Under the pieces are notes generated by a model. That model made no database searches and was not told where the DNA came from. It saw only the letters and a list, made by a program, of their open reading frames with translations. DNA of 64,000 nt from Streptomyces sp. NBC_00654. GTDB lineage: Bacteria > Actinomycetota > Actinomycetes > Streptomycetales > Streptomycetaceae. The position numbers and the translations under genes were made by a program. Position 1 is the stretch's first letter. Each line of letters begins with the position of its first letter. Below, in pieces: positions 1-64,000 of this stretch. Location of the stretch: the NCBI RefSeq assembly GCF_026341775.1, contig NZ_JAPEOB010000001.1, positions 2,852,001 to 2,916,000 of the forward strand, read 5' to 3'.

Positions 1-2147
1 TCGCGTACCGAGGAGACCAGCCCGTCCCGGTCGACGGTGACCCGCAGCAGCCCATTGTCGAGCACGGTCCCCTCGTCCGGAGCTCCGGCCGCCGTGACCG
101 GCTCGCCCGGAACGGCCGAGCCGTCCAGCGGCCCGGCGCCCAGCCCCGGCGTACGGACCGCCACGGCCGCACGCCCACCGCCCAGCTCCTGCACCCGGGC
201 TCCGGAAGGCAGCACCCCGACCGCCTCGGCGTCCAGTTCGATCACCTGACCCCGCGCGTACGGCGAGGAGTTGAGCGCCACCAGTCCCGCCGGGGCGCCG
301 AGCGAGGCCACCGCTTCGGCGACGAGGTCCGCCAGCTCCGCGCGTACCTCCTCATAGGTGTCACGGGCCTCGCGGTGCACCCAGGCGATCGACGAGCCGG
401 GCAGGATGTCGTGGAACTGGTGCAGCAGCACCGTCTTCCACACCCGGTCCAGCGCTTCGTACGGGTAGCGGTAGCCGGGGGACCGCAGGGCGGCCGCCGT
501 CGCCCACAACTCGGCCTCACGCAGCAGGTGTTCACTGCGCCGGTTGCCCTGCTTGGTCTTGGCCTGAGTGGTGTACGTGGCCCGGTGCAGCTCCAGATAC
601 AACTCGCCCGACCACACGGGCGCCTGCGCCCCGTACTCCTCCTCGGCAGCCGCGAAGAACGCCGACGGCCTCTCGATCGCGACCCGGGGCGATCCCTCCA
701 GGTCCCGGAGCCTGCGCGCCTTCTCCAGCATCTCGCGGGTCGGCCCGCCCCCGCCGTCGCCCCATCCGAACGGCACCAGGGAGCGGGTGGCCCGCCCCTT
801 CTCGGCGAAGTTCCGCTCGGCATGGGCGAGTTCGCTCGCGTGGAACTGGGCGTTGTAGGTGTCGACCGGCGGGAAGTGGGTGAACACGCGGGTCCCGTCG
901 ATGCCCTCCCACCAGAAGGTGTGGTGCGGCATCTTGTTGTGCTGGTTCCACGAGAGCTTCTGGGTGAGGAACCACCGCACCCCGGCCAGCCGGGCCAGCT
1001 GCGGGAACGCGGCCGTGTAGCCGAAGGAGTCCGGCAGCCAGATCTCCTCCGTCTCCACGCCCAGTTCCTCCTCGAAGAACCGCTTGCCGTGCACGAGCTG
1101 GCGGGCCAGCGCCTCACCGCCCGGCATATTGGCGTCGGACTCCACCCACATCGAACCGACCGGCGCCCATTGCCCGTCCGCGACCGCCTGCTTGATCCGC
1201 TCCCAGATGTGCGGCTGGTGCTCCTTGACCCAGGCGTACTGCTGCGCCTGCGAACAGGCGAAGACCAGCTCCGGATAGTCCCGGGCGAGCGCGGTGACAT
1301 TGGCGAAGGTCCGGGACGCCTTGCGCACCGTCTCGCGCAGCGGCCACAGCCAGGCCGAGTCGATGTGCGCGTGCCCGGTGGCCGAGACACGGTGCGCGCT
1401 CGGCGACGCGGGGCGGGACAGCACCTCCGTCAGTTCCTCCCGGCCCGCCGCCGCCGTGCCCGCGACATCGTGCAGGTCGAGCGCGTCGAGCATCCGTTCC
1501 AGCGCGCGCAGGATCTCGTGGTGCCTGGAACGGTCGGCGGGCAGTTCCCGCGTCAGCTCGGACAACACCTCGATGTCCAGGACGAGATGCCAGACCTCCT
1601 CGTCGAGGACGCCGAGGTCCGCCGAGGCGAACCGGTGGAGAGGGCTGTCTCCGGCCGTCAGGACGTCGCCCAGTGGGGTCGGTTCGAAGCCGTGCTCCAG
1701 CACGGTGGGATTGGCCGCCGCCTCCAGGAGCAGCGCGACCCGTTCACCGCCCGCCGCCGCTCCGGCGACGGTGAGGTGGCGGTTGCGCGGGTGGATGCCC
1801 TTGAGCGGGACGCCGGAGGTGTCGTACAGCATGCCCTCCGCCTGGAATCCCGGCCCCTGGCCGGAGAACCCGGGATCGACGACCACTTCCACCCGGCGCC
1901 CGGCCCACTCTCCGGGCACCGTCCCTTCGAGCCGGAACCAGCTGGTGGACCAGGGTTTGCCCCACTCCGTACCGGTGGTGAAGGGCTCGTACGTCCTTTG
2001 GAGGGCCTCGGCCACGGGCACGGGTTCGCCCGGGGCGTGCCAGACGGACAGGGCCAGCGGGGTGCGGGCCGCGTACTGCGCGGGGCGGATGAACTGGTGG
2101 AGCGCTCGTTCGAGGCGGCCCTCCACCAGGGAGCGGTCGTCATGCAT
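1..2147 (-). CDS. Alpha-mannosidase, glycoside hydrolase family 38 (3' end outside window)
   Basis: Predicted zinc-dependent alpha-mannosidase that trims mannosides; no signal peptide is visible, so it is probably cytoplasmic. The translated frame carries the GH38 landmarks in order: the zinc-ligand motif HAHIDSAWLW at about residue 259, the catalytic nucleophile Asp in LPDSFGY at about residue 371, and a glycine-rich GWGDGGGGPT near residue 460. A lectin-like all-beta N-terminal part of about 250 residues precedes the catalytic domain, as in bacterial GH38 enzymes of about 1000 residues. I chose the ATG at 2147 because GGAGG lies 6 nt upstream; an ATG at 2143 opens a different, non-homologous frame. 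The gene is cut by the window start, so about 715 codons are present. It is divergent from the hydroxyproline genes with only 139 bp between them, so it may share their control region, but I see no functional link. Confidence 0.9.
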   Translation of the reverse strand, partial: MHDDRSLVEGRLERALHQFIRPAQYAARTPLALSVWHAPGEPVPVAEALQRTYEPFTTGTEWGKPWSTSWFRLEGTVPGEWAGRRVEVVVDPGFSGQGPGFQAEGMLYDTSGVPLKGIHPRNRHLTVAGAAAGGERVALLLEAAANPTVLEHGFEPTPLGDVLTAGDSPLHRFASADLGVLDEEVWHLVLDIEVLSELTRELPADRSRHHEILRALERMLDALDLHDVAGTAAAGREELTEVLSRPASPSAHRVSATGHAHIDSAWLWPLRETVRKASRTFANVTALARDYPELVFACSQAQQYAWVKEHQPHIWERIKQAVADGQWAPVGSMWVESDANMPGGEALARQLVHGKRFFEEELGVETEEIWLPDSFGYTAAFPQLARLAGVRWFLTQKLSWNQHNKMPHHTFWWEGIDGTRVFTHFPPVDTYNAQFHASELAHAERNFAEKGRATRSLVPFGWGDGGGGPTREMLEKARRLRDLEGSPRVAIERPSAFFAAAEEEYGAQAPVWSGELYLELHRATYTTQAKTKQGNRRSEHLLREAELWATAAALRSPGYRYPYEALDRVWKTVLLHQFHDILPGSSIAWVHREARDTYEEVRAELADLVAEAVASLGAPAGLVALNSSPYARGQVIELDAEAVGVLPSGARVQELGGGRAAVAVRTPGLGAGPLDGSAVPGEPVTAAGAPDEGTVLDNGLLRVTVDRDGLVSSVR

Positions 2148-2251
2148 CGGGTGCCTCCGGATCTGTGCGCGTGGAACGTCACGCGAGGGCATGCCCGGTG
2201 AGGACTTCCGATAGCCCGTCAACCGCCGAAATCTCCCTGTCGCACGCTCTC

Positions 2252-2280
2252 TTGGCACCCTCTGAGCAATGTGACATATT
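2252..2280 (+). promoter_or_regulatory. Promoter of the dehydrogenase operon, leaderless
   Basis: TTGGCA (2252-2257) and CATATT (2275-2280) are separated by 17 bp and fit a housekeeping promoter. The -10 element ends 6 nt before the GTG start at 2287, and no Shine-Dalgarno sequence is present, so the transcript probably starts at or next to the start codon. The palindrome at 2269-2277 overlaps the -10 element. Confidence 0.6.
2269..2277. promoter_or_regulatory. Putative GntR operator ATGTGACAT, site 1
   Basis: Perfect inverted repeat ATGT-G-ACAT overlapping the -10 hexamer of the dehydrogenase promoter. The same palindrome recurs at 5491, 8447 and 9700 and, with one mismatch, at 7772. It has the GT...AC half-site layout common for GntR-family operators. 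Binding by the GntR protein at 7820 is inferred, not shown. Its position would block RNA polymerase, so repression is the simplest reading. Confidence 0.6.
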
Positions 2281-2286
2281 ACTGCC

Positions 2287-3597
2287 GTGCTCACGAGACA
2301 GTCCCTGGATGTCGTCATCGTCGGCGCCGGCATCGTCGGTTCCGCCTGCGCTTACTACGCGGCCCGTTCCGGACTCTCCGTCGCAGTCGTCGACCGGGGG
2401 CCGGTGGCCGGAGGCACCACCGGAGCCGGTGAGGGCAACCTCCTGGTCTCCGACAAGATGCCCGGCCCGGCGCTGGATCTCGCGCTCCTGTCGTCCGTGC
2501 TCTGGCGGGAACTGGCCGACCGCCTGCCGCCGGACATCGAGTACGAGACCAAGGGCGGACTGGTGGTGGCGGCCGGTGAGGAGTCGCTGGCGCAGCTCAC
2601 CGCGACGGCGCGGGACCAGCGGGCGGCCGGGGTGGAGGCGCACCCCGTCACCTCGCAGGGGCTGGCCGGGCTCGAACCGCACCTGGCACCCGGACTCGCC
2701 GGAGGCTTCCACTACCCTCAGGACGTCCAGGTCCAACCAGCCCTGGCGGCAGCCCATTTGATGCGTGCGGCACGCGACGCGGGGGCGTCGCTGCACTCCG
2801 GCGAGGAAGTGACCGCCGTACTCACCGGGCCGGGTGGCGCCGTGCGGGGCGTCCGGACCGGCAGGCGCGAGCTGCGCGCCCCCGCCGTGGTCAACGCCGC
2901 CGGGACCTGGGGCGGCGAGCTGGCGGCCATGGCCGGGGTGCGGCTGCCGGTCCTGCCGCGACGCGGGTTCGTCCTGGTCACCGAGCCCCTGCCGCAGCTG
3001 ATCCGGCACAAGGTGTATGCGGCGGAATACGTGGCGGGCGTGTCCAGCGAGTCCGCCGCACTCCAGACGTCCGCCGTGGTCGAAGGCACCCCTTCCGGAC
3101 CGGTGCTGATCGGAGCCAGCAGGGAGCGCGTCGGCTTCGACCGGTCGCTGTCCGTCCCGGTCCTGAGCCGTCTGGCCGCCCAGGCCGCCGCTCTCTTCCC
3201 CTTCCTGGCCGACGTCCGGGTGCTGCGGGCCTACCACGGCTTCCGCCCCTACCTGCCCGACCACCTGCCCGCGATCGGCCATGACTCCCGCGCCCCCGGC
3301 CTCTATCACGCCTGCGGTCACGAGGGGGCGGGGATCGGCCTGGCCCCGGCCACCGGACAGCTCGTCGTGGCGGCGATCCGAGGGGAGGAACCCGCTGTGG
3401 ACGCCCGCCCGTTCAGCCCGGACCGGTTCGAACGGCAGGGACCGTACGCCCAGTTGGCGGAGCCCGGCCAATCGGCCGTGTCCCGTCGGCCGGAAGCGTC
3501 CAGCCAGCCGGAGGCGTCCCGCCCGTCGGACGAGTCCGGGCATTCGGAAGAGCCCCGCCGTCGGATTCCACGGCAGAGGCGAAGGGAGTCCTCGTGA
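2287..3597 (+). CDS. FAD-dependent D-amino-acid/D-hydroxyproline dehydrogenase subunit (DadA-like)
   Basis: 436-residue protein of the DAO/DadA family. The Rossmann motif GAGIVG spans residues 13-18, and the FAD-domain strand ending in CGHEGAGIGLAP lies near residue 345. With the next two genes it probably forms a membrane-peripheral dehydrogenase that oxidises cis-4-hydroxy-D-proline to pyrroline-4-hydroxy-2-carboxylate, as in the known HypO/HcnABC-type complexes. The GTG at 2287 is the only possible start after an in-frame TGA at 2272, and it lacks a ribosome site. The last 60 residues or so are a Pro/Glu/Arg/Ser-rich tail of low complexity that is absent from typical homologs. The stop overlaps the next start by 4 bp. 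The substrate is inferred from the neighbours (epimerase and deaminase); a sarcosine- or glycine-type oxidase cannot be excluded from sequence alone. Confidence 0.85.
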   Translation: MLTRQSLDVVIVGAGIVGSACAYYAARSGLSVAVVDRGPVAGGTTGAGEGNLLVSDKMPGPALDLALLSSVLWRELADRLPPDIEYETKGGLVVAAGEESLAQLTATARDQRAAGVEAHPVTSQGLAGLEPHLAPGLAGGFHYPQDVQVQPALAAAHLMRAARDAGASLHSGEEVTAVLTGPGGAVRGVRTGRRELRAPAVVNAAGTWGGELAAMAGVRLPVLPRRGFVLVTEPLPQLIRHKVYAAEYVAGVSSESAALQTSAVVEGTPSGPVLIGASRERVGFDRSLSVPVLSRLAAQAAALFPFLADVRVLRAYHGFRPYLPDHLPAIGHDSRAPGLYHACGHEGAGIGLAPATGQLVVAAIRGEEPAVDARPFSPDRFERQGPYAQLAEPGQSAVSRRPEASSQPEASRPSDESGHSEEPRRRIPRQRRRESS

Positions 3598-3935
3598 AAC
3601 GCTTTCCGCGACACCCGGCCGCACGCACCCCGGCCGAGCTGGTCGAGGCGACACCCGACCTGGAGTTCACGATCTCCATCGACTCCCGCCCGATCCGCGC
3701 CCTGCCAGGACAGAGCATCGCCGCGGCGCTGTGGGGCGCGGGAATCCTGAGCTGGCGCACGACCCGTGTGAACGGCAGCCCGCGCGGGGCCTTCTGCGGA
3801 ATCGGATCGTGCTTCGACTGCCTCGCCACCGTCAACGGACGCCCCAACCAACGGGCTTGTCTGATCCCCGCCGCACCCGGCGACGAGATCACCACACAGG
3901 AGGGGGACGGTCATGCGAGACGGCTCACCAGGTGA
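3594..3935 (+). CDS. Small 2Fe-2S subunit of the dehydrogenase (HcnA/SoxD-like)
   Basis: 113-residue plant-type ferredoxin-like protein. Four cysteines, C68-x4-C73-x2-C76-x12-C89, form the 2Fe-2S loop. Proteins of this size and spacing are the small subunits of HcnABC-type hydrogen cyanide synthases and of three-subunit D-hydroxyproline dehydrogenases, passing electrons from the FAD subunit. GTG start overlaps the previous stop as GTGA, and GAAGGGAG lies just upstream at 3581-3588. Its 3' end overlaps the next gene by 23 bp, so all three subunits are probably translated in a coupled way. Confidence 0.88.
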   Translation: MKRFPRHPAARTPAELVEATPDLEFTISIDSRPIRALPGQSIAAALWGAGILSWRTTRVNGSPRGAFCGIGSCFDCLATVNGRPNQRACLIPAAPGDEITTQEGDGHARRLTR

Positions 3936-5412
3936 ACCGCCGACAACGGCACCGGAGGCGGACCCCTCTTCCGGCGGGGCGGCCGGACTGGCGGTGGTGG
4001 GCGCCGGGCCCGCCGGGATGGCGGCGGCGGTGACCGCGGCCGACCACGGAGTCGATGTGACCGTACTGGACGCGGCCGCGCGCCCCGGCGGGCAGTTCTA
4101 CCGCTCCCCGGAACCGGGGCTCGGGGCCACCCGGCCCGAGGCCCTGCACCACGGCTGGCCGGTGTTCACCGGTCTCGCCGCGCGGTTCGACCGGCACATA
4201 CACACCGGACGGATACGGCACCTCGCGCGGCACCAGGTCTGGACCGTCGAACGGGCGGACGGCCGGTGGCGGCTGCATGCGCTGACCGGGACCGAGGGAG
4301 ACGTCCGGACGGAGGTCGACGCGCACAGGCTGCTCATCGCCACCGGATCGCACGAGCGGCATCTGCCGTCGCCGGGCTGGACCACACCGGGTGTCGTCGG
4401 TGCCGCGGGGGCGCAGGCCATGCTCAAGTCCGGCCTGGTTCTGCCGGGCCGGCGGATCGTCGTCGCGGGCAGCGGCCCACTGCTCCAGGCGGTCGCGGTC
4501 TCCCTGGTCCGGGCCGGGGCCGAGGTCCCGCTGCTCGTCGAGGCGGCGGGGTACGAGTCCTACGCGCGGGCCCCGGCAACCCTGGCGGCCAACCCGGCCA
4601 AGGCCGCGGAAGGTGCCCGGAACGCGTTCCAACTGCTGTGCCACGGGGTGCGTATCCGGACGCACAGCGCGGTGACGGCGGTGCACGGCGGTCACCGGGT
4701 GGAGGGTGTCACCGTCAGCCGTCTGGACCGGGACTGGCGGCCGGTGCCGGGCACGGAGCGCCGCCACGCCTGCGATGCCGTGGCCCTCGGCCATGGGCTG
4801 GAGCCGCGCATCGAACTGGCCACCGCGCTGGGCTGCGCAACCCGCGAGCGTGCTGACGGCACCCATGGGGTGGTCGTGGACGCGCAGTTGCGCACCACCG
4901 TGCCCGGGGTCTGGACGGCGGGGGAGACGGGGGGCATCGGAGGGGTGCAACTGGCCCTGATCGAGGGCGAACTGGCTGCTCTCTCGGTGGCCCGCCAGGC
5001 CTGCCCGGAAGAGGTGTTCCGCGGCGGAGCACAGGGCAGGCGGGCGGTGGCGCTGCACCGGGCCCGGACCCGGATGCGCCGGTTCGCCGAGCTCATGGGC
5101 GCCGTACACCGGCCACGTCCCGGCTGGCGGCAGTGGCTGTCCGGCGATACGGAGGTCTGCCGCTGCGAAGAGGTCTCCGCCGGGCGGATCCTGACGTCGG
5201 TCTCCGAACTGGGCGCCGGGGACGCCCGTACGGTCAAGCTCCTCACCCGGGCCGGAATGGGCTGGTGCCAGGGGCAGACCTGCGGATTCGCGGTACGGGA
5301 ACTCGTCGGCCCGGCGGCCGGCGGGGCGGGTCCCGGAAGGCGGCCCCTGGCGTGCCCGGTTCTCCTGTCCGCGCTGGCCGGCGAACCGCACAAGTCCGGG
5401 ACGGCGGGCTGA
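3913..5412 (+). CDS. FAD/2Fe-2S large subunit of the dehydrogenase (HcnB-like)
   Basis: 499-residue pyridine-nucleotide-disulfide-type oxidoreductase. An N-terminal GAGPAG FAD motif is at residues 30-35 and a second Rossmann GSGPLLQA follows near residue 190. The C-terminus carries a BFD-like 2Fe-2S site built from C416-x-C418 and C452-x4-C457 (CQGQTC). This domain order matches HcnB and the alpha subunit of three-component D-hydroxyproline or D-proline dehydrogenases. The ATG at 3913 lies inside the previous gene and is preceded by an A/G-rich stretch (AGGAGGGGGA). About 100 bp separate it from the deaminase gene, which has its own operator, so this is probably the last gene of the dehydrogenase transcription unit or is read through into it. 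Confidence 0.87.
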   Translation: MRDGSPGEPPTTAPEADPSSGGAAGLAVVGAGPAGMAAAVTAADHGVDVTVLDAAARPGGQFYRSPEPGLGATRPEALHHGWPVFTGLAARFDRHIHTGRIRHLARHQVWTVERADGRWRLHALTGTEGDVRTEVDAHRLLIATGSHERHLPSPGWTTPGVVGAAGAQAMLKSGLVLPGRRIVVAGSGPLLQAVAVSLVRAGAEVPLLVEAAGYESYARAPATLAANPAKAAEGARNAFQLLCHGVRIRTHSAVTAVHGGHRVEGVTVSRLDRDWRPVPGTERRHACDAVALGHGLEPRIELATALGCATRERADGTHGVVVDAQLRTTVPGVWTAGETGGIGGVQLALIEGELAALSVARQACPEEVFRGGAQGRRAVALHRARTRMRRFAELMGAVHRPRPGWRQWLSGDTEVCRCEEVSAGRILTSVSELGAGDARTVKLLTRAGMGWCQGQTCGFAVRELVGPAAGGAGPGRRPLACPVLLSALAGEPHKSGTAG

Positions 5413-5490
5413 GGCCACACCCCCTGCCACGCCTCCTGTCACACCCACACCCGGCCCCGCCTCGCACCCCGGACCGCGGTCACCAGTGAC

Positions 5491-5499
5491 ATGTCACAT
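5491..5499. promoter_or_regulatory. Putative GntR operator ATGTCACAT, site 2
   Basis: Perfect 9-bp inverted repeat 20 nt upstream of the deaminase start. It sits inside the larger palindromic stretch GTGACATGTCAC (5486-5497). Same sequence family as the sites at 2269 and 9700. It suggests the deaminase gene can be controlled separately from the dehydrogenase genes. Confidence 0.6.
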
Positions 5500-5518
5500 C
5501 TCTTCTCAAGGAGTCCTG

Positions 5519-6436
5519 ATGCAGACGAACGACACGCACACCCCTCTCCGGTCCCGTCCGTGGCACGGGATCATGGTCGCGACGCCGCTGCCTCTGAGGG
5601 AGGACCGGTCCGTCGACTTCGACGCGTACGGCGAACATGTCAGCCGCCTCATCGCGGCAGGCTGCGACGGTGTGGTCCCCAACGGCTCCCTGGGGGAGTA
5701 CCAGACGCTCACCGACGACGAGCGCGACCGCATGGTCCGGGTGGCCGTGGAGGCCGCGGGCGACGGTGCCCGGGTCATGCCCGGGGTCTCCGCCTACGGA
5801 AGCGACGAATCACGGCGCTGGGCCGAACAGGCCGCGGACGCGGGCGCCGGATCCGTTCTGCTGCTGCCTCCCAACGGTTACCGCTGCGACGACACGGCGA
5901 TCGGCGCCCACTACGCCGCGGTCGCCGAAGCCGGCCTGCCGGTCGTCGCGTACAACAACCCGTACGACACCAAAGTGGATCTCTCACCCGCACTGCTGGC
6001 CCGCCTCCACCAGGAGGGCAGCATCGTCGCGGTGAAGGAGTTCAGCGGTGATGTGCGCCGTGCGTACGAGATCGCGGAACTGGCCCCCGGTCTCGATGTC
6101 CTCGTGGGCGCCGACGACGTCCTGCTCGAACTGGCCCTGGCGGGAGCTGTCGGCTGGATCGCGGGCTGTCCCAACATGCTGCCCGAGAGCTGTGTCACGT
6201 TGTACCGAGCCGCCGTCGCCGGAGACCTGGAGACCGCGCTGCCGCTCTACCGGCGGTTGCACCCCTTGCTGCGCTGGGACTCCAAGCCGGAGTTCGTCCA
6301 GGCGATCAAGGCGTCGATGGATCGCGTCGGATGGCACGGTGGCCCCACCAGGCCGCCCCGGTTCCCGCTGCCCGAAACCTCTGTCGCCGCCGTCCGGGCG
6401 GACACCGAGAAGGCCCTCGCCGAGGGAATGAACTGA
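5519..6436 (+). CDS. DapA-family lyase/deaminase, probably pyrroline-4-hydroxy-2-carboxylate deaminase
   Basis: 305-residue class I aldolase of the dihydrodipicolinate synthase family. The Schiff-base lysine is K173 in VAVKEFSG and the conserved tyrosine Y145 is in YNNPYD. In hydroxyproline operons this family opens and deaminates the pyrroline product of the dehydrogenase to 2-oxoglutarate semialdehyde; that function is inferred here from gene order, because family members share the fold with other aldolases. The ATG at 5519 is preferred over the GTG at 5486 since AAGGAG lies 5 nt upstream and the GTG falls within the operator. A strong hairpin follows the stop codon, so transcription may end there. 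The dehydrogenase that would convert the semialdehyde to 2-oxoglutarate is not in this window. Confidence 0.85.
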   Translation: MQTNDTHTPLRSRPWHGIMVATPLPLREDRSVDFDAYGEHVSRLIAAGCDGVVPNGSLGEYQTLTDDERDRMVRVAVEAAGDGARVMPGVSAYGSDESRRWAEQAADAGAGSVLLLPPNGYRCDDTAIGAHYAAVAEAGLPVVAYNNPYDTKVDLSPALLARLHQEGSIVAVKEFSGDVRRAYEIAELAPGLDVLVGADDVLLELALAGAVGWIAGCPNMLPESCVTLYRAAVAGDLETALPLYRRLHPLLRWDSKPEFVQAIKASMDRVGWHGGPTRPPRFPLPETSVAAVRADTEKALAEGMN

Positions 6437-6472
6437 CCTTCCGGTCTTCCGGCCCTCCGGTCTTCCGGACCG

Positions 6473-6496
6473 GCCACCGCCGCGTACGGCGGTGGC
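6473..6496. terminator. Hairpin downstream of the deaminase gene
   Basis: Perfect 10-bp stem GCCACCGCCG / CGGCGGTGGC with a CGTA loop, 36 nt after the deaminase stop. No clear T-run follows, as is common for Streptomyces terminators. Just behind it (about 6499-6546) a second, imperfect GTACGGGTAC / GTACCCGTAC inverted repeat adds further structure. Confidence 0.55.
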
Positions 6497-6562
6497 GACG
6501 GGTGCGTACGGGTACGCGCCACTGCCCCGTACCCGTACCCGCACCCGTGTGTGTATCCGTAC

Positions 6563-6592
6563 CTGCTACTGCTACTGCTACTGCTACTGCTG
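6563..6592 (+). repeat. CTGCTA hexanucleotide microsatellite
   Basis: Four perfect CTGCTA copies followed by CTGCTG lie in the leader of the epimerase gene, about 120 nt before its start. Such low-complexity A/T-containing repeats are unusual in this G+C-rich background and could vary in copy number. Confidence 0.7.
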
Positions 6593-6710
6593 CGCCCGCG
6601 CCACCGCCGCACCGGCGAATGCTCCATACCCGCGGCCGTCGTGCCCCTGCCCTGCTGCCGCTCCGTGCCCGTCTCCGCCCCGCGTCCACGGGGCCGTCCA
6701 AGGGGGAACC

Positions 6711-7712
6711 TTGCGTACACGCCGTATCTTCCACGCCGTCGACTCGCACACCGAAGGGATGCCCACCCGTGTGATCACCGGCGGGGTCGGCACCATTCCC
6801 GGCGCCACGATGGCGGAGCGGCGACGGTACTTCATGGAGCACCAGGACGACCTGCGTACGCTGCTGATGTACGAGCCCCGAGGCCACGCGGCCATGAGCG
6901 GCGCGATCCTCCAGCCCCCCACCCGGCCGGACGCCGACTACGGCGTCCTCTACATCGAGGTCTCCGGCGCCCTGCCGATGTGCGGTCACGGCACCATCGG
7001 CGTGGCCACCGTCCTCGTCGAGACCGGCATGGTGGCCGTCACCGAACCGCTCACCGTCGTCAGGCTGGACACCCCCGCCGGTCCGGTCAGCGTCGAGGTC
7101 CGGGTCGAGGACGGTGCGGCGACCTCGGCGACCTTCACCAACGTGCCCGCCTTCAGCGCGGGTCTCGACCGCGAGGTCGACGTCCCCGGCCACGGCACCG
7201 TGCGCTACGACCTGGCCTTCGGCGGCAACTTCTACGCGATATTGCCGTTGGCCGACCTCGGGCTCCCCTTCGACCGCGCACGCAAGGACGACATCCTCGC
7301 GGCCGGGCTCGCCGTGATGGACGCGATCAACGCCACCGACCCGCCCGTCCACCCGGCCGACCCCGGCATCCGCGGTCTCAAGCACGTCCAGCTGCTCGCC
7401 CCGGGCTCCGATGCCTCGCACTCCCGGCACGCGATGGCCATCCACCCCGGCTGGTTCGACCGTTCGCCCTGTGGGACCGGTACCTCCGCGCGCATGGCCC
7501 AGCTGCACGCCCGGGGCGAACTGCCCCTGAACACCGACTTCGTCAACGAGTCCTTCATCGGTACCTCGTTCACGGGAAGGCTCGTGGAGGAGACCAGTGT
7601 CTCCGGTACCCCGGCCGTCGTTCCCACGGTGACGGGCCGGGCCTGGATCACCGGTACGGCGCAGTTCTTCCTGGACCCGACAGATCCGTTCCCCGAAGGA
7701 TTCCTGCTGTGA
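6711..7712 (+). CDS. Proline racemase family, probably 4-hydroxyproline 2-epimerase
   Basis: 333-residue pyridoxal-independent racemase. Both catalytic cysteines are present: C91 in MCGHGTIG and C254 in DRSPCGTGTSA. Two cysteines mark racemases and epimerases, whereas hydroxyproline dehydratases replace the first by Ser or Thr. It should convert trans-4-hydroxy-L-proline into the cis-D-isomer, the substrate of the upstream dehydrogenase. The TTG at 6711 is chosen because the family N-terminus (RRIFHAVDSHTEG) begins there and AGGGGG lies just upstream; the reading frame stays open much further 5' but encodes only Cys/Arg/Pro-rich low-complexity sequence. The 274-bp gap before it is structured and repeat-rich, so it may have its own promoter, but I found no operator palindrome there. 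Confidence 0.88.
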   Translation: MRTRRIFHAVDSHTEGMPTRVITGGVGTIPGATMAERRRYFMEHQDDLRTLLMYEPRGHAAMSGAILQPPTRPDADYGVLYIEVSGALPMCGHGTIGVATVLVETGMVAVTEPLTVVRLDTPAGPVSVEVRVEDGAATSATFTNVPAFSAGLDREVDVPGHGTVRYDLAFGGNFYAILPLADLGLPFDRARKDDILAAGLAVMDAINATDPPVHPADPGIRGLKHVQLLAPGSDASHSRHAMAIHPGWFDRSPCGTGTSARMAQLHARGELPLNTDFVNESFIGTSFTGRLVEETSVSGTPAVVPTVTGRAWITGTAQFFLDPTDPFPEGFLL

Positions 7713-7771
7713 GAAGCCCAGGGCGGGGCGCACGGCAGGTCCGGTGGACGGCCGAAAGGGGGACGCGCGCA

Positions 7772-7785
7772 ACGTGACATTGTAT
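7772..7785. promoter_or_regulatory. Degenerate GntR operator upstream of the regulator gene
   Basis: ACGTGACATTGTAT matches the operator family with one mismatch in the palindrome (ACGTGACAT against ATGTGACAT) and continues with TTGTA, as does the second half of the collagenase site (CCATTGTAC). It lies 35-48 nt before the regulator start, the expected position for autoregulation. Confidence 0.5.
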
Positions 7786-7819
7786 CCTGAGGCCCCGCTC
7801 GGTGCTGGAGGAATACACC

Positions 7820-8542
7820 ATGACCCGCCTCTCATCCCTCAACACCATCTCGGCCCAGGAGCATCTGCGGGACCGGGTGGCCCACGCGTTGAGGGCGGCG
7901 CTCATCGCCGGTGATCTGCGCCCGGGGATGATCTACTCCGCGCCCGCGCTCGCCTCGGAGTTCGGAGTCTCCGCCACCCCGGTCCGTGAGGCCATGCTCG
8001 ACCTGGCCCGTGAAGGTCTGGTCGAGGCCGTGCGCAACAAGGGTTTCCGGATCACGGAGTTGACCGAGCAGGACCTCGACGACTTCACCGAACTCCGGGC
8101 GATGATCGAGGTTCCCACCGTCGGCCGGATCGCCGGGCTGGGGAAGACCCGGCAGCTGGAGGCCCTGCGGCCGCTGGCGCTGGCGATCGTCGACGCCGCG
8201 CGCGAACACGACATCCTCGGCTATCTGGAGGCCGACCGGCGCTTCCATCTGGAGCTGCTCGCCCTGGCCGGCAACCGCCGGCTGGTCGAGGAGGTCGGGA
8301 ACCTCCGCAAGCGCTCACGACTCTTCGGCCTCAACCGGCTGGCAGAGACAGGGCAGTTGATCACTTCCGCCGAGGAACACATCCAACTGCTCGATCTGAT
8401 CGTCGCGGGAGACGCGAAGCGCGCCGAGGCCTGCATGCTCGCTCATATGTCACATGTCCGGTCCCTGTGGGCCGATGGCGGAGAGACGGACAAGGGCGAG
8501 GGCGTCGAACGCATCACGCACCGCAGGGTGGGGCAGGGGTAG
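7820..8542 (+). CDS. GntR/FCD-family transcriptional regulator of the hydroxyproline block
   Basis: 240-residue regulator. An N-terminal winged helix (residues about 10-80, recognition region FGVSATPVREAM) is followed by an all-helical FCD ligand domain with the metal-binding pattern D-x3-H (DRRFHLELLALAGN). FCD regulators usually sense small organic acids or amino acids and act mostly as repressors. The ATG at 7820 has GGAGGAA 6 nt upstream; the GTG at 7802 overlaps that ribosome site and is rejected. It lies directly downstream of the epimerase and is flanked by five copies of an operator-like palindrome, which makes it the likely controller of this block. The inducer could be hydroxyproline or a pathway intermediate; the sequence cannot tell. 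A closely similar DNA-binding domain is encoded at 16218. Confidence 0.9.
   Translation: MTRLSSLNTISAQEHLRDRVAHALRAALIAGDLRPGMIYSAPALASEFGVSATPVREAMLDLAREGLVEAVRNKGFRITELTEQDLDDFTELRAMIEVPTVGRIAGLGKTRQLEALRPLALAIVDAAREHDILGYLEADRRFHLELLALAGNRRLVEEVGNLRKRSRLFGLNRLAETGQLITSAEEHIQLLDLIVAGDAKRAEACMLAHMSHVRSLWADGGETDKGEGVERITHRRVGQG
8447..8455. promoter_or_regulatory. Operator-like palindrome ATGTCACAT inside the regulator's 3' end
   Basis: A perfect copy of the 9-bp palindrome lies within the coding sequence of the GntR gene, 88 bp before its stop, over codons for H-M-S-H-V. It may be a genuine intragenic site or a chance consequence of coding; it is 140 bp upstream of the GNAT start. Confidence 0.35.
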
Positions 8543-8560
8543 GGGCAGGGGCAGGGGCTG

Positions 8561-8589
8561 TTGGGCGTCCGACGCCTACGCCCTACGCT
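8561..8589 (+). promoter_or_regulatory. Promoter of the GNAT gene, leaderless
   Basis: TTGGGC (8561-8566) and TACGCT (8584-8589) have a 17-bp spacer, and the -10 element ends 6 nt before the ATG at 8596. There is no Shine-Dalgarno sequence. A run of GGGGCA/GGGGTA repeats (about 8529-8558) precedes it. Confidence 0.5.
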
Positions 8590-8595
8590 CCTGCC

Positions 8596-9357
8596 ATGCC
8601 GAACTCGGAGCTGCAGCCGATCATTTCCTTCTTGTCGACCTTCGCCCGCCGTCAGGCCGCGCGGGTCGTCGACCTTCCCGGCGGGTTCGCCGCATACGAC
8701 GACGCCTACGCACACTCCCGCGCGAACAACCAGGTGGTCATCGACACGGCTGTCGAAGCCGAGTCGCTGCCCGCCCTCACGGACGAGGCACTCGGGCATC
8801 TGCCGCACCGGCTGGTCTCGGTCCTCGACGACAGCGTCGCGCAGGCCTGCGCGGAGCCGCTGATCCGGGCCGGCTACACCCACTCCACCTATCTGATCAT
8901 GGTGCACACGGGCCCGGTACCGGCCGGTGGAAACGCGGAGAAGGTCGGCCTCGACGCGCTGCGTGTCCCTCTCACCCGGCGATGGCGGGGCTTCCTGCCG
9001 GACGTCGACGACGAGGTCGTACGCCACCTCGTCGACCGACGTCAGGCTCGCCACCGGGGGGCCGACACGGTCCACTTCATCGGAGCCCGCACCCGGGCGG
9101 GCGAGGTCGCCTCATGGGCCGACCTCTATCTGGACCCGGCAACCGGCATCGCCCAGATCGAGGACCTGATCACCGCGTCCGCCCACCTCGGCCGTGGCCA
9201 TGGCGACGCGGTCCTGACCACTGCCCTGCGCCTGGCGGCCGATACGGGCTGCGCCACCCGCTTCCTGACCGCCGACGCGGCGGACTGGCCCCGGCACTGG
9301 TACGAGCGCCGCGGGTTCTCCGTCATCGGCCGCTCCCACAGCTTCGAACGGGGCTGA
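8596..9357 (+). CDS. GNAT-type acetyltransferase
   Basis: 253-residue protein whose C-terminal half reads as a GNAT fold: a beta-strand segment VASWADLYLDPATGIAQIED, then the acetyl-CoA loop region LGRGHGDAVLTTAL, and the closing WYERRGFSVIGRS motif. The N-terminal 100 residues may be a degenerate second GNAT domain, as in other two-domain Streptomyces acetyltransferases. The substrate is unknown. The start at 8596 is set by the first good N-terminus and the leaderless promoter; the upstream frame only adds Gly/Arg repeats from low-complexity DNA. It sits between the regulator and the collagenase, in the same orientation, but I see no evidence that it acts in hydroxyproline use. Confidence 0.75.
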   Translation: MPNSELQPIISFLSTFARRQAARVVDLPGGFAAYDDAYAHSRANNQVVIDTAVEAESLPALTDEALGHLPHRLVSVLDDSVAQACAEPLIRAGYTHSTYLIMVHTGPVPAGGNAEKVGLDALRVPLTRRWRGFLPDVDDEVVRHLVDRRQARHRGADTVHFIGARTRAGEVASWADLYLDPATGIAQIEDLITASAHLGRGHGDAVLTTALRLAADTGCATRFLTADAADWPRHWYERRGFSVIGRSHSFERG

Positions 9358-9699
9358 GCGCGGGCCGGCACGACGAACATGAACAACCGACTTCCCCTTT
9401 GCCCGTGGCCGCGGTCGCGTCACGCGACGCTGTGATCCAACCCGATGGGGCGGGAGCCGGTCTGTCCCGCCCGGCCGGCTTCTCCCGGGACCACTGGCGG
9501 GCGGTGACCGGCGGGCTGATGGGCCGGAGCCGGGTACGGGCGGCGATCGCCGGCCACGTGACCACCGGACTCATGACCGTGCCCTTCGCACCGGCCCCGC
9601 CGTGCTCATCCCTGCCGTCCGCCGTGGGCCCGGCCGATTCGCCTGCCGCCCGGCTGAGTTGCGGGGCAATGAATGTGGGTTCAACGGCTTCCGAAGGAC
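9358..9699. other. Non-coding stretch before the collagenase operator
   Basis: This 342-bp part of the GNAT-collagenase gap contains no reading frame with a credible start, ribosome site or recognisable product. Open frames across it on either strand are compositional. I see no repeat or mobile element in it. Confidence 0.5.
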
Positions 9700-9720
9700 A
9701 TGTGACATGTGCCATTGTAC
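9700..9720. promoter_or_regulatory. Putative double GntR operator upstream of the collagenase
   Basis: A perfect ATGTGACAT (9700-9708) lies within the longer palindrome ACATGTGACATGT (9699-9711), and a second, overlapping element TGTGCCATTGTAC (9708-9720) resembles the regulator's own site. A weak -35 TTCCGA (9689-9694) lies 18 bp upstream of a -10-like CATTGT (9713-9718), so the operator would overlap the collagenase promoter. This leaves a leader of about 130 nt before the GTG at 9854. Confidence 0.6.
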
Positions 9721-9853
9721 TGATCGCAGGGACGTGGAGTCGTGCTCATGCCATTCGGTAGGGCCCGTCAACTCCATTGCTTCCCCACCCTGCTCAACCC
9801 TCCACAGGCCGCGCGTTCCCCGGCGCGGCCACCACTCCGCTGGGAGGCGGCAC

Positions 9854-12277
9854 GTGAAGAACCGATCGGTTCGACAGAGAGAAACCGGGACATCCACCCG
9901 GTCACCAGCCCGGATATCCGCCGGTGTTTCAGCCGCGGTACTGGCGGCCTGTCTGGGTGTGGGGCTGCTCGCCGGCCCGGCCCAGTCCGCCCAGCCGTCG
10001 TTCGCCCTCGCTGCCGGGGCGAAGTCCGAGGCGAAGGCGCCGGGCGCCCCGGCCACCGGTGCCCCGGACCCGGACGGTCCCACCGCGCGGTCGTCGGCCC
10101 CGGCCGCCGAGGACCCGGAGCATGTCGGCACCGCGCCCCTCAAGCCCGCGGACCGGGCGCCCCAGTCCGCGGACAAGGACGCGCTCAAGCGGGACTACGA
10201 CGACTCCGCGACCGCCGCACCGAGCCGCCGCGCCCCCTCGATGTCCGACAAGGCACGCCTCGCGGCCAAGTCGCGCGGTCTCACCGCCGCCGCGGCGTGC
10301 AATGTCAGCGACTTCGCCGGCCGCACCGGTGACGCGCTCGTCCAGCAGGTGATCTCGTCGACCACCGAATGCGTCAACACCCTGTTCACCGTCAAGGGCC
10401 AGGACGGCTATAACGTCTTCCGCGAGGCGCAGATGGTCACCATCGCCGACGCCATGCGTGCGCGTACGGCGGCCTACCCCGGCGACAGCAGCACCGGAAT
10501 GCCGCAACTGGTCCTCTTCCTCAGGGCCGGCTACTTCGTGCAGTACTACGACCCGTCGACGGTCGGTACCTACGGCCCCGCGCTCCGCTCCGCCATCCAG
10601 GGAGCCCTGGACGGATTCTTCGCCTCCCCGCACTCCTCGGACGTCACCGACGCCAACGGTGAGACCCTGTCCGAAGCGGTCATCCTTATCGACAGCGCCG
10701 TGGAGAACGCCCGGTACCTGAGTGTCGTCAAGCGGCTGCTCGCGGGATACGACTCCTCCTACAACAGCTCCTGGTACATGCTCAACGCTGTCAACAATGT
10801 GTACACCGTGACATTCCGCGGTCACCAGGTGCCCGAGTTCATCTCGGCGGTCGAGGCCGACCCCAGCCTGATCGACGCGCTGCACGACTTCGCGGCGAAC
10901 CACCTGGATCTGCTGGGCACCGAGCGGTCCTACCTGGCCTCCAACGCCGGCCGGGAGCTCGGCCGCTTCCTCCAGGAGCCGTCGCTGCGTGGCAAGGCGA
11001 GCCCCCTGGCCGTCTCGCTGCTCAAGAAGAGTTCCATCACCGGACCCACCGCCGCGCTCTGGGTCGGTGTGGCCGAGATGGCGGACTACTACGACCGGGC
11101 CAACTGCTCCACATACGACACCTGCGACCTCTCCGCCCGCCTCAAGGAAGCCGTCCTGCCGGTCAAGCACACGTGCAGTGACAGCATCAACATCCTGGCC
11201 CAGGAGATCTCGACCACCGACCTGGAGGCGAGCTGCACCAGCCTGCGCAACCAGGACGCCTACTTCCACGACGTCGCACGGGACAAGGGGCCGGTCGCCG
11301 ACGACCGTAACAACAAGATCGAGGTCGTGGTCTTCGACTCCAGCACCGATTACCAGACCTACGCCGGCGCGATCTACGGCATCAACACGAACAACGGCGG
11401 GATGTACCTGGAGGGCGACCCGTCCGTCGAGGGCAACCAGCCGCGGTTCATCGCCTACGAAGCGGAGTGGGTCAGGCCGGAATTCCAGATCTGGAACCTC
11501 AACCACGAGTACACGCACTATCTCGACGGCCGGTTCAACATGCACGGCGACTTCGAGGCGGGTCTCACGACCCCGACCATCTGGTGGGTCGAGGGCTTCG
11601 CGGAGTACATCTCCTACTCGTACCGCAATGTCACCTATGACGCTGCGATCAGCCAGGCCGGCAAGGGTACCTACACCCTGCGCTCGCTCTTCGACAGCAC
11701 CTACGAGAACGCCGACCAGACCCGCATCTACAACTGGGGTTACCTGGCCGCCCGTTACATGCTCCAGTCGCATCGCGGCGACGTCGACCAGCTGCTGGGC
11801 CTCTACCGCAGCGGCGACTGGGAGAGTGCCCGCACTCTGCTCACCTCGACCATCGGCAATCGGTACGACGCGGACTGGAGCTCCTGGCTGACGGCGTGTG
11901 CCGCCGGCAAGTGCGGCACTCTCACGAACCCGCCGGTGGATCTGGGACCCGAGTGCACCGAGAGCGACGTCAGGAAGCTGGCGAAGAACTGCAAGCGCAG
12001 CAACCTTTCGGCCACCGAGGGCAACTACTCCTACCACTACATCGACATTCCTTCGGGCACGACTGAGCTGAAGATCACGATGACGGGCGGCAACGGTGAC
12101 GCCGATCTCTACTACAACGCCAGCCAATGGGCGATGACCGGCGACTACACCAGCCGAGCCGCAGGGGACGGGAACGAGCACACCCTGACCGTCCAGAACC
12201 CCAGCGCCGGAAGGCACTTCATCAGCCTCTACTCGGTCAAGGGATTCGACGGAGCCACCGTCGCGACTCAGTTCTGA
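9854..12277 (+). CDS. Secreted microbial collagenase, peptidase family M9
   Basis: 807-residue secreted zinc metalloprotease predicted to cleave native collagen. A signal peptide with a twin-basic, Arg-rich start and a hydrophobic core (VSAAVLAACLGVGLLAG) ends near an AQS-A site at about residue 40. The M9 N-terminal activator region follows, then the zinc site HEYTH at residues 551-555 with the downstream glutamate E580 in WWVEGFAEY. A bacterial pre-peptidase C-terminal (PPC) domain fills roughly the last 95 residues (GNGDADLYYNASQWAM). The GTG at 9854 is chosen for GGGAGG 6 nt upstream and because the signal peptide starts there; the frame is open to 9602 but that part has no N-terminal character and covers the operator. 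The operator upstream links it to the hydroxyproline genes, which makes biological sense since collagen is rich in hydroxyproline. Confidence 0.93.
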   Translation: MKNRSVRQRETGTSTRSPARISAGVSAAVLAACLGVGLLAGPAQSAQPSFALAAGAKSEAKAPGAPATGAPDPDGPTARSSAPAAEDPEHVGTAPLKPADRAPQSADKDALKRDYDDSATAAPSRRAPSMSDKARLAAKSRGLTAAAACNVSDFAGRTGDALVQQVISSTTECVNTLFTVKGQDGYNVFREAQMVTIADAMRARTAAYPGDSSTGMPQLVLFLRAGYFVQYYDPSTVGTYGPALRSAIQGALDGFFASPHSSDVTDANGETLSEAVILIDSAVENARYLSVVKRLLAGYDSSYNSSWYMLNAVNNVYTVTFRGHQVPEFISAVEADPSLIDALHDFAANHLDLLGTERSYLASNAGRELGRFLQEPSLRGKASPLAVSLLKKSSITGPTAALWVGVAEMADYYDRANCSTYDTCDLSARLKEAVLPVKHTCSDSINILAQEISTTDLEASCTSLRNQDAYFHDVARDKGPVADDRNNKIEVVVFDSSTDYQTYAGAIYGINTNNGGMYLEGDPSVEGNQPRFIAYEAEWVRPEFQIWNLNHEYTHYLDGRFNMHGDFEAGLTTPTIWWVEGFAEYISYSYRNVTYDAAISQAGKGTYTLRSLFDSTYENADQTRIYNWGYLAARYMLQSHRGDVDQLLGLYRSGDWESARTLLTSTIGNRYDADWSSWLTACAAGKCGTLTNPPVDLGPECTESDVRKLAKNCKRSNLSATEGNYSYHYIDIPSGTTELKITMTGGNGDADLYYNASQWAMTGDYTSRAAGDGNEHTLTVQNPSAGRHFISLYSVKGFDGATVATQF

Positions 12278-12301
12278 CCGATCTGCTGAACGACGCGTGA
12301 A

Positions 12302-12341
12302 GGGCGGGGCGGTGGCTGCGGGAGCGGCCACCGCCCCGCCC
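12302..12341. terminator. Strong hairpin after the collagenase
   Basis: Perfect 15-bp inverted repeat GGGCGGGGCGGTGGC / GCCACCGCCCCGCCC around a 10-nt loop, 25 nt after the collagenase stop. It can serve the collagenase and possibly the convergent ribonuclease gene. Confidence 0.75.
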
Positions 12342-12483
12342 CGTCTCTGCCCCGTCTCTGGCCCGTTTCCGTCCTGCTTCCGCCCCGGCTCACGGAGGCG
12401 GGGCGGGGCCGGTCCGGGCCGGGGATCCGATCCGCGCCGCAGGTGGGGGAGCGACGGCGCGGACCGGACCGGTGGGTGCGGGA

Positions 12484-13002
12484 TCAGCAGTCGTGGTCGA
12501 CGAGGTCGAAGGACGCGTAATGGTCGGCGGTGTAGTAGTCCTCCTGGACTTCCTCACCCGTCACGATCCGCCGGGCGCCGCGGTTGGGCGAGCCGGGGGT
12601 GATGACCGTGTACTCGTGGTAGTACCCGGTGCTCCGGTCCGGCAGGATGCCTTCCCGGTTCTGGAAGACGGTGCCGTCCTGGTCGTACGGGAACGGGCCG
12701 CCCGCATCGATGAGATCGAGGGTGTCGTGCGCCTGGGACGGCAGATCCGAGTAGCAGATGCTCCCGACCGAGGCGGCGGCGAAGGGCGCGGGGGCGAATC
12801 GCGCGGAGGCGGCGTACGAGTTGGTGACGTACGAGTTGGTGACGTACGAGGCGGTGAGGAACGGGGAGGTGGAGAGCGTGGTGGTGGGGGCTGGGGGTGC
12901 GGCGGTGTCCGCAGAAGCCGGACCCGAGGCGAAGAGGACGGACAGGAGGGCGGCGGTGCCGCCGAGCATGGTGATCCGTGGGGGGATTCGCATACCCACC
13001 AT
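12484..13002 (-). CDS. Secreted guanyl-specific ribonuclease, RNase Sa/barnase family
   Basis: 172-residue preprotein. Its last 95 residues or so closely match the Streptomyces RNase Sa family: ICYSDLP near the start, GPFPYDQDG, VFQNRE, the catalytic Glu in YYHEYTVITPG, the catalytic Arg in RGARRIVTGE and the catalytic His in DHYASF, ending with a disulfide Cys (DHDC). A signal peptide (MLGGTAALLSVLFASGPASA) is followed by a Pro/Thr/Ser-rich spacer containing a short SYVTNSYVTNSYA repeat, so the mature catalytic domain probably follows further processing. The start is uncertain: ATG at 13002 or ATG at 12993; neither has a clear Shine-Dalgarno. No barstar-like inhibitor gene is next to it. The gene is convergent with the collagenase. 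Confidence 0.92.
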   Translation of the reverse strand: MVGMRIPPRITMLGGTAALLSVLFASGPASADTAAPPAPTTTLSTSPFLTASYVTNSYVTNSYAASARFAPAPFAAASVGSICYSDLPSQAHDTLDLIDAGGPFPYDQDGTVFQNREGILPDRSTGYYHEYTVITPGSPNRGARRIVTGEEVQEDYYTADHYASFDLVDHDC

Positions 13003-13008
13003 GATGAC

Positions 13009-13031
13009 GCGCGTAGATCTGCCTCCGTCAA
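13009..13031 (-). promoter_or_regulatory. Ribonuclease promoter region with ATCTACGCGC element
   Basis: On the minus strand a -35-like TTGACG (13031-13026) is followed, within the spacer, by ATCTACGCGC (13018-13009). The identical ten bases sit in the spacer of the secreted nuclease promoter at 55113-55141. The -10 element is unclear because it would overlap the start codon. Confidence 0.45.
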
Positions 13032-13261
13032 CACCAACTCGTGTGAATTCTGCGGAAGTTAACCGCAGGTGCGTCTGTATGACGAACACGTTTCCCGGCG
13101 GTGGACGCGGTGAGGAGGTGCCGCCACCGCGTTCACCGGCGCGGCTCCGCGCGGCCTCCGGTTCCTTGTTGATGAATCGACAAGCGTGACAACGCTCGGG
13201 CGGGGCATGCATTCCGTGAAGCTGTTCGAGGAATTGCCGGAGCAGGGGAGGTCGGTTCACA

Positions 13262-13738
13262 GTGCGCGCGGGGGAAATGACGAAGCGGCAGGGAAGAACC
13301 ACGGATGCCGCGGACCGGAAGCCGGATGGCCGACGGGCCGGGGCGGGGAATCCGCCCGACCGAATGCGCCGCAGAATCGGCCATACGGACAGATCCGCCG
13401 TGGGGGAGGTGCGCCGGGAATTGAGGGAATTCCTCGGGCGGCACGCCGAGGCCGAGCGGATCGACGAGGCGGAACTGCTCACGAGCGAGCTGGTCACCAA
13501 CGCACTCATCCACACCCGTCATGGTGCGGTGGTCACGGCCACCGCGGGACCCGGGAGCATCCGGGTGGAAGTCAGGGACTTCATGTCGGACCTGCCCGCG
13601 CCGTACGTACCGAACGCCGACGACGGTACGCACGGCAGGGGCCTCATCCTGGTGCGGAGCCTCGCCGATGCCTGGGGTGTGGATACCCAGATGCTGGGCA
13701 AGGTGGTCTGGTTCGAGCTGAGGGGGGGGAGGCCCTGA
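13262..13738 (+). CDS. Anti-sigma-type serine kinase/ATP-binding protein (RsbW-like HATPase)
   Basis: 158-residue GHKL-type ATPase. The N-box is SELVTNALIH (E-x3-N), and the G-box is DGTHGRGLILVRSLAD, both typical of the stand-alone HATPase_c proteins that are numerous in Streptomyces and act as anti-sigma factors or anti-anti-sigma kinases. The first 45 residues are basic and disordered. GTG 13262 is preceded by GGGGAGG at a 10-nt distance; ATG 13277 is the alternative. No partner sigma factor or antagonist gene is adjacent, so its target is unknown. The stop is followed by a 185-bp gap with several ACCCACTCA-like short repeats (13855-13920). Confidence 0.85.
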   Translation: MRAGEMTKRQGRTTDAADRKPDGRRAGAGNPPDRMRRRIGHTDRSAVGEVRRELREFLGRHAEAERIDEAELLTSELVTNALIHTRHGAVVTATAGPGSIRVEVRDFMSDLPAPYVPNADDGTHGRGLILVRSLADAWGVDTQMLGKVVWFELRGGRP

Positions 13739-13923
13739 CCGGGCGCCTCACCGTTCCGTGAGCGAGCGGGACCCGCCCTCCGCGCCCGCGGGCACATGGG
13801 CGGGCGTACGCACGGAACACGTCCACGCGTGATTCCCCTCGTCTACCCGCCCACGTACCCACTCATCCCTTGTCACCCACTCAATATCACCCACCCGATT
13901 CACTCGTTCACCCACTCATGTAC

Positions 13924-15033
13924 TCAGCCGAACTGCTGCTCCAGGTCCTTCAGTTTCTGCTCCAGCGAGTCGAGCCGGGGCAGGGCCTGGGTGTCGTCCT
14001 CGGCGGTGAGGTCGACGGTCCGGGAGTCATTCCCCGGGGGCGGTGCGGCGGGATCCTTCGAGTTCGAGCCGCTCGCGGTCCGCTTCGGGCCGCGAACGGC
14101 TTGCAGGGATGGCCGGGGTCGCAAAGGCAGCTGACCCGGCTCTGCTATGGCAGGCTCCGCGACGGACTGCGCGGAGCCCGAAGCCGGTGCGATGGCCGGG
14201 ACGTCCGCCGCCGCCCGGACACTCTCGCGGCCACCGCGCCCCCAGGCCCGGTTCTGCCGGTTCAGCGCCTTGATACGGGCCCGGTCCAGCTTCTCCTGGT
14301 CCCGGCGGCGGAGCCGGTCCTGCTCCTTCTCCCGCCGGTCCTCCCGTACCTCGTCGACGGCCTCGTCCAGCGTGCGTACGCCTTCGAGGAGCATCAGCGA
14401 CCAGGCGCCGAAGGTCTCCCGGGGCGCCCGCAGCCACCGTACGATCCGGATCTGCGGCAACGGCCGGGGGACCAGGCCCTGTTCGCGCAGGGCGGCCCGG
14501 CGGGTCTGCTTCAGCGCGCGGTCGAAGAGCACGGCCGCCGAGAGGGACATCCCCGCGAAGAAGTGCGGGGCGCCCGCGTGGTCCATGCCGCGCGGCGCGT
14601 GCACCCAGTTGAACCAGGCGGCGGCGCCGGCGAATGTCCACACCAGCAGCCGGGAGCCGAGAGCCGCGTCGCCGTGGCTGGCCTCGCGGACGGCCAGCAC
14701 CGAACAGAACATCGCGGCGCCGTCGAGGCCGAACGGGACGAGGTATTCCCAGCCCCCGGTGAGGTTGAGGTTCTGCCGGCCGAAGCCGACGAGCCCGTGG
14801 AAGGACAGGGCTGCGGCGACCGCCGCGCAGCAGAAGAGCAGGACGTACGAGGCGGTCGCGTAGAGCGCCTCCTTGCGCCTCCGGCGTTCCTCGCTGCGTT
14901 CCCAGTTGTCGTCGGCCGCGGCCTTTCCAGCGGCGCGCTTGCCGCGCGCGACCACCGTCACCGCCGCCATGACCCCCACGAGCAGCACGGCGCCCGGAAG
15001 CAGCCAGTCAAGCGATATGTCGGTCAGTCTCAT
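13924..15033 (-). CDS. DUF2637 membrane protein (SpdB-like)
   Basis: 369-residue membrane protein with four predicted hydrophobic helices in the first 150 residues (LLPGAVLLVGVMAAVTVV, then ALYATASYVLLFCC, PFGLDGAAMFCSVL, LLVWTFAGAAAWFNW). They are followed by a long charged helix rich in Glu/Arg (about 215-265), a Pro/Ser/Ala-rich linker and a short C-terminal coiled coil LDSLEQKLKDLEQQF. This matches DUF2637 proteins, which are frequent in Streptomyces chromosomes and related to plasmid-spread SpdB proteins. The molecular role is unknown; the helix-plus-coil layout suggests a membrane anchor for a multimeric complex. AAGGGA precedes the ATG. No other plasmid-transfer gene is near, so I do not call an integrated element. 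Confidence 0.85.
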   Translation of the reverse strand: MRLTDISLDWLLPGAVLLVGVMAAVTVVARGKRAAGKAAADDNWERSEERRRRKEALYATASYVLLFCCAAVAAALSFHGLVGFGRQNLNLTGGWEYLVPFGLDGAAMFCSVLAVREASHGDAALGSRLLVWTFAGAAAWFNWVHAPRGMDHAGAPHFFAGMSLSAAVLFDRALKQTRRAALREQGLVPRPLPQIRIVRWLRAPRETFGAWSLMLLEGVRTLDEAVDEVREDRREKEQDRLRRRDQEKLDRARIKALNRQNRAWGRGGRESVRAAADVPAIAPASGSAQSVAEPAIAEPGQLPLRPRPSLQAVRGPKRTASGSNSKDPAAPPPGNDSRTVDLTAEDDTQALPRLDSLEQKLKDLEQQFG

Positions 15034-15224
15034 GCGCGGTCCCTTGCGTCACGTAGGGCGTTTCGGGCGCCATCGTGACGGAAATCCCACCCCGGTCAGG
15101 GGGTTTCGGGACAAGAGCACGCTATTGGGGTGACACAGCATACGTATGGACGGAATCTGATCGAATGCCCTGACGAAGAAGACCGGTTGCGTTCGAATTG
15201 CGTCATCCGGACGGGCGGTGTGGA

Positions 15225-16073
15225 TCAGGAGGCGGGCGTGAGCTTCCGTACCCGCTCGGCATCGCAGGTACGCGGGCAGGTGACGCAGGTGTCCTCGGGG
15301 CGCACGGTGTAGAAGAGGCAGCAGCTGGCCCGGTCGCGGGTCGGCAGCGATTCGCCGTCCGGTCCGGTCAGCTCCCGGAATCCGGCGCTTCCGACGTACG
15401 GCTTGGTGGTGCCCGGCAGCAGGAGTTCGAGCTCGGCCATCGCACGGCGTTCCTCGCCGAGCAGATGGGCGATGTACCAGAGGCCCTCGACGATCTCGTC
15501 CGTCGCCATGCCCCACAGTGCCCGCTTCCCGCGCCGCATCCGGGGCCCGAACCCTTCCAGCACCGGGCCGATGTGCTCGGCCACGGCGTCCAGCACCTCC
15601 GCCCGCAGCGCCGCCTCGTCCGGGACCACCCGGGCGCCGGGCAGTGCGGCCGCCGGGTCGTCCGGCAGGCAGGCGAACTCCCGCACCCGGACGGTGAAAT
15701 GACCGAGTGCCCGCTGGAAGGCGACATCCCCGACGGGGATCCGAGGTACCCGGCGGTGCAGGAACCACGGCACCGTGACCAGCAGACAGGCGGGCCAGGC
15801 GTAGCGGTGGAGCCCGAAGCTGGCCACCACGTCGGGGCGGGCCCGCTGCCCGTGGTCCCGCAGCACCTGGGCGTCGTCCCAGGCGAGGAACGTGTCCAGG
15901 GCGGCGCCGCCCCGGGCCAGCTCGGCGGCACCCACCCATCCGGCTCCCGAAGGCGCCGCCACGCCCTCCGCGAGCAGCTCGGCGCGCAGTCCGGGGAACA
16001 CCTCGGTCAGGCGTGCGTACGCGGCCGTCACAGGGGACGCCGCGGTGCTGGAGAGCAGAGTGGAGACGGTCAT
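15225..16073 (-). CDS. FhuF-like ferric siderophore reductase
   Basis: 282-residue cytoplasmic protein. The C-terminus holds the FhuF-type 2Fe-2S signature, CC-x10-C-x2-C (CCLFYT...DTCVTC). Such proteins reduce ferric siderophores after uptake so iron is released. A near-consensus iron box lies just upstream, which supports iron-repressed expression. I chose the ATG at 16073; the in-frame GTG at 16091 has no ribosome site. No siderophore biosynthesis or transport gene is adjacent in this window, so it seems to be a stand-alone member of the iron regulon. Confidence 0.85.
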   Translation of the reverse strand: MTVSTLLSSTAASPVTAAYARLTEVFPGLRAELLAEGVAAPSGAGWVGAAELARGGAALDTFLAWDDAQVLRDHGQRARPDVVASFGLHRYAWPACLLVTVPWFLHRRVPRIPVGDVAFQRALGHFTVRVREFACLPDDPAAALPGARVVPDEAALRAEVLDAVAEHIGPVLEGFGPRMRRGKRALWGMATDEIVEGLWYIAHLLGEERRAMAELELLLPGTTKPYVGSAGFRELTGPDGESLPTRDRASCCLFYTVRPEDTCVTCPRTCDAERVRKLTPAS

Positions 16074-16099
16074 GCCGGGCCACCGAATCACGATCGTTT

Positions 16100-16118
16100 A
16101 CAGGTAAGCCTTACCTTA
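16100..16118 (-). promoter_or_regulatory. Iron box (DmdR/IdeR-type)
   Basis: On the minus strand TAAGGTAAGGCTTACCTGT (16118-16100) matches 14 of 19 positions of the actinobacterial DmdR/IdeR consensus TTAGGTTAGGCTMACCTAA. It lies 27 nt upstream of the fhuF-like start. Confidence 0.75.
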
Positions 16119-16217
16119 CCCGAGGGATCGATGTTTGAACTGTGGCGTCCTCCGCCTATCGTGCACAGGGGGCATGGCACACGCGAGCCGGGCCCGCGGC
16201 AGGCCGAGGAGGTCCGG

Positions 16218-17048
16218 GTGGAGCAGGGCAGAGCGCGCGAGGGCGTACGGCCGCCGTGCACGCCCGCCGCGTACGGGGACGCCCTGCGGGTCGTCCGGGT
16301 GCCCGAACAGGCGCGTGGCGAGCACACCCACAGCGAGCCGCCCGCCCCCCTGGCCGTGCGGCCTCCCGCCCGTCCGCCCGCTGCCCCGCCCACCGCGCCG
16401 CCGGTTGCCCCGCCCGTGGCGCGGGCCGTGCAACGGCACTCCGTGCGCGGCCAGATCCTGGAGGCCCTGCGCGCCGCCCTCGTCGATGGTGAGCTGGCAC
16501 CCGGTCAGGTCTACTCGGCGCCCGCGCTCGGCGCCCGTTTCGGTGTCTCCGCGACCCCGGTGCGCGAGGCGATGCAGCAGCTGGCGATCGAGGGTGCCGT
16601 CGAGGTCGTGCCGAACCGCGGGTTCCGCGTCAGCGAACGGGGACCGCGCGAGCTGGCGGAGCTGGCCGAGGTACGGGCCCTGATCGAGGTCCCGGTGATG
16701 CTCCGTCTGGCCCGCACCGTCCCGGCGGGCCGCTGGAGCGCGCTGCGTCCGCTGGCGGAGGCGACGGTCGCGGCGGCGGCGGTCGGCGACCGGGCGAGCT
16801 ACGCCGAGACCGACCGGGCCTTCCACCGTGCGGTCCTCGCGCTCTCCGGCAATGAGCAGCTGGTCGCGGTCGCGGACGATCTGCACCGGCGTTCCCAGTG
16901 GCCGCTGGTGAGCCACCCGGCCACCCGCCGGGCCGAACTGCTCGCCGACGCCGCCGAACACACCGCCCTGCTGGACGCCCTCATCGCCCAGGACACCGCC
17001 GTCGTGCAGTCCCTCGTGCGGGAGCACTTCGCGGGTGCGGGCGGCTGA
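16218..17048 (+). CDS. GntR/FCD-family transcriptional regulator, second copy
   Basis: 276-residue regulator with a Pro/Ala-rich, probably disordered N-terminal extension of about 70 residues, then a winged helix and an FCD domain. The DNA-binding region contains YSAPAL, FGVSATPVREAM, NRGFR and RALIEVP, nearly identical to the regulator at 7820 in the recognition helix and wing. FCD ligand residues are visible as D-x3-H (DRAFHRAVLALSGN) plus two later histidines (AEHTALL and REHFAG). GTG 16218 follows GAGGAGG with 5-nt spacing; the same frame is open for 1 kb upstream but only as an antisense shadow of the fhuF-like gene. Its targets are unknown. The close match suggests recent duplication, or shared operators with the hydroxyproline regulator. 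Confidence 0.88.
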   Translation: MEQGRAREGVRPPCTPAAYGDALRVVRVPEQARGEHTHSEPPAPLAVRPPARPPAAPPTAPPVAPPVARAVQRHSVRGQILEALRAALVDGELAPGQVYSAPALGARFGVSATPVREAMQQLAIEGAVEVVPNRGFRVSERGPRELAELAEVRALIEVPVMLRLARTVPAGRWSALRPLAEATVAAAAVGDRASYAETDRAFHRAVLALSGNEQLVAVADDLHRRSQWPLVSHPATRRAELLADAAEHTALLDALIAQDTAVVQSLVREHFAGAGG

Positions 17049-17096
17049 TCCCGGCGGGCGGCACGTTCCCCGCCCACCGGATCGCACGGCGTCGGC

Positions 17097-17894
17097 TCAG
17101 TTCGCCCCGGCCGTCTCCGGCGCAGGGGGTTCCAGCCGCGGTGCCAGCCAGGTCGGTACGCCGCCGAGCAGCCGGAAGAGCCGGCCCGCCTCGGCCCGCA
17201 GCCGCGCCGCCTCCGGCTCCGGTTCGGCGTCCGCGAGGGAGATGAGCGCCGGGGCCGTACCCACCAGATAGCCCAGCTCCTCCCTTATCCGCAGGGACTC
17301 CGCGAAGCCGTGCCGGGCCTCGGCCAGCTCGCCCTCGCGCAGCGCGAGCGAGGCGAGGTGCCGCCAGGTGAACGAGAGCAGCAGCTCGTCGCCCTGGGCC
17401 GTGGCACCGGCGTGCGCCCTTCGGTACGCCGCCCGCGCGGACTGCGGGGAGTCGGCGATGTTCTGGGCGATCAGCCCGCGGCGGAAATCCAGCAGCGGGC
17501 GTCCCGGAGCGGCGGGCGCCAGCAGGGCGGCGGCCCTGCTCAGTGCCACACTGGCCTCGTCCGCCCGGTCACGCGTCCCGAGGAGCGTCGAGGCATAGGC
17601 GAGATAGCCGCGTTCGCAGGCGGCCGCCCCGCGCTCCGTGTCGCTCCGGGCCAGTGCCTCGGCGGTGCGCAGCGCGTCCTCCGCGTCGGTCCAGCCCTGG
17701 CCGGTGTAGAGACATCGCTCGGTCAGCAATGAAGTGCGCTGGAGCGCGGCGGCCGGGTCGGTCACCGCGTGCGGTTCGAGCAGCGCCGCCGCATCCGTCC
17801 AGCAGGCGCGTGACCGCAGGCGCCATACCGCTGTCTGGAGCGGCGGATCGTCATCTGCTGTCGTTCCGGAACCAGACATGGCGGTATGCGCCAC
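17097..17894 (-). CDS. TPR-like hypothetical protein
   Basis: 265-residue soluble protein of alpha-helical, Ala/Leu/Arg-rich repeats that look like tetratricopeptide repeats; for example, a segment near residue 185 includes WRHLASLALREGELAEARHGF. Related proteins are annotated in Streptomyces as hypothetical or regulatory helical-repeat proteins. No enzymatic motif is seen, so I assign no function. The GTG at 17894 has GGGAGG 5 nt upstream and is preferred to ATG 17879. The gene is convergent with the second GntR gene (48 bp between stops). Confidence 0.75.
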   Translation of the reverse strand: MAHTAMSGSGTTADDDPPLQTAVWRLRSRACWTDAAALLEPHAVTDPAAALQRTSLLTERCLYTGQGWTDAEDALRTAEALARSDTERGAAACERGYLAYASTLLGTRDRADEASVALSRAAALLAPAAPGRPLLDFRRGLIAQNIADSPQSARAAYRRAHAGATAQGDELLLSFTWRHLASLALREGELAEARHGFAESLRIREELGYLVGTAPALISLADAEPEPEAARLRAEAGRLFRLLGGVPTWLAPRLEPPAPETAGAN

Positions 17895-17974
17895 ATTGCC
17901 CTCCCCGAGCGCGCCATTGAGCTGTTGAGTCTGGGCGCATCTCAGCACGGATTGGCACGCCGGGCCAAGGGGTC

Positions 17975-18010
17975 CGGCCGATGTCAGGTGAAATAATTCA
18001 CAATCGGCCG
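17975..18010. repeat. Nested inverted repeat between the PucR and TPR genes
   Basis: CGGCCGAT (17975-17982) pairs with ATCGGCCG (18003-18010), and inside lies GTGAA-ATAA-TTCAC (17988-18001). The AT-rich core is unusual for this genome. It follows the pucR stop, so it may be a terminator, but without a T-run; it may also be an operator for the TPR gene 80 bp downstream. Confidence 0.5.
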
Positions 18011-18042
18011 GGCCCTGTTGGAGGTCCGGGAGGCCCGGGAGA

Positions 18043-19803
18043 TCAGCTCATACGCAGGGCCAGGAAGAAATCGAGCTTGTCCTCCAGGCGGGAAAGATCA
18101 CGTCCCGTCAACTGCTCGATCCGTCCGACGCGGTAGCGCAGCGTGTTGACGTGCAGGTGCAGCCGGGCCGCGCAGCGGGTCCAGGAACCGTCGCAGTCCA
18201 GGAACGCTTCCAGCGTCTCGATCAGCTCGGCGCGGTGGCGCCGGTCGTAGTCGCGGAGCGGGTCCAGCAGCCGGGCGGTGAAGGCCCGGCGCACGTCGTC
18301 GGGCACGAACGGCAACAGCAGTACGTGCGAAGCGAGTTCGTGGTGTCCGGCCGCGCAGACCCGGCCGGGCCGGGCCGCCGCCACCCGGCGGGCGTGCCGG
18401 GCCTCCTCCAGGGCGCCGCGCAGACCTTCGGCGGAGTGCACCGCCGCGCTGACACCCAGTGTCAGCCGGCCGTCGTCGGCGAGCCCGGCGGAGAGCGGAT
18501 CGCGGACGGCGGCCAGCAGCACGTCGGCGTGCAGCGCCTGACCGTGCCCTTCCGGCGTCCCACCGGCGCCGCCCCTCTCCCCGTCGGCACCGTCGGCACC
18601 GCCGGCCGCGTCCGGTCCGGCCGGGTTCGCCGAGGACAGCGGTACGAGGGCGATGGCCTCGTCACCCGTGTGGGCGACCGCGATCCGGTCGGCGGTGTCC
18701 GGGCCGCTGACCGCCGGGTCCACCAGGATCTCCTCCAGCAGCGCCTGGGCGACAGGGCCGCCCGCGATGTCCGCGGCGGATCCGGAAGCGGTCGGTCCGC
18801 CCTCGGCGGTCCAGTCGACCCGGGCCACCACGACCTGCCAGTGCGGGGCGGTCCCCAGGCCCGGCAGCAGGACCGGCGCGGCGACCCGCAGCCTGGCCGC
18901 GATCTCGGCCGGGGGCGCACCCGCCTGGACCAGTTCCAGAACCTCCTGGGCGAGCCTGCGGCGTACCGTACGGGCGGCGTCGCGCCGGTCGCGTTCGACG
19001 GCGATCAGCTGGGTGACGCCCTGGAGCAGATCGAGCCGGGCGGCCGGCCAGTCGCCCGCGTCGGCCTCGACGGCCAGCAGCCAGTCGGAGAGCACCGACT
19101 CGCGCACATCGCGGGACGCCGGCAGGGCACCTCGGCCGCTGTTCCGGATCGGGAACAGCGAATACGTCGTACCGTCCAGCGTGGCACGGTGTGGGGCCCG
19201 GCGTCCGGTGCGGGTCGCGGCCAGATGCCGTCCGGCCAGTTCGGCCCCGGTCCGTGCGGGCAGCGGCTCACCCGCCCCCGCGATCTGCCGGCCGGTGGGG
19301 GAGAGTACCCAGGCGCGAAGGTCCAGGTCGGAGGTGAGCAGGTCCAGGACCACCTCCGGGCCGCCGCCCGCCGGGCCCGAGGTCATCAGCCTGCGGTGCC
19401 GGTCGACGACCGCGGCGAGGTCCCCGGCCCGCTCGCCGGAGACCTGACGCACCACGTGCTCGGTGATCGTTGCAAATGCCACGGTCTCGTTCACGGCGAA
19501 GAGTGGGAGACGGTGGTGCCGGCACGCCTCGACCAGATCCTCGGGGATGTCGCCGAGTTCCGCCTCGCCCGCCGCGAGTCCGGCGACCTGGGCCCCCGCC
19601 AGGATCCGGACGAACGGTTCCGAGTCCGCGGCGTCACGGCGCCAGGCGAGACCGGTGAGGACCAGCTCGCCGCCGGAGAGGTAGCGGCTGGGGTCGCGGA
19701 GATCGGTGGTCATGACGCCACGGACCGCGCGGTCCAGTTCGTCCTCGCCGCCGAGCAGCCGCAGGCCCAGCGCCTCGGTGTCCAGCAGTGCGCGCAGCCG
19801 CAT
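18043..19803 (-). CDS. PucR-family purine-catabolism regulator
   Basis: 586-residue activator/repressor. The N-terminal purine-catabolism-regulator-like domain (about 1-125) is followed by a GGDEF-like middle region with a Gly/Ala-rich, possibly disordered insert near residue 415. The C-terminal PucR helix-turn-helix is HLHVNTLRYRVGRIEQLTGRD. Homologs respond to purine intermediates and control xanthine dehydrogenase and urate genes. It is divergent from the xanthine dehydrogenase operon with a 419-bp gap, which strongly suggests that operon is its target. The start at 19803 fits the conserved N-terminus (MRLRALLDTEALGLRLLGG); the frame continues upstream into a repeat-rich region that looks non-coding. 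Confidence 0.9.
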   Translation of the reverse strand: MRLRALLDTEALGLRLLGGEDELDRAVRGVMTTDLRDPSRYLSGGELVLTGLAWRRDAADSEPFVRILAGAQVAGLAAGEAELGDIPEDLVEACRHHRLPLFAVNETVAFATITEHVVRQVSGERAGDLAAVVDRHRRLMTSGPAGGGPEVVLDLLTSDLDLRAWVLSPTGRQIAGAGEPLPARTGAELAGRHLAATRTGRRAPHRATLDGTTYSLFPIRNSGRGALPASRDVRESVLSDWLLAVEADAGDWPAARLDLLQGVTQLIAVERDRRDAARTVRRRLAQEVLELVQAGAPPAEIAARLRVAAPVLLPGLGTAPHWQVVVARVDWTAEGGPTASGSAADIAGGPVAQALLEEILVDPAVSGPDTADRIAVAHTGDEAIALVPLSSANPAGPDAAGGADGADGERGGAGGTPEGHGQALHADVLLAAVRDPLSAGLADDGRLTLGVSAAVHSAEGLRGALEEARHARRVAAARPGRVCAAGHHELASHVLLLPFVPDDVRRAFTARLLDPLRDYDRRHRAELIETLEAFLDCDGSWTRCAARLHLHVNTLRYRVGRIEQLTGRDLSRLEDKLDFFLALRMS

Positions 19804-20222
19804 CTCGTTGCCGCCGTTCTTTCGGTAGGTGGGACGAATCGGTTCTTCGGTGGGGCGGCCGGTCGGTGGGGCGGCCGGACGGTGGGGTGGACCGGCCGAG
19901 GGGACGGACCGGTTCTTCGAGGGGGCGGACCGGGTGGATCGGTGGCCGGACCGATCGGGGGACCGACCGGTTGGCGGGAGAGACGGAGGGATAGCGGGGG
20001 TACCTGTGAGTTGCGGTGAGGTTACTGATTCCCACCATTCGTTCGAATCTACAAGACGAGGAAGGAGACCAGCCAACTCCTTCAGTGTTTCGGTGACTGC
20101 ACCGGCCGGAGCGGCGGCTTGTGTACTGGGTCACACCACGTGAACAGCACATGAACGAGCCAGTCGAGGGCCGGCCGTCCCCCGCCCCAGCGAACGACCG
20201 ATTGAGAAGAAGAGAGCCACTC
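19804..20222. other. Intergenic control region between pucR and xanthine dehydrogenase
   Basis: 419 bp without a supported gene. The pucR-proximal part (19825-19980) is a G-rich tract with short imperfect repeats (GGTGGGGCGGCCGG twice, CGGTTCTTCG twice). The operon-proximal part is less G+C-rich and holds a perfect ATTCG-TT-CGAAT palindrome (20037-20048), a candidate PucR site. I could not identify a convincing pair of promoter hexamers. Confidence 0.5.
20037..20048. promoter_or_regulatory. Palindrome ATTCGTTCGAAT, candidate PucR operator
   Basis: A 12-bp sequence with perfect 5-bp arms sits 175 bp upstream of the first xanthine dehydrogenase gene, in the least G+C-rich part of the divergent control region. 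The assignment to PucR is only by position. Confidence 0.35.
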
Positions 20223-21113
20223 ATGGACTTCCTTCGCCCCGCCAGCTGGGAGGAGGCGCTCGCCGCCAAGGCCGAGCACCCCACGGCCGTGCCCATCGCG
20301 GGCGGCACCGATGTGATGGTCGAGATCAACTTCGACCACCGGCGGCCCGAGTACCTCCTGGACCTGAACCGCATCGGTGAGCTGTCCGAGTGGGAGGCGG
20401 GCCGGGAGAACGTACGGCTCGGCGCCTCCGTCCCGTACAGCGCCATCATGGAGCACCTCCGGGCCGAGCTGCCCGGCCTGGCGCTCGCCTCGCACACCGT
20501 CGCCTCCCCGCAGATCCGCAACCGCGGCGGCGTCGGCGGCAACCTGGGCACCGCGTCGCCCGCCGGTGACGCCCACCCGGCCCTGCTCGCCGCGGGAGCC
20601 GAGGTGGAAGCCGCGTCCGTGCGCGGGACCCGGATGATCCCCATCGACGCCTTCTACACCGGTGTCAAGCGCAACGCACTGGCACCGGACGAGCTGATCC
20701 GGGCGGTGCACATCAAGAAGGCCGACGGGCCGCAGCAGTACTCCAAGGTCGGCACCCGCAACGCGATGGTCATCGCCGTCTGCGCCTTCGGCCTCGCGCT
20801 GCACCCCGCGACCCGCACCGTCCGCACCGGCATCGGCTCCGCCGCCCCGACCCCGGTCCGGGCCAGGGAGGCCGAGGAGTTCCTGAACGCCGCGCTGGAG
20901 GAGGGCGGCTTCTGGGAGAGCGGAAAGATCATCACCCCGTCCGTCGCCAAGCAGTTCGCCGAGCTCGCCGCCGGTGCCTGCAACCCGATCGACGACGTAC
21001 GCGGCACCGCGAAGTACCGCAGGCACGCGGTCGGCATCATGGCCCGCCGCACGCTCGGCTGGACCTGGGAGCAGTACCGGGGCGAGGGCCGCACGCTTGA
21101 AGGAGCTGCATAA
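20223..21113 (+). CDS. Xanthine dehydrogenase, FAD-binding subunit
   Basis: 296-residue medium subunit of a molybdenum hydroxylase. It has the CO-dehydrogenase-flavoprotein layout: PIAGGTDVMVEI near residue 25 and the FAD motifs TVASPQIRNRGGVGGNLGTASPAGD near residue 100. It carries electrons from the Fe-S subunit to NAD+ or another acceptor when hypoxanthine and xanthine are oxidised to urate. The ATG at 20223 (family start MDFLRPASWEEAL) is preceded by AGAAGAGAG. The stop lies 2 nt before the next start. The subunit assignment is secure; xanthine as the substrate is inferred from PucR, XdhC and the purine permease nearby. Confidence 0.92.
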   Translation: MDFLRPASWEEALAAKAEHPTAVPIAGGTDVMVEINFDHRRPEYLLDLNRIGELSEWEAGRENVRLGASVPYSAIMEHLRAELPGLALASHTVASPQIRNRGGVGGNLGTASPAGDAHPALLAAGAEVEAASVRGTRMIPIDAFYTGVKRNALAPDELIRAVHIKKADGPQQYSKVGTRNAMVIAVCAFGLALHPATRTVRTGIGSAAPTPVRAREAEEFLNAALEEGGFWESGKIITPSVAKQFAELAAGACNPIDDVRGTAKYRRHAVGIMARRTLGWTWEQYRGEGRTLEGAA

Positions 21114-21115
21114 CC

Positions 21116-21712
21116 ATGCGAGTGAATTTCACGGTCAACGGCCGTCAGCAGGAAGCCGACGATGTCTGGGAGGGCGAGTCGCTCCTGTACGTCCTGCGTG
21201 AGCGCATGGGTCTTCCCGGTTCGAAGAACGCCTGCGAACAGGGTGAGTGCGGCTCCTGCACGGTCCGGCTGGACGGTGTGCCGGTCTGCTCCTGTCTCGT
21301 CGCCGCCGGCCAGGTGGAGGGCCGCGAGGTCGTCACCGTCGAGGGCCTGGCCGACTACGCCAGGCACCGCGAGGACGCCCATCCGGGCAGCGGCTGCGCC
21401 TCCGGGGCCTGCGGTACGACGCTCGACGCCGCCCGGCGATGGGAGGCGAGGCCCACCGACGCACAGAGCGGCGGGGCCACCGAGCTGTCCCCGGTCCAGC
21501 AGGCGTTCATCGACGCCGGAGCCGTCCAGTGCGGCTTCTGCACCCCCGGCCTGCTGATCGCCGCCGACGACCTGCTGGAGAAGCACCCCTCCCCGTCCGA
21601 CCAGGACATCCGTGAGGCGCTCTCCGGAAACCTGTGCCGCTGCACCGGTTACGAGACGATCCTCGACGCGGTCCGCCTCGCGGCCGCCCGTCAGGAAGAG
21701 GCGGCCCGATGA
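21116..21712 (+). CDS. Xanthine dehydrogenase, 2Fe-2S subunit
   Basis: 198-residue small subunit with two 2Fe-2S clusters. The plant-type cluster uses C40, C45, C48 and C60; the second uses C139, C142, C174 and C176 (CGFC and CRC motifs). Between the two domains is an insert of about 40 residues (81-122) that contains an extra C94-x4-C99 pair and makes the protein longer than the usual 150-170 residues. GAAGGAG precedes the ATG. The stop overlaps the next start as ATGA, so translation is coupled. Confidence 0.92.
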   Translation: MRVNFTVNGRQQEADDVWEGESLLYVLRERMGLPGSKNACEQGECGSCTVRLDGVPVCSCLVAAGQVEGREVVTVEGLADYARHREDAHPGSGCASGACGTTLDAARRWEARPTDAQSGGATELSPVQQAFIDAGAVQCGFCTPGLLIAADDLLEKHPSPSDQDIREALSGNLCRCTGYETILDAVRLAAARQEEAAR

Positions 21713-24132
21713 CCATGACGCCGCATCCACGAGCCGCCACCGTCCCGGCCGGCACTCCCATCAAGATCACCCAGGGCTCGCCCACCAAGGGCGGCATCGG
21801 CGAGTCGACCCTGCGCCCCGACGGCACACTCAAGGTCACCGGAGAGTTCGCGTACTCCTCCGACATGTGGCACGAGGACATGCTGTGGGGCCACACGCTC
21901 CGCTCCACCGTCGCGCACGCCGAGATCAGGTCCATCGACATCGGCGAGGCCGTCGCGATGCCCGGTGTCCACGCCGTGCTGACCTACGACGACCTGCCCG
22001 CCGCGATGAAGAACTACGGCCTGGAGATCCAGGACACCCCCGTTCTCGCCCACGGCAAGGTCCGCCACCACGGGGAGCCGGTCGCGCTGGTCGCCGCCGA
22101 CCACCCGGAGACCGCCCGCCGGGCCGCCGCCAGGATCAGGATCGACTACGCCGAACTGCCGGTCATCACGGACGAGGCGTCCGCGACCGCCCCCGGCGCG
22201 GTCCTGGTCCACGAGGGCCGCGAGGACCACCACGTCGGCCATGTCCCGCACCCCAACATCGTGCACCGTCAGCCGATCATCCGCGGCGACGCCGACGAGG
22301 CCGCGAAGCGGGCCGATGTCATCGTCACGGGCGACTACACCTTCGGCATGCAGGACCAGGCCTTCCTCGGCCCGGAGTCCGGCCTCGCCGTGCCCTCCGA
22401 GGACGGTGGCGTCGAACTGTACGTCGCCACCCAGTGGCTGCACTCCGACCTGAGGCAGATCGCCCCCGTCCTCGGCCTGCCCGAGGACAAGGTCCGCATG
22501 ACGCTCTCCGGCGTCGGCGGCGCCTTCGGCGGCCGCGAGGACCTGTCGATGCAGATCCACGCCTGCCTGCTGGCGCTGCGCACCGGCAAGCCGGTCAAGA
22601 TCGTCTACAACCGGTTCGAGTCCTTCTTCGGGCATGTCCACCGGCACCCGGCGAAGCTCCACTACGAGCACGGCGCCACCAAGGACGGCAAGCTCACACA
22701 CATGAAGTGCCGCATCGTCCTGGACGGCGGCGCCTACGCGTCGGCCTCCCCGGCGGTCGTCGGCAACGCCTCCTCGCTCTCGGCCGGCCCGTACGCCATC
22801 GAGGACGTCGACATCGAGGCGATCGCGCTCTACACCAACAACCCGCCCTGCGGAGCCATGCGCGGCTTCGGCGCGGTCCAGGCGTGCTTCGCGTACGAGG
22901 CACAGATGGACAAGCTCGCGGCGAAGCTGGACATGGACCCCGTGGAGTTCCGCCGGATCAACGCCATGGAGCAGGGCACCCTGCTGCCGACCGGCCAGCC
23001 CTGCGACTCCCCGGCCCCGGTCGCCGAGCTGCTGCGCCGGGTCAAGTCCCGGCCGATGCCGCCCGCGCAGCAGTGGCTGTCCGCCGACGCGGCGGGCAGC
23101 TCCGTCGACGTCCGCGCCCTGCCCGGTGGACTCTCCAACACCACCCACGGCGAAGGCGTCGTCCGTGGCGTCGGCTACGCGGTCGGCCTGAAGAACGTCG
23201 GTTTCTCCGAGGGCTTCGACGACTACTCCACCGCCCGTGTCCGGATGGAGGTCATCAACGGCGAACCGGTCGCCACCGTGCACACCGCGATGGCCGAGGT
23301 CGGCCAGGGCGGCGTCACCGTGCACGCACAGATCGCCCGTACCGAACTCGGCGTCAGCCAGGTCACCATCCACCCGGCCGACACCCGGGTCGGCTCGGCC
23401 GGATCCACGTCCGCGTCCCGCCAGACGTACGTCACCGGCGGCGCCGTGAAGAATTCCTGCGAAGCCGTCCGGGAACAGGTCCTGGAGCTCGGCCGGCGCA
23501 AGTTCGGTACGTACCACCCCGCCTGGGCCACCGCCGAACTCCTGCTGGAGGGCGGCAAGGTCGTCACCGACGGCGGCGAGGTACTGGCCGATGTGGCCGA
23601 CGTGCTGGGGACCGAGGCGATCGACATCGAGCTGGAGTGGCGCCACCGCCCCACCGAGGCGTTCGACCTGCGCACCGGACAGGGCAACGGCCACGTCCAG
23701 TACTCCTTCGCCGCGCACCGCGCCGTCGTCGAGGTCGACACCGAACTCGGCCTCGTCAAGGTCATCGAACTGGCCTGCGCCCAGGACGTCGGCAAGGCAC
23801 TCAACCCGCTGTCGGTCATCGGCCAGATCCAGGGCGGCACCCTCCAGGGCATGGGCATCGCCGTCATGGAGGAGATCATCGTCGACCCGAAGACCGCGAA
23901 GGTGCGCAACCCGTCCTTCACGGACTACCTGCTGCCCACCATCCTGGACACCCCGACGATCCCGGTCGACGTGCTCGAACTGGCCGACGACCACGCCCCG
24001 TACGGGCTCCGCGGCGTCGGCGAGGCCCCGACCCTCTCGTCCACCCCGGCCGTCCTCGCGGCGATCCGGAACGCCACGGGTCTGGAGCTCAACAGGACGC
24101 CCGTGCGCCCCGAGCACCTCACCGGCGCCTGA
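21709..24132 (+). CDS. Xanthine dehydrogenase, molybdopterin-binding subunit
   Basis: 807-residue catalytic subunit that binds the molybdenum-pterin cofactor and hydroxylates the purine ring. Characteristic loops are seen in order: GVGGAFGGRED, CGAMRGFGAVQA, an EVGQGGVT region, and near the C-terminus LRGVGEAPTLSSTPAVLAAI with the glutamate expected as the catalytic base. Length is typical for bacterial XdhA-type subunits. Start ATG 21709 overlaps the upstream stop by 4 bp; AGGAAGAGG lies 8-16 nt upstream. A hairpin at 24156-24173 follows. It depends on XdhC, encoded at 26073, for sulfuration of the cofactor. Confidence 0.93.
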   Translation: MTMTPHPRAATVPAGTPIKITQGSPTKGGIGESTLRPDGTLKVTGEFAYSSDMWHEDMLWGHTLRSTVAHAEIRSIDIGEAVAMPGVHAVLTYDDLPAAMKNYGLEIQDTPVLAHGKVRHHGEPVALVAADHPETARRAAARIRIDYAELPVITDEASATAPGAVLVHEGREDHHVGHVPHPNIVHRQPIIRGDADEAAKRADVIVTGDYTFGMQDQAFLGPESGLAVPSEDGGVELYVATQWLHSDLRQIAPVLGLPEDKVRMTLSGVGGAFGGREDLSMQIHACLLALRTGKPVKIVYNRFESFFGHVHRHPAKLHYEHGATKDGKLTHMKCRIVLDGGAYASASPAVVGNASSLSAGPYAIEDVDIEAIALYTNNPPCGAMRGFGAVQACFAYEAQMDKLAAKLDMDPVEFRRINAMEQGTLLPTGQPCDSPAPVAELLRRVKSRPMPPAQQWLSADAAGSSVDVRALPGGLSNTTHGEGVVRGVGYAVGLKNVGFSEGFDDYSTARVRMEVINGEPVATVHTAMAEVGQGGVTVHAQIARTELGVSQVTIHPADTRVGSAGSTSASRQTYVTGGAVKNSCEAVREQVLELGRRKFGTYHPAWATAELLLEGGKVVTDGGEVLADVADVLGTEAIDIELEWRHRPTEAFDLRTGQGNGHVQYSFAAHRAVVEVDTELGLVKVIELACAQDVGKALNPLSVIGQIQGGTLQGMGIAVMEEIIVDPKTAKVRNPSFTDYLLPTILDTPTIPVDVLELADDHAPYGLRGVGEAPTLSSTPAVLAAIRNATGLELNRTPVRPEHLTGA

Positions 24133-24155
24133 GGGTCCGCCGCCGGACACGGCTC

Positions 24156-24173
24156 CCGGGCGGCCGCGCCCGG
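24156..24173. terminator. Hairpin after the xanthine dehydrogenase genes
   Basis: CCGGGCG-GCCG-CGCCCGG, a perfect 7-bp stem with a tetraloop, starts 24 nt after the stop codon. A smaller GTCCG/CGGAC stem precedes it. No T-run follows. Confidence 0.5.
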
Positions 24174-24578
24174 AGAGTCCCGTCGGCGGCGTGCGCCCGG
24201 CCGGCGTGCGCCCGCGCCCCTGCTCCCGGGCGCACGCCCGGAACTCGCCGGACTCTCCGAGGTCTCCGGACGCTCCGGACTCTCCGGATGTTCCGGACTC
24301 TCCGGACGCTCCGGAAGCGCCCCAGTCGTCGTTCCCCCTGAACTCTCCGGGCGGTGCGAAGTGCCGTGAACGTCACACTTCCCCGCGTACCGCACCGTCC
24401 GGAGACCACCAAGTGCCGTACCGCTCACGGCTCTTCGTAAGGCCTCAGTACATCCTTACCTGCATGAACAGTTCGCCTCGGGCCGTCCCCCGGGTCGTGC
24501 CGCCAGCGCAGTCATCCCAAATCCCGCACTCAGTACTCACCACGCGGGTGCCCCTGTGAACCTTGGGAGTCAGGCATC
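24174..24578. other. Intergenic stretch between the xanthine dehydrogenase and permease genes
   Basis: No gene is supported here. The region contains a 9-bp tandem repeat (24255-24317). Its last 150 bp are more A/T-rich and presumably hold the permease promoter, which I could not place with confidence. Confidence 0.5.
24255..24317 (+). repeat. Nine-base tandem repeat, consensus CTCCGGACK
   Basis: Seven consecutive 9-bp units: CTCCGAGGT, CTCCGGACG, CTCCGGACT, CTCCGGATG, TTCCGGACT, CTCCGGACG and CTCCGGAAG. In one frame it would encode a Pro-Asp-Ser/Ala/Val repeat, but no start, ribosome site or domain goes with it, so I treat it as non-coding. Confidence 0.8.
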
Positions 24579-26036
24579 ATGACCCAGCAGTCAGTCGAGC
24601 CCGGGACCGGTGCGGAGGACGCGGGCTCCGGCTCGCGCGTCCCCGCCGGAAGATCTTGGCTCGACCGGTACTTCCACATATCCGAACGAGGATCCACGGT
24701 CGCGCGCGAGGTGCGCGGCGGCGTCACGACCTTCATGGCCATGGCGTACATCCTCCTGCTCAACCCGCTGATCCTCGGTGGCAAGGACGTCGACGGCAAC
24801 CTCCTCAGCCAGCCCGGCCTGATCACCGCGACCGCGCTCGCGGCGGCCGCCACCACCCTGCTGATGGGCTTCGTCGGCAAGGTCCCGCTGGCGCTCGCCG
24901 CCGGACTGAGCGTCTCCGGCGTGCTGTCCTCGCAGGTCGCGCCCAATATGACCTGGCCGCAGGCCATGGGCATGTGTGTGATCTACGGTGTGGTGATCTG
25001 CCTCCTGGTGGTCACCGGACTGCGCGAAATGATCATGAACGCGATCCCGCTCGCGCTCAAGCACGGCATCACCATGGGGATCGGGCTCTTCATCGCCCTC
25101 ATCGGCCTCTACAAGGCCGGCTTCGTCCACCAGGGCAGGGCGACCCCGGTATCGCTCGGCCCGGCCGGTGAACTCTCCGGCTGGCCCGTACTCATCTTCT
25201 GCGTGACCCTGCTGCTGATTTTCATGCTCCAGGCCCGCGACATCCCCGGCGCGATCCTGATCGGCATCGTCGTCGGCACCGTGATCGCCATCGCCGTCAA
25301 CGCGATCGCCGACATCGACGCCAAGTCCTGGAGCAGCGGCCCGCCGGAGCTGAACGGCAGCGCGGTCTCCGCACCCGACTTCTCGCTCTTCGGGGACGTC
25401 GAGTTCGGCGGCTGGGGCGATGTCGGGGTGATGACCGTCGGCATGATCGTCTTCACCCTGGTGCTGGCCGGCTTCTTCGACGCGATGGCCACCATCATCG
25501 GAGTCGGTACGGAAGCCGGGCTCGCCGACGACAAGGGCCGGATGCCGGGCCTGTCCAAGGCGCTGTTCATCGACGGTGCGGGCGGCGCGATCGGCGGAGT
25601 CGCCGGAGGCTCCGGGCAGACCGTGTTCGTCGAGTCGGCCACCGGGGTCGGCGAGGGGGCCCGGACCGGGTTCGCCTCCGTCATCACCGGACTCTTCTTC
25701 GCCGCCTGCCTGTTCTTCACCCCGCTCACCGCGATCGTGCCGACCGAGGTGGCCTCCGCCGCCCTCGTCGTCATCGGCGCGATGATGATGCAGAACGCCC
25801 GGCACGTGGACTGGGGCGACCGCTCCGTCGCCATCCCGGTCTTCCTCACCGTGGTCCTGATGCCCTTCACGTACACCATCACCACCGGCGTCGCCGCGGG
25901 TGTCATCTCGTACGCCGCCATCAAGCTCGCCCAGGGCAGGGCCCGCGAGGTCGGGGCCTTCATGTGGGGCCTGACCGTGATCTTCATCGTGTACTTCGCC
26001 CTCAACCCGATCGAGAGCTGGCTGGGCATCCACTGA
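24579..26036 (+). CDS. AzgA-type purine permease (NCS2 family)
   Basis: 485-residue integral membrane protein with about 12-14 hydrophobic segments. The N-terminus shows the AzgA-like VTTFMAMAYILLLNP and the C-terminal half has GSGQTVFVESATGVGEGART, both conserved in hypoxanthine/guanine/adenine:proton symporters of this family. It should bring purines into the cell for the adjacent xanthine dehydrogenase. GGGAG lies 10 nt before the ATG. Its short distance to xdhC (36 bp) suggests co-transcription with it. Confidence 0.92.
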   Translation: MTQQSVEPGTGAEDAGSGSRVPAGRSWLDRYFHISERGSTVAREVRGGVTTFMAMAYILLLNPLILGGKDVDGNLLSQPGLITATALAAAATTLLMGFVGKVPLALAAGLSVSGVLSSQVAPNMTWPQAMGMCVIYGVVICLLVVTGLREMIMNAIPLALKHGITMGIGLFIALIGLYKAGFVHQGRATPVSLGPAGELSGWPVLIFCVTLLLIFMLQARDIPGAILIGIVVGTVIAIAVNAIADIDAKSWSSGPPELNGSAVSAPDFSLFGDVEFGGWGDVGVMTVGMIVFTLVLAGFFDAMATIIGVGTEAGLADDKGRMPGLSKALFIDGAGGAIGGVAGGSGQTVFVESATGVGEGARTGFASVITGLFFAACLFFTPLTAIVPTEVASAALVVIGAMMMQNARHVDWGDRSVAIPVFLTVVLMPFTYTITTGVAAGVISYAAIKLAQGRAREVGAFMWGLTVIFIVYFALNPIESWLGIH

Positions 26037-26072
26037 CGTCCGCCCCTCCCCCTTCGCCCAAGGAGACACGCC

Positions 26073-27212
26073 ATGCTGGACATCGCCGAAGAGCTGCACC
26101 GGTGGGTCGGGCGGGGACGCGAGTTCGCCGTCGCCACCGTGGTGGCGGTCGGCGGCAGCGCGCCCCGGCAGCCGGGAGCCGCCCTCGCCGTCGACCGCGA
26201 CGGCACGGCCGTCGGATCGGTCTCCGGGGGATGTGTGGAGGGGGCGGTGTACGAGCTGTGTCAACAGGCCCTCGACGACGGCAGAACCGTCCGGGAGCAG
26301 TTCGGCTACAGCGACGAGGATGCCTTCGCGGTCGGTCTGACCTGCGGCGGCATCATCGACATCCTGGTCACACCGGTGCGGGTGGACGATCCCGCCCGCC
26401 CGGTGTTCGCCGCCGCGCTGGCGGCCGCCGCTCAGGGGGCGGCGGCCGCTGTCGCCCGCGTCACCGACGGCCCCGCCGGACTTCTCGGCCGCCCGCTCCT
26501 CGTGCGCCCCGACGGGACGTACGAGGGCGGGCTCGGCGGTCACCCGGCGCTGGACCGTACGGCAGCCGCCGAGGCCCGCGCCATGCTCGACGCGGGCCGC
26601 ACCGGGCCGCTCACCATCGGCGCGGAGGGCTCGCGCTGCGGCCGGCCCGTCCAACTGCTCGTCGAGTCGAGCGTTCCGCCTCCCCGCATGATCGTGTTCG
26701 GGGCCATCGACTTCGCCGCCGCACTCGTGCGGGCCGGCTCCTTCCTCGGCTACCGGGTCACCGTGTGCGACGCCCGGCCGGTGTTCGCGACCCGGGCGCG
26801 CTTCCCGGAGGCCGACGAGATCGTCGTCGACTGGCCGCACCGCTATCTCGCCGCCACCGAGGTGGACGCGCGAACCGTGCTCTGTGTCCTCACCCATGAC
26901 GCCAAGTTCGACGTACCGCTGCTGGAGGCGGCACTCAAGCTGCCGGTCGCCTACGTCGGCGCGATGGGCTCGCGCCGCACCCACCTGGAGCGCAACGAAC
27001 GCCTCCGTGAGGCCGGGGTCACCGAGCCCCAGCTGGCCCGGCTGCGCTCACCGATCGGCCTCGACCTCGGTGCCCGTACGCCGGAGGAGACGGCGCTGTC
27101 GATCGCCGCCGAGATCGTCGCCGTACGGCGCGGCGGCAGCGGTGTCCCGCTCACCGGCGCCCACACCCCGATCCATCACGAGGAGGGCTCCCCGCTCGTC
27201 CCGGTGGTCTGA
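26073..27212 (+). CDS. xdhC: XdhC/CoxI-family molybdenum-cofactor maturation protein
   Basis: 379-residue protein with the two XdhC domains. The N-terminal part has VVAVGGSAPRQPGAA and GSVSGGCVEGAV, the latter with the conserved Cys that binds molybdenum cofactor in the family. The C-terminal Rossmann domain contains VTVCDARPVFAT and VAYVGAMGSRRTH. XdhC proteins bind and help sulfurate the cofactor before inserting it into xanthine dehydrogenase; it is not a subunit of the enzyme. AAGGAG lies 7 nt before the ATG. A strong hairpin follows, ending the purine operon. Confidence 0.92.
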   Translation: MLDIAEELHRWVGRGREFAVATVVAVGGSAPRQPGAALAVDRDGTAVGSVSGGCVEGAVYELCQQALDDGRTVREQFGYSDEDAFAVGLTCGGIIDILVTPVRVDDPARPVFAAALAAAAQGAAAAVARVTDGPAGLLGRPLLVRPDGTYEGGLGGHPALDRTAAAEARAMLDAGRTGPLTIGAEGSRCGRPVQLLVESSVPPPRMIVFGAIDFAAALVRAGSFLGYRVTVCDARPVFATRARFPEADEIVVDWPHRYLAATEVDARTVLCVLTHDAKFDVPLLEAALKLPVAYVGAMGSRRTHLERNERLREAGVTEPQLARLRSPIGLDLGARTPEETALSIAAEIVAVRRGGSGVPLTGAHTPIHHEEGSPLVPVV

Positions 27213-27226
27213 AAGAGACCATCACG

Positions 27227-27262
27227 GCCCGGCCCGGCCCCGGAGCAGGGCCGGAGCCGGGC
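27227..27262. terminator. Hairpin after xdhC
   Basis: GCCCGGCCCGGCCC (27227-27240) pairs, with a single bulge, to GGGCCGGAGCCGGGC (27248-27262) around a 7-nt loop. It begins 14 nt after the stop codon. Confidence 0.65.
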
Positions 27263-27406
27263 CCGGGAAGTGCGGGACGAGTCCCCGGATACGGCCTGAA
27301 ATCGCGTCCCGCGGTGCTGTCCGCCGACGGGCGGATTACCGCCACGGCGCATTCCTGCCAGCCCGGAACCCGTTCGTGGCCGCGCATTTACCGGTAGATC
27401 AGCCGC

Positions 27407-30400
27407 ATGACATTTTCTCCCTCCTCCGCTCCCGGCAGGGCGAGACCCGCTCGCACGGGACGCAGAGCTCTGCTCATAGCGACCTCCGTCGCACTCGTGA
27501 GCGGCGCCGTGCTTCCCGTCGCGGGTTCGGCCGCCGCCGCCCCCCAGCCACGCTCCGCCGAAGGCCGCCACGAGGCCCGGGTCGAGAGCCACGACATCAC
27601 CCTGCTCACCGGGGACGTCGTGCACTTCGTGGACGGTCCCGGCAACCAGGACACGGTCACCGTGGACCGCCCCGAGGGTGCGACGGGCGGTGTCCACGTC
27701 CAGCAGGCGGGCGAGGACCTGTACGTCCTGCCCGACGAGGCCACCGCGCTGCTCGCGGCCGGAAAGCTGGACCGGCGGCTGTTCAACGTCTCGGCCCTGG
27801 TGAAGATGGGGTACGACGACAGCTCCACCGGCGGCATCCCGCTGATCGCCACCTACCCGGCGAGCAGGGCCACGTCACTGCCCGCGGCCCCGCGCGGGGC
27901 GAAGAAGGTCCGCACGCTCGAATCCATCCACGGCGCCGCGCTGAAGGCAGACAAGGACGAGGCCCGCTCCTTCTGGAGCGACATCGTCCGCACGGAGAAG
28001 GCCCGTTCGCTGGACAACGGCATCGCCGGGCTGTGGCTCGACGGCCGCTCGGAGGCGCTGCTCAAGGAGTCGGTGCCGCAGGTCAACGCCCCGCAGGCAT
28101 GGGCCGCCGGATTCGACGGCAAGGGCACCAAGGTCGCGGTCCTGGACACCGGCATCGACGCCGACCACCCCGACGTCAAGGACCGGATCGCCGGCTCCCG
28201 GAGCTTCGTGCCCGGTGAGGAGGTCGACGACAAGAACGGCCACGGCACGCATGTCGCGTCCACCATCGCCGGTTCGGGTGCCGCTTCCGAGGGCGCCAAC
28301 AAGGGCGTCGCGCCGTCCGCGGACCTCCTCGTCGGCAAGGTTCTCAGCGACGAGGGATCCGGTGCGGACTCGGGGATCATCGAAGCCATGGAGTGGGCGA
28401 AGGCGGAGGGCGCCGATGTCGTCTCCATGAGTCTCGGCTCGCCGGTGCCGGACGATGGGTCCGACCCGATGTCGCAGGCCGTGAACGCCCTGTCGGCCGA
28501 CGGCGGTCCGCTGTTCGTGATCGCCGCGGGCAACGCCTACGGCGCGGGCACCATCGGCTCACCCGGCTCGGCCGAGAAGGCCCTCACCATCGCGGCCGTC
28601 GACAAGCGGGACGGCCGCGCGGACTTCTCCTCCATGGGCCCGCTCGTCAGGTCCCACGGGCTCAAGCCCGACCTGTCCGCCCCCGGCGTCGACATCAACG
28701 CGGCGGCCTCGCAGTCGGTCCCCGGCATCGAGGGCATGTACCAGTCGATGTCGGGTACGTCGATGGCCACCCCGCATGTCGCGGGCGCCGCGGCGATCCT
28801 GAAGCAGCGTCACCCGGACTGGTCCGGCCAGCGCATCAAGGACGCGCTGATGAGCTCGTCCAAGGCGCTGCCCGGCTACACCCCGTACGAGCAGGGCACC
28901 GGGCGGCTGGACGTGAAGGCGGCGATCGACACGACGGTCGAGGCCACCGGCTCCGTCGCGGTCGCCTCGTACGACTGGCCGCACAGCCCGGCCGATCCGG
29001 TCTCCGAGCGGACCATCACCTACCGCAACACGGGGGACAAGGACGTCACGCTCAGCCTGGCCACCGACACGGACTCCGGCGCGTACACCCTGTCCACCTC
29101 CACGCTGACCGTCCCGGCGGGCTCCACCGCCCAGGCCGTGCTGTCGCTGGACCCGTCCGAGGCCGCCAACAACACCCAGTTCTCCGGCCAGGTCCTCGCC
29201 AAGGACGTGGCGGGCACCGTCGTCGCGCACACCGGCTTCGCGCTCCACAAGGAGCAGGAGCTGTACGACCTGACCCTGGAGCTCCGCGACCGCGCGGGCA
29301 AGCCGATGGACGGACAGGTCGTCTTCGCCGCGCTCGGCGACCCGCAGCTGAATGTCGTCAATGTCTCGGGTGACACGACACTGCGGCTGCCGCCGGGCAA
29401 TTACACCGCCTGGACCGCCGCCGAGATCGACGGCGACCGGGCGGACTCGAAGGGCGTCGCGTTCCTCGCGGCCCCGGAGACGATCCTGAACAAGGCGACC
29501 ACCGTCACCCTGGACGCCTCCAAGGCCCGCAAGGTGGGCGTGCGCACGCCCAAGGAGACCGAGACCCGCCAACTGCGGTATGACATGGCACGCACCGCCC
29601 CGGACGGCACGGTCCAGCGCGACGCGTACCAGATCCCGCTGACGTACGACCAGCTGTGGGCGAGCCCGACCGAGAAGGTCACCGAGGGCGGCTTCAGCTT
29701 CCTGACCCGCTGGCGCCAGGGCGAGGAGCTGATCGACCTCACGGCCGACGGCCATGACGTCCCGGCCTTCGTGCAGGGCGGCTCGGTCGTCGCCGAGGAC
29801 AGTGAGCAGAAGCTGACCGGTGTCTTCGCCGGCAACGGCGCCGCGGCCGACTACAAGGGCCTGAACGCCAAGGGCAAGGCCGTCGTGGTCAACCGCAGCG
29901 GGTCGGTCACCCCAGCGGAGCGGCTGGCGGCCGCCCTCGCCGCGGGTGCCAAGGCGCTCTTCGTCGTCAACGACGACCGCGGGGTCGCGATGGAGTCATA
30001 CGCCCCCTACGGCGAGCAGACCACCATCCCGGTCGCCTCGGTGCAGAAGACCGCGGGCGAGACCCTGGTCAAGGCGGCGCAGCGCGGCAAGAAGCTCTCC
30101 GTCGACCAGAAGAAGTTCGCCGACTACGTCTACGACCTGGTCGACCGGCACGACGGCGCGATCCCGGACCGCTCGCTGGCCTTCGCCCCGTCGGCCCGGC
30201 AGCTGGCGAAGGTGGAGAACACCTTCTACGGCCACAAGGCCGCGCTCGGCGCCGGATACCGCTACGACATCCCGGACTACGGGCCCGGCGTCGGCTTCGA
30301 GGAGTACGAGAGCTTCCCGGGCACCCGCACCGAGTGGGTCACCCCGCTTCCGGGCGACTCCTTCTGGTACGAGAACCACTCGGTGCTCAACGCCGAGGCC

Positions 30401-31159
30401 TCCGACCGGGCGCACGAGATGCGCAGCGCGGAGCTGGACTACAAGGCGGGCAGGACCTACCGCGACGAGTGGTTCGCCCCGGTGACCGGCCCCCGTCTCG
30501 GCACCGGCTACTGGGGGCCGTTCCGTACCGCCCGCAACGACATCCAGTTCAACATCACGCCGTGGACCGACTCGGGCGAGGGGCACTCCGGCTCGATGGA
30601 GAACGAGTACGACACCACCTCGTACGGCTTCTACCAGGGCGACAAGCTGATCAGGAAGGGCGCGGGCCGGGCCGGATACGCCGGGGACCTGTCGGCGGAG
30701 AAGCTGCCGTACCGCCTGGTGATCGACTCCGTCCGGGACGCCGGGACCTGGAAGACCTCGACGCGTACGCACACCGAGTGGAACTTCGTCTCGGGTGCCC
30801 TGGACGAGAACGGGCCGCAGCAGGCGGACATCCCGCTGCTTCAGCTGGACTACGACGTGGACACCGACCTGGCCGGTGACGTCAAGGCCGGCAAGTGGAC
30901 CGAGGTCGGTCTGGAGGCCGGTACCCAGGCGTGGCTGGACGGCGCCGTGAAGGCGACCAGGGCCTCGTTGTCGGTCAGCTACGACGAGGGCGCGTCCTGG
31001 AGCGCGGCGGAGCTGCGCAAGGGCTCGTCGGGCGAGTGGACCGCGAAGTTCAGGACGCCGAAGAAGGGTGCCGCCTCGGTTTCCCTCAAGGTGCACGCGG
31101 AGGGCCCCGGTGGCCTGGCCGTCGACCAGGAGATCATCAGGGCCTTCGGCCTCAAGTGA
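27407..31159 (+). CDS. Large secreted subtilisin-like serine protease (S8)
   Basis: 1250-residue exported protease. A signal peptide (RRALLIATSVALVSGAVLPVAG) ends near residue 45, and a propeptide of about 170 residues follows. The catalytic triad is D247 (VLDTGID), H279 (NGHGTH) and S452 (SGTSMATPHVAG), with the oxyanion asparagine N376 (AAGN). A protease-associated (PA) segment with KGKAVVVNRSG lies near residue 820, and beta-rich C-terminal domains extend to the end. The size and layout match the large Streptomyces extracellular subtilases. The ATG at 27407 lacks a ribosome site but has TAGATC 6 nt upstream, so it may be leaderless. It is followed by a tandem duplication and a strong terminator. 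It may supply peptides after primary breakdown of proteins such as collagen, but no operator links it to the collagenase. Confidence 0.92.
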   Translation: MTFSPSSAPGRARPARTGRRALLIATSVALVSGAVLPVAGSAAAAPQPRSAEGRHEARVESHDITLLTGDVVHFVDGPGNQDTVTVDRPEGATGGVHVQQAGEDLYVLPDEATALLAAGKLDRRLFNVSALVKMGYDDSSTGGIPLIATYPASRATSLPAAPRGAKKVRTLESIHGAALKADKDEARSFWSDIVRTEKARSLDNGIAGLWLDGRSEALLKESVPQVNAPQAWAAGFDGKGTKVAVLDTGIDADHPDVKDRIAGSRSFVPGEEVDDKNGHGTHVASTIAGSGAASEGANKGVAPSADLLVGKVLSDEGSGADSGIIEAMEWAKAEGADVVSMSLGSPVPDDGSDPMSQAVNALSADGGPLFVIAAGNAYGAGTIGSPGSAEKALTIAAVDKRDGRADFSSMGPLVRSHGLKPDLSAPGVDINAAASQSVPGIEGMYQSMSGTSMATPHVAGAAAILKQRHPDWSGQRIKDALMSSSKALPGYTPYEQGTGRLDVKAAIDTTVEATGSVAVASYDWPHSPADPVSERTITYRNTGDKDVTLSLATDTDSGAYTLSTSTLTVPAGSTAQAVLSLDPSEAANNTQFSGQVLAKDVAGTVVAHTGFALHKEQELYDLTLELRDRAGKPMDGQVVFAALGDPQLNVVNVSGDTTLRLPPGNYTAWTAAEIDGDRADSKGVAFLAAPETILNKATTVTLDASKARKVGVRTPKETETRQLRYDMARTAPDGTVQRDAYQIPLTYDQLWASPTEKVTEGGFSFLTRWRQGEELIDLTADGHDVPAFVQGGSVVAEDSEQKLTGVFAGNGAAADYKGLNAKGKAVVVNRSGSVTPAERLAAALAAGAKALFVVNDDRGVAMESYAPYGEQTTIPVASVQKTAGETLVKAAQRGKKLSVDQKKFADYVYDLVDRHDGAIPDRSLAFAPSARQLAKVENTFYGHKAALGAGYRYDIPDYGPGVGFEEYESFPGTRTEWVTPLPGDSFWYENHSVLNAEASDRAHEMRSAELDYKAGRTYRDEWFAPVTGPRLGTGYWGPFRTARNDIQFNITPWTDSGEGHSGSMENEYDTTSYGFYQGDKLIRKGAGRAGYAGDLSAEKLPYRLVIDSVRDAGTWKTSTRTHTEWNFVSGALDENGPQQADIPLLQLDYDVDTDLAGDVKAGKWTEVGLEAGTQAWLDGAVKATRASLSVSYDEGASWSAAELRKGSSGEWTAKFRTPKKGAASVSLKVHAEGPGGLAVDQEIIRAFGLK

Positions 31160-31195
31160 CCTGCCGAGAGAACCAAGTGACCTGCTGAGAGACCC
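31154..31195 (+). repeat. 21-bp tandem duplication spanning the protease stop codon
   Basis: AAGTGACCTGCCGAGAGAACC (31154-31174) is followed at once by a copy with two changes near its end and one internal change (31175-31195). The first copy contains the last lysine codon and the TGA stop, so the duplication looks like a recent slippage event just after the gene. Confidence 0.85.
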
Positions 31196-31200
31196 ATTTG

Positions 31201-31240
31201 AGGTGGTTCCGCAGCCCCGGCGGGGGCTGCGGAACCACCT
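31201..31240 (+). terminator. Intrinsic terminator of the protease gene
   Basis: A perfect 18-bp stem, AGGTGGTTCCGCAGCCCC pairing with its complement around a GGCG loop, is followed by a T/C-rich tail (CTCTTTACGTTCTCTT). This is one of the strongest terminators in the window. Confidence 0.9.
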
Positions 31241-31261
31241 CTCTTTACGTTCTCTTGAAGC

Positions 31262-31290
31262 TTGAAATTTGTCTACTTTGCCCGTATATG
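31262..31290 (+). promoter_or_regulatory. Promoter of the urease operon
   Basis: TTGAAA (31262-31267) and TATATG (31285-31290) are separated by exactly 17 bp in an A/T-rich island. This predicts a leader of roughly 125 nt before ureA. I did not recognise a nickel (Nur) or nitrogen (GlnR) operator with certainty. Confidence 0.65.
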
Positions 31291-31423
31291 GCGGGCGATA
31301 ACCCCAGAAAGGGACTTTTTGCGGTGTGGAGCGAGTTGCCACGGAGCCACTCGGAGGCTTATAAGAGGAACGTGGTCACGGCGATTCCGGGAATTCCGGG
31401 GACTGCCGCCATGGAGGTTTCCC

Positions 31424-31726
31424 ATGTTTCTCACTCCGTCCGACACGGAGAAATTGCTGCTGAGCGTCGCCGGAATGGTGGCCCGGGACCGGCGTGAGCG
31501 CGGTGTCCGTCTCAACTACCCCGAGGCCGTCGCCCTGCTCGCCTGCTGGGCCATGGAGCGAGCCCGCGAAGGCGCTCCCGTCCACGACCTCATGACCGCG
31601 GGCCGCACCGTCCTGACCCGCGCTGACGTGCTCGAAGGTGTCCCCGAGATGCTGCACGACGTCCAGGTCGAGGCGACCTTCCCCGACGGGCGCAAGCTCG
31701 TCACGATCACCTCGCCGATTCCGTGA
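31424..31726 (+). CDS. ureA: Urease gamma subunit
   Basis: 100-residue protein with typical UreA sequence ([47 protein letters not shown]). It forms the structural core of the urease trimer together with UreB and UreC. GGAGG lies 6 nt before the ATG; the long open frame upstream is not coding. Its stop overlaps the ureB start as GTGA. Confidence 0.97.
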
Positions 31727-32043
31727 TCCCCGGCGAGATCCGGACCGGATCCGGCGTACTGAAAATCAATGACACGCTTACCCAATTGCAGCTCACCGTA
31801 GTGAATGACGGCGACCGGCCCATTCAGGTCGGCTCGCACCTGCATTTCTCCGACGCGAATCCCGCGCTTTCCTTCGACCGTGTTCTCGCCGAGGGATTCC
31901 GCCTCGACATCCCGTCGGGCACATCGCTGCGCTTCGAACCCGGCGTCGGCGCCGACATCACGCTCGTCGAGCTCGGCGGCCGCCGCAGGGTGCCCGGCAT
32001 CGTGGTGCCCGGCACCCGCACCACAGAGACGGAGGCCGTGTGA
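31723..32043 (+). CDS. ureB: Urease beta subunit
   Basis: 106-residue protein beginning MIPGEI and containing [17 protein letters not shown] and FEPG, diagnostic for UreB. The GTG start overlaps the ureA stop by 4 bp, and the ureC ATG follows 1 nt after its stop, so the structural subunits are translated together. Confidence 0.97.
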
Positions 32044-32044
32044 C

Positions 32045-33748
32045 ATGGCACAGATGACCCGCGCCGCCTACGCGGCGCTCTACGGACCCACCACCGGCGA
32101 CCGCGTCCGCCTCGCCGACACCGATCTGTGGATCGAGGTGGAGGAGGACCGCTGCTTCGGCGGCGACGAGGCCGTGTTCGGCGGCGGCAAGTCCATCCGC
32201 GAGTCGATGGCCCAGGCCACCACGTCACGCGCCGACGGCGCCCTCGACCTCGTCATCACCAATGTCGTCGTCCTCGACCACTGGGGCATCGTCAAGACCG
32301 ACATCGGCATCCGGGACGGCCGGATCGTCGCCCTGGGCCGTTCCGGCAACCCCGACATGAGCGACGGCGTCCACCCCGACCTGGTCATCGGCCCCGGCAC
32401 CGATGTCGTCTCCGGCGAGGGCCGCATCCTGACGGCCGGGGCCGTCGACACCCACGTCCACTTCCTGATGCCGGAGACCCTCCACGAGGCGCTCGCCACC
32501 GGCACCACCACCGTGATCGGCGGCGGCACCGGGGCCACCGAGGCGTCCAAGGCCACCACCGTCACCCCCGGTGCCTGGAACCTCGCGATGATGCACCGGT
32601 CCCTGGACAGCGTCCCGCTCAACATCATGCTGTTCGGCAAGGGCTCCACCGTCGGCGAGGAAGCCCTGCGCGAGGCGGCGCTCGGCGGCGCCGGAGGCTA
32701 CAAGGTCCACGAGGACTGGGGCGCCACCCCCGCCGCGATCGACGCCGCGCTGAAGGCCGCCGACGCCTACGGCCTCCAGGTCGCGCTGCACGCCGACAGC
32801 CTCAACGAGGCCGGCTACGTGGAGGGGACCCTCGACGCGATCGCCGGACGCGGCATCCACGTCTTCCACGCCGAAGGCGCGGGCGGCGGCCACGCACCCG
32901 ACATCATCACCGTCGCCTCGCACCCCCATGTGCTGCCCGCGTCCACCAACCCCACGCTCCCGCACACCGTCAACACCGTCGCCGAACACCTCGACATGCT
33001 GATGGTCTGTCACCACCTCAACCCGCGCGTACCCGAGGACCTGGCCTTCGCCGAGTCCCGCATCCGCGCCACCACCATCGCCGCCGAGGACGTCCTGCAC
33101 GACATCGGCGCCCTCTCCATCACCTCCTCCGACGCCCAGGCCATGGGCCGGATCGGTGAGGTCGTCTGCCGCACCTGGCAGGTCGCCCATGTGATGAAGC
33201 GGCGCTTCGGCGACCGGGGCTCCGAACTCCCCGCCGACAACGAGCGGGCCCGCCGCTATGTCGCCAAGTACACGATCTGCCCCGCCGTGGCCCATGGCAT
33301 CGACCATGTCGTCGGCTCCGTCGAACCCGGCAAGCTGGCCGACCTCGTGCTCTGGGACCCCGCCTTCTTCGGCATCCGCCCGGCAGCGGTGATCAAGGGC
33401 GGCATGGTGGTGTACGCCCCGCTCGGCGATGCCAACGCGGCCATCCCCACCACCCAGCCGGTGCTGCTCCGCCCCACCGCGGCGGCCGGTGCCGCCCCCC
33501 ATCTGTCCGTCAGCTTCGTCGCGCCCGCCGCGCTGGAGGACGGACTCGCCGAACGCCTCGGCCTGCGACGGGAACTCGTCGCCGTACGGCCCACCCGCCA
33601 CCTCACCAAGGCGGACCTGCCGAACAACACCGCGCTCCCGGCGATCGACGTGGACCCCGAGACCTTCGCCATCCGTATCGACGGGGAACTCGTCGAGCCC
33701 GCCCCCGCCGCCGAACTGCCGCTGGCCCAGCGGTACAGCATGTTCTGA
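32045..33748 (+). CDS. ureC: Urease alpha (catalytic) subunit
   Basis: 567-residue nickel amidohydrolase that splits urea to ammonia and carbamate. Nickel ligands include the H137/H139 pair in DTHVHF, the carbamylated lysine K220 ([10 protein letters not shown]), and the flap cysteine and histidines in [10 protein letters not shown]. The sequence departs from the common HTHIHxICPQ pattern (here [10 protein letters not shown]), a divergence I associate with actinobacterial urease variants; all catalytic residues I could check are kept. Length is normal. The stop overlaps the ureF start by 1 nt. Confidence 0.97.
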
Positions 33749-34413
33749 TGGGGGTGCTCGCCCCGCTCCTGCTGGCCGACGGGCGCCTCCCGGTCGGCGC
33801 GTACACCTACAGCGCGGGCCTCGAACCGGCCGTCGCGGCGGGACTCACCCGCGACCGTATCCCCGCACTCCTGCGGGCCCGGCTGCACACCACCGCCGTC
33901 ACCGAAGCGGCCGCCGCCGTCCTCGCCCTGCGCGCCGCGGGACAGGACCCGGTGGACTACGGCCCCGTACAGCACGCCCTCGCGGCCCGGACCCCGGCCG
34001 CCCCGCTGCGCGAGGCCTCCGCCACGCTCGGCCGGGGCGTGCACCGCCTGGCCCGCCGCCTCGCCCCGGACCACCCGGCGGTCAACGCCCTGGCCGCGCT
34101 CCACCCGCGCCCGCTGCGGCCCGTCACGCTCGGCGCGCTCGCCGCCGTCGTCGGGGCGACCGAGGCCGAACTGGCCCACGCGGTCGTCTACGACGAACTC
34201 CAGACCATCACCTCCGCCGCGCTCAAACTGCTGCCCGGCGACCCGCTCGACTCGGTGGCCTGGATCCTCGCCGCCGAGCCGGACGCCGCAGCGGCGGTGA
34301 CCGCGGCCCTCGCCGTACGGACCCCGGGCGAACTGCCCGCCCGCACGGCCCTGCTCACCGAACAGTGGGCACTCGAACACGAACGACGCGAACGGAGACT
34401 CTTCCTTGCCTGA
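33748..34413 (+). CDS. ureF: Urease accessory protein UreF
   Basis: 221-residue all-helical accessory protein. The N-terminus [20 protein letters not shown] is the UreF hallmark. It forms the UreD-UreF-UreG platform that activates apo-urease and gates GTP hydrolysis by UreG. ATG shares its first base with the ureC stop, and its own stop overlaps ureG by 8 bp. Confidence 0.93.
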
Positions 34414-35182
34414 CAACCATGCCCACGCCCACTCCCACGCCCACGCGCCGACCCACGCCCCCACCGGCAGCCCCGACGACCGCGCCAACCCCCACTTCCA
34501 CGAGCCCCTGAACCAGCCCCGGGCCCTGCGGCTCGGCGTCGCGGGCCCGGTCGGCACCGGAAAGAGCTCGATCCTGGCCACCCTCTGCCGCGAGCTCGCC
34601 GGGGAACTGGCCATGGCCGTCGTCACCAACGACATCTACACCGACGAGGACGCCCGCTTCCTCCGCTCGGCGGGGGTCCTGCCCACCGAACGCATCCGCG
34701 CCGTCGAGACCGGAGCGTGCCCGCACACCGCCATCCGCGACGACGTCAGCGCCAACCTCGACGCCGTCGAGGACCTGGAGGAGGCGTACGGGCCGCTCGA
34801 CCTGGTCCTCGTCGAGAGCGGCGGCGACAACCTGACCGCCACCTTCAGCCCCGCCCTCGCCGACGCGCAGCTCTTCTGCATCGATGTCGCGGGCGGCGGC
34901 GACGTGGCACGCAAGGGCGGCCCCGGCATCACCGGCGCGGACCTCCTGATCATCAACAAGACCGACCTCGCGCCGTACGTGGAGGTCGATGTGGCGGCTA
35001 TGGTCGCCGACGCCGAAGCGGCCCGCGACGGCCTCCCGGTGCTGGCACTGTCCAAGAAGGACCCGGTCTCGGTCGCCGAACTAGCGGACTGGGTACGGGC
35101 GTTGCTCGTCCGCCACCGTTCCGGCACCCATATCCCCACCGACCCGGGCCCGATGGCGCCGCACAGCCACGCGCACCCGTGA
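34406..35182 (+). CDS. ureG: Urease accessory GTPase UreG with His-rich N-terminus
   Basis: 258-residue SIMIBI-class GTPase that delivers nickel to urease. The P-loop GPVGTGKS lies at residues 47-54, followed by [27 protein letters not shown] and the guanine motif INKTDL. The first 32 residues are a His/Ala-rich metal-binding tail ([13 protein letters not shown]) that adds nickel storage, a role carried by UreE in other bacteria; no ureE is present here. The start is TTG 34406, fixed by the upstream overlap and the His-rich start. The stop overlaps the ureD GTG. Confidence 0.95.
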
Positions 35183-35973
35183 GCGAGCGGGCGGGGGGCG
35201 CCGCCGAACCGACGGTGCTCACCGTCGAGCGCGACGGGACGGGCCGCCACCTCGCCCGGGACCTGACGCCCGGCGCCTTCCTGGCCCCCCGCCCCCTCCT
35301 CCCGGACCCGGACGCCCTGCACATCGCCCTCGTCGGCACCCGGGCCGGGCTCCTCGCGGGCGACGACCTGGTCCTCCGCGTCAGGGTCGGACCGGGAGCA
35401 CGGCTGCGCCTGGTCGAACCGTCCGGCCTGGTCGCGTACGACCACCGCGGCGGTACCTCGACCTGGCGGGCCCGGATCGAGATCGCGGAGGGCGGCGAAC
35501 TCCACTGGGACGCGAAGCCGTTCGTGATCTCGGCCGGAGCGGACGTGGAGCGCCACATGGTGGTGGACATGGCCGCGGGTGCCCGGATGCTCTGGCGCGA
35601 GACCCTGGTCCTGGGCCGCAGCGGCGAACGCGGCGGGCGCCTGCGGGCGCGGACCCACGCCACGTACGACGGCCGGGAGCTGCTGGTCGAGGACCTGGAC
35701 CTCGGGGACGCGGAGATCCGTGAACTGCCCGGCATCCTCGGCCCGAACCGTGTCATCGGCTCCGTCACCGCGCTCGGCACGGTCCCCGCGGCCCCGCCGC
35801 ACCCCTACGGCACCCGCCTGGCGGGCCCCGGAGCACAGGTGCGGCTGCTGGACACGGTGGCCCCGGAGATGGAGGCCGATCTGGCGGACGTCTGGGAGAC
35901 CTGGCGGACGGCACCGGCGGCCGACGCGCCGGGCCGCGGCGACCGCGGAAGCGGAACCGGGGGTGCCGCCTGA
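35179..35973 (+). CDS. ureD: Urease accessory protein UreD/UreH
   Basis: 264-residue accessory protein and last gene of the urease operon. The central part shows UreD features such as [18 protein letters not shown] and [18 protein letters not shown]. It binds apo-urease and recruits UreF and UreG. GTG overlaps the ureG stop by 4 bp. No nickel transporter follows. The operon ends with no obvious hairpin before the next gene (34 bp away). Confidence 0.92.
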
Positions 35974-36007
35974 AGGACCGGCCGGGCCGGTGCGGTTGGA
36001 TGGCCGT

Positions 36008-36670
36008 ATGAGCGTTCATGACGTGGCCCGCAGGCTGCCGGACATACCCGTCCTCACCGACCTCTGCCGCTCGATGGCGATGCTTGACGCCATCCTGTGC
36101 CCGGAATGGGACTACCGGTGGCACAGCTTCGACGCGCGGTGGTCCGCGACGGAGGCGATGGCCTCGATGCGGGACGGATCGGGCAACGAGTACTCCCTCG
36201 TGATCTCGCCCGCCGGCGCCTACCTCCGCGGGTTCGACCACGAGTCACCGATGAGCCCGTACGTCGACGACGTGCCCTGGCCCGGTGTGCTCGACGACGT
36301 CCCGCCGGTCTTCCGGGCGTACATCGACGAGCCCTCGTTCACGGACGAGCACGGCATGCCGGTCGTCACCGCGTGCCTGTGGAGGCAGCGCGACGACGAC
36401 CGGTGGCACGCCGGTGCCATCGACTTCCCCGAGGACGGCGAGGAGTCGGACGGCGCGGACTGGCTCTTCCAGCTCCTCGTGGCCCGGAGCCCGGAGAGCT
36501 ACCAGGACTGGGCCGAGGACTACTTCGAGATGGCGGTGGACCTCGACGCGGTGCGCCATGTGTTCGCGCTGCGCCCGCTGACCGACGAGGTCGTCGCGGC
36601 ACTCAGTCCCGAACGGGTGCCCGCGGAGCTGGCCGAGGACATCAAGGACATCGGCTACCCGGTCGGTTAG
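36008..36670 (+). CDS. Hypothetical protein, 220 residues
   Basis: I do not recognise this family. It is acidic, with Trp- and Asp-rich segments (CPEWDYRWHSFDARW, FPEDGEESDGADWLF), and is reminiscent of SMI1/SUKH-like or immunity-type hypothetical proteins, but no motif is firm. It has no signal peptide or membrane helix. The ATG at 36008 has only a weak GGATGG upstream. Its stop codon overlaps that of the convergent MFS gene by 4 bp, so the two 3' ends share sequence and no terminator fits between them. Confidence 0.65.
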   Translation: MSVHDVARRLPDIPVLTDLCRSMAMLDAILCPEWDYRWHSFDARWSATEAMASMRDGSGNEYSLVISPAGAYLRGFDHESPMSPYVDDVPWPGVLDDVPPVFRAYIDEPSFTDEHGMPVVTACLWRQRDDDRWHAGAIDFPEDGEESDGADWLFQLLVARSPESYQDWAEDYFEMAVDLDAVRHVFALRPLTDEVVAALSPERVPAELAEDIKDIGYPVG

Positions 36671-37992
36671 GCCGGCTGCTTCGGCTCGTTCGGCTCGTCC
36701 GGCTCGTTCGGCTCGTCCGGCTCCGCCGGTCCGCCGGCCGGAGTCCGGCGGACCGCCACCGCCGCACCGAGCAGCGCGGGGAGGGCCGCGACGGTGAAGC
36801 ACACGGCCAGGGGCAGGCGGCCCGCCAGCAGCCCCGCCCCGGCCGTGCCCGCCGAGATCCCCGCGTTGAGCGCCGTGTTGACCCAGGCTCCGGCCTGGGT
36901 ACGGCCACCGGGCGCGACGGACTCGTCGGCGAGCAGATAGGCCGTGGTGAGGACCGGGGCCACGAACAGCCCGGCCAGCGCGATCATGACCATCAGCACC
37001 GGAACGTCCGGCGAGAAGCCCGCGGCGAACAGGGCCAGCCCCAGCGCACCGGCGAACGCCCCCAGCCGCACCCGGGTGGGGACCCGCCAGGGGACGGCGC
37101 CGTTGACGAGACCGCCGACCGCGCTGCCCGCCGAGAGGGCGGCCAGCACCCATGCCACCGCCGAGCCCTGGTGGCGCTGCTCGGCGAAGGCCACCACCAG
37201 CAGATCCAGCCCTCCGACGCACAGCCCCACACCGGCCATCACCAGAACGGCGTGCCGCAGCCCGGCCGTGCGGCGCAGGAGCTGTGTCCGCCCGCCGGAC
37301 CTGTCGCCGCCGGACCCGCCGGGCGCGGACGCCGGACCGGACGGGCGCTCCCCGATGCCCCGGACGGCGGGGGAGTACGCCAGCGCGAGCGAGCCGGCCA
37401 GTACGAGCCCGGCGCCGATGGCCAGACCCGCCGCGGGCCGGGCGTACTCGATCAGCAGCCCGACCAGCAGCGGCCCGGTGACGAGCAGCAGTTCCTCGGC
37501 CACGGCGTCCAGGCTGTAGGCCCGCCGCAGCAGCGCGCGATCCGGTACGAGGCCGCTCCACACGCTCCGCATGACGGGCCCGAGCGGCGGTGTGCAGACC
37601 CCCGCGGCCAGTGCCAGCGCGCCCAGCCGGATTCCCGGCGCGCCGGGCTGCCAGGTGGTCTGGGCCAGCACCGCCAGCATCGCCGCGTACGCGCCGGCCA
37701 TCAACGGCAGTGAGCGGCGTGGTCCGTACCGGTCGATGAGCGCGGCGCGGACGGGGGAGAGCAGCACGCTCGCCGCTCCGAACAGGGCCATGACCACCCC
37801 CGCCACGGAGTAGGAGCCGGTGGTGTCCTTGACCGCCAGCAGCAGGGAGAGGGGTAGCAGCCCGTAGCTGAGCCGCCCCAGCAGCGCGGCGCCGAAGGTG
37901 CTCGGAGCGTGGCGCGTGCGCAGGACGGCCGCGTACGAGGGGGAGGCGGACGGGGGCGTGGAAGGGTACGGCGAAGGTGTCGGTGAAGACAT
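36667..37992 (-). CDS. MFS transporter, drug-efflux type
   Basis: 441-residue protein with about 12 hydrophobic segments. It resembles DHA1-type Streptomyces exporters: the loop 2-3 motif is DRYGPRR, and a signature-like GPVMRSVWSGLVPD follows the fourth helix. The cytoplasmic C-terminus ends in a repeated Glu-Pro-Asp/Asn motif (EPDEPNEPDEPNEP) encoded by five 9-bp units (36680-36724). GAGGAA lies 7 nt before the ATG. The substrate is unknown. Confidence 0.85.
   Translation of the reverse strand: MSSPTPSPYPSTPPSASPSYAAVLRTRHAPSTFGAALLGRLSYGLLPLSLLLAVKDTTGSYSVAGVVMALFGAASVLLSPVRAALIDRYGPRRSLPLMAGAYAAMLAVLAQTTWQPGAPGIRLGALALAAGVCTPPLGPVMRSVWSGLVPDRALLRRAYSLDAVAEELLLVTGPLLVGLLIEYARPAAGLAIGAGLVLAGSLALAYSPAVRGIGERPSGPASAPGGSGGDRSGGRTQLLRRTAGLRHAVLVMAGVGLCVGGLDLLVVAFAEQRHQGSAVAWVLAALSAGSAVGGLVNGAVPWRVPTRVRLGAFAGALGLALFAAGFSPDVPVLMVMIALAGLFVAPVLTTAYLLADESVAPGGRTQAGAWVNTALNAGISAGTAGAGLLAGRLPLAVCFTVAALPALLGAAVAVRRTPAGGPAEPDEPNEPDEPNEPKQPA
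36680..36724 (-). repeat. Nine-base coding repeat at the end of the MFS gene
   Basis: Five consecutive units of consensus TYCGGCTCG on the plus strand, reading Glu-Pro-Asp/Asn on the minus strand. They form the last residues of the MFS protein and may vary in copy number without breaking the frame. Confidence 0.8.
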
Positions 37993-38191
37993 GGGGACAT
38001 TCCTCGAAGAGGCGGCGCCGGGCCGACGGGCTCGTGCGTGGCTGCCGTCGGGGCGCCGGAACGTGCGGGGACAGCGGAGCGACGCACCCACGCGGTGGGT
38101 GCGGTCGGCGCGTGTCCTAGGCACGGGGGAGGAACATGCCCGCCACACTACCGGACCCGGTCCGGGGCGGCGGAGGGCCCGGAAGCGGCAG

Positions 38192-38223
38192 GACCGGGAC
38201 ATGCCCGCGGGCACATCCCGGTC
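38192..38223 (-). terminator. Hairpin downstream of the small Cys/His gene
   Basis: GACCGGGA and TCCCGGTC enclose a second perfect palindrome TGCCCGCGGGCA. The structure lies 39 nt after the stop of the small protein (minus strand) and 200 nt before the MFS start. Confidence 0.6.
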
Positions 38224-38261
38224 CCTGGCGGTGAACCGCGAGCACAGGGCTCCGCCGTTCG

Positions 38262-38441
38262 CTACCTCCTGCGCTCACGGCGGGACCTGGCCCGCTTCTC
38301 CATCGCCTTGCGGCGCTCGACGGTGTACTTCGACCAGTCCCCGCGATGGCGGTCGCACCGTGAGGCACCCAGCATCGCCAGCCTTCGGCACCGGGTGCCC
38401 TTCGTCGTCGGTGCCCCGCAGATGGACTGTGTACGAGCCAT
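38262..38441 (-). CDS. Small Cys/His-rich protein, DUF5763-like
   Basis: 59-residue basic protein starting MARTQSICGAPTTKGTRC and continuing with RCDRH. The C-x(n)-C, C-x2-H spacing resembles DUF5763-type proteins with one predicted zinc-binding knuckle. The rest is Arg/Lys-rich, fitting a nucleic-acid-binding role, but the function is unknown. AGAGGCGG precedes the ATG at 38441. The longer frame upstream has no credible start. Confidence 0.65.
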   Translation of the reverse strand: MARTQSICGAPTTKGTRCRRLAMLGASRCDRHRGDWSKYTVERRKAMEKRARSRRERRR

Positions 38442-38641
38442 GCTGAACCGCCTCTGAGCGCGTCGGTGTGTGCCGGTCCCGCCCAGAATCACCCGGTGTG
38501 GGAGCCGGGCGACAGGCGCACGGCGGTCGTTCCCGCGGCAGCACGGGCGCACCCGCCTCACACTCCGGCACAACGCCCCGGCCACATCCGCGCGCTCCCG
38601 GGGGGCGCCCGGCGCCCGCCGCGGGAACCGCCCGCGCGGGC

Positions 38642-39781
38642 TCAACTCCCCAGCAGGCCCGATGTGTCGATCACCTGACGGATCGCCCGGCCCGAGGCCA
38701 GCTCCTCCATCGCGTCGTTGATGCCGGTCAGCGGCAGCGTGCCCGTGTGCATCAGCTCCACCGGCATCAGGCCCGCCCGCCACAGGTCCAGGAACCGCGG
38801 GATGTCCCGGCGCGGAACCGCGTCACCCATGTACGAGCCGAGCAGGGACTTGCCCTCGCCCGCGAAGGCCAGGGCCGGGACCTCCAGGACGCGGTCCGGG
38901 GCGGGCAGACCCACCGAGACGACCCTGCCGCCGCGGGCGACGGCCGCCAGGGCGTCCGCCATCACCCGCGGGCTGCCCACCGCCTCGACCGCCAACTCGG
39001 CTCCGCCGCCCGTCAGTTCGCGCACGGCAGCCATCGCCTCCTCGGGGGCGTACGCGTGGGTCGCGCCCAGCCGCAGGGCCAGCTCACGCTTCTCCGCCAC
39101 CGGGTCGACCGCGACGACCGGGTACGCCCCGGCCGCACGGGCGCCCAGGACCGCGGAGAGGCCGACGCCACCGAGGCCGTACACGACGGCGGACTGACCG
39201 GGCCGCAGGGCCGCCGTGTTGATGACCGCGCCCGCGCCCGTGAGGACCGCGCAGCCGAACATCGAGGCGACGGCGAACGGCACGTCCTTCGGGATCGGGA
39301 CCAGTGACTCCTGGGCCAGCACCGCGTGTTCGGAGAACGCGGACACGCCGAGCTGGTGGTGGACCGTCCGGCCCGCGGCGTCCGTCAGGAGCGAGGGACC
39401 GTGCAGCAGACCTCCCGAACCGTTCGCCGCGGCCGCCTGCGCGCACAGGGCGGGGCGGCCCGCCGCGCAGTCCGCGCAGAAACCGCAGCTCGGGACGAAG
39501 ACCAGAGCCACGTGGTCGCCGGGGGAGAAGCGGCGCACACCGGGGCCGGCCTCCTGGACCACACCCACCGCCTCGTGGCCCAGCGCCATCGGCAGCGGGC
39601 GGACCCGGTCGCCGTTGACCACGGAGAGGTCGGAGTGGCACAGGGACGCGGCCGCGATACGGACCAGCACCTCCCCCTCGCGCGGCGCGCCCAGGGTCAG
39701 CTCCTCCACCTCGACCGGACGGGTCGCCGAGTAGGGGCGGGACGTCGACGTCCCGCGCAGCACCACCGCACGGGTCTTCAT
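38642..39781 (-). CDS. Zinc-dependent alcohol dehydrogenase (MDR family)
   Basis: 379-residue medium-chain dehydrogenase. Catalytic zinc ligands are in LCHSDLS and GHEAVG; the structural zinc cluster is CGFCADCAAGRPALC; the NAD+ site is GLGGVGLSA. It closely resembles class III-like actinobacterial alcohol dehydrogenases that oxidise small alcohols or aldehyde adducts. It is the last gene of the glycerol-3-phosphate operon, and its ATG overlaps the stop of the ABM gene by 4 bp. Its place suggests it handles an alcohol or aldehyde released by the operon's other enzymes, perhaps from a glycerol ether or ester, but the substrate cannot be read from the sequence. Confidence 0.9.
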   Translation of the reverse strand: MKTRAVVLRGTSTSRPYSATRPVEVEELTLGAPREGEVLVRIAAASLCHSDLSVVNGDRVRPLPMALGHEAVGVVQEAGPGVRRFSPGDHVALVFVPSCGFCADCAAGRPALCAQAAAANGSGGLLHGPSLLTDAAGRTVHHQLGVSAFSEHAVLAQESLVPIPKDVPFAVASMFGCAVLTGAGAVINTAALRPGQSAVVYGLGGVGLSAVLGARAAGAYPVVAVDPVAEKRELALRLGATHAYAPEEAMAAVRELTGGGAELAVEAVGSPRVMADALAAVARGGRVVSVGLPAPDRVLEVPALAFAGEGKSLLGSYMGDAVPRRDIPRFLDLWRAGLMPVELMHTGTLPLTGINDAMEELASGRAIRQVIDTSGLLGS

Positions 39782-40080
39782 GCCCGCACCTGCTCACGCG
39801 GGGCGCAGCGCAGCACGTCGCGGCTCTCCAGCAGCGGGACGACCTGGCCGAGCACGATGTCCTGGAAGTGCGGGGTCGCGCAGTGCGCGGTGAAGTCGGC
39901 CTCGGTGGCGTACTCCTCGTACAGCACGATCGCGCGGGGGTCCTCGATGCCCTGGTGGACCCGGTAGGCGAGGTTGCCGGGCTCCTGGCGGGAGGCGGCG
40001 GCCATCGTGTCGAGGAGGGGCAGGACGGTGTCCTCCTCGCCGGGCTTGGTGCGGTAGCGGGCGACGATCACGTAACTCAC
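39778..40080 (-). CDS. ABM-domain (antibiotic biosynthesis monooxygenase) protein
   Basis: 100-residue ferredoxin-like dimeric alpha+beta barrel protein. The ABM pattern is visible as SYVIVARYRTKPGEEDTVL, then RQEPGNLAYRVHQG, and IVLYEEYATEADFTAH. Family members range from cofactor-free quinone-forming monooxygenases to proteins with no known activity. The GTG at 40080 has AGGAG 8 nt upstream and lies only 5 nt from the GlpP-like stop. Tight coupling to the alcohol dehydrogenase suggests a joint oxidative step. Confidence 0.85.
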   Translation of the reverse strand: MSYVIVARYRTKPGEEDTVLPLLDTMAAASRQEPGNLAYRVHQGIEDPRAIVLYEEYATEADFTAHCATPHFQDIVLGQVVPLLESRDVLRCAPREQVRA

Positions 40081-40085
40081 GGGGA

Positions 40086-40745
40086 CTACTCCTGTGGTGC
40101 GGCGGGCCTCTTGAGGGCGGACGGCGGAACCGGCGGAAGCTGGTCCCGGCGCAGATGCCAGAGGCGGGGGTCGGAGGTGGCGGCCGCGGCCGATCCGAGG
40201 GCCAGGGCGAGCGCCACGTCCGCGGGGGTTTCCACGAAGCCCGCGGCGACCGACGGGGACATCGCGCGCTGTGCCTGCGCGGTCATCCGGCCGATGATCG
40301 GGGCGGGCATGATCTCGACCAGGTCCGGCGCCCCGCGGGAGATCGCGTCCGTGGAACGGCGCAGGTTGGACCGGTCGGTGACGAACACCTTCATCATGGT
40401 CAGCAGGCCGAGCGGGCGGCCCTTCTCTATCAGGGAGAGCCGGGTGCTCACCACGCCGTGCGCGCCCATGTTCTTGATGAACTCCAGCGCGCCCCGGTCC
40501 TGCGCGAGACCGGGGCTGCTGTCCACGTTCACGAACACGGTCTTCCCCGCCCGGCCCAGCGCCGGCACGACCTGGGGCAGCTGCCCCACCGCGAACGACG
40601 CGAGGATGCACACCTTCGCCGGTGCGGTCAGGAACTGCCGCAGCGGCTGGGTGCCGACGACCGACGCGATCACCGGCACCTCGGCGAAGGCCGAGGCGAG
40701 CCGGGGATCGAGCGGGGCGCTGAACCGGGACGGGGAAGGGGTCAT
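40086..40745 (-). CDS. GlpP-family glycerol-3-phosphate-responsive antiterminator
   Basis: 219-residue protein of the GlpP family, a TIM-barrel-like fold. Typical stretches are CILASFAVGQLPQVV, VFVNVDSSPGLAQDRGALEFI, GVVSTRLSLIEKGR and DLVEIMPAPIIGRM. In Bacillus, GlpP binds glycerol-3-phosphate and the leader RNA of glpD to prevent termination. Here it is the only regulator-like gene in a glpKD operon, and the operon's leader carries a terminator hairpin (47369-47392). I chose ATG 40745; upstream in-frame starts lack support. An alternative, purely metabolic role is possible, because actinobacterial members are little studied. Confidence 0.8.
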   Translation of the reverse strand: MTPSPSRFSAPLDPRLASAFAEVPVIASVVGTQPLRQFLTAPAKVCILASFAVGQLPQVVPALGRAGKTVFVNVDSSPGLAQDRGALEFIKNMGAHGVVSTRLSLIEKGRPLGLLTMMKVFVTDRSNLRRSTDAISRGAPDLVEIMPAPIIGRMTAQAQRAMSPSVAAGFVETPADVALALALGSAAAATSDPRLWHLRRDQLPPVPPSALKRPAAPQE

Positions 40746-40816
40746 GGCAAGGGCCTGCCTGGGAAGGGGTCGGACCGGCCGGCTCATGGGGCCGGCCGGT
40801 CCTCGCGGCTGCTGGG

Positions 40817-42370
40817 TCAGTTCAGCGGAGACGTACCGAATCGGCTGGGAAGGCCCAGTTTGCCAGGGTTGAGAATCCCGGCCGGGTCCAGGGCCGCCTT
40901 CACCGCGACGAACGTCGCGAAGCCCGCCCCGAGGGATTCCTCCAGGTAGGGGCCGCGCAGCAGACCGCAGCCGTGGTGGTGGCTGAGGGCCGCCCGGTGC
41001 TTGATGAGTACGGCGTTGGCCGCGTCCCACACCGAGCGGTACCAGTCGCGGCGCGACTCGGGCGCCACATCGCCGCGCAGCGAGAAGTAGACGCAGGCAC
41101 CGTCGGTGTACGCGTGGGACTGGTGGGCCGAGGCCGCCAGGGTGCCGTCCACCGACTGGATAGCGGCGACCACCTCGTCGTAGATCACCGGGAGGTCGGC
41201 CCAGGAGGCGGCCATCTCCAGGGTGTCGGCGACGAAGCCGGGGCCGGGCTTGAAACCGTCCGCCGACTTGCCGACCAGCATCCGCTCGTCCAGCCAGCGC
41301 TCGAAGACGGCCTTGCTGTCCAGCTCGGGGCCGTAGGCGGCGCAGACCTCGGACGCGACCTTGATCGACGCGTCGACGATCGCCGGGTCGCCCTCGTCGG
41401 CGATGAGCAGCAGATTGGTGTCGGGGTGGCCGAAGTGGGTGCCCGACTCCAGGGCGTCGTACAGGCGCAGAACGGCCGGCGTCGCACCGCGCTGCATGAT
41501 CTTGCGGCAGGCGTCCAGGCCCTCCGCGAAGGTCGCGAAGCCGTAGGCGACGGCGTTGGCGTACTCGGGCAGCGGGTGGACCCGCAGCCGGGCCGAGACG
41601 ATGACGCCGAGGGTGCCCTCCGAGCCGATGAACAGCTGGCGCAGGTCGGGGCCGACCGCCGCGCGGGCGTAGTCGCCGTACGTGGCACGGGTGCCGTCCG
41701 CGTGGATGACGTCCACCCCGACGACCATGTCCTCGATCTTGCCGTACCGGGTGGAGAGCTGACCGGCACCGCGGCAGGCGATCCAGCCGCCGACCGTGGA
41801 GACGGCGAACGCGGAGGGCCAGTGGCCCGTCGTCACGCCGTACTCCTCCTGGAGCTGCTTCTCGAAGAGGTCACCGAACATGCCCGCCTCGACGTCCACC
41901 AGGTTCGACTCGGCGTCGAAGCCGGTGATCCGGTTCAGCGCGCAGACGTCCAGCACGACCCCGCCGAAGACGGGGAGCGCCGCACCGGTGACGTTGGAGC
42001 GGCCGGCGGACGGGGTGACCGGGATGCCCGCCTCGTGGCAGATCCGCAGCACGGCCGCGATCTGGTCCGCGTCCGCGGCCTCGACGACCACGGCGTCCGG
42101 CGTCGCGGGACGGCCCTCGGTCTCACCGATCATCGACCCGGCCCACCAGTCACGGGTCCGGGTGACGACCTCGTCCCGGGCGGTGTGCACGGCGTGCGCC
42201 GCCCCGCGCAGCGCCTCGATCACGCTCTCGGGGACCTCGACCGGGTCGCTCTGGAGCGCGGCCTCGCCGTCGCCGATGGGGGTGTTCTGCGCCCACTTGG
42301 CGAAGCTGGGGGCGCCGATCGTGTAGTTGCCCCGGTTGAACGGGTGGGTGATGGTCTGACGGCTGATCAT
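40817..42370 (-). CDS. Alkyl-DHAP-synthase-like FAD-binding oxidase
   Basis: 517-residue vanillyl-alcohol-oxidase-type flavoprotein. The FAD domain contains TPSAGRSNVTG and STVGGWIACRGAGQLSTRYGKIEDMV, and the C-terminus has the SHHHG motif (LSHHHGCG) that marks alkyldihydroxyacetonephosphate synthases. Such enzymes exchange the acyl group of acyl-DHAP for a fatty alcohol to form an ether bond; bacterial relatives may oxidise glycerol derivatives instead. The ATG overlaps the glpD stop by 4 bp, so it is made with GlpD. Since GlpD yields DHAP, a DHAP-derived substrate is reasonable. Confidence 0.85.
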   Translation of the reverse strand: MISRQTITHPFNRGNYTIGAPSFAKWAQNTPIGDGEAALQSDPVEVPESVIEALRGAAHAVHTARDEVVTRTRDWWAGSMIGETEGRPATPDAVVVEAADADQIAAVLRICHEAGIPVTPSAGRSNVTGAALPVFGGVVLDVCALNRITGFDAESNLVDVEAGMFGDLFEKQLQEEYGVTTGHWPSAFAVSTVGGWIACRGAGQLSTRYGKIEDMVVGVDVIHADGTRATYGDYARAAVGPDLRQLFIGSEGTLGVIVSARLRVHPLPEYANAVAYGFATFAEGLDACRKIMQRGATPAVLRLYDALESGTHFGHPDTNLLLIADEGDPAIVDASIKVASEVCAAYGPELDSKAVFERWLDERMLVGKSADGFKPGPGFVADTLEMAASWADLPVIYDEVVAAIQSVDGTLAASAHQSHAYTDGACVYFSLRGDVAPESRRDWYRSVWDAANAVLIKHRAALSHHHGCGLLRGPYLEESLGAGFATFVAVKAALDPAGILNPGKLGLPSRFGTSPLN

Positions 42371-44040
42371 GCTGCTGCCCCTTCGAGGAGTACGGACTTT
42401 TCGTGACGGACGGCGGCGAGGTACTCGGAGACCGAGCGCTCCACCTCGGCCGGTGTGAGGTTCAGTTCCCGGCCGAGGATCGCGCCGACCGCGGCGGCCG
42501 CGTCGGCGGAGGCGTCCCGGGCGAACAGCCGGGCCCGCAGCCGGCGGGAGAGCACGTCGTCGACCGAGCGGGCCAGCTCGGCGCGGGCCGCGTACACGAC
42601 CTCCGCCTCGGTGTACGGGAGTCCGGCGACGATCGGCGCGGCCAGCGACGGGTCGTCCTGGATCAGGTCGCCGACGAAGCGGGCCTCGGTGCCGAAGCGC
42701 TCGCCCAGGTGCGCGGCGATGCCGCCGGAGGCGGCGACCGCCTCGGCGTCGTACCCGGCGCCGCCGAGCAGCGGGAGGTTCGCGGTGCGGCTGGAGCCCT
42801 TGCGGCCCAGCACCGTCATCACCTTGTCGATGACCAGCTCACCCATGTGCCGGCTGGTGGTGAGCTTGCCGCCGGTCACCGTCACCATGCCGGTGCGACC
42901 GATGGTGATGTGGTGGTCGCGGCGCATGTCGAGGGTCGCGCCCTCCTTGCCGCCGACCAGCGGACGCAGCCCGCCGATGGAGCCGACCACGTCGTCCGGG
43001 GTGAGCTTCCCCTCGAACGCGGTGTTGGCGCCCTCCAGCAGGAAGTCCATCTCCTCGCGTGTGCAGTGCACATCGTCGGGGGAGCCCTGGTAGTCCTCGT
43101 CCGTCGTGCCGAGCACCACGCTGTTGCCCCAGCGGGTGCAGGTCGCGCGGCGGGCCCGGCCGGGGATCGGGACGGTGACCGTGCAGTTGATCCGCACCTT
43201 CTCCCACGGCACCACGATGTGGACGCCCTTGGCCGGGCGGACCTGCGGCTTGTGGCCGTCGTCGGCCTTCGCGTCCAGTTCGTCGGTCCACACCCCGGTG
43301 GCGTTGACGACGGCCCGGGAGCGGATGTCGATGGTGTCGCCGTCCACGGAGACCCGGGCCCCGGCCACCTTGCCCATCTGCGTCAGCAGACCCTCGGCCT
43401 TCGCCCCGTTCAGGACCGTCGCCCCGAGGGCCGCCGCGGTGCGGACGATGGTGAGCACGAGCCGGGCGTCGTCGGTGCGGGCGTCGAAGTACATCAGCCC
43501 GCCCTTCAGGTTCTCCGCGCGCAGCGTCGGCGCCTGCGCGAGGACCTCGGGGACGCTGAGGCGCTGGTGCAGCTTGCCGATCCGCCAGCCGCCGACCAGG
43601 TCGTAGGTCCACAGCAGACCCTCGAAGCCCTTGGCGAGGCGGGCGTCGAAGATGCCCTCCTTCTCCAGGATCGGGAAGAGGAACGGCAGCCGGTGCACCA
43701 GGTGCGGGGCGTTCTTGCGGAAGCGGTGGCGCTCCAGGAGCGAGTGACGTACGAGATTGACGTTGCCCTGCTCGATGTAGCGCAGGCCGCCGTGCACCAT
43801 CTTCGAGGACTTCGACGACGTGCCCGAGGCGAAGTCGTCCTTCTCGACCAGCGCGGCGCGCAGCCCGCGCGAGGCCGCGTCCAGCACCGCGTACGCCCCG
43901 GTGATCCCGCCGCCGATGACGACGACGTCATAGGTGTCGTCGGCCAGCCGGCGCTTGATCCCGGCGCGGTCGAGCAGCAGCGGCGTTCGGCGGGTCGCCG
44001 CGGCGCTGCGCCGTGGTTTCCGGGCGGGCAAGGTGATCAC
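42367..44040 (-). CDS. glpD: Glycerol-3-phosphate dehydrogenase (FAD-dependent)
   Basis: 557-residue flavoprotein. The FAD motif GGGITGAYAVLDAASRG lies near residue 36, followed by the GlpD signature SGTSSKSSKMVHGGLRYIEQ and the C-terminal region with TVTGGKLTTSRHMGE. It oxidises glycerol-3-phosphate to DHAP and passes electrons to quinones at the membrane. The GTG at 44040 has AGGAG 8 nt upstream; the frame is open further 5' but only covers the glpK intergenic gap. It is translationally coupled to the next gene. Confidence 0.95.
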   Translation of the reverse strand: MITLPARKPRRSAAATRRTPLLLDRAGIKRRLADDTYDVVVIGGGITGAYAVLDAASRGLRAALVEKDDFASGTSSKSSKMVHGGLRYIEQGNVNLVRHSLLERHRFRKNAPHLVHRLPFLFPILEKEGIFDARLAKGFEGLLWTYDLVGGWRIGKLHQRLSVPEVLAQAPTLRAENLKGGLMYFDARTDDARLVLTIVRTAAALGATVLNGAKAEGLLTQMGKVAGARVSVDGDTIDIRSRAVVNATGVWTDELDAKADDGHKPQVRPAKGVHIVVPWEKVRINCTVTVPIPGRARRATCTRWGNSVVLGTTDEDYQGSPDDVHCTREEMDFLLEGANTAFEGKLTPDDVVGSIGGLRPLVGGKEGATLDMRRDHHITIGRTGMVTVTGGKLTTSRHMGELVIDKVMTVLGRKGSSRTANLPLLGGAGYDAEAVAASGGIAAHLGERFGTEARFVGDLIQDDPSLAAPIVAGLPYTEAEVVYAARAELARSVDDVLSRRLRARLFARDASADAAAAVGAILGRELNLTPAEVERSVSEYLAAVRHEKSVLLEGAAA

Positions 44041-44132
44041 AACATCAACTCCTGGTGTTTCGGTACGGCGGCCGCGTGGTCGAAGGGTCCGCCGGGGCGA
44101 CGGTGAGGGTGCCGTCGGTGGGGGGTGTGCGG

Positions 44133-45692
44133 TTACGTCTCGGGCGCCTCCAGGGGGCGCAGCGCCGGGTCCTTGAGATGGCCGATCAGGACGTCCCGCC
44201 AGGCGGCGCGCTGCGCGGTGCGCTCGGCCGCCGGGATGGAGGGCGTGAAGACCCGGCCGTTCGGCTGGGCCTCGACGACCTCCTCCAGCGAGGACCAGAG
44301 CCCCTGCGCGACGCCGGCGAGATACGCGGTCCCGCGCAGGCTCGCGGTGGCCGAGTCGGCGACCCGCTCCAGCGGCAGACCGGTCAGGTCGGCCTGGATC
44401 TGCATGAGCGGGTCGCTGCCGGAGACCCCGCCGCCCACCCGCAGGCGGGTGAACGGCGCGCCCATCGTGTCGGCGACCCCGTCGATCAGGTCGCACACGG
44501 AGTGCGCGATCCCGTCGAGGACGGCGCGGGCGAGGTCGGCGCGGGTGGTGGCGAGGGTGAGCCCGGTGAGGGAGGCGGTGGCCTCCGGGTGCCAGACCGG
44601 CGTACGTACTCCGGCGAGTGCCGGGACGAAACGCGGGGTGCGGCCCGGCCGGGTGGGGACCCGGCCCGCCTCCTCACCGAGCTCCTTCGGCGAGGCGAAG
44701 AGGCCCAGATCGTCACAGAGCCAGCGCAGCGCCGAACCCGCGGTGGAGGTGTAGGCCTCCAGGCTGTAGTGGCTGGTGTCGCCCTGCCGCCGGCCGGGCT
44801 GGGCGAGCACCCCGGAGATGTCCGGCCGGGGCAGGGCGGGCACGGTGCCGGTCGCGGCGTCCACGAAGGCGCCGGTCCCGTACATGATCATGCCCTGCCC
44901 GGCGGTGAGACCGCCGAGCGCGAGCAGGGCCGCGTGCTGGTCGCCCATGGAGGCGGCCAGCGGCACGGAGATGCCGAGGGCGGCCGGGTCGGTGTGCCCG
45001 AACCCGGCGTCGTCGGAACGCAGCTCGGGCAGCAGGTCGAGCGGGAAGCCGAGCCGGCCGATCCACTCCTCGTCCCAGGCGTGCCGCTCCAGCAGATAAC
45101 CACCGCTGGACGCGGCGTTGGTGGGCGTCGTGGCGTGCACGGCGCCACCGGTGAGCCGCCAGATCAGCCAGGTGTCGACGGTGCCGAAGAGCAGCCGGCC
45201 CGCGCGGTGCGCGGCGGACACCTCCGGGTGCGCGGCGATCTGCCGCGCGGCCCAGAGGAACGGTGCGCGGGCACCGACCGGCCGGCCCTGGCGGGCCAGC
45301 AGGGCGGTGTCCCACTCCGCTTCGTACGAGGTGAGCTCGGCGGCGTACCGCCGGTCCTGCCACACCACCGCGGGCAGCAGCGGCCGCCCGGTGACCCGGT
45401 CCCAGAGCATCGCGGTGGCCCGCTGGGTGGAGAGTGCCACCGCGGTGATCGTGATGCCGTCCTCGCGGGCCCGGCCGACGGCGCGGCGCGCCACCTCCAG
45501 GGTGGCGGTCCAGATCTCCATCGGGTCCTGCTCGACCGAGAGGTCGTCCGGATGGCTGACCTTGATCGGCCGGTAGAACACCTCGTGGGCGGCGCCGGAG
45601 TCGAGGACGACTCCGGCCCGGGTGCCCGTGGTGCCCTCGTCGATCGCCAGCACTCCGCGCCGTGGGGCGGCGCCGGGGAACGTCTGCGTCAT
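44133..45692 (-). CDS. glpK: Glycerol kinase or related FGGY polyol kinase
   Basis: 519-residue FGGY-family kinase. The N-terminal ATPase motif is LAIDEGTTGTRAGVV, GDQHAALLALGG is central, and the family signature LRVGGGVSGSDPLMQIQADLTGLP is near residue 435. It should phosphorylate glycerol to glycerol-3-phosphate for GlpD. The sequence departs from canonical GlpK in places (for example STQRATAMLWDRVTG where glycerol kinases usually have NQRET), so a related polyol could be the true substrate. AAAGGG precedes the ATG. Confidence 0.85.
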   Translation of the reverse strand: MTQTFPGAAPRRGVLAIDEGTTGTRAGVVLDSGAAHEVFYRPIKVSHPDDLSVEQDPMEIWTATLEVARRAVGRAREDGITITAVALSTQRATAMLWDRVTGRPLLPAVVWQDRRYAAELTSYEAEWDTALLARQGRPVGARAPFLWAARQIAAHPEVSAAHRAGRLLFGTVDTWLIWRLTGGAVHATTPTNAASSGGYLLERHAWDEEWIGRLGFPLDLLPELRSDDAGFGHTDPAALGISVPLAASMGDQHAALLALGGLTAGQGMIMYGTGAFVDAATGTVPALPRPDISGVLAQPGRRQGDTSHYSLEAYTSTAGSALRWLCDDLGLFASPKELGEEAGRVPTRPGRTPRFVPALAGVRTPVWHPEATASLTGLTLATTRADLARAVLDGIAHSVCDLIDGVADTMGAPFTRLRVGGGVSGSDPLMQIQADLTGLPLERVADSATASLRGTAYLAGVAQGLWSSLEEVVEAQPNGRVFTPSIPAAERTAQRAAWRDVLIGHLKDPALRPLEAPET

Positions 45693-45723
45693 TGCAGCCC
45701 TTTCATTGCGAGCATCGCGAGCT

Positions 45724-45779
45724 GTACGGAGCCGGCCGTACGGAGCGGTACGTACGGATCCGGCGGTACGGAGGGGAGG
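45724..45779. repeat. Four 14-bp iterons GTACGGA-N7 between the MFS and kinase genes
   Basis: GTACGGA occurs at 45724, 45738, 45752 and 45766, exactly 14 bp apart. The units are GTACGGAGCCGGCC, GTACGGAGCGGTAC, GTACGGATCCGGCG and GTACGGAGGGGAGG. The array sits 32 bp upstream of the glpK start codon, in the operon's largest internal gap. Direct repeats of fixed pitch can be protein-binding sites or form RNA structure; I cannot tell which. Confidence 0.75.
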
Positions 45780-45815
45780 GGGACCATCGTGTGATGCGGC
45801 AGGCGCGGCCGACGG

Positions 45816-47273
45816 TCAGCGCGCGGTCGTGGCCTTCGCGGATTCGGGGGAATCGGCCTGCGGGCCCACGCCGGATTCGTCCGCGGCGGCAGCCCCGTCC
45901 GGGGACTGGCCGGCCTTCATCGGGTCCCACTTGATCGCCAGGCAGGTGATCATGCCGAGCAGCGGGACCACGGAGAGCACCAGGAAGGTGTCGGCGAGGC
46001 CGAGGGATTCCTTGATCTGCGGGAAGAGGTACAGCCCGGCGACACTGCCGAAGCTGCCGACCATGCCGGTGACACCGGTGCCCAGTGCGCGCACATCACT
46101 GCTGTACGAGAGGGCGGCGATGGACTTGCCGTTGGCGCCGGGGCCCGTGGAGTGGCACAGGATGAACAGCACCGGCAGCAGGAACGCCACGGCCGTGGGG
46201 ACCTTCTCGAAGGTCAGGCCCATCGCGAGCAGGGCGACGAACACCCCGGCGAAACCGGCCGCGGAGCTGAGCCGCAGTCCGAGGCGGCGGCCGAAGTAGG
46301 CGGAGAGCAGACCGCCCGCGATACCGAAGGCGTTGAACACCATCGAGCCGATGGTGGCCTTCTCGAAGCTCTCGCCGAAGATCGTCAGGCTGATCAGAGG
46401 GAGGTACCAGCCGACGGCGAAGTACTGCATCGACTGCCCGAGCGAGATCACCGAGGACAGGACGGTGCGCGGCAGGTAGTCGCCCTTGAAGAGCACCCCG
46501 GCCTGGCGGAATCCGATGGCGGGGGCGGCGGAGGCGGCCCGGGTGGCCGCGTCGGGCTGTCCGGCGACGGCCTTGATCCCGTAGATCTTGTCCAGGTTGC
46601 GGACCGCGTCGTCCAGCCGGCCCTTGCTGGCCAGCCAGGTGGGGCTCTCCTGGAGCATCAGCCACTGGCCGATGAGCAGGGCGATGGCGACGACGGCGGC
46701 GGAGCCGACCGACCAGCGCCAGATGTCCGCGCCGACGTCCATGTTGAAGAAGAGGAGCGCGAGGGCGAGGTTGCTGGTGGTGGCGACGTACCAGACCGCC
46801 TGCCACAGGTTCAGCCGTCCGCCGAGCTTGGCGGGGGTGTACTCGGCGAGCAGCGCCATGGCGACGGCGAAGTCGATGCCGTAGGCGATGCCCACCATGA
46901 CGCGGCCCACCCAGACGACACCGAAGTCGTCGGCGAACGCGGCGGTCAGGGCGCCCGCGATGGCGAAGACCTTGGCCAGCAGCAGCGGGGGGACCCGGCC
47001 GAAGCGGGTGGCGAGCCAGCCGCCGATCGGGTTGAAGAGGATCGCCAGGGCCGGAGCGGTGGCCGTGAGGACCGAGACCTGCGTGCTGGTCAGCTCCATC
47101 TGGGACGTCATGGGCCCCAGGCCCGCGCTCAGCGCGGCATTCGAATAGGCGTCGAGGAACAGCCCGCCGAACACGAGGAACCAGATGACTTGCGCCCGGC
47201 CGGTGATCTTTCCCAGCCCATCGATGAGCGCAACGACGTCGCCGACGCCTTTGACGCTCGGACGTTGTGCCAT
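45816..47273 (-). CDS. MFS carrier of the glycerol-3-phosphate operon
   Basis: 485-residue MFS protein with about 12 membrane segments. It looks like metabolite:H+ symporters (sugar/phosphate-ester type): VLTATAPALAILFNPIGGWLATRFGRVPP in the first loop and a mid-loop segment LQESPTWLASKGRLDDAVRNLDKIYG similar to sugar porters. As first gene of the operon it probably imports the operon's substrate, perhaps glycerol, a polyol or a glycerol derivative; no GlpF-like channel is present. GAAGG lies 8 nt before ATG 47273. Confidence 0.85.
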   Translation of the reverse strand: MAQRPSVKGVGDVVALIDGLGKITGRAQVIWFLVFGGLFLDAYSNAALSAGLGPMTSQMELTSTQVSVLTATAPALAILFNPIGGWLATRFGRVPPLLLAKVFAIAGALTAAFADDFGVVWVGRVMVGIAYGIDFAVAMALLAEYTPAKLGGRLNLWQAVWYVATTSNLALALLFFNMDVGADIWRWSVGSAAVVAIALLIGQWLMLQESPTWLASKGRLDDAVRNLDKIYGIKAVAGQPDAATRAASAAPAIGFRQAGVLFKGDYLPRTVLSSVISLGQSMQYFAVGWYLPLISLTIFGESFEKATIGSMVFNAFGIAGGLLSAYFGRRLGLRLSSAAGFAGVFVALLAMGLTFEKVPTAVAFLLPVLFILCHSTGPGANGKSIAALSYSSDVRALGTGVTGMVGSFGSVAGLYLFPQIKESLGLADTFLVLSVVPLLGMITCLAIKWDPMKAGQSPDGAAAADESGVGPQADSPESAKATTAR

Positions 47274-47472
47274 GAATCCGCCTTCGAGGAAGACCCATCG
47301 GCGGCACGGGGAGCACAAGAAACAGGCATGACGAAACCACCGACAGGTGGTCTATGTCTGTGCCTGTCAAAACACTGCGGAAAGCGCCGCAGCACGTGAA
47401 CTGCTGAACTGCCGATCCGGCGAACCACCGGATCCCCAGGGACCCGGTCCGGTACTTCGGTACTAAGCAGTG
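47274..47472 (-). promoter_or_regulatory. Long structured leader of the glycerol-3-phosphate operon
   Basis: About 190 nt lie between the predicted transcription start and the MFS start codon. The RNA would form GTAC-CGAA-GTAC (47452-47463), then GATCCGG/CCGGATC (47414-47434), then the terminator-like hairpin (47369-47392), then GACAGG/CCTGTC (47342-47368). Such a multi-hairpin leader is the expected target for an RNA-binding antiterminator. Confidence 0.55.
47369..47392 (-). terminator. Leader terminator/attenuator of the glycerol-3-phosphate operon
   Basis: On the minus strand CTGCGG-CGCTTT-CCGCAG forms a 6-bp G+C-rich stem followed at once by TGTTTT. The position, about 75-100 nt after the predicted transcription start and about 95 nt before the first gene, fits an attenuator rather than an operon end. 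Confidence 0.55.
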
Positions 47473-47502
47473 AGGTTAAGAACGTGTCAGGACAAACGTC
47501 AA
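47473..47502 (-). promoter_or_regulatory. Promoter of the glycerol-3-phosphate operon
   Basis: On the minus strand TTGACG (47502-47497) and TAACCT (47478-47473) are separated by 18 bp, a near-consensus housekeeping promoter. Transcription would start near 47466. Confidence 0.7.
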
Positions 47503-47643
47503 GGGTTTCCGGCAGGTTACCGAAACGTGACGCGTGTGCCTCATGTGTCCCATGTGCCCCACGTGCCTGGCGGGAGACTTCCCGCGCACCGGGGCGTTCC
47601 GGTGGCGGTGTGCCACGGAACGCCCCGCTTCGCTCCGGACGGG
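47503..47643. other. Remainder of the gap between the operon promoter and the amidase gene
   Basis: 141 bp with no gene. It contains a CCTCATGTGTCCCATGTGCC-like direct repeat (about 47540-47570) and a GCGTTCCGGTGGC...GCCACGGAACGC inverted repeat (about 47593-47623) that can terminate the amidase transcript coming from the right. Confidence 0.5.
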
Positions 47644-49233
47644 TCAGCTGCCCGCCTGGAGGGCCGACCAGGTGGCCGGTCCGACGCTCCCGTCGACGGA
47701 GAGCTTGCGGGCGGTCTGGTAGGCGCGCACCGCGGTGTCGGTGGCGGGGCCGAAGGTCCCGTCGATGCCGACCGTGGAGCCGAGCGCGGCGGTCAGACTC
47801 CGCTGGAGCCGCTTCACCTCGTCGCCGGAGCTGCCCAGGGTCAGCGTCGGGGCGGTTCCGGCCGACAGCAGGGCGGTCCAGGTCCTCGGTCCGACCGTGC
47901 CGTCCGCGGTGAGCGCGCGGGCGCTCTGGAAGGCCTGGACCGCGCTCTTGGTGGCGGGGCCGAACTGTCCGTCCACGGCGCCCGGCTCGTACCCCTGCTC
48001 CTTCAGCAGCCGCTGGACGGCCGTGACCCGCGCCCCCGACGCACCCTGCTGCTGGGTCGTGTACGAGGTGAAGTCGAGCGCGTCGCTGCCGGTGCCGTCG
48101 CCGGGGGCGCCCCCGACGAGCTGCATGTAGTAGGTCCAGTTCCAGTTGACGCCGGGGTCCGTGTGGTCGTTCCCGGGAGCCTCGCTGTGGCCGATGATGT
48201 GCGCCCGGTCCTTCGGGATCCCGTAGCGGTCGCACAGGTGGCGGGTCAGCGCGGCCGAGGAGCGGTACATCGCGTCGGTGAACCACGACGGGTCGTCGAC
48301 CCAGCCCTCGTGCTCGATGCCGAGGGAGGAGGCGTTGGCGCTCTTCGCGTGGTACGCCGTGTTGCTGTCGCGCACCATCTGGGTGACCTCGCCGTCCGAG
48401 GAGCGGACCACGTAGTGGGAGCTGACCTGGGACGTGGCGTTCTGGAACCAGCTGATGGAGCCCGCGTACGAGCCCTGGGTGACGTGGACGACCACCTTGT
48501 CGACCGTCGCCGACCGCCCGGTGGCGTAGTTGTTGGCGTGGGCGGGCACCCAGAGCGCCGAGGGGTAGTCGGGGCTCTGCGCGGTGACGCCGGCCGCGGC
48601 GAGCCCTCCCTTGGCCGGGGCGACCGGGCGGGAGGTGACCGTGACCTCCTCGCCGCCGGGCACGGTCGTCCGCAGCCCTTCGGCCAGGAAGGTGTAGACC
48701 GCGTCCGCGTAGAGCGCCGCGGCGGGTCCCCGGGCGCCGCTGTAGCGGGCGACGGCCGGGTACCAGGCGTCGAGGTCCCGGCGTTCGGCGCGGTCCAGGC
48801 CGAGTGCGTCGGCGTGGCCGCGCAGCACGGCCGCGCCGCCCCGGATGTTGGCCGCGGTGTCCCGGCGCAGCCGGGGGAGCGACTCGCCGGTCAGCGCGGC
48901 GGCCTTCTCCAGGGAGTGGTTGGCCGGGTTGCTCGCCAGGTGCATCACGCCGTAGCCGTTCGCCTGGCTGGGCGCTCCGCCGTGTCCGTCCAGATGGGTC
49001 TCGCCGTAGCCGACGGCGGCCAGCAGGTCGCGCGGTACGCCGAACTCCTCGGCGGCCTGCGCGAAGGCCCGGTTCATCGGCTCGGTGGCGGTGGCCGGGG
49101 CGGTGGCGTCGGCCGCGGTCCCGGGGCCGGCCGCGGCCGCCGGGTGGCCGGCCGCGACCAGGGCCGTGACCGTGAGTGCCGCCAGCACGGACGCGCGGGC
49201 TCTGCGGTGGACGGCGGTACGTCGTCGGGGCAT
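47644..49233 (-). CDS. Secreted N-acetylmuramoyl-L-alanine amidase with two peptidoglycan-binding domains
   Basis: 529-residue exported cell-wall hydrolase. A signal peptide ([21 protein letters not shown]) leads into a lysozyme-like helical region (about 60-190, with EFGVPRDLLAAVGYGETHLDGHGG). An Amidase_2 domain follows (about 240-390) with zinc histidines in VVVHVTQGSYAGS and IIGHSEAPGNDHTDPG. Two PG_binding_1 repeats end the protein (each with DGxFGPATxxAVxAxQ). It should cleave the bond between muramic acid and the stem peptide. AGGAG lies 6 nt before ATG 49233. It has its own promoter and a leader hairpin. Confidence 0.92.
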   Translation of the reverse strand: MPRRRTAVHRRARASVLAALTVTALVAAGHPAAAAGPGTAADATAPATATEPMNRAFAQAAEEFGVPRDLLAAVGYGETHLDGHGGAPSQANGYGVMHLASNPANHSLEKAAALTGESLPRLRRDTAANIRGGAAVLRGHADALGLDRAERRDLDAWYPAVARYSGARGPAAALYADAVYTFLAEGLRTTVPGGEEVTVTSRPVAPAKGGLAAAGVTAQSPDYPSALWVPAHANNYATGRSATVDKVVVHVTQGSYAGSISWFQNATSQVSSHYVVRSSDGEVTQMVRDSNTAYHAKSANASSLGIEHEGWVDDPSWFTDAMYRSSAALTRHLCDRYGIPKDRAHIIGHSEAPGNDHTDPGVNWNWTYYMQLVGGAPGDGTGSDALDFTSYTTQQQGASGARVTAVQRLLKEQGYEPGAVDGQFGPATKSAVQAFQSARALTADGTVGPRTWTALLSAGTAPTLTLGSSGDEVKRLQRSLTAALGSTVGIDGTFGPATDTAVRAYQTARKLSVDGSVGPATWSALQAGS

Positions 49234-49295
49234 GGGTGCTCCTGCTCTGTGGGGTCTCTGTGAGCCCGGTGGGGCTCCATGGGGGGAGAGAAGAA

Positions 49296-49329
49296 GGCCC
49301 TCGGACCCGGGTGGGGTGGGCCGAGGGCC
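49296..49329 (-). promoter_or_regulatory. Leader hairpin of the amidase mRNA
   Basis: GGCCCTCGG and CCGAGGGCC form a perfect 9-bp stem starting only about 8 nt after the predicted transcription start. On the minus strand it is followed by TTCTTCTCT, so it could attenuate transcription or protect the 5' end. Confidence 0.45.
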
Positions 49330-49342
49330 GTTGAGCGCGCCC

Positions 49343-49371
49343 AGGCTATCGAGATGAATGGAGCATGACAA
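49343..49371 (-). promoter_or_regulatory. Promoter of the amidase gene
   Basis: On the minus strand TTGTCA (49371-49366) and TAGCCT (49348-49343) have a 17-bp spacer. The -35 side (TTGTCATGCTCCAT) is nearly identical to that of the secreted nuclease promoter at 55113-55141. Confidence 0.65.
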
Positions 49372-49406
49372 CGACATCGGGCGCGTTGAAGCGGTGCTGC
49401 TAATTC

Positions 49407-49422
49407 CCTTTGATGTCAAAGG
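49407..49422. repeat. Perfect palindrome CCTTTGATGTCAAAGG
   Basis: Two 7-bp arms flank a TG centre. It lies 35 bp upstream of the amidase promoter and 50 bp after the oxidoreductase stop codon. A/T-rich palindromes like this are rare here, so it is a candidate operator. Confidence 0.5.
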
Positions 49423-49471
49423 AGTTGAGGGGGTGGCGCATCGGCGGTCCGATGTCCGGGAGGGGCATCGC

Positions 49472-49918
49472 TCAGCGTCGGGTGAGCCGGACGACGGGGA
49501 TGTCGCGGTCGGTGCCCGCCTGGTACTGGGCGTACCGGGGGAACAGCTCGACCAGCCCCGGCCAGACCCGGGCCTTCTCCTGGGCCGGAAGCGTCTCGGC
49601 CCGTGCGCCGAAGCGCTCGGTCCCGACGCGGAGTTCGACCTCGGGGTCGGCCAGAAGGTTCAGATACCAGAGCGGAGGACGGTCGGACCCGCCGTTGGAT
49701 CCCACGATCAGATAGTCCTCGCCGTCGCGCCCGTACATCAGCACCGTGCGCCGCACGGCCCCGCTGCGCCGCCCGACGTAGTCCATCAGCAGACACGGCA
49801 CCCCGAGCTGCGTGGTGCCCTGCGTGCCGCCGGAGGACTCGTACAGCTCGGCCTGCCGGGCCACCCAGTCGGCCGGGCTGATCCGTACCGCCGCTTCGCC
49901 GTCCTGCTCCGCCGTCAT
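49472..49918 (-). CDS. Deazaflavin-dependent nitroreductase family protein (DDN-like)
   Basis: 148-residue split-barrel protein. It shows the DDN/F420-type pattern GVPCLLMDYVGRRSGAVRRT, LIVGSNGGSDRPPLWYLNLLADPEVELRVG and a C-terminal FPRYAQYQAGTDRDIPVVRL. Family members reduce quinones or nitro compounds with the deazaflavin F420H2. GGGAG lies 7 nt upstream of the ATG at 49918. It is divergent from the ACP-ketosynthase cassette, 232 bp away. Confidence 0.88.
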   Translation of the reverse strand: MTAEQDGEAAVRISPADWVARQAELYESSGGTQGTTQLGVPCLLMDYVGRRSGAVRRTVLMYGRDGEDYLIVGSNGGSDRPPLWYLNLLADPEVELRVGTERFGARAETLPAQEKARVWPGLVELFPRYAQYQAGTDRDIPVVRLTRR

Positions 49919-50150
49919 CCGGACTCTCCCTCTCTCGTACGGTGCGTCGCGCGCCATCCTGGCACTCACCCTGCCGGAACCCGTGGATTCGTACACCTGG
50001 ACAACCCCCCACCGCACGGGGGAACGAGGGCCGGAAGCAGGGCCGCGAAGGCGTATAAATGGTCCCTCCGGAGCAGCCGGCGTCCCCCGATGGCCACCTG
50101 ACCCCCCACGCGGCCGGCGTCACCGCGTCACTGAGCGGAGGAGCGCCTCA

Positions 50151-50408
50151 ATGAGCACCTCGGAAGCGACCTCGATGAGAACCTCGGAAGAGATCAGCGC
50201 CCTGCTGGTAGCGAACTTCGGCACCGACCCCCTGGCCATCCGCCCCGAGGTGCCGCTCCGTCAGCTACGCCTGGACTCCCTCGCCCTGGAGGAGCTGCGG
50301 CTGCTCATCGAGGACCGGCTGGCCATCGACCTGGAGGATGTCGCCCTGACCTCACGGGACACCGTGGGCCGACTGGTGGCGGCCGTGCACGAGAGGGCCC
50401 GCGCGTGA
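50151..50408 (+). CDS. Acyl carrier protein
   Basis: 85-residue protein with the phosphopantetheine site S43 in LDSLALEEL (DSL instead of the usual GxDSL). It is acidic and four-helical in pattern. GGAGGAG lies 7 nt before the ATG. The stop overlaps the ketosynthase GTG as GTGA, so both are made together. The divergence from fatty-acid ACPs suggests a specialised partner for the adjacent ketosynthase. Confidence 0.85.
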   Translation: MSTSEATSMRTSEEISALLVANFGTDPLAIRPEVPLRQLRLDSLALEELRLLIEDRLAIDLEDVALTSRDTVGRLVAAVHERARA

Positions 50409-51700
50409 CGGCCCGCCCGCACACCGAACCGTCACCCGCCCGGTCCACACGGCCGTTCACCCGTCCGCGCACCGAGCCGTTCCGTGCCGCCGTCACCGGC
50501 ATCGGCCTGGTCACCGCCGCCGGGGTCGGTGCCGAGGCGGCCTGGCGCGGTGTCAGCGAGGCCGCCACCGCGCCCTCCGTCCTGCGGCGGCCCGAGCTCC
50601 AGGGCCTGCCCTGCGACTTCTTCTACACGATCACCGGCCTCGACACGAAGGCCGTCCTCGGGGTGGCCGTCCAGCGGCTGATGGACCGCTTCACCCAGCT
50701 CGCCGTCATCGCCGCGCGGGAGGCCGTCGCCGACGCGGGACTGGACATCTCGGTCTGGGACAGCGGCCGGGTCGGCGTCGTCATCGGCTCCGCGCACGGC
50801 GGACTCCCCTTCTACGACGAGCAGCACACGGCCCTCACCGAGCGCGGCCCCCGGCGTGTCTCCCCCAAGCTCGCGCCCCTCACCGTCGTCAACGGCGCCG
50901 CCAGCAGCGTCACCCTGGACCTCGGCATCCACGGCCCCAGCCAGGCGGTCTCCACCGCCTGCTCCTCCGGCACCGTCGCCATCGGCACCGCCCACCAGAT
51001 GCTGCGCACCGGAGCCTGCGACATCGTCATCGCGGGCGGCGCCGAGTCGTCCTGCACCCGGCTGCTGCTCGCCAGCGCCTGCCAGATGAAGGCCGTCTCC
51101 ACCCGCCGCGAGGACCCGGAGGCCGCCTGCCGCCCCTTCGACACCCACCGGGACGGCTTCGTCGTCGGCGAGGGCGCCGGCCTCCTCGTGCTGGAACACC
51201 CCGACCACGCCCGTGCCAGGGGTGCCACCGTCCGCGCCCATGTCGACGGCTACGGCGCCTCCAGCGACGCCCACTCCACGGTCGCCCCCGACCCCGGTGG
51301 CCTCGGCATCGAACGGGCCCTGCGCACCGCGCTCGCGGACGCCGGCGTCTCGCCCGCGGACGTCGGCCATGTCAACGCCCATGGCACCTCGACCGTGTCC
51401 AACGACCTGATCGAGGCGACCATGCTGCGCCGGGTCCTGGGCGAGAGCCCGCTCGTCACCTCGACGAAGGCGATGACCGGGCACACCCTCGGAGCCGCGG
51501 GCGGCATCGAGGCGGCCCTGACCGTCCTCGCCCTCCAGCACCAACTGGTGCCGCCCACCGTCAACCTCGACACGCCCGACCCCGCGATCCCGGTCGACGT
51601 GGTCAGCAAGGAAGCCAGGCGGGCCGTGTTCGACTGCGCGGTCAAGACCTCGCTCGGTTTCGGCGGCCACAACGCGGCGCTCGTACTCACCAGGGCCTGA
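50405..51700 (+). CDS. Beta-ketoacyl-ACP synthase II-like condensing enzyme
   Basis: 431-residue ketosynthase of the FabF/KAS II type. The catalytic triad is C186 (STACSSGT), H326 (NAHGTST) and H360 (MTGHTLGAAGG). The first 25 residues are a Pro/Arg/Thr-rich tail. Apart from its own ACP and a hydrolase, no ketoreductase, dehydratase, acyltransferase or chain-length factor is adjacent, so it would perform one or a few condensations on acyl chains supplied by primary metabolism. The GTG start overlaps the ACP stop by 4 bp. Confidence 0.93.
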   Translation: MTARPHTEPSPARSTRPFTRPRTEPFRAAVTGIGLVTAAGVGAEAAWRGVSEAATAPSVLRRPELQGLPCDFFYTITGLDTKAVLGVAVQRLMDRFTQLAVIAAREAVADAGLDISVWDSGRVGVVIGSAHGGLPFYDEQHTALTERGPRRVSPKLAPLTVVNGAASSVTLDLGIHGPSQAVSTACSSGTVAIGTAHQMLRTGACDIVIAGGAESSCTRLLLASACQMKAVSTRREDPEAACRPFDTHRDGFVVGEGAGLLVLEHPDHARARGATVRAHVDGYGASSDAHSTVAPDPGGLGIERALRTALADAGVSPADVGHVNAHGTSTVSNDLIEATMLRRVLGESPLVTSTKAMTGHTLGAAGGIEAALTVLALQHQLVPPTVNLDTPDPAIPVDVVSKEARRAVFDCAVKTSLGFGGHNAALVLTRA

Positions 51701-51720
51701 GGGGAAAGGGAAGAAGGATC

Positions 51721-52620
51721 ATGTCCGAGGAGATCATCCGGCCCCTGTCGGTCGGCGGTATGCGCTACGCCTATCGGGTGCTGACCCGCCCCGAGGACGC
51801 GGGCGGGCCCGCCACGGAACCGGTGCTCGTCATCGGCGGCGCCCTTCAGGGCATGTTCGGCTGGCCCCAGATGGACGAACGGCTGGGACCGCTGGCCGAT
51901 GTGGTGACCGCCGATCTGCCCGGCATGGGAACGGCCGACCCGCTGCCGGCCGGGCCCAGCGCGGGGGTGCTGCGCGAGGCGGTCCTGCGGATCGTCGACG
52001 ACCTGGGCGCCCCGAAGGTCAACCTCTTCGGCTTTTCGTACGGCACCGCCATCGCCTTCGACTTCGCCCGGCACCACCCGCACCGCGTGGCCCGCCTGGC
52101 TCTCGGCGGCGTACCGGTACACATCGGTGCCGACCAGCGGGAGGGCTGGCTGCGGGCGGTGGACCTGCTGGCCGGCGGGGACCGCGAGGGCTTCGCGGCG
52201 TTCGCGGCCGACGCCCTGATGTGCCTGGACCCGGAGCGCCCGGTGCACCGCAGGGAGCTGGCCCGGCGCTATGTCCGGCGCTCGTTCCTGCACGCGCTCA
52301 CCCACTCGCCGCACGTCTCGGACTCGCTGCAACGGGCCCTGACGGACCGGCGGGACTTCTCCGGCGGGCTGTCCGGCGTACCGGCCCTGGTCTTCGCCGG
52401 GGAGCACGACACGGTGACCTCACCGGAACGGCAGCGGGAGTTCGCCGCGACCATCGAGGGCAGCCGTTTCCTGACGATCGGTGAGTCGGACCACTGGGTC
52501 GTGCTGGAGCGGGCCGACGATGTGGCCGAGCTGGTCGCCCGCTTCTTCACCGACCTCCCCGTGGGGCCGCCCGCCGTCCCCCGGCAGCAGACGACCCCCG
52601 CCCCGGCCGGGCGGACCTGA
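51721..52620 (+). CDS. Alpha/beta-hydrolase, possible thioesterase of the ACP-ketosynthase cassette
   Basis: 299-residue alpha/beta-hydrolase. The nucleophile is S106 in GFSYG, the acid is in AGEHDTVTSP, and the histidine is in ESDHWV. It begins 20 nt after the ketosynthase stop, with an A/G-rich ribosome site (GGGAAAGGGAAGAAGG). It may release the ketosynthase product from the ACP or hydrolyse it; homology alone does not separate thioesterase, esterase and hydrolase roles. Confidence 0.85.
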   Translation: MSEEIIRPLSVGGMRYAYRVLTRPEDAGGPATEPVLVIGGALQGMFGWPQMDERLGPLADVVTADLPGMGTADPLPAGPSAGVLREAVLRIVDDLGAPKVNLFGFSYGTAIAFDFARHHPHRVARLALGGVPVHIGADQREGWLRAVDLLAGGDREGFAAFAADALMCLDPERPVHRRELARRYVRRSFLHALTHSPHVSDSLQRALTDRRDFSGGLSGVPALVFAGEHDTVTSPERQREFAATIEGSRFLTIGESDHWVVLERADDVAELVARFFTDLPVGPPAVPRQQTTPAPAGRT

Positions 52621-52652
52621 GCGAACAGGTCCGCCCGGACCGGGCGCCGGCC

Positions 52653-55079
52653 TCAGCGCCGGTGGCCGTGTCCGTGGCCGTTGCCGCCGACGTCCACGCG
52701 CACCACCTGCGGGTCGTGGTCGCTCGCCTGGTCGGCGAACTCCGCGTTGATGTGCACCACGTCGTAGTCGAAGCGGCGGATGCCGGGGCTCGTCAGGATG
52801 TGGTCCAGCGTCTGCGAGTTGCCGTCGTAGACATAGCTGTACCGCTCGCTCGCGGGCAGCGTGCTGATCAGCGGCTTGAGGACCCTGCCGCGGGTCAGCG
52901 CGTCCATCGTCGGGGAGAACGCGAAGTCGTTGAGGTCGCCGAGGGTGATGACCCGCGCCGACTTGTCCGCCTTCAGCAGTGCGGTGACGAAGGTGTTGAC
53001 CTCCGCCGCCTGCTGCACCCGCTTGGTCTCCGAACCGCGCGTCGGCTCCTGGTAGCGGCCGTGCAGGGGCTGGTCGCCGCCCTTGGAGGCGAAGTGGTTG
53101 CCGATGACGAAGACCGGCTTGCCGCGGAAGCGGAATTCGCCGACCAGCGGCTTGCGGCTGTCGTCCCAGGCGGCGCTCGCCGGGTTGATCCGGCCGGGCG
53201 AGACGGAGAGCTCGACGCCCTTGCGGGTGTCCACGGCCTTCACCGCGGTGGTGGCATCGCCGCCGGCCCGGTCGGTGAACGTGACGCGCTGAGGGTTGAA
53301 GAGGAAGACGTTGCGGATGTTGCCGCCGGGCTCGCCGCCGTCCCTGTTGTTCTCGGGCGCGATGTAGCGCCAGGCGTAGCGCGGACCGCCCGCCGCGACG
53401 ATCGCGTCGGTGAACCGCTTCAGCGTCGCCTCGGACCCCACCGTGCCGTCGTTCGTGGCGCCGTTGTCGTCCTGGATCTCCTCCAGCGACACGATGTCGG
53501 GAGAGGCGAGAGCGACCGCGACGCCCTCGGCCAGTGTGTCGAACTTGGTCTGCTCGTCGAGCGCGTCCAGGTTCTCCACGTTGTACGTGGCGACGGCCAG
53601 TTCCCTGCGCTTCTGCTTCCGGGTGACCTCACGCCTCAGCCGCTTGTCGGTGAGGGTGCCCAGCTCGGTGGCCTGGAGGTTGTAGCCGCCGAAGGACGCG
53701 TAGTCCAGGACGCCGGTCGTGGTGCCGGAGAGCACGTCGCCCACGTTCGCCGCGGGGACCGGCCCGGCCGGGTCGAGGGACATCACCTTGATGCGGCCGG
53801 TGTTCTGGTCGTTGTACGACGCGTAGAGCGTGCCGCCCCGCCTCGTCGGATTCTCCTGCGGCTTGACGGTGACCCAGACCTCGTCGTACTTGGTCGTCGC
53901 GCCGGTGACACGGGTGTCGGCGACCCTGACCCGGGTGCCTTCGAGCGACTCGTACAGGTCCAGCGCGTACGTCGCCGGGTCGAGGGGGAGCGCGTCGATC
54001 GACCCGCCCGCGGCGGTGGGCGCGTAGGCGCCGGGCACCGAGGCCGCGTCGAGCACGACCGGCGCGGGCAGGTTGTTGCCCGAGGACAGCACGGTGGTCC
54101 GCGGCGAGGTGAGCTGGGTGAGGGACTGGGCGGTGGCGGACGGGTAGTACTCGGCCACCTTGCCGCTGACCAGCACCGAGTCGCCCACGGCCACGGCCGG
54201 TGCGGCGGAGCCGGTGTAGACGAACAGCCCCTCGCCGGTACGGGCGTCGGCGTCCGGCGCGGTGTCCTGGATCCAGAATCCGCGGGAGCCGGTGCTCCGC
54301 ACACCGGTGACGATGCCCGGGACGCCGTCGACCGCCCGGCCGGTGAACGGCGAGAGGCGCGTGGTGCCCTGGATGTCGTGCACGCGTACGGTGCCGGGCT
54401 CGGTCGGACCGCCGGGCTCCCCGGGGTCCGTGCCGCCGGAGGTGTCACCGGCGGCGTTGACCGGGGTCGGGGTGCCCGCGGCGAGGTCGGCGGCGTTGTC
54501 GTCGGTGTCGGCGAGCGAGGCGGCGCGGGCGACGGACGCGGTGGCGGAGGCGCCGGGCACGGGCCCGCCGCCCTCCCGTACGACCGCGGAGCCGTAGCCC
54601 ACGAGGTCCACGATCCTGGTGTCGGCGGCACAGTCCGCCGTGGTCCTGCAGGTGAGCGGGGTGGTGCCGGAGACCAGGGCGACGCTGCCGCTCGCCGCGG
54701 ACATCGCCACCGTACCGGTGGCGTCGGCGGTCGGCAGGGCCACGGTGCCGCCGGTGCCCGCGGCCTGGGCGACCAGGTAACGGCCGCCGGGGGCGACGGC
54801 TCCGTTCAGCGCGGACACCTGCCACAGTGAACCGGCGGACGGGCTGCCCGGCAGGTACTGGACACTGAAGCCGCCCAGGTCGAACGGGGTGGAACCGGCA
54901 TTGGCCAGCTCGATGAAGTCCCGGGTGAGCGTCGCGCCCGCGTTGCCGCCGCCGCCGTACACCTCGGAGATCACGGCCGACGAGGACGGTGCCGCGAAGG
55001 CGGCGGGCAGGGCGGTCACCGAGAGAGCGACGGCGACGGCGCCGGTCAGCAGGACGGAACCGGGTCTGGATATGCGCAC
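52653..55079 (-). CDS. Secreted NucH/ExeM-like nuclease with lamin-tail domain
   Basis: 808-residue extracellular nuclease. After a signal peptide (LLTGAVAVALSVTALPAAFAA) comes a lamin-tail domain (ISEVYGGGGNAGATLTRDFIELAN, about 40-190), an OB-like central region, and an endonuclease/exonuclease/phosphatase domain in the last 330 residues (VATYNVENLD, VSLEEIQD, VITLGDLNDFAF, SQTLDHIL, ASDHDPQVVRV). It ends with a His-rich tail (GHGHGHRR). It should degrade extracellular DNA for nutrients. GTG 55079 is preceded by GGGGG at 8 nt; a TTG at 55094 is the alternative. Confidence 0.92.
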   Translation of the reverse strand: MRISRPGSVLLTGAVAVALSVTALPAAFAAPSSSAVISEVYGGGGNAGATLTRDFIELANAGSTPFDLGGFSVQYLPGSPSAGSLWQVSALNGAVAPGGRYLVAQAAGTGGTVALPTADATGTVAMSAASGSVALVSGTTPLTCRTTADCAADTRIVDLVGYGSAVVREGGGPVPGASATASVARAASLADTDDNAADLAAGTPTPVNAAGDTSGGTDPGEPGGPTEPGTVRVHDIQGTTRLSPFTGRAVDGVPGIVTGVRSTGSRGFWIQDTAPDADARTGEGLFVYTGSAAPAVAVGDSVLVSGKVAEYYPSATAQSLTQLTSPRTTVLSSGNNLPAPVVLDAASVPGAYAPTAAGGSIDALPLDPATYALDLYESLEGTRVRVADTRVTGATTKYDEVWVTVKPQENPTRRGGTLYASYNDQNTGRIKVMSLDPAGPVPAANVGDVLSGTTTGVLDYASFGGYNLQATELGTLTDKRLRREVTRKQKRRELAVATYNVENLDALDEQTKFDTLAEGVAVALASPDIVSLEEIQDDNGATNDGTVGSEATLKRFTDAIVAAGGPRYAWRYIAPENNRDGGEPGGNIRNVFLFNPQRVTFTDRAGGDATTAVKAVDTRKGVELSVSPGRINPASAAWDDSRKPLVGEFRFRGKPVFVIGNHFASKGGDQPLHGRYQEPTRGSETKRVQQAAEVNTFVTALLKADKSARVITLGDLNDFAFSPTMDALTRGRVLKPLISTLPASERYSYVYDGNSQTLDHILTSPGIRRFDYDVVHINAEFADQASDHDPQVVRVDVGGNGHGHGHRR

Positions 55080-55112
55080 GTGAGGTGCCCCCAACTGTGT
55101 AGTGAGGGCTGA

Positions 55113-55141
55113 AAACTATGCGCGTAGATGGGGCATGACAA
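55113..55141 (-). promoter_or_regulatory. Promoter of the secreted nuclease gene with ATCTACGCGC element
   Basis: On the minus strand TTGTCA (55141-55136) and TAGTTT (55118-55113) are separated by 17 bp. The spacer holds ATCTACGCGC (55129-55120), identical to ten bases in the ribonuclease promoter at 13009-13018. Confidence 0.65.
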
Positions 55142-55237
55142 GGCATCAGAGGTTAATTCCACGCATCGTGTCGATGCGGAGTCGATGTGGGGGGTTTGCG
55201 CCGATGCGGCAGAAGGCCGTGCGGCTGCTCTCGATGG

Positions 55238-55268
55238 TTCCCTATCACTCCTCATCATTCCCTATCAC
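55238..55268. repeat. Direct repeat TTCCCTATCAC, 20-bp pitch
   Basis: Two identical 11-bp copies begin at 55238 and 55258, about two DNA turns apart and 40-70 bp before the start of the HTH gene. They are candidate binding sites for the HTH protein encoded next to them. A -10-like TAATGT (55292-55297) follows. Confidence 0.6.
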
Positions 55269-55305
55269 CCTCTTCAGAGGGTTGTTCAGGGTAATGTTCC
55301 ATCCT

Positions 55306-55794
55306 ATGGAGAGCGCTGAACGCGAGCTGTACTCGGTGGGCGAGGTGGCCGAGCTGTTGGGGCTGCATGTGCGGACCGTCCGGAACTATGTCCGCGACGG
55401 CCGGCTGAAGGCCGTCCGGATCGGCAAGCAGTACCGCGTCAGCCGCGCGGACCTGGCGGCGCTGGCCGGGCTCACGGGCGAGGGCGCGTCTCCGGAGGGC
55501 GCCTCCCCGCGCGGCCATCTGGAGGTGTCGAGCATCGTGCAGATCGACGCGATCGGTGAGGACGGGGCGAGCAGACTGAGCACCCTGGTCACCGCCGCCG
55601 CGCGGTCGGGGCGGGACACGGCCGAGCCCTTGCGCGTCCAGACGGTCCACGACGCGAAGCTGGCCCGGATGAAGATCGTGATCCTCGGCGGCGCCGCCGC
55701 CACGGCGGATCTGCTGCGTCTGATCGAGGGGGCGCTGGGCCCCGGCAACGGCATGTTCCTGGCCGACGGCGGGCAGGCGGTGCGCCGTGGCTGA
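55306..55794 (+). CDS. Excisionase/MerR-type HTH regulator paired with DUF4180
   Basis: 162-residue protein. The N-terminal DNA-binding domain is of the excisionase/MerR type (YSVGEVAELLGLHVRTVRNYVRDGRLKAVRIG). The C-terminal half, with SSIVQIDAIGEDG and MKIVILGGAAATADLLRLIEGAL, is predicted alpha/beta and unrecognised. The ATG at 55306 has no ribosome site but a -10-like TAATGT 8 nt upstream, so the transcript may be leaderless. It overlaps the DUF4180 gene by 8 bp, indicating a two-gene operon; the HTH protein may sense a signal with its partner. Confidence 0.8.
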   Translation: MESAERELYSVGEVAELLGLHVRTVRNYVRDGRLKAVRIGKQYRVSRADLAALAGLTGEGASPEGASPRGHLEVSSIVQIDAIGEDGASRLSTLVTAAARSGRDTAEPLRVQTVHDAKLARMKIVILGGAAATADLLRLIEGALGPGNGMFLADGGQAVRRG

Positions 55795-56152
55795 CCTCGT
55801 CGTGGAACACCACGGAGTGCCGGTGCTCGTCTGTGACCCCGAGGGGGCGCCGATCGCCGGTGCGCAGGACGCGCTGGACCACCTCGTCGCCCCGGCCTTC
55901 TGCCGGGCGGAGGTGGTCGCGGTTCCGGCGGACCGGTTCGACCCCGGCTTCTACGACCTCCGTACCGGTCTCGCCGGGGAGATCTTCCAGAAGCTCGCGA
56001 ACTACCGGCTCCAGTTGGCCGTCGTCGGGGACATCTCGCCCCATCTGCGGGCGAGTTCGGCCCTGAGGGACCTCGTCCGCGAGGCCGGCCGAGGCCGGCA
56101 CGTGTGGTTCGTGACCGACCTCGACGACCTCGCGGAGCGCCTCGGCGGTTAG
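55787..56152 (+). CDS. DUF4180 protein
   Basis: 121-residue protein of the DUF4180 type. The core pattern FYDLRTGLAGEIFQKLANYRLQLAVVGD is highly characteristic of the family, whose function is unknown. GTG 55787 lies inside the HTH gene. Such proteins are often encoded beside HTH regulators. It has no signal peptide or membrane segment. Confidence 0.88.
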   Translation: MADLVVEHHGVPVLVCDPEGAPIAGAQDALDHLVAPAFCRAEVVAVPADRFDPGFYDLRTGLAGEIFQKLANYRLQLAVVGDISPHLRASSALRDLVREAGRGRHVWFVTDLDDLAERLGG

Positions 56153-56153
56153 G

Positions 56154-56202
56154 CCCTGTCCGGGTCCCTGTCCGGGTCCCTGTCCGGGGTCCTGTCCGAG
56201 GG
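56154..56202 (+). repeat. Twelve-base tandem repeat CCCTGTCCGGGT
   Basis: Two perfect units (56154-56177), a third with one change and a degenerate fourth lie between the convergent DUF4180 and cellulase genes. The unit contains a CCCTGTCCGGG half-palindrome, so it could form a hairpin ladder acting as a bidirectional terminator. Confidence 0.75.
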
Positions 56203-56246
56203 TGTGCCTGAAGGTGTGTCCGCCCGGAGCGTGTCCGGCCCAGAGG

Positions 56247-57335
56247 TCACTGGCGGATGCGCTCGCGGATCCAGACCCCGGCCGGCTTCAGGACCGAAGT
56301 GCCGGTCCACTGGGTGCCGTCGCAGGTGCCGGTCTTGAAGACCGCACCGGAGCGGTTGTCGTCCGAGTAGTTCCAGTTGGTCCAGGAGATCTTCTTGCGC
56401 TTCATCAGGTCGAGGTAGCGCTGCGACATCGCGAAGTCGTCGGCACCCTCGCCCGCGTAGTTCTGCGTCCCGAACTCGGTGACGAACACGGGCAGTTCGT
56501 CGGAGGCCCGGTCCAGGGTGTCCAGGTACTCGTCCTGGTGCGAGGCGGCGTAGAAGTGGAATGTGTACATGATGTTCGAGGCGTTGACCGGGTTGTTGAC
56601 GACCTCCTGCTCGTCCGCGCCCTCGGAGACGCCGAACGAGGACCAGGCACGCGTGCCGACCAGGACCACCGCGTCGGGATCCTGGGCCCGGATGACCGGG
56701 ATGATCTTCTCCGCGTACGACTTGACCGTCGACCAGCTCACCCCGGAGGGCTCGTTGGCGATCTCGTAGAGCACGCCGGGGTTGTCCTTGTACTTCTTCG
56801 CCATCGCCGTGAAGAAGGTCTTCGCCCGGCTGAGGTTGTAGTTCGGGTCGCCCGGGTCGAGCATGTGCCAGTCGATCACCGCGTACATGCCCCGCGCATG
56901 GGCCATGTCGACGAACTTCTGCGCACGGGCGGTGAAGCCCTGCGGGTCGGTCTCGTACCCGTCCTCCTGTACGTAGGTGGAGATCCGCAGCACATCGGCG
57001 CGCCAGTCGGTGGCCAGCGCGTCGAGCGAGCCGTTGGTGACGCACTGGGCGTACCACTGGGTGCCGTGCGTGCTCATGCCGTTGAGCTGGACCGCCTGGC
57101 CCGAGGCGTTGCAGAGCTGCAGGCCGCAGACCTTCAACTGGCCGTTCGCGGCCAGGGGCGTCGCGGCGGCGGCGCCGGGGGCGGGTGCGGGGGCCGGGGC
57201 GGCGCCCGCCGGGACCGGGGCCAGCAGGGCGGTGCCGAGTGCGAGGGCGGCCGCGCCGAGGAGCGCGGTCCGGGTGCGGCCGTGGCGTCGGGACGCGGCC
57301 GGCCGCTGGGTGGGGGGATTGGTGCGCTGGTGCAT
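56247..57335 (-). CDS. Secreted cellulase, glycoside hydrolase family 5
   Basis: 362-residue exported endoglucanase. A signal peptide and an Ala/Pro linker end near residue 60. The GH5 fold shows LNGMSTHGTQWY, RISTYVQEDGYETDP, VIDWHMLDPGDPN, the acid/base E195 in YEIANEPSG and the nucleophile E287 in FVTEFGT. No cellulose-binding module is present. GGGAGC precedes the ATG. The palindrome at 57427-57437 lies 92 bp upstream. The gene is divergent from the MFS exporter gene. Confidence 0.93.
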   Translation of the reverse strand: MHQRTNPPTQRPAASRRHGRTRTALLGAAALALGTALLAPVPAGAAPAPAPAPGAAAATPLAANGQLKVCGLQLCNASGQAVQLNGMSTHGTQWYAQCVTNGSLDALATDWRADVLRISTYVQEDGYETDPQGFTARAQKFVDMAHARGMYAVIDWHMLDPGDPNYNLSRAKTFFTAMAKKYKDNPGVLYEIANEPSGVSWSTVKSYAEKIIPVIRAQDPDAVVLVGTRAWSSFGVSEGADEQEVVNNPVNASNIMYTFHFYAASHQDEYLDTLDRASDELPVFVTEFGTQNYAGEGADDFAMSQRYLDLMKRKKISWTNWNYSDDNRSGAVFKTGTCDGTQWTGTSVLKPAGVWIRERIRQ

Positions 57336-57426
57336 GGTGGTGCTCCCATCGGGGGTCGGTGGAGGGGAGGCGCCATGTCGGCAGACTGAAAGTAAAGGTC
57401 CTTTCCGATTCCCGTCAACAGTGTTG

Positions 57427-57437
57427 GGAAAGTTTCC
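57427..57437. promoter_or_regulatory. Palindrome GGAAAGTTTCC
   Basis: A perfect 11-bp palindrome in the divergent region between the cellulase and MFS genes. It resembles the GAAA-N-TTTC operators known in front of actinobacterial xylanase and glycosidase genes. The match to any one regulator is unproven. Confidence 0.5.
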
Positions 57438-57512
57438 TAACCATTAACCGGACTGCGCCGATCCGGTCGCCCCGTATGGAGGAAAACCGGGCCGCGCCCT
57501 AGGGTGCGAAAC

Positions 57513-59021
57513 ATGGCAGAGAGCACGGCGCACCCTGGGCCGGCGGGGCGCGGTGCGGGGCCCGGCACCGACTCCGGCGGCCCCGACCCCCGGCGCTGGC
57601 GCGCACTCGCCGTCTGCCTGGTGGCGGGGTTCATGACGCTGCTGGACGTCTCCATCGTCAATGTGGCCCTGCCGTCGATCCGGGAAGGGCTGCACACCCC
57701 CGAGTCCGACCTCCAATGGGTGCTCTCCGGCTACGCCCTCGCCTTCGGGCTCTTCCTGATCCCCGCGGGCCGGCTGGGGGACGCACGCGGGCGCCGGACG
57801 GTGTTCCTGGCCGGACTCGCGCTCTTCACCCTGGCATCGGCCGCCTGCGGGGCCGCCCAGTCCAGCCTCTGGCTGGTGATCGCCCGACTGGTCCAGGGCA
57901 TGGCGGGCGGTCTGCTCTCCCCGCAGATCTCCGCACTGATCCAGCAGATGTTCTCCGGCCGGGAACGGGGCCGGGCGTTCGGCATGTTCGGCACCGTCGT
58001 CGGGATCTCCACCGCCGTCGGGCCGCTGCTCGGCGGCCTGCTGATCCAGGTCGCCGGGGCGTCCGGGGGCTGGCGCTGGGTGTTCTACGTCAACCTCCCG
58101 CTCGGCGTCGTCTGCTATCTGCTCGCCCGGCGGCTGCTCCCGGACACGCCTTCCGCGTCCCGGGTACGGCCGCGCGACCTCGACCCCGTCGGAGTCGTCC
58201 TCCTGGGTGCCGGGGTGCTGGCCCTGCTGCTGCCGTTCGTACAGGCCCAGCAGTGGCCGGGCAACGTCAAGTGGCTCTTCGTGGTCCTGGCGGCCGTGCT
58301 GCTGGCGGCGTTCACCGCCTGGGAGTCGCGGTGCGCGGCACGCTCCGTCCAACCGGTCCTGGATCTGTCGCTGTTCCGGCTGCGGTCCTACTGGCTGGGC
58401 TGCCTGATGATCCTCGTGTACTTCGCGGGATTCACCTCGATCTTCTTCATCACGACCCTCTACCTCCAGTCGGGGCTGCACTACTCCGCCCTGGAGGCCG
58501 GTCTCGCCATCACCCCCTTCGCCCTGGGCTCGGGTGTGTCCGCCGGGATCGGCGGCCGGCTGGTCGGCCGCTACGGGCGTCCCCTCATCGTGACCGGCCT
58601 CGTCATGGTCGCGGTGGGGCTCGCGGCCGCCGCGCTCGCCGCCCATCTGGTGCCGGGACGGTCCGTGGGCTGGGCGATGGCGGCCCCGCTGCTCCTCGCC
58701 GGAGTCGGCAGCGGACTGGTCATCTCCCCGAACCAGACGCTGACCCTGGCCGAGGTGCCGGTGGCCCACGCCGGAAGCGCCGGGGGCACGCTCCAGACCG
58801 GCCAGCGCGTCGGCTCCGCCATCGGGATCGCCGCCGTCGGCTCGGTGTTCTTCTCCCAGGTCGGCACCGACGGCTGGGCCACCGCCTACGATCACGGCCT
58901 CGTCGTCTCGGTCGTGTTCGTCCTGGCCGCGCTCATCGTCGCCCTGGCCGATGTGGGGTCCGCGCGACGGGCAGGCCGCCGTGCGGAGAAAGCCACGAAC
59001 CCATCGAGGAGTGCGGTATGA
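57513..59021 (+). CDS. MFS exporter, DHA2 (EmrB/QacA) type
   Basis: 502-residue protein with 14 predicted membrane segments. It shows DHA2 landmarks: LDVSIVNVALPSI in helix 1, GRLGDARGRR in the first loop, and the antiporter region GMFGTVVGISTAVGPLLGGLL in helix 5. These proteins extrude drugs or toxic metabolites by proton antiport. The ATG at 57513 has TAGGGT 7 nt upstream and no ribosome site, suggesting a leaderless start. The stop overlaps the next gene as ATGA, so export and the following thiol-dependent reductase are coupled. Confidence 0.9.
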   Translation: MAESTAHPGPAGRGAGPGTDSGGPDPRRWRALAVCLVAGFMTLLDVSIVNVALPSIREGLHTPESDLQWVLSGYALAFGLFLIPAGRLGDARGRRTVFLAGLALFTLASAACGAAQSSLWLVIARLVQGMAGGLLSPQISALIQQMFSGRERGRAFGMFGTVVGISTAVGPLLGGLLIQVAGASGGWRWVFYVNLPLGVVCYLLARRLLPDTPSASRVRPRDLDPVGVVLLGAGVLALLLPFVQAQQWPGNVKWLFVVLAAVLLAAFTAWESRCAARSVQPVLDLSLFRLRSYWLGCLMILVYFAGFTSIFFITTLYLQSGLHYSALEAGLAITPFALGSGVSAGIGGRLVGRYGRPLIVTGLVMVAVGLAAAALAAHLVPGRSVGWAMAAPLLLAGVGSGLVISPNQTLTLAEVPVAHAGSAGGTLQTGQRVGSAIGIAAVGSVFFSQVGTDGWATAYDHGLVVSVVFVLAALIVALADVGSARRAGRRAEKATNPSRSAV

Positions 59022-60073
59022 GCACCACCCAGGACGGCGGCCCGAACGGGAACACCTCGTACGGCCACAAGCCCTTCAAACGCTCCCGGAGCCATTTCGC
59101 CGACCGCATCACCGCCGACGGCCGCGACGGCTGGCCGGTGGAGGCGGGCCGCTACCGGCTCGTCGTCAGCCGCGCCTGCCCGTGGGCGAGCCGGGCGCTC
59201 GTCTCGCGGCGCCTCCTCGGCCTGGAGAACGCCCTGTCGCTCGCCGTCACCGACCCGCTCCAGGACGACCGCAGCTGGCGCTTCACCCTGGACGAGGGCG
59301 GCCGCGACCCGGTCCTGGGCATCCGCTACCTGAGCGAGGCGTACGACGCACGCGAGCGCGGCTATCCCGGCGGGGTCAGTGTGCCCGCCGTCGTGGACGT
59401 ACCGAGCGGCAAGCTCGTCACCAACGACTACCAGCGGATCACCCTCGACCTGGCCACCGAATGGACGGCACTGCACCGCCCCGGCGCCCCCGACCTCTAC
59501 CCGGAGCCCCTGCGCGACGAGATCGACGAGGTCATGGACGGCATCTACCGGGACGTCAACAACGGTGTCTACCGGGCCGGTTTCGCCGACAGCCAGGAGA
59601 CCTACGAAGCCGCGTACACCGATGTGTTCCGCCGCCTCGACCAGGTCTCCGCGCGCCTGGCCGGCCGCCGCTACCTGGTGGGCGACACGATCACGGAGGC
59701 GGACATCCGGCTGTTCACCACCCTGGTGCGCTTCGACGCCGTCTACCACGGGCACTTCAAGTGCAACCGTACGAAGCTCACCGAGGACCCCGTCCTGTGG
59801 GCGTACGCCAGGGACCTCTACACGACGCCCGGCTTCGGCGACACGGTCGACTTCGACCACATCAAACAGCACTACTACCGGGTGCACACCGGCATCAACC
59901 CCACCGGCGTCGTGCCGCTCGGCCCCGACCTGTCCGGCTGGCTGGGCCCGCACCACCGGGAGGAGCTGGGCGGCCGTCCGTTCGGCGACGGAACGGCACC
60001 GGGACCCGTACCGCCCGCCGAACAGGTCCCGGCGCGCGGCCGGCCCGGAACGCGGGGCGCGTACAGCGATTGA
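59018..60073 (+). CDS. Xi-class GST/glutathionyl-hydroquinone reductase homolog
   Basis: 351-residue protein of the ECM4/YqjG type. The thioredoxin-like domain has the catalytic cysteine C54 in RACPWASRALV, and the helical domain has RRLLGLENALSLAV and YLVGDTITEADIRLFTTLVRFDAVY. Family members remove a thiol adduct from hydroquinones; actinomycetes use mycothiol instead of glutathione, so a mycothionyl-hydroquinone reductase is likely. The coupled MFS gene suggests the pair detoxifies quinones or aromatic drugs. The last 35 residues are a Pro/Gly/Arg-rich tail. Confidence 0.88.
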   Translation: MSTTQDGGPNGNTSYGHKPFKRSRSHFADRITADGRDGWPVEAGRYRLVVSRACPWASRALVSRRLLGLENALSLAVTDPLQDDRSWRFTLDEGGRDPVLGIRYLSEAYDARERGYPGGVSVPAVVDVPSGKLVTNDYQRITLDLATEWTALHRPGAPDLYPEPLRDEIDEVMDGIYRDVNNGVYRAGFADSQETYEAAYTDVFRRLDQVSARLAGRRYLVGDTITEADIRLFTTLVRFDAVYHGHFKCNRTKLTEDPVLWAYARDLYTTPGFGDTVDFDHIKQHYYRVHTGINPTGVVPLGPDLSGWLGPHHREELGGRPFGDGTAPGPVPPAEQVPARGRPGTRGAYSD

Positions 60074-60141
60074 CGAGCGGACCGGAACAGGAGGCGCGCG
60101 TACAGCGGTTCACGAACGGCCCGGAACGCGGGATGCCCCTC

Positions 60142-60160
60142 GCCGCCGCACGGCGGCGGC
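60142..60160. terminator. Hairpin after the reductase gene
   Basis: CCGCCG-CA-CGGCGG and flanking bases form a short G+C-rich stem about 70 nt after the stop and just before the next promoter. The TAACGT (60166-60171) that follows is the probable -10 of the next, leaderless gene. Confidence 0.5.
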
Positions 60161-60177
60161 CCGCGTAACGTGCGCAC

Positions 60178-61311
60178 ATGGCCGCCACGACGAACCCGCC
60201 CGACCGCTCCCCGGTGCTCTCCGTCCGCGCACTCAACCGCGCCACCCTGGAGCGCCAGCTCCTGCTGCGCCGGGCCGCCCTGTCCGCCGGGGACGCCGTG
60301 GCGCACCTGGTCGGGCTCCAGGCCCAGAACACCAGGCCGCCCTACTTCCAGCTCTTCGCCCGGCTCGAAGGGTTCGACCCCGCCGAGCTCTCCGCACTGA
60401 TGGAGTCCCGCGAGGTGGTCCGGATCGTCACCCTCCGGTCCACCATCCACACCCACACCGCCGACGACGCCCTCACCCTGCGCCCCCTGGTCCAGGCGGC
60501 ACGCGACCGGGAGCTGAAGACCTTCCGCCGGGGCCTGGCCGGAGTGGACATCGGCCGGCTCGCGGCGATCAGCCGGACACTCGTCGAGGAACGGCCCCGT
60601 ACCAACAAGGAACTGCGCGCGGCCCTGCTCACCGAATGGCCGGACGCCGATCCGCAGGCCCTCTCGGTGGCCGCCCGGTGCACCCTGCCCCTGGTCCAGG
60701 TGACCCCGCGCGGGCTGTGGGACAGAAGCGGGCAGGTCGAGCTGACCACCGTCGAGCACTGGCTCGGCCGCCCCGCGCGGCCCGTCCCCGCACCCGACGC
60801 CACCGTCCTGCGCTACCTCGGCGCCTTCGGACCCGCCTCCGTGAAGGACATGCAGACCTGGGCGGGGCTGACCCGGCTCCGGGAGGTCTTCGAACGGCTG
60901 CGGCCCGGGCTGCGCACCTTCCGCGACGAGAACGGCGTCGAACTCTTCGACCTTCCCGACGCCCCGCGCCCCGACCCCGCCACCCCGGCACCGCCGCGCT
61001 TCCTGCCCGAGTTCGACAACGTCCTGCTCGGCCACGCCGACCGGGCCCGTGTGATCCCGCCCGCGTACAAGGGGCGCAACGGGGTGGGGAACCAGTCCTA
61101 CGGAACCGTCCTCGTCGACGGGTTCCTCGCCGCCGTCTGGCGCGTCGACCGGACCGGGGACACCGCGACCCTCACGGTGCAGCCGCTCGGCAGGCTCGGG
61201 AGCGCGGAACGGGACGCCGTCACCGAGGAGGCCGTACGGATGCTGTCGGTGATGACGGAGGCGACGGCGTACGACGTCCGGTTCGCCGCCTTCCTCGACT
61301 TCGGGGACTGA
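60178..61311 (+). CDS. AlkZ-like winged-helix DNA glycosylase (HTH_42)
   Basis: 377-residue protein of the HTH_42/AlkZ family: tandem winged-helix domains with the catalytic Q-x-Q motif in LVGLQAQNT near residue 48. Family members unhook DNA interstrand cross-links or excise alkylated bases; some protect antibiotic producers from their own DNA-damaging product. The start ATG has TAACGT 6 nt upstream, indicating leaderless expression. No antibiotic cluster is visible here, so a general repair role is as likely. Confidence 0.85.
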   Translation: MAATTNPPDRSPVLSVRALNRATLERQLLLRRAALSAGDAVAHLVGLQAQNTRPPYFQLFARLEGFDPAELSALMESREVVRIVTLRSTIHTHTADDALTLRPLVQAARDRELKTFRRGLAGVDIGRLAAISRTLVEERPRTNKELRAALLTEWPDADPQALSVAARCTLPLVQVTPRGLWDRSGQVELTTVEHWLGRPARPVPAPDATVLRYLGAFGPASVKDMQTWAGLTRLREVFERLRPGLRTFRDENGVELFDLPDAPRPDPATPAPPRFLPEFDNVLLGHADRARVIPPAYKGRNGVGNQSYGTVLVDGFLAAVWRVDRTGDTATLTVQPLGRLGSAERDAVTEEAVRMLSVMTEATAYDVRFAAFLDFGD

Positions 61312-61351
61312 CGGGACCCACCGGGCCGCACGGACCGCCGACGGGGTGCGC

Positions 61352-62194
61352 TCAGGGCAGCAGCCCCGCCCGGCGCGCCGCCACCACCGCTTCGAGCCGG
61401 GTGTGCGCCCCGAGCTTGCGCATCGCGGAGCGCAGATATCCCTTCACGGTCTCCGGCCGCAGCCCCAGCCGCTCCGCCGCCGCAGCGTTCGTCGCCCCGG
61501 CCGCCACACAGGCGATGACGTCCACCTCGCGCGGCGCCAGCTGCACCGTCCGGGCCGCCGGGACCCGCGCCCCGGACGCCGAGGCCAGACGCCCGCACAC
61601 CGTGAGCAGCTCCTCCCGCAGCACCGGGTCGGCGATCCTCGGGGCCAGCGCACGCAGCTCGCGGTGCGCCTCGCGGACGTTCTCCCAGGCACCCGGGCCC
61701 GTATGCGGATCGGTCACCTGCTCCCGGGTGGCGGCCAGGAGCTGCTGCACCTCGTCCCGTACCGCGAGCGCCTGCTCCACATCGCGGGCCGCCGCCACCG
61801 CCGCGTCGAACGTACGGTCCCCGAGCGTGACCGGCTCCCGCAGCGCCCCGTACAGCAGGCCCCGCACCTTCCGGCGCACCACGACCGGCACCGCCACGAC
61901 CGAACGCAGGCCCTCGGCCGCGACGGCCGTGTCGTACTCATGGCTGATGTGGCGCGAGGAGGCGTAGTCCGTCACCGCGCACGGCCGCGACAAGGCGATC
62001 GACTTGCCGCCGAGCCCGCTGCCGGCCGAGATGACCAGCCCCCGCAGCGCGCTGGTCTGCGCCCCGTTCAGCTCGATGATGCGGGCGTGGCGCGCGTCGG
62101 ACAGCAGCCCGCCGAAGGCCACCGGAAGCCCGCTGGAGCGTCGCAGCCGCAGCAGCGCGGCCTGCATCTCGACCGTATCCACCGATTCGGGCAC
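61352..62194 (-). CDS. GAF-domain LuxR-type transcriptional regulator
   Basis: 280-residue regulator. A GAF-like sensory domain fills residues 10-150 (LNGAQTSALRGLVISAGSGLGGKSIALSRPC, then a strand VVAVPVVVRRKVRGLLYGAL), followed by a helical linker and a C-terminal LuxR helix-turn-helix (LAPREVDVIACVAAGATNAAAAERLGLRPETVKGYL). The GTG at 62194 has GGAGAG 8 nt upstream. It is divergent from the acyl-CoA synthetase gene (110 bp), which it probably controls; similar regulator-synthetase pairs are common in Streptomyces. Confidence 0.87.
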   Translation of the reverse strand: MPESVDTVEMQAALLRLRRSSGLPVAFGGLLSDARHARIIELNGAQTSALRGLVISAGSGLGGKSIALSRPCAVTDYASSRHISHEYDTAVAAEGLRSVVAVPVVVRRKVRGLLYGALREPVTLGDRTFDAAVAAARDVEQALAVRDEVQQLLAATREQVTDPHTGPGAWENVREAHRELRALAPRIADPVLREELLTVCGRLASASGARVPAARTVQLAPREVDVIACVAAGATNAAAAERLGLRPETVKGYLRSAMRKLGAHTRLEAVVAARRAGLLP

Positions 62195-62304
62195 GTTGAC
62201 GTCTCTCCGCCCTGTTCGTACCACCCCCGTCCGGGGGTGGTGAGACCTGGGTCACTGTTTACATGATGTTAAGCGACCGGTCCGGTCCGCAATGAGGAGG
62301 GCAC

Positions 62305-64000
62305 ATGTCGGCAACCAGTGCGACGGAGACGTTCCGGGCCGCCCGGGACTTCCTGCTGGAACACCGTGAGGACTACGCGAAGGCGTACGAGGGCTTCCGC
62401 TGGCCCCGGTCCGATCACTTCAACTGGGCGCTCGACTGGTTCGACGTCATCGCCGAGAACAACGACCGCACCGCCCTGCACATCGTGGAGGAGGACGGCC
62501 GGCGCACCGAGGTGTCCTTCGCCCGGATGTCCGCCCGCTCCAACCAGGCCGCGAACTGGCTCCGTGCCCAGGGCGTCCGGGAGGGCGACCGCATCCTCGT
62601 CATGCTCGGCAACCAGGTCGAGCTGTGGGAGACGGCGCTCGCCGCGATGAAGCTGCGCGCCGTCGTCATCCCCGCCACACCGCTGCTGGGCCCCGTCGAC
62701 CTGCGCGACCGCGTCGAGCGCGGCCGGGTCCGCCATGTGCTCGTGCGGGCGGCGGACACGGCGAAGTTCGACGAGGTCCCCGGCGGCTACACCCGGATCG
62801 CCGTCGGCGGCGCCACCGAGGACGATGCCGGGGGCGGCACGGAAGCGGGCGTCGAGGGATGGCTGTCGTACGCGGGAGCCGACGACCTGCCCACGACGTT
62901 CACGGCGGACCGGGAGACCGACGCCGACGAACCGCTGATGCTCTACTTCACCTCCGGCACGACCGCCCGCCCCAAGCTGGTCGAGCACACCCATGTCTCC
63001 TACCCCGTGGGGCACTTGTCGACGATGTACTGGATCGGCCTCAAGCCCGGCGACGTGCATCTGAACATCTCCTCGCCCGGCTGGGCCAAGCACGCCTGGT
63101 CGAACCTCTTCGCCCCGTGGAGCGCCGAGGCCACCGTCTTCATCTTCAACTACACCCGCTTCGACGCGGCCCGGCTGATGGCGGAGATGGACCGCTCGGC
63201 CGTCACCAGCTTCTGCGCGCCGCCCACCGTGTGGCGGATGCTGATCCAGGCCGACCTCTCCCAGCTGAAGACGCCGCCGCGCGAGGTCGTGGCGGCCGGC
63301 GAACCGCTCAACCCCGAGGTCATCGAGACGGTGCGGCGGGAATGGGGCGTCACCATCCGGGACGGCTTCGGCCAGACAGAGACCGCCGTCCAGGTCGCGA
63401 ACACCCCCGGCCAGCTCCTGAAGTCCGGGTCCATGGGGCGGCCCAGCCCCGGCTTCACGGTGGAACTCCTCGACCCGGTCAGCGGTGAGCCCGGCGCCGC
63501 CGAGGGCGAGATCTCCCTGGACCTCTCCACCCACCCCGTCGGCCTGATGACCGGCTACCACGGCGACCCGGACCGTACCGCCGAGGCCATGGCGGGCGGC
63601 TACTACCGCACCGGTGACATCGGCGCCCGGGACGAGGACGGCTACATCACCTACATCGGCCGCGCCGACGATGTGTTCAAGGCGTCCGACTACAAGATCT
63701 CGCCGTTCGAGCTGGAGAGCGCGCTGCTGGAGCACGAGGCGGTCGCCGAGGCCGCCGTCGTACCCGCGCCGGACCCGGTCAGGCTCGCCGTGCCGAAGGC
63801 GTACATCGTGCTGGCCGAGGGCTGGGCGCCCGGACCGGACACGGCCAAGGTGCTGTTCGACCACTCCAGGTCGGTGCTCGCCCCGTACAAGCGCATCCGC
63901 CTGCTGGAGTTCGCCGAGCTGCCGAAGACCGTCTCGGGCAAGATCCGCCGCATCGAACTGCGCGAGCGCACCGCCCGTGGCACCGGCACCGAATTCGCCG
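62305..64000 (+). CDS. Medium-chain acyl-CoA synthetase, AMP-binding family (3' end outside window)
   Basis: 565 codons of an ANL-family adenylating enzyme. The ATP loop is YFTSGTTARPKLVEHTH, the core motifs are GFGQTETA and YYRTGDIGARDEDGYITYIGR, and the C-terminal catalytic lysine lies in LPKTVSGKIRR near the end. The fold and length are closest to medium-chain acyl-CoA or acetyl-CoA-like synthetases that activate organic acids. GAGGAGG lies 4 nt before the ATG. Only the last few residues appear to be missing at the window edge. Confidence 0.92.
   Translation, partial: MSATSATETFRAARDFLLEHREDYAKAYEGFRWPRSDHFNWALDWFDVIAENNDRTALHIVEEDGRRTEVSFARMSARSNQAANWLRAQGVREGDRILVMLGNQVELWETALAAMKLRAVVIPATPLLGPVDLRDRVERGRVRHVLVRAADTAKFDEVPGGYTRIAVGGATEDDAGGGTEAGVEGWLSYAGADDLPTTFTADRETDADEPLMLYFTSGTTARPKLVEHTHVSYPVGHLSTMYWIGLKPGDVHLNISSPGWAKHAWSNLFAPWSAEATVFIFNYTRFDAARLMAEMDRSAVTSFCAPPTVWRMLIQADLSQLKTPPREVVAAGEPLNPEVIETVRREWGVTIRDGFGQTETAVQVANTPGQLLKSGSMGRPSPGFTVELLDPVSGEPGAAEGEISLDLSTHPVGLMTGYHGDPDRTAEAMAGGYYRTGDIGARDEDGYITYIGRADDVFKASDYKISPFELESALLEHEAVAEAAVVPAPDPVRLAVPKAYIVLAEGWAPGPDTAKVLFDHSRSVLAPYKRIRLLEFAELPKTVSGKIRRIELRERTARGTGTEFA

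Follow-up and report, generated by a model that had tools for sequence, protein, structure and literature searches.

A predicted HypR regulon joins an M9 collagenase to hydroxyproline catabolism in Streptomyces sp. NBC_00654

The window (the whole 64-kb stretch of DNA that we analyzed) carries a putative operon for hydroxyproline catabolism, a regulatory gene, and a collagenase gene, all on the + strand. The operon begins with an lhpB-like gene (2287..3597), which we assign by analogy with SCO6289 as a probable FAD-dependent D-hydroxyproline dehydrogenase beta subunit (DAO family; PF01266, 1e-72). This is followed by an lhpF-like gene for the small [2Fe-2S] subunit (3594..3935; Pfam Fer2_4) and an lhpE-like gene for the alpha subunit (3913..5412; Pfam Pyr_redox_2 and Fer2_BFD). 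The next gene, hypD (5519..6436), belongs to the DHDPS family (PF00701, 1.4e-49) and is probably the deaminase, given its context and SCO6292. The last gene (6711..7712, TTG start) encodes a Pro_racemase family protein (PF05544, 3.8e-128) that we annotate as 4-hydroxyproline 2-epimerase. Its nearest PDB chains are proline racemases, and both catalytic cysteines are present (in MCGHG and SPCGTG). The two cysteines separate 4-hydroxyproline epimerases from trans-3-hydroxyproline dehydratases, and by this general rule we ruled out the dehydratase activity.

The regulatory gene, hypR (7820..8542), encodes a putative FadR-subfamily (FCD) GntR repressor (PF00392 and PF07729; PDB relatives include 3fms and 3sxy; also placed by a tree). 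Its motifs DRRFH, AEEHI, and MLAH align with 3fms and 3sxy; the FCD metal site generally consists of Asp-x3-His plus two more histidines. A gene for a GNAT acetyltransferase (8596-9357), which has no match in the 80 related loci described below (some of which are short), lies between hypR and the M9 collagenase gene (9854..12277). The collagenase has the HEYTH zinc motif and Peptidase_M9_N, Peptidase_M9, and PPC domains, and it is presumably secreted. The Pfam families bear out the coherent collagen and hydroxyproline gene content that was noticed in a preliminary description of this DNA.

That description also reported the palindrome ATGTSACAT at four positions and nowhere in the other 54 kb of the window, with well under one match expected by chance. 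Both statements hold: exact copies are at 2269, 5491, 8447, and 9700 only, and 100 dinucleotide shuffles gave a mean of 0.11 copies and a maximum of 1. If one mismatch is allowed, there are 8 copies in the window, as compared to a shuffle mean of 3.06 (8 copies were reached by 3 of the 100 shuffles). The one-mismatch copies are at 7772 (ACGTGACAT, as already described), 9707 (overlapping 9700), 11628 (within the collagenase gene), and 32038. The last three had not been listed before.

Conservation across related loci indicates that ATGTSACAT is the core of a palindromic operator of about 21 bp. Among 80 related loci (78 labelled Streptomyces, one Kitasatospora, and one "Actinobacteria bacterium"; some are short), a site with at most one mismatch was found upstream of lhpB in 55/56, of hypR in 78/80, of hypD in 43/65, and of the adjacent M9 collagenase gene (at least 50% identical) in 27/27. 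In the other 22 of the 65 loci there was no close match before hypD. We built a 21-bp matrix from the lhpB, hypR, and hypD sites alone and left the collagenase sites out of the training. Outside of the known and proposed target genes, we found just 7 hits with a score of 14 or above in 638 kb; the first background had 106 such hits in 882 kb, mostly in further target promoters, and the target genes were masked afterwards, with these hits already known.

The site before the dehydrogenase genes (core ATGTGACAT, 2269..2277) scores 32.7. It lies between and over the hexamers of a promoter-like region (TTGGCA-17-CATATT, 2252..2286, + strand), 18 bp upstream of the GTG start of lhpB. This was the only promoter-like site in 2100-12500, and it matches at 9 of 12 positions; shuffles gave a mean of 0.5, so it is weak evidence when taken alone. 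In the related lhpB promoters, ATGTGACATATTACT occurs in 49/56 and the exact -18 spacing in 44/56. The lhpB transcript is presumably leaderless. The site before the deaminase (core ATGTCACAT, 5491..5499) is in the gap between lhpE and hypD and scores 21.0. At the collagenase promoter, the preliminary description had a single palindrome; it is present, but it is one of an overlapping pair (9700..9715), with ATGTGACAT at 9700 (score 13.3) and ATGTGCCAT at 9707 (score 24.1). CATGTGACATGTGCCATTGTAC is found before 21 of the 27 adjacent M9 genes, and these are the 21 that belong to window-type loci.

The preliminary description placed sites both before and inside hypR, and only the first of these stands as an operator. 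The site before hypR (7772..7780, core ACGTGACAT(TGTA), score 19.8) reads ACGTGACATTGTA, which is of the TACAATGTCAC-like form of hypR promoter operators; GTGACATTGTA, which is in this operator and in 72 of the 80 related hypR promoters, equals the S. coelicolor footprint TACAATGTCAC read on the other strand. The copy inside hypR (8447..8455, ATGTCACAT, codons ATG TCA CAT) lacks the arms and scores 6.9, as compared to 13.3 to 32.7 for the other listed sites under the same matrix. Its codons vary synonymously, with the exact 9-mer in 9 of 23 window-type relatives, and it is probably not a strong operator. TCA is used for this serine by 11 of the 24 hypR genes of the window type (the window's included), versus at 10 of 216 other serine positions, so a weak role for this site may be considered.

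A connection between HypR, a collagenase, and hydroxyproline is already known from Streptomyces coelicolor. HypR (SCO6294) binds and represses the hydroxyproline operon, its own gene, and the M9 collagenase gene SCO5912, as reported from footprinting, EMSA, reporters that were derepressed when hypR was mutated (that for SCO5912 among them), and induction by L-Hyp (Kotowska 2019, PMC6608401). Another reported target is kgd (SCO5281). The window resembles this system in having an FCD/FadR-type GntR repressor, the same gene order in the operon, an apparently autoregulated hypR, and an M9 target (PMC6608401). The window's regulator is a homolog of SCO6294, as judged from sequence through a protein from S. 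tendae (L051): the two are 72-73% identical, their DNA-binding segment SATPVREAMLDLAREGLVEAVRNKGFRITE is the same, and the S. tendae hypR promoter contains the footprint sequence. In the S. coelicolor study, the symmetry of the site "is not clear" (PMC6608401), and we propose the palindrome as an answer. The published consensus, CTNTGC(A/C)ATGTCAC, fits one arm and the core, for instance at the S. tendae lhpB site (PMC6608401).

There are also differences from S. coelicolor. In the window, hypR comes after the operon and is co-oriented with it, and the collagenase gene is the second gene downstream of hypR, after the GNAT gene; in a tree, the window's HypR falls in a different clade from the loci with a convergent arrangement, which we take to be the S. 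coelicolor arrangement. In the source strain, we ruled out kgd as a regulon member: there is no operator upstream of its single kgd gene, and across the 3.1-kb kgd locus the matrix scores reach no more than 7.9, at a position within kgd itself. We do not count kgd as defining the regulon. The GT and AC boxes of ATGTSACAT are 1 nt apart, whereas the palindromes of FadR (FCD) regulators have 2-3 nt between them and the operator of the HypR group in the same source has 2 nt (PMC4494728); variant cores before M9 and transporter genes (ATTTCACAT) do not have the GT. That HypR belongs to the FadR subfamily rests on the protein, which has GntR and FCD domains.

We conclude, with a probability of about 0.92, that the window holds a HypR regulon that joins a collagenase to hydroxyproline catabolism. 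The presence, rarity, conservation, and positions of the sites, and the families of the genes, were computed here; binding, repression, and induction by L-Hyp are taken from S. coelicolor, and for the source strain the binding, repression, dimer mode, and effector are predicted. HypR, presumably as a dimer, would bind the palindrome at the promoters of hypR, the lhpBFE-hypD-epimerase operon, and the M9 collagenase gene. The operon would be transcribed mainly from the promoter at 2252-2286 and secondarily from one before hypD. A product of collagen breakdown (perhaps L-Hyp itself, but more likely a metabolite further down the pathway) would lift repression, the collagenase would then be secreted, and imported hydroxyproline would be epimerized, oxidized, and deaminated to alpha-ketoglutarate semialdehyde. 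The preliminary description had one FCD regulator linking the collagenase to catabolism by a shared palindrome. The link is supported by the 80 loci, by the M9 promoters of 39 genomes (see below), and by the experiments with S. coelicolor HypR, but it was already published, and the source strain has two HypRs.

The second hydroxyproline locus (at 4.20 Mb on contig C1) encodes HypR2, which is 66% identical to the window's HypR and whose recognition segment differs by one residue (I to V near the end). Because the operator is shared by two hydroxyproline loci, each with a HypR-type regulator, "one regulator" is too simple, and the window's HypR is the predicted rather than the certain occupant of the sites. 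HypR2 might read the operators, or both HypRs might do so jointly, with the window's copy being a partly redundant or specialized duplicate. Operators precede lhpB2 (31.3), hypR2 (24.2), and a gene for a peptide-binding protein (24.8) at the second locus, and the genome's second collagenase gene also has one (23.5, L174), which would fit such control. On the other hand, both hypR genes are preceded by operators of their own, a sign that each may be autoregulated, and 42 of 49 HypR-bearing genomes have a single HypR (E <= 1e-58; the other 7 have two), so one HypR is usually enough. We consider control by HypR2, alone or jointly, to be possible but doubtful. It is quite improbable that the palindromes are bound by some other FCD regulator whose recognition helix is similar, for example the cousin encoded in the window at 16.4-17.0 kb, about 8 kb downstream. 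The cousin is about 45% identical to HypR and shares GVSATPVREAM in its recognition helix, but a protein of this type (46%) is present in a genome that lacks HypR (G005) and whose one M9 gene, encoding a short and atypical protein, has no operator (n = 1).

The genome-wide scan proposed in the preliminary description bears on whether the cluster of palindromes arose by chance or from common promoter ancestry, with the collagenase not under HypR control. The sites are short, and of 20 exact copies in the 9.63-Mb genome, 4 are in a single 7.4-kb part of the window and 2 are at the second hydroxyproline locus, while the 14 others are about what chance would give (0.11 per 64 kb, or roughly 16 per genome). 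We nevertheless give this explanation the least credence of all: the matrix background is low, as described above; operators precede differing M9 subfamilies with differing flanks, yet none of the genes internal to a transporter operon (0/28 each); and SCO5912 was reported to be derepressed in the S. coelicolor hypR mutant (PMC6608401).

Across Streptomyces, matrix sites scoring at least 14 are upstream of 44 of 53 M9 genes from 39 genomes, as compared to 0/53 for a control within the M9 domains and 0.3% for shuffles. A wider upstream region adds 5 genes, for 49/53 (the matched control covers the narrower region only). The collagenase gene of one HypR-bearing genome (L182, G024) has no operator. 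M9 genes are present in 38 of 49 genomes with HypR and in 1 of 12 without it (Fisher p = 1.6e-5, with the threshold fixed after the list was known and kinship ignored). Among the related loci, 28 carry a diverged M9 gene whose product is about 24% identical to the window's collagenase. The operator also precedes a peptide-binding transporter gene in 29/29 relatives and an S9 prolyl-type peptidase gene in 17/17. We rejected aminopeptidase P as a general target, as 17 of 27 M24 genes had no site. These patterns suggest that in related strains, peptide uptake and proline-specific peptidases come under the HypR switch as well. What is new here, by comparison alone, are the M9 (49/53), transporter (29/29), and S9 peptidase (17/17) operators.

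We lean towards a genus-wide HypR regulon for collagen utilization, with two diverged kinds of M9 collagenase, an oligopeptide ABC importer, proline-specific peptidases (of the S9 prolyl-oligopeptidase type, and M24 aminopeptidase P where it is divergent from the collagenase), and hydroxyproline catabolism, all under one 21-bp palindrome whose 1-nt spacing between half-sites is unusual for FadR-type regulators. In strains like the source strain it would be duplicated, with two HypRs on a shared operator. The basic concept is already in print; a single-species observation is extended to a predictive operator across a sample of the genus. The operator indicates which collagenases, which peptide importer, and which proline peptidases would serve soil actinomycetes in the use of collagen, and it could be applied directly to discover Streptomyces collagenases.

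The content of this regulon resembles what was predicted for marine Proteobacteria, and it would have been assembled separately if the two HypRs are not orthologs. Leyn 2016 (PMC5343134) predicted HypR regulons in Sinorhizobium meliloti and in Shewanella/Alteromonadales, which combine a GntR-family HypR with hydroxyproline catabolic genes, as here, but in another phylum and, going by the HypR group of PMC4494728, with 2 nt rather than 1 nt between GT and AC; in Alteromonadales they include collagenases, proline (di)peptidases, and a proline di/tripeptide permease. The collagen utilization gene cluster of Colwellia groups an M9 collagenase with hydroxyproline catabolism, peptidases, and transporters (PMC7883544), but these are marine gammaproteobacteria, and passages on the cluster name PutR as the regulator and no operator. 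Streptomyces lividans was reported to grow on trans-4-hydroxyproline, and its transcripts were analyzed with primers named for SCO6289-93 (PMC4113996); passages on the pathway name no regulator, and the word "collagen" is absent from the main text.

The source strain's genome was searched with patterns only, and the matrix was applied to fetched loci. Of the 14 exact copies outside of the two hydroxyproline loci, 4 score 13.2-18.7 (L001, L226, L227, L228), so the matrix is imperfectly specific. Half of the 14 have a neighboring or enclosing gene named by Pfam (histidine kinase, GMC oxidoreductase, GH109-type oxidoreductase, sigma factor, GNAT/ACT protein, lactonase, and DJ-1/PfpI), none from the pathway, and we do not consider these copies to be regulon members as a group. 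Three near-matches elsewhere score 15.0-21.7 (L222, L220, L219), and with scores up to 21.7, there may be stray members among the outside copies and near-matches. Within the window, there are two further candidate operators inside genes: CCGTGACAT in the collagenase gene (10806..10814), with a score of 15.5 (12.3 in L023), and GTGTCACGT in hypD (6192..6200), with a score of 21.1 (17.8 in L023, the nearest relative).

The preliminary description had proposed that one GntR regulator of the FCD type (HypR, encoded at 7820-8542) links collagen breakdown to hydroxyproline catabolism. This finding is sound, and it is one case of the HypR regulon published in PMC6608401. That paper reports that S. 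coelicolor HypR (SCO6294) gives a DNase I footprint on TACAATGTCAC within its own promoter and binds additional promoters in EMSAs; in reporter assays, the SCO6289-6293 operon, the M9 collagenase SCO5912, and kgd (SCO5281) were all repressed. Induction is by L-Hyp, and neither L-Hyp nor D-Hyp affected DNA binding in vitro. The biological idea is therefore already in print. From sequence comparisons, we would add a fuller operator, putative control of collagenases across a genus sample, a predicted extension of this control in relatives to peptide import and to proline peptidases, and a putative duplicated regulon in the window's genome (G000). As far as our searches of open-licence PMC texts show, the extended regulon content is new for Streptomyces only, because PMC5343134 predicts that HypR regulons of Alteromonadales/Aeromonas include collagenases, proline peptidases, and a di/tripeptide permease.

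All four reported copies of ATGTSACAT (at 2269, 5491, 8447, and 9700) are exact, the rest of the 64 kb has no exact copy, and dinucleotide shuffles of the window average 0.11. Among copies with one mismatch, 7772 was listed, but 9707, 11628, and 32038 were overlooked; the 8 matches with at most one mismatch compare to a shuffle mean of 3.06. The window spans C1:2852001-2916000 of G000, and the genome-wide scan that had been suggested as a check found 20 exact copies in the 9.63 Mb of that genome. The genes had been identified correctly at the family level. No NCBIfam equivalog model among the matches listed reached its cut-off for the eight window proteins scanned (best 25 of 59 and best 25 of 43 matches for the two large dehydrogenase subunits), so the enzyme names are based on family, catalytic residues, gene order, and S. 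coelicolor homologues.

Among the regulator's 181 relatives, the best 80 were taken for a comparison of loci (78 are titled Streptomyces, one Kitasatospora, and one "Actinobacteria bacterium"). We counted genes that were at least 50% identical and had at least 150 bp of upstream sequence, taking their starts by extrapolation from the alignment; sites could have at most one mismatch and had to lie within 300 bp upstream or inside the first 30 bp of the gene. The dehydrogenase gene lhpB has a site in 55 of 56 relatives (54 exact; the exception, L045, is a partial lhpB match), as do hypR in 78/80 (the other two carry 2 mismatches), the deaminase gene hypD in 43/65, and the adjacent collagenase gene in 27/27 (21 exact). 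The epimerase gene, which is internal to the operon, has one in 6/66, five of them within the coding start. The lhpB site reads ATGTGACATATTACT in 49/56 relatives and is 18 bp upstream of the start codon in 44/56; in the window, it overlaps the sole promoter-like match of the scanned stretch, which is weak alone as shuffles give 0.5. Of the 80 hypR promoters, 72 contain GTGACATTGTA, which is the published footprint sequence in reverse complement. In eight loci (L080, L086, L088, L093, L094, L096, L097, and L102), hypR has the upstream site (with 2 mismatches in L096) and the hydroxyproline operon was not found in the fetched DNA. A GH38 alpha-mannosidase gene (3-2147, minus strand) adjoins the window's operon and was matched in 6 of the 23 loci arranged like the window (L023-L045), with no link to the operator seen. 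A GNAT acetyltransferase gene (8596-9357), between hypR and the collagenase gene (9854-12277), has no match among the 80 loci, several of which are short, and is possibly a lineage-specific insertion.

The operator extends beyond 9 bp. A symmetrised 21-bp matrix, trained on 55 lhpB, 78 hypR, and 43 hypD sites, has a consensus of about AGTRMA-ATGTSACAT-TKYACT. Because symmetrising imposes a palindrome, we also compared the two arms without it, in eight gene-by-clade groups: their correlation was 0.72, which was reached by 1.6% of 5000 position permutations. This is supportive rather than overwhelming evidence for a palindromic operator; the authors of PMC6608401 call the site's symmetry "not clear." According to PMC4494728, FadR-type sites have a GT-AC gap of 3 or 2 nt (2 nt for HypR), whereas the Streptomyces core has 1 nt. 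In the window, candidate operators with scores of at least 12 are at 2269 (32.7), 5491 (21.0), 6192 within hypD (21.1), 7772 (19.8), 9700 (13.3), 9707 (24.1), and 10806 within the collagenase gene (15.5), and nowhere else; six length-matched Markov sequences average 0.5 matches. The candidates at 6192 and 10806 score lower in the nearest relative (L023). The copy that had been noted inside the regulator gene is an exact 9-mer, but it scores just 6.9, as the operator arms are missing. At this palindrome (8447-8455), 11 of 24 window-type hypR genes have the rare serine codon TCA, which elsewhere is used at 10 of 216 serine positions. The collagenase promoter has two overlapping cores, CATGTGACATGTGCCATTGTAC, which are kept before 21 of the 27 adjacent M9 genes, all 21 from window-type loci.

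Across 61 Streptomyces genomes, 53 genes in 39 genomes were above the cut-off for PF01752 (M9; one row below the cut-off was left out). The matrix, in whose training no collagenase sites were used, scores at least 14 upstream of 44/53, versus 0/53 for the M9 domains and 0.3% for Markov shuffles. In a wider upstream region, without a matched control, the other nine genes gave 5 more sites (17.2-23.8), for 49/53 in total. The four genes without a site are two at contig ends (L172 and L215), L182, and a gene from G005. L182, whose genome (G024) bears HypR, is a true miss; the G005 gene is short and its genome has no HypR. HypR was found in 49/61 genomes among the matches listed, which were capped per genome (E ≤ 1e-58, a threshold chosen after a gap appeared among them), and 38 of these 49 have M9 genes, versus 1 of the other 12 (Fisher p = 1.6e-5, ignoring kinship).

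Unexpected high-scoring sites outside the known genes led to a diverged M9 gene (sharing only ~24% identity with that of the window), an oligopeptide-binding protein together with its permeases and ATPase, and an S9 peptidase of the DPP-IV/prolyl oligopeptidase type. In the 80 loci, with 100 bits or more and at least 150 bp of upstream sequence required of a match, an operator scoring at least 12 precedes 55/55 M9 genes (27 window-like and 28 diverged; 52 at ≥17), 29/29 peptide-binding genes (all at ≥17), and 17/17 S9 genes (16 at ≥17). The transporter's site also serves as that of a divergently oriented alcohol-dehydrogenase-type gene (1/1). For aminopeptidase P (M24), 10/27 genes have an operator, nine of which are the neighbouring collagenase operator seen from the opposite side, and 17/27 have none. 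Operators were at 0/28 for each of three genes downstream of the peptide-binding gene, 2/43 for the ornithine-cyclodeaminase relative (0/43 at 17), and 0/13 for thiamine-diphosphate enzyme genes. Outside all of the genes named above, there were 7 matches of at least 14 in 638 kb; one, in L065, is near an end of the locus and resembles the S9 sites. In 30 loci from 65 genus matches to S9, the close type (75-82% identical) has the operator in 5/6 (in the sixth, the match starts at residue 82), versus 0/24 for the ordinary paralogue (42-45%). The relatives found in G000 (one S9, 46%; two M24, 55% and 52%) have no sites, so we do not see the peptidase part in the window's strain.

The second hydroxyproline locus of G000 is L133 (C1:4.19-4.21 Mb; C1:4190000-4209000), with the gene order: aldehyde dehydrogenase (divergent from lhpB2), lhpB2, lhpF, lhpE, hypD, epimerase, another gene of the proline racemase family with both cysteines present, hypR2 (66% identical to window HypR), and a peptide-binding protein. 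Its sites score 31.3, 24.2, and 24.8, and hypR2 carries the published footprint sequence itself, TACAATGTCAC. Since the closest chains to the aldehyde dehydrogenase are 3v4c and 1eyy, this enzyme may supply the missing alpha-ketoglutarate semialdehyde dehydrogenase. The second M9 collagenase of G000 (L135, 62% identical) has ATGTGAAATTGTA upstream (score 23.5, as L174). In a tree with 83 rows, 24 window-type proteins, window HypR among them, form one clade (support 100/99), separate from hypR2 and from a set of ten to which the convergent arrangement belongs (some arrangement labels are wrong); the cousin branch is very long and the bootstrap unsettled. This cousin, another FCD/GntR regulator at ~16404-17048, has ~45% identity with HypR and resembles it in the recognition helix, and proteins at its level occur in many of the 61 genomes, including 8 of the 12 HypR-less ones. 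Elsewhere in G000, the near-palindromic AGTGCAATATCACATTGCAAC (L219:2531, C2:143531; score 21.7) is ~80 bp 5' of a small ORF that begins with a signal-like stretch, and its region adjoins a piece of an IS-type transposase.
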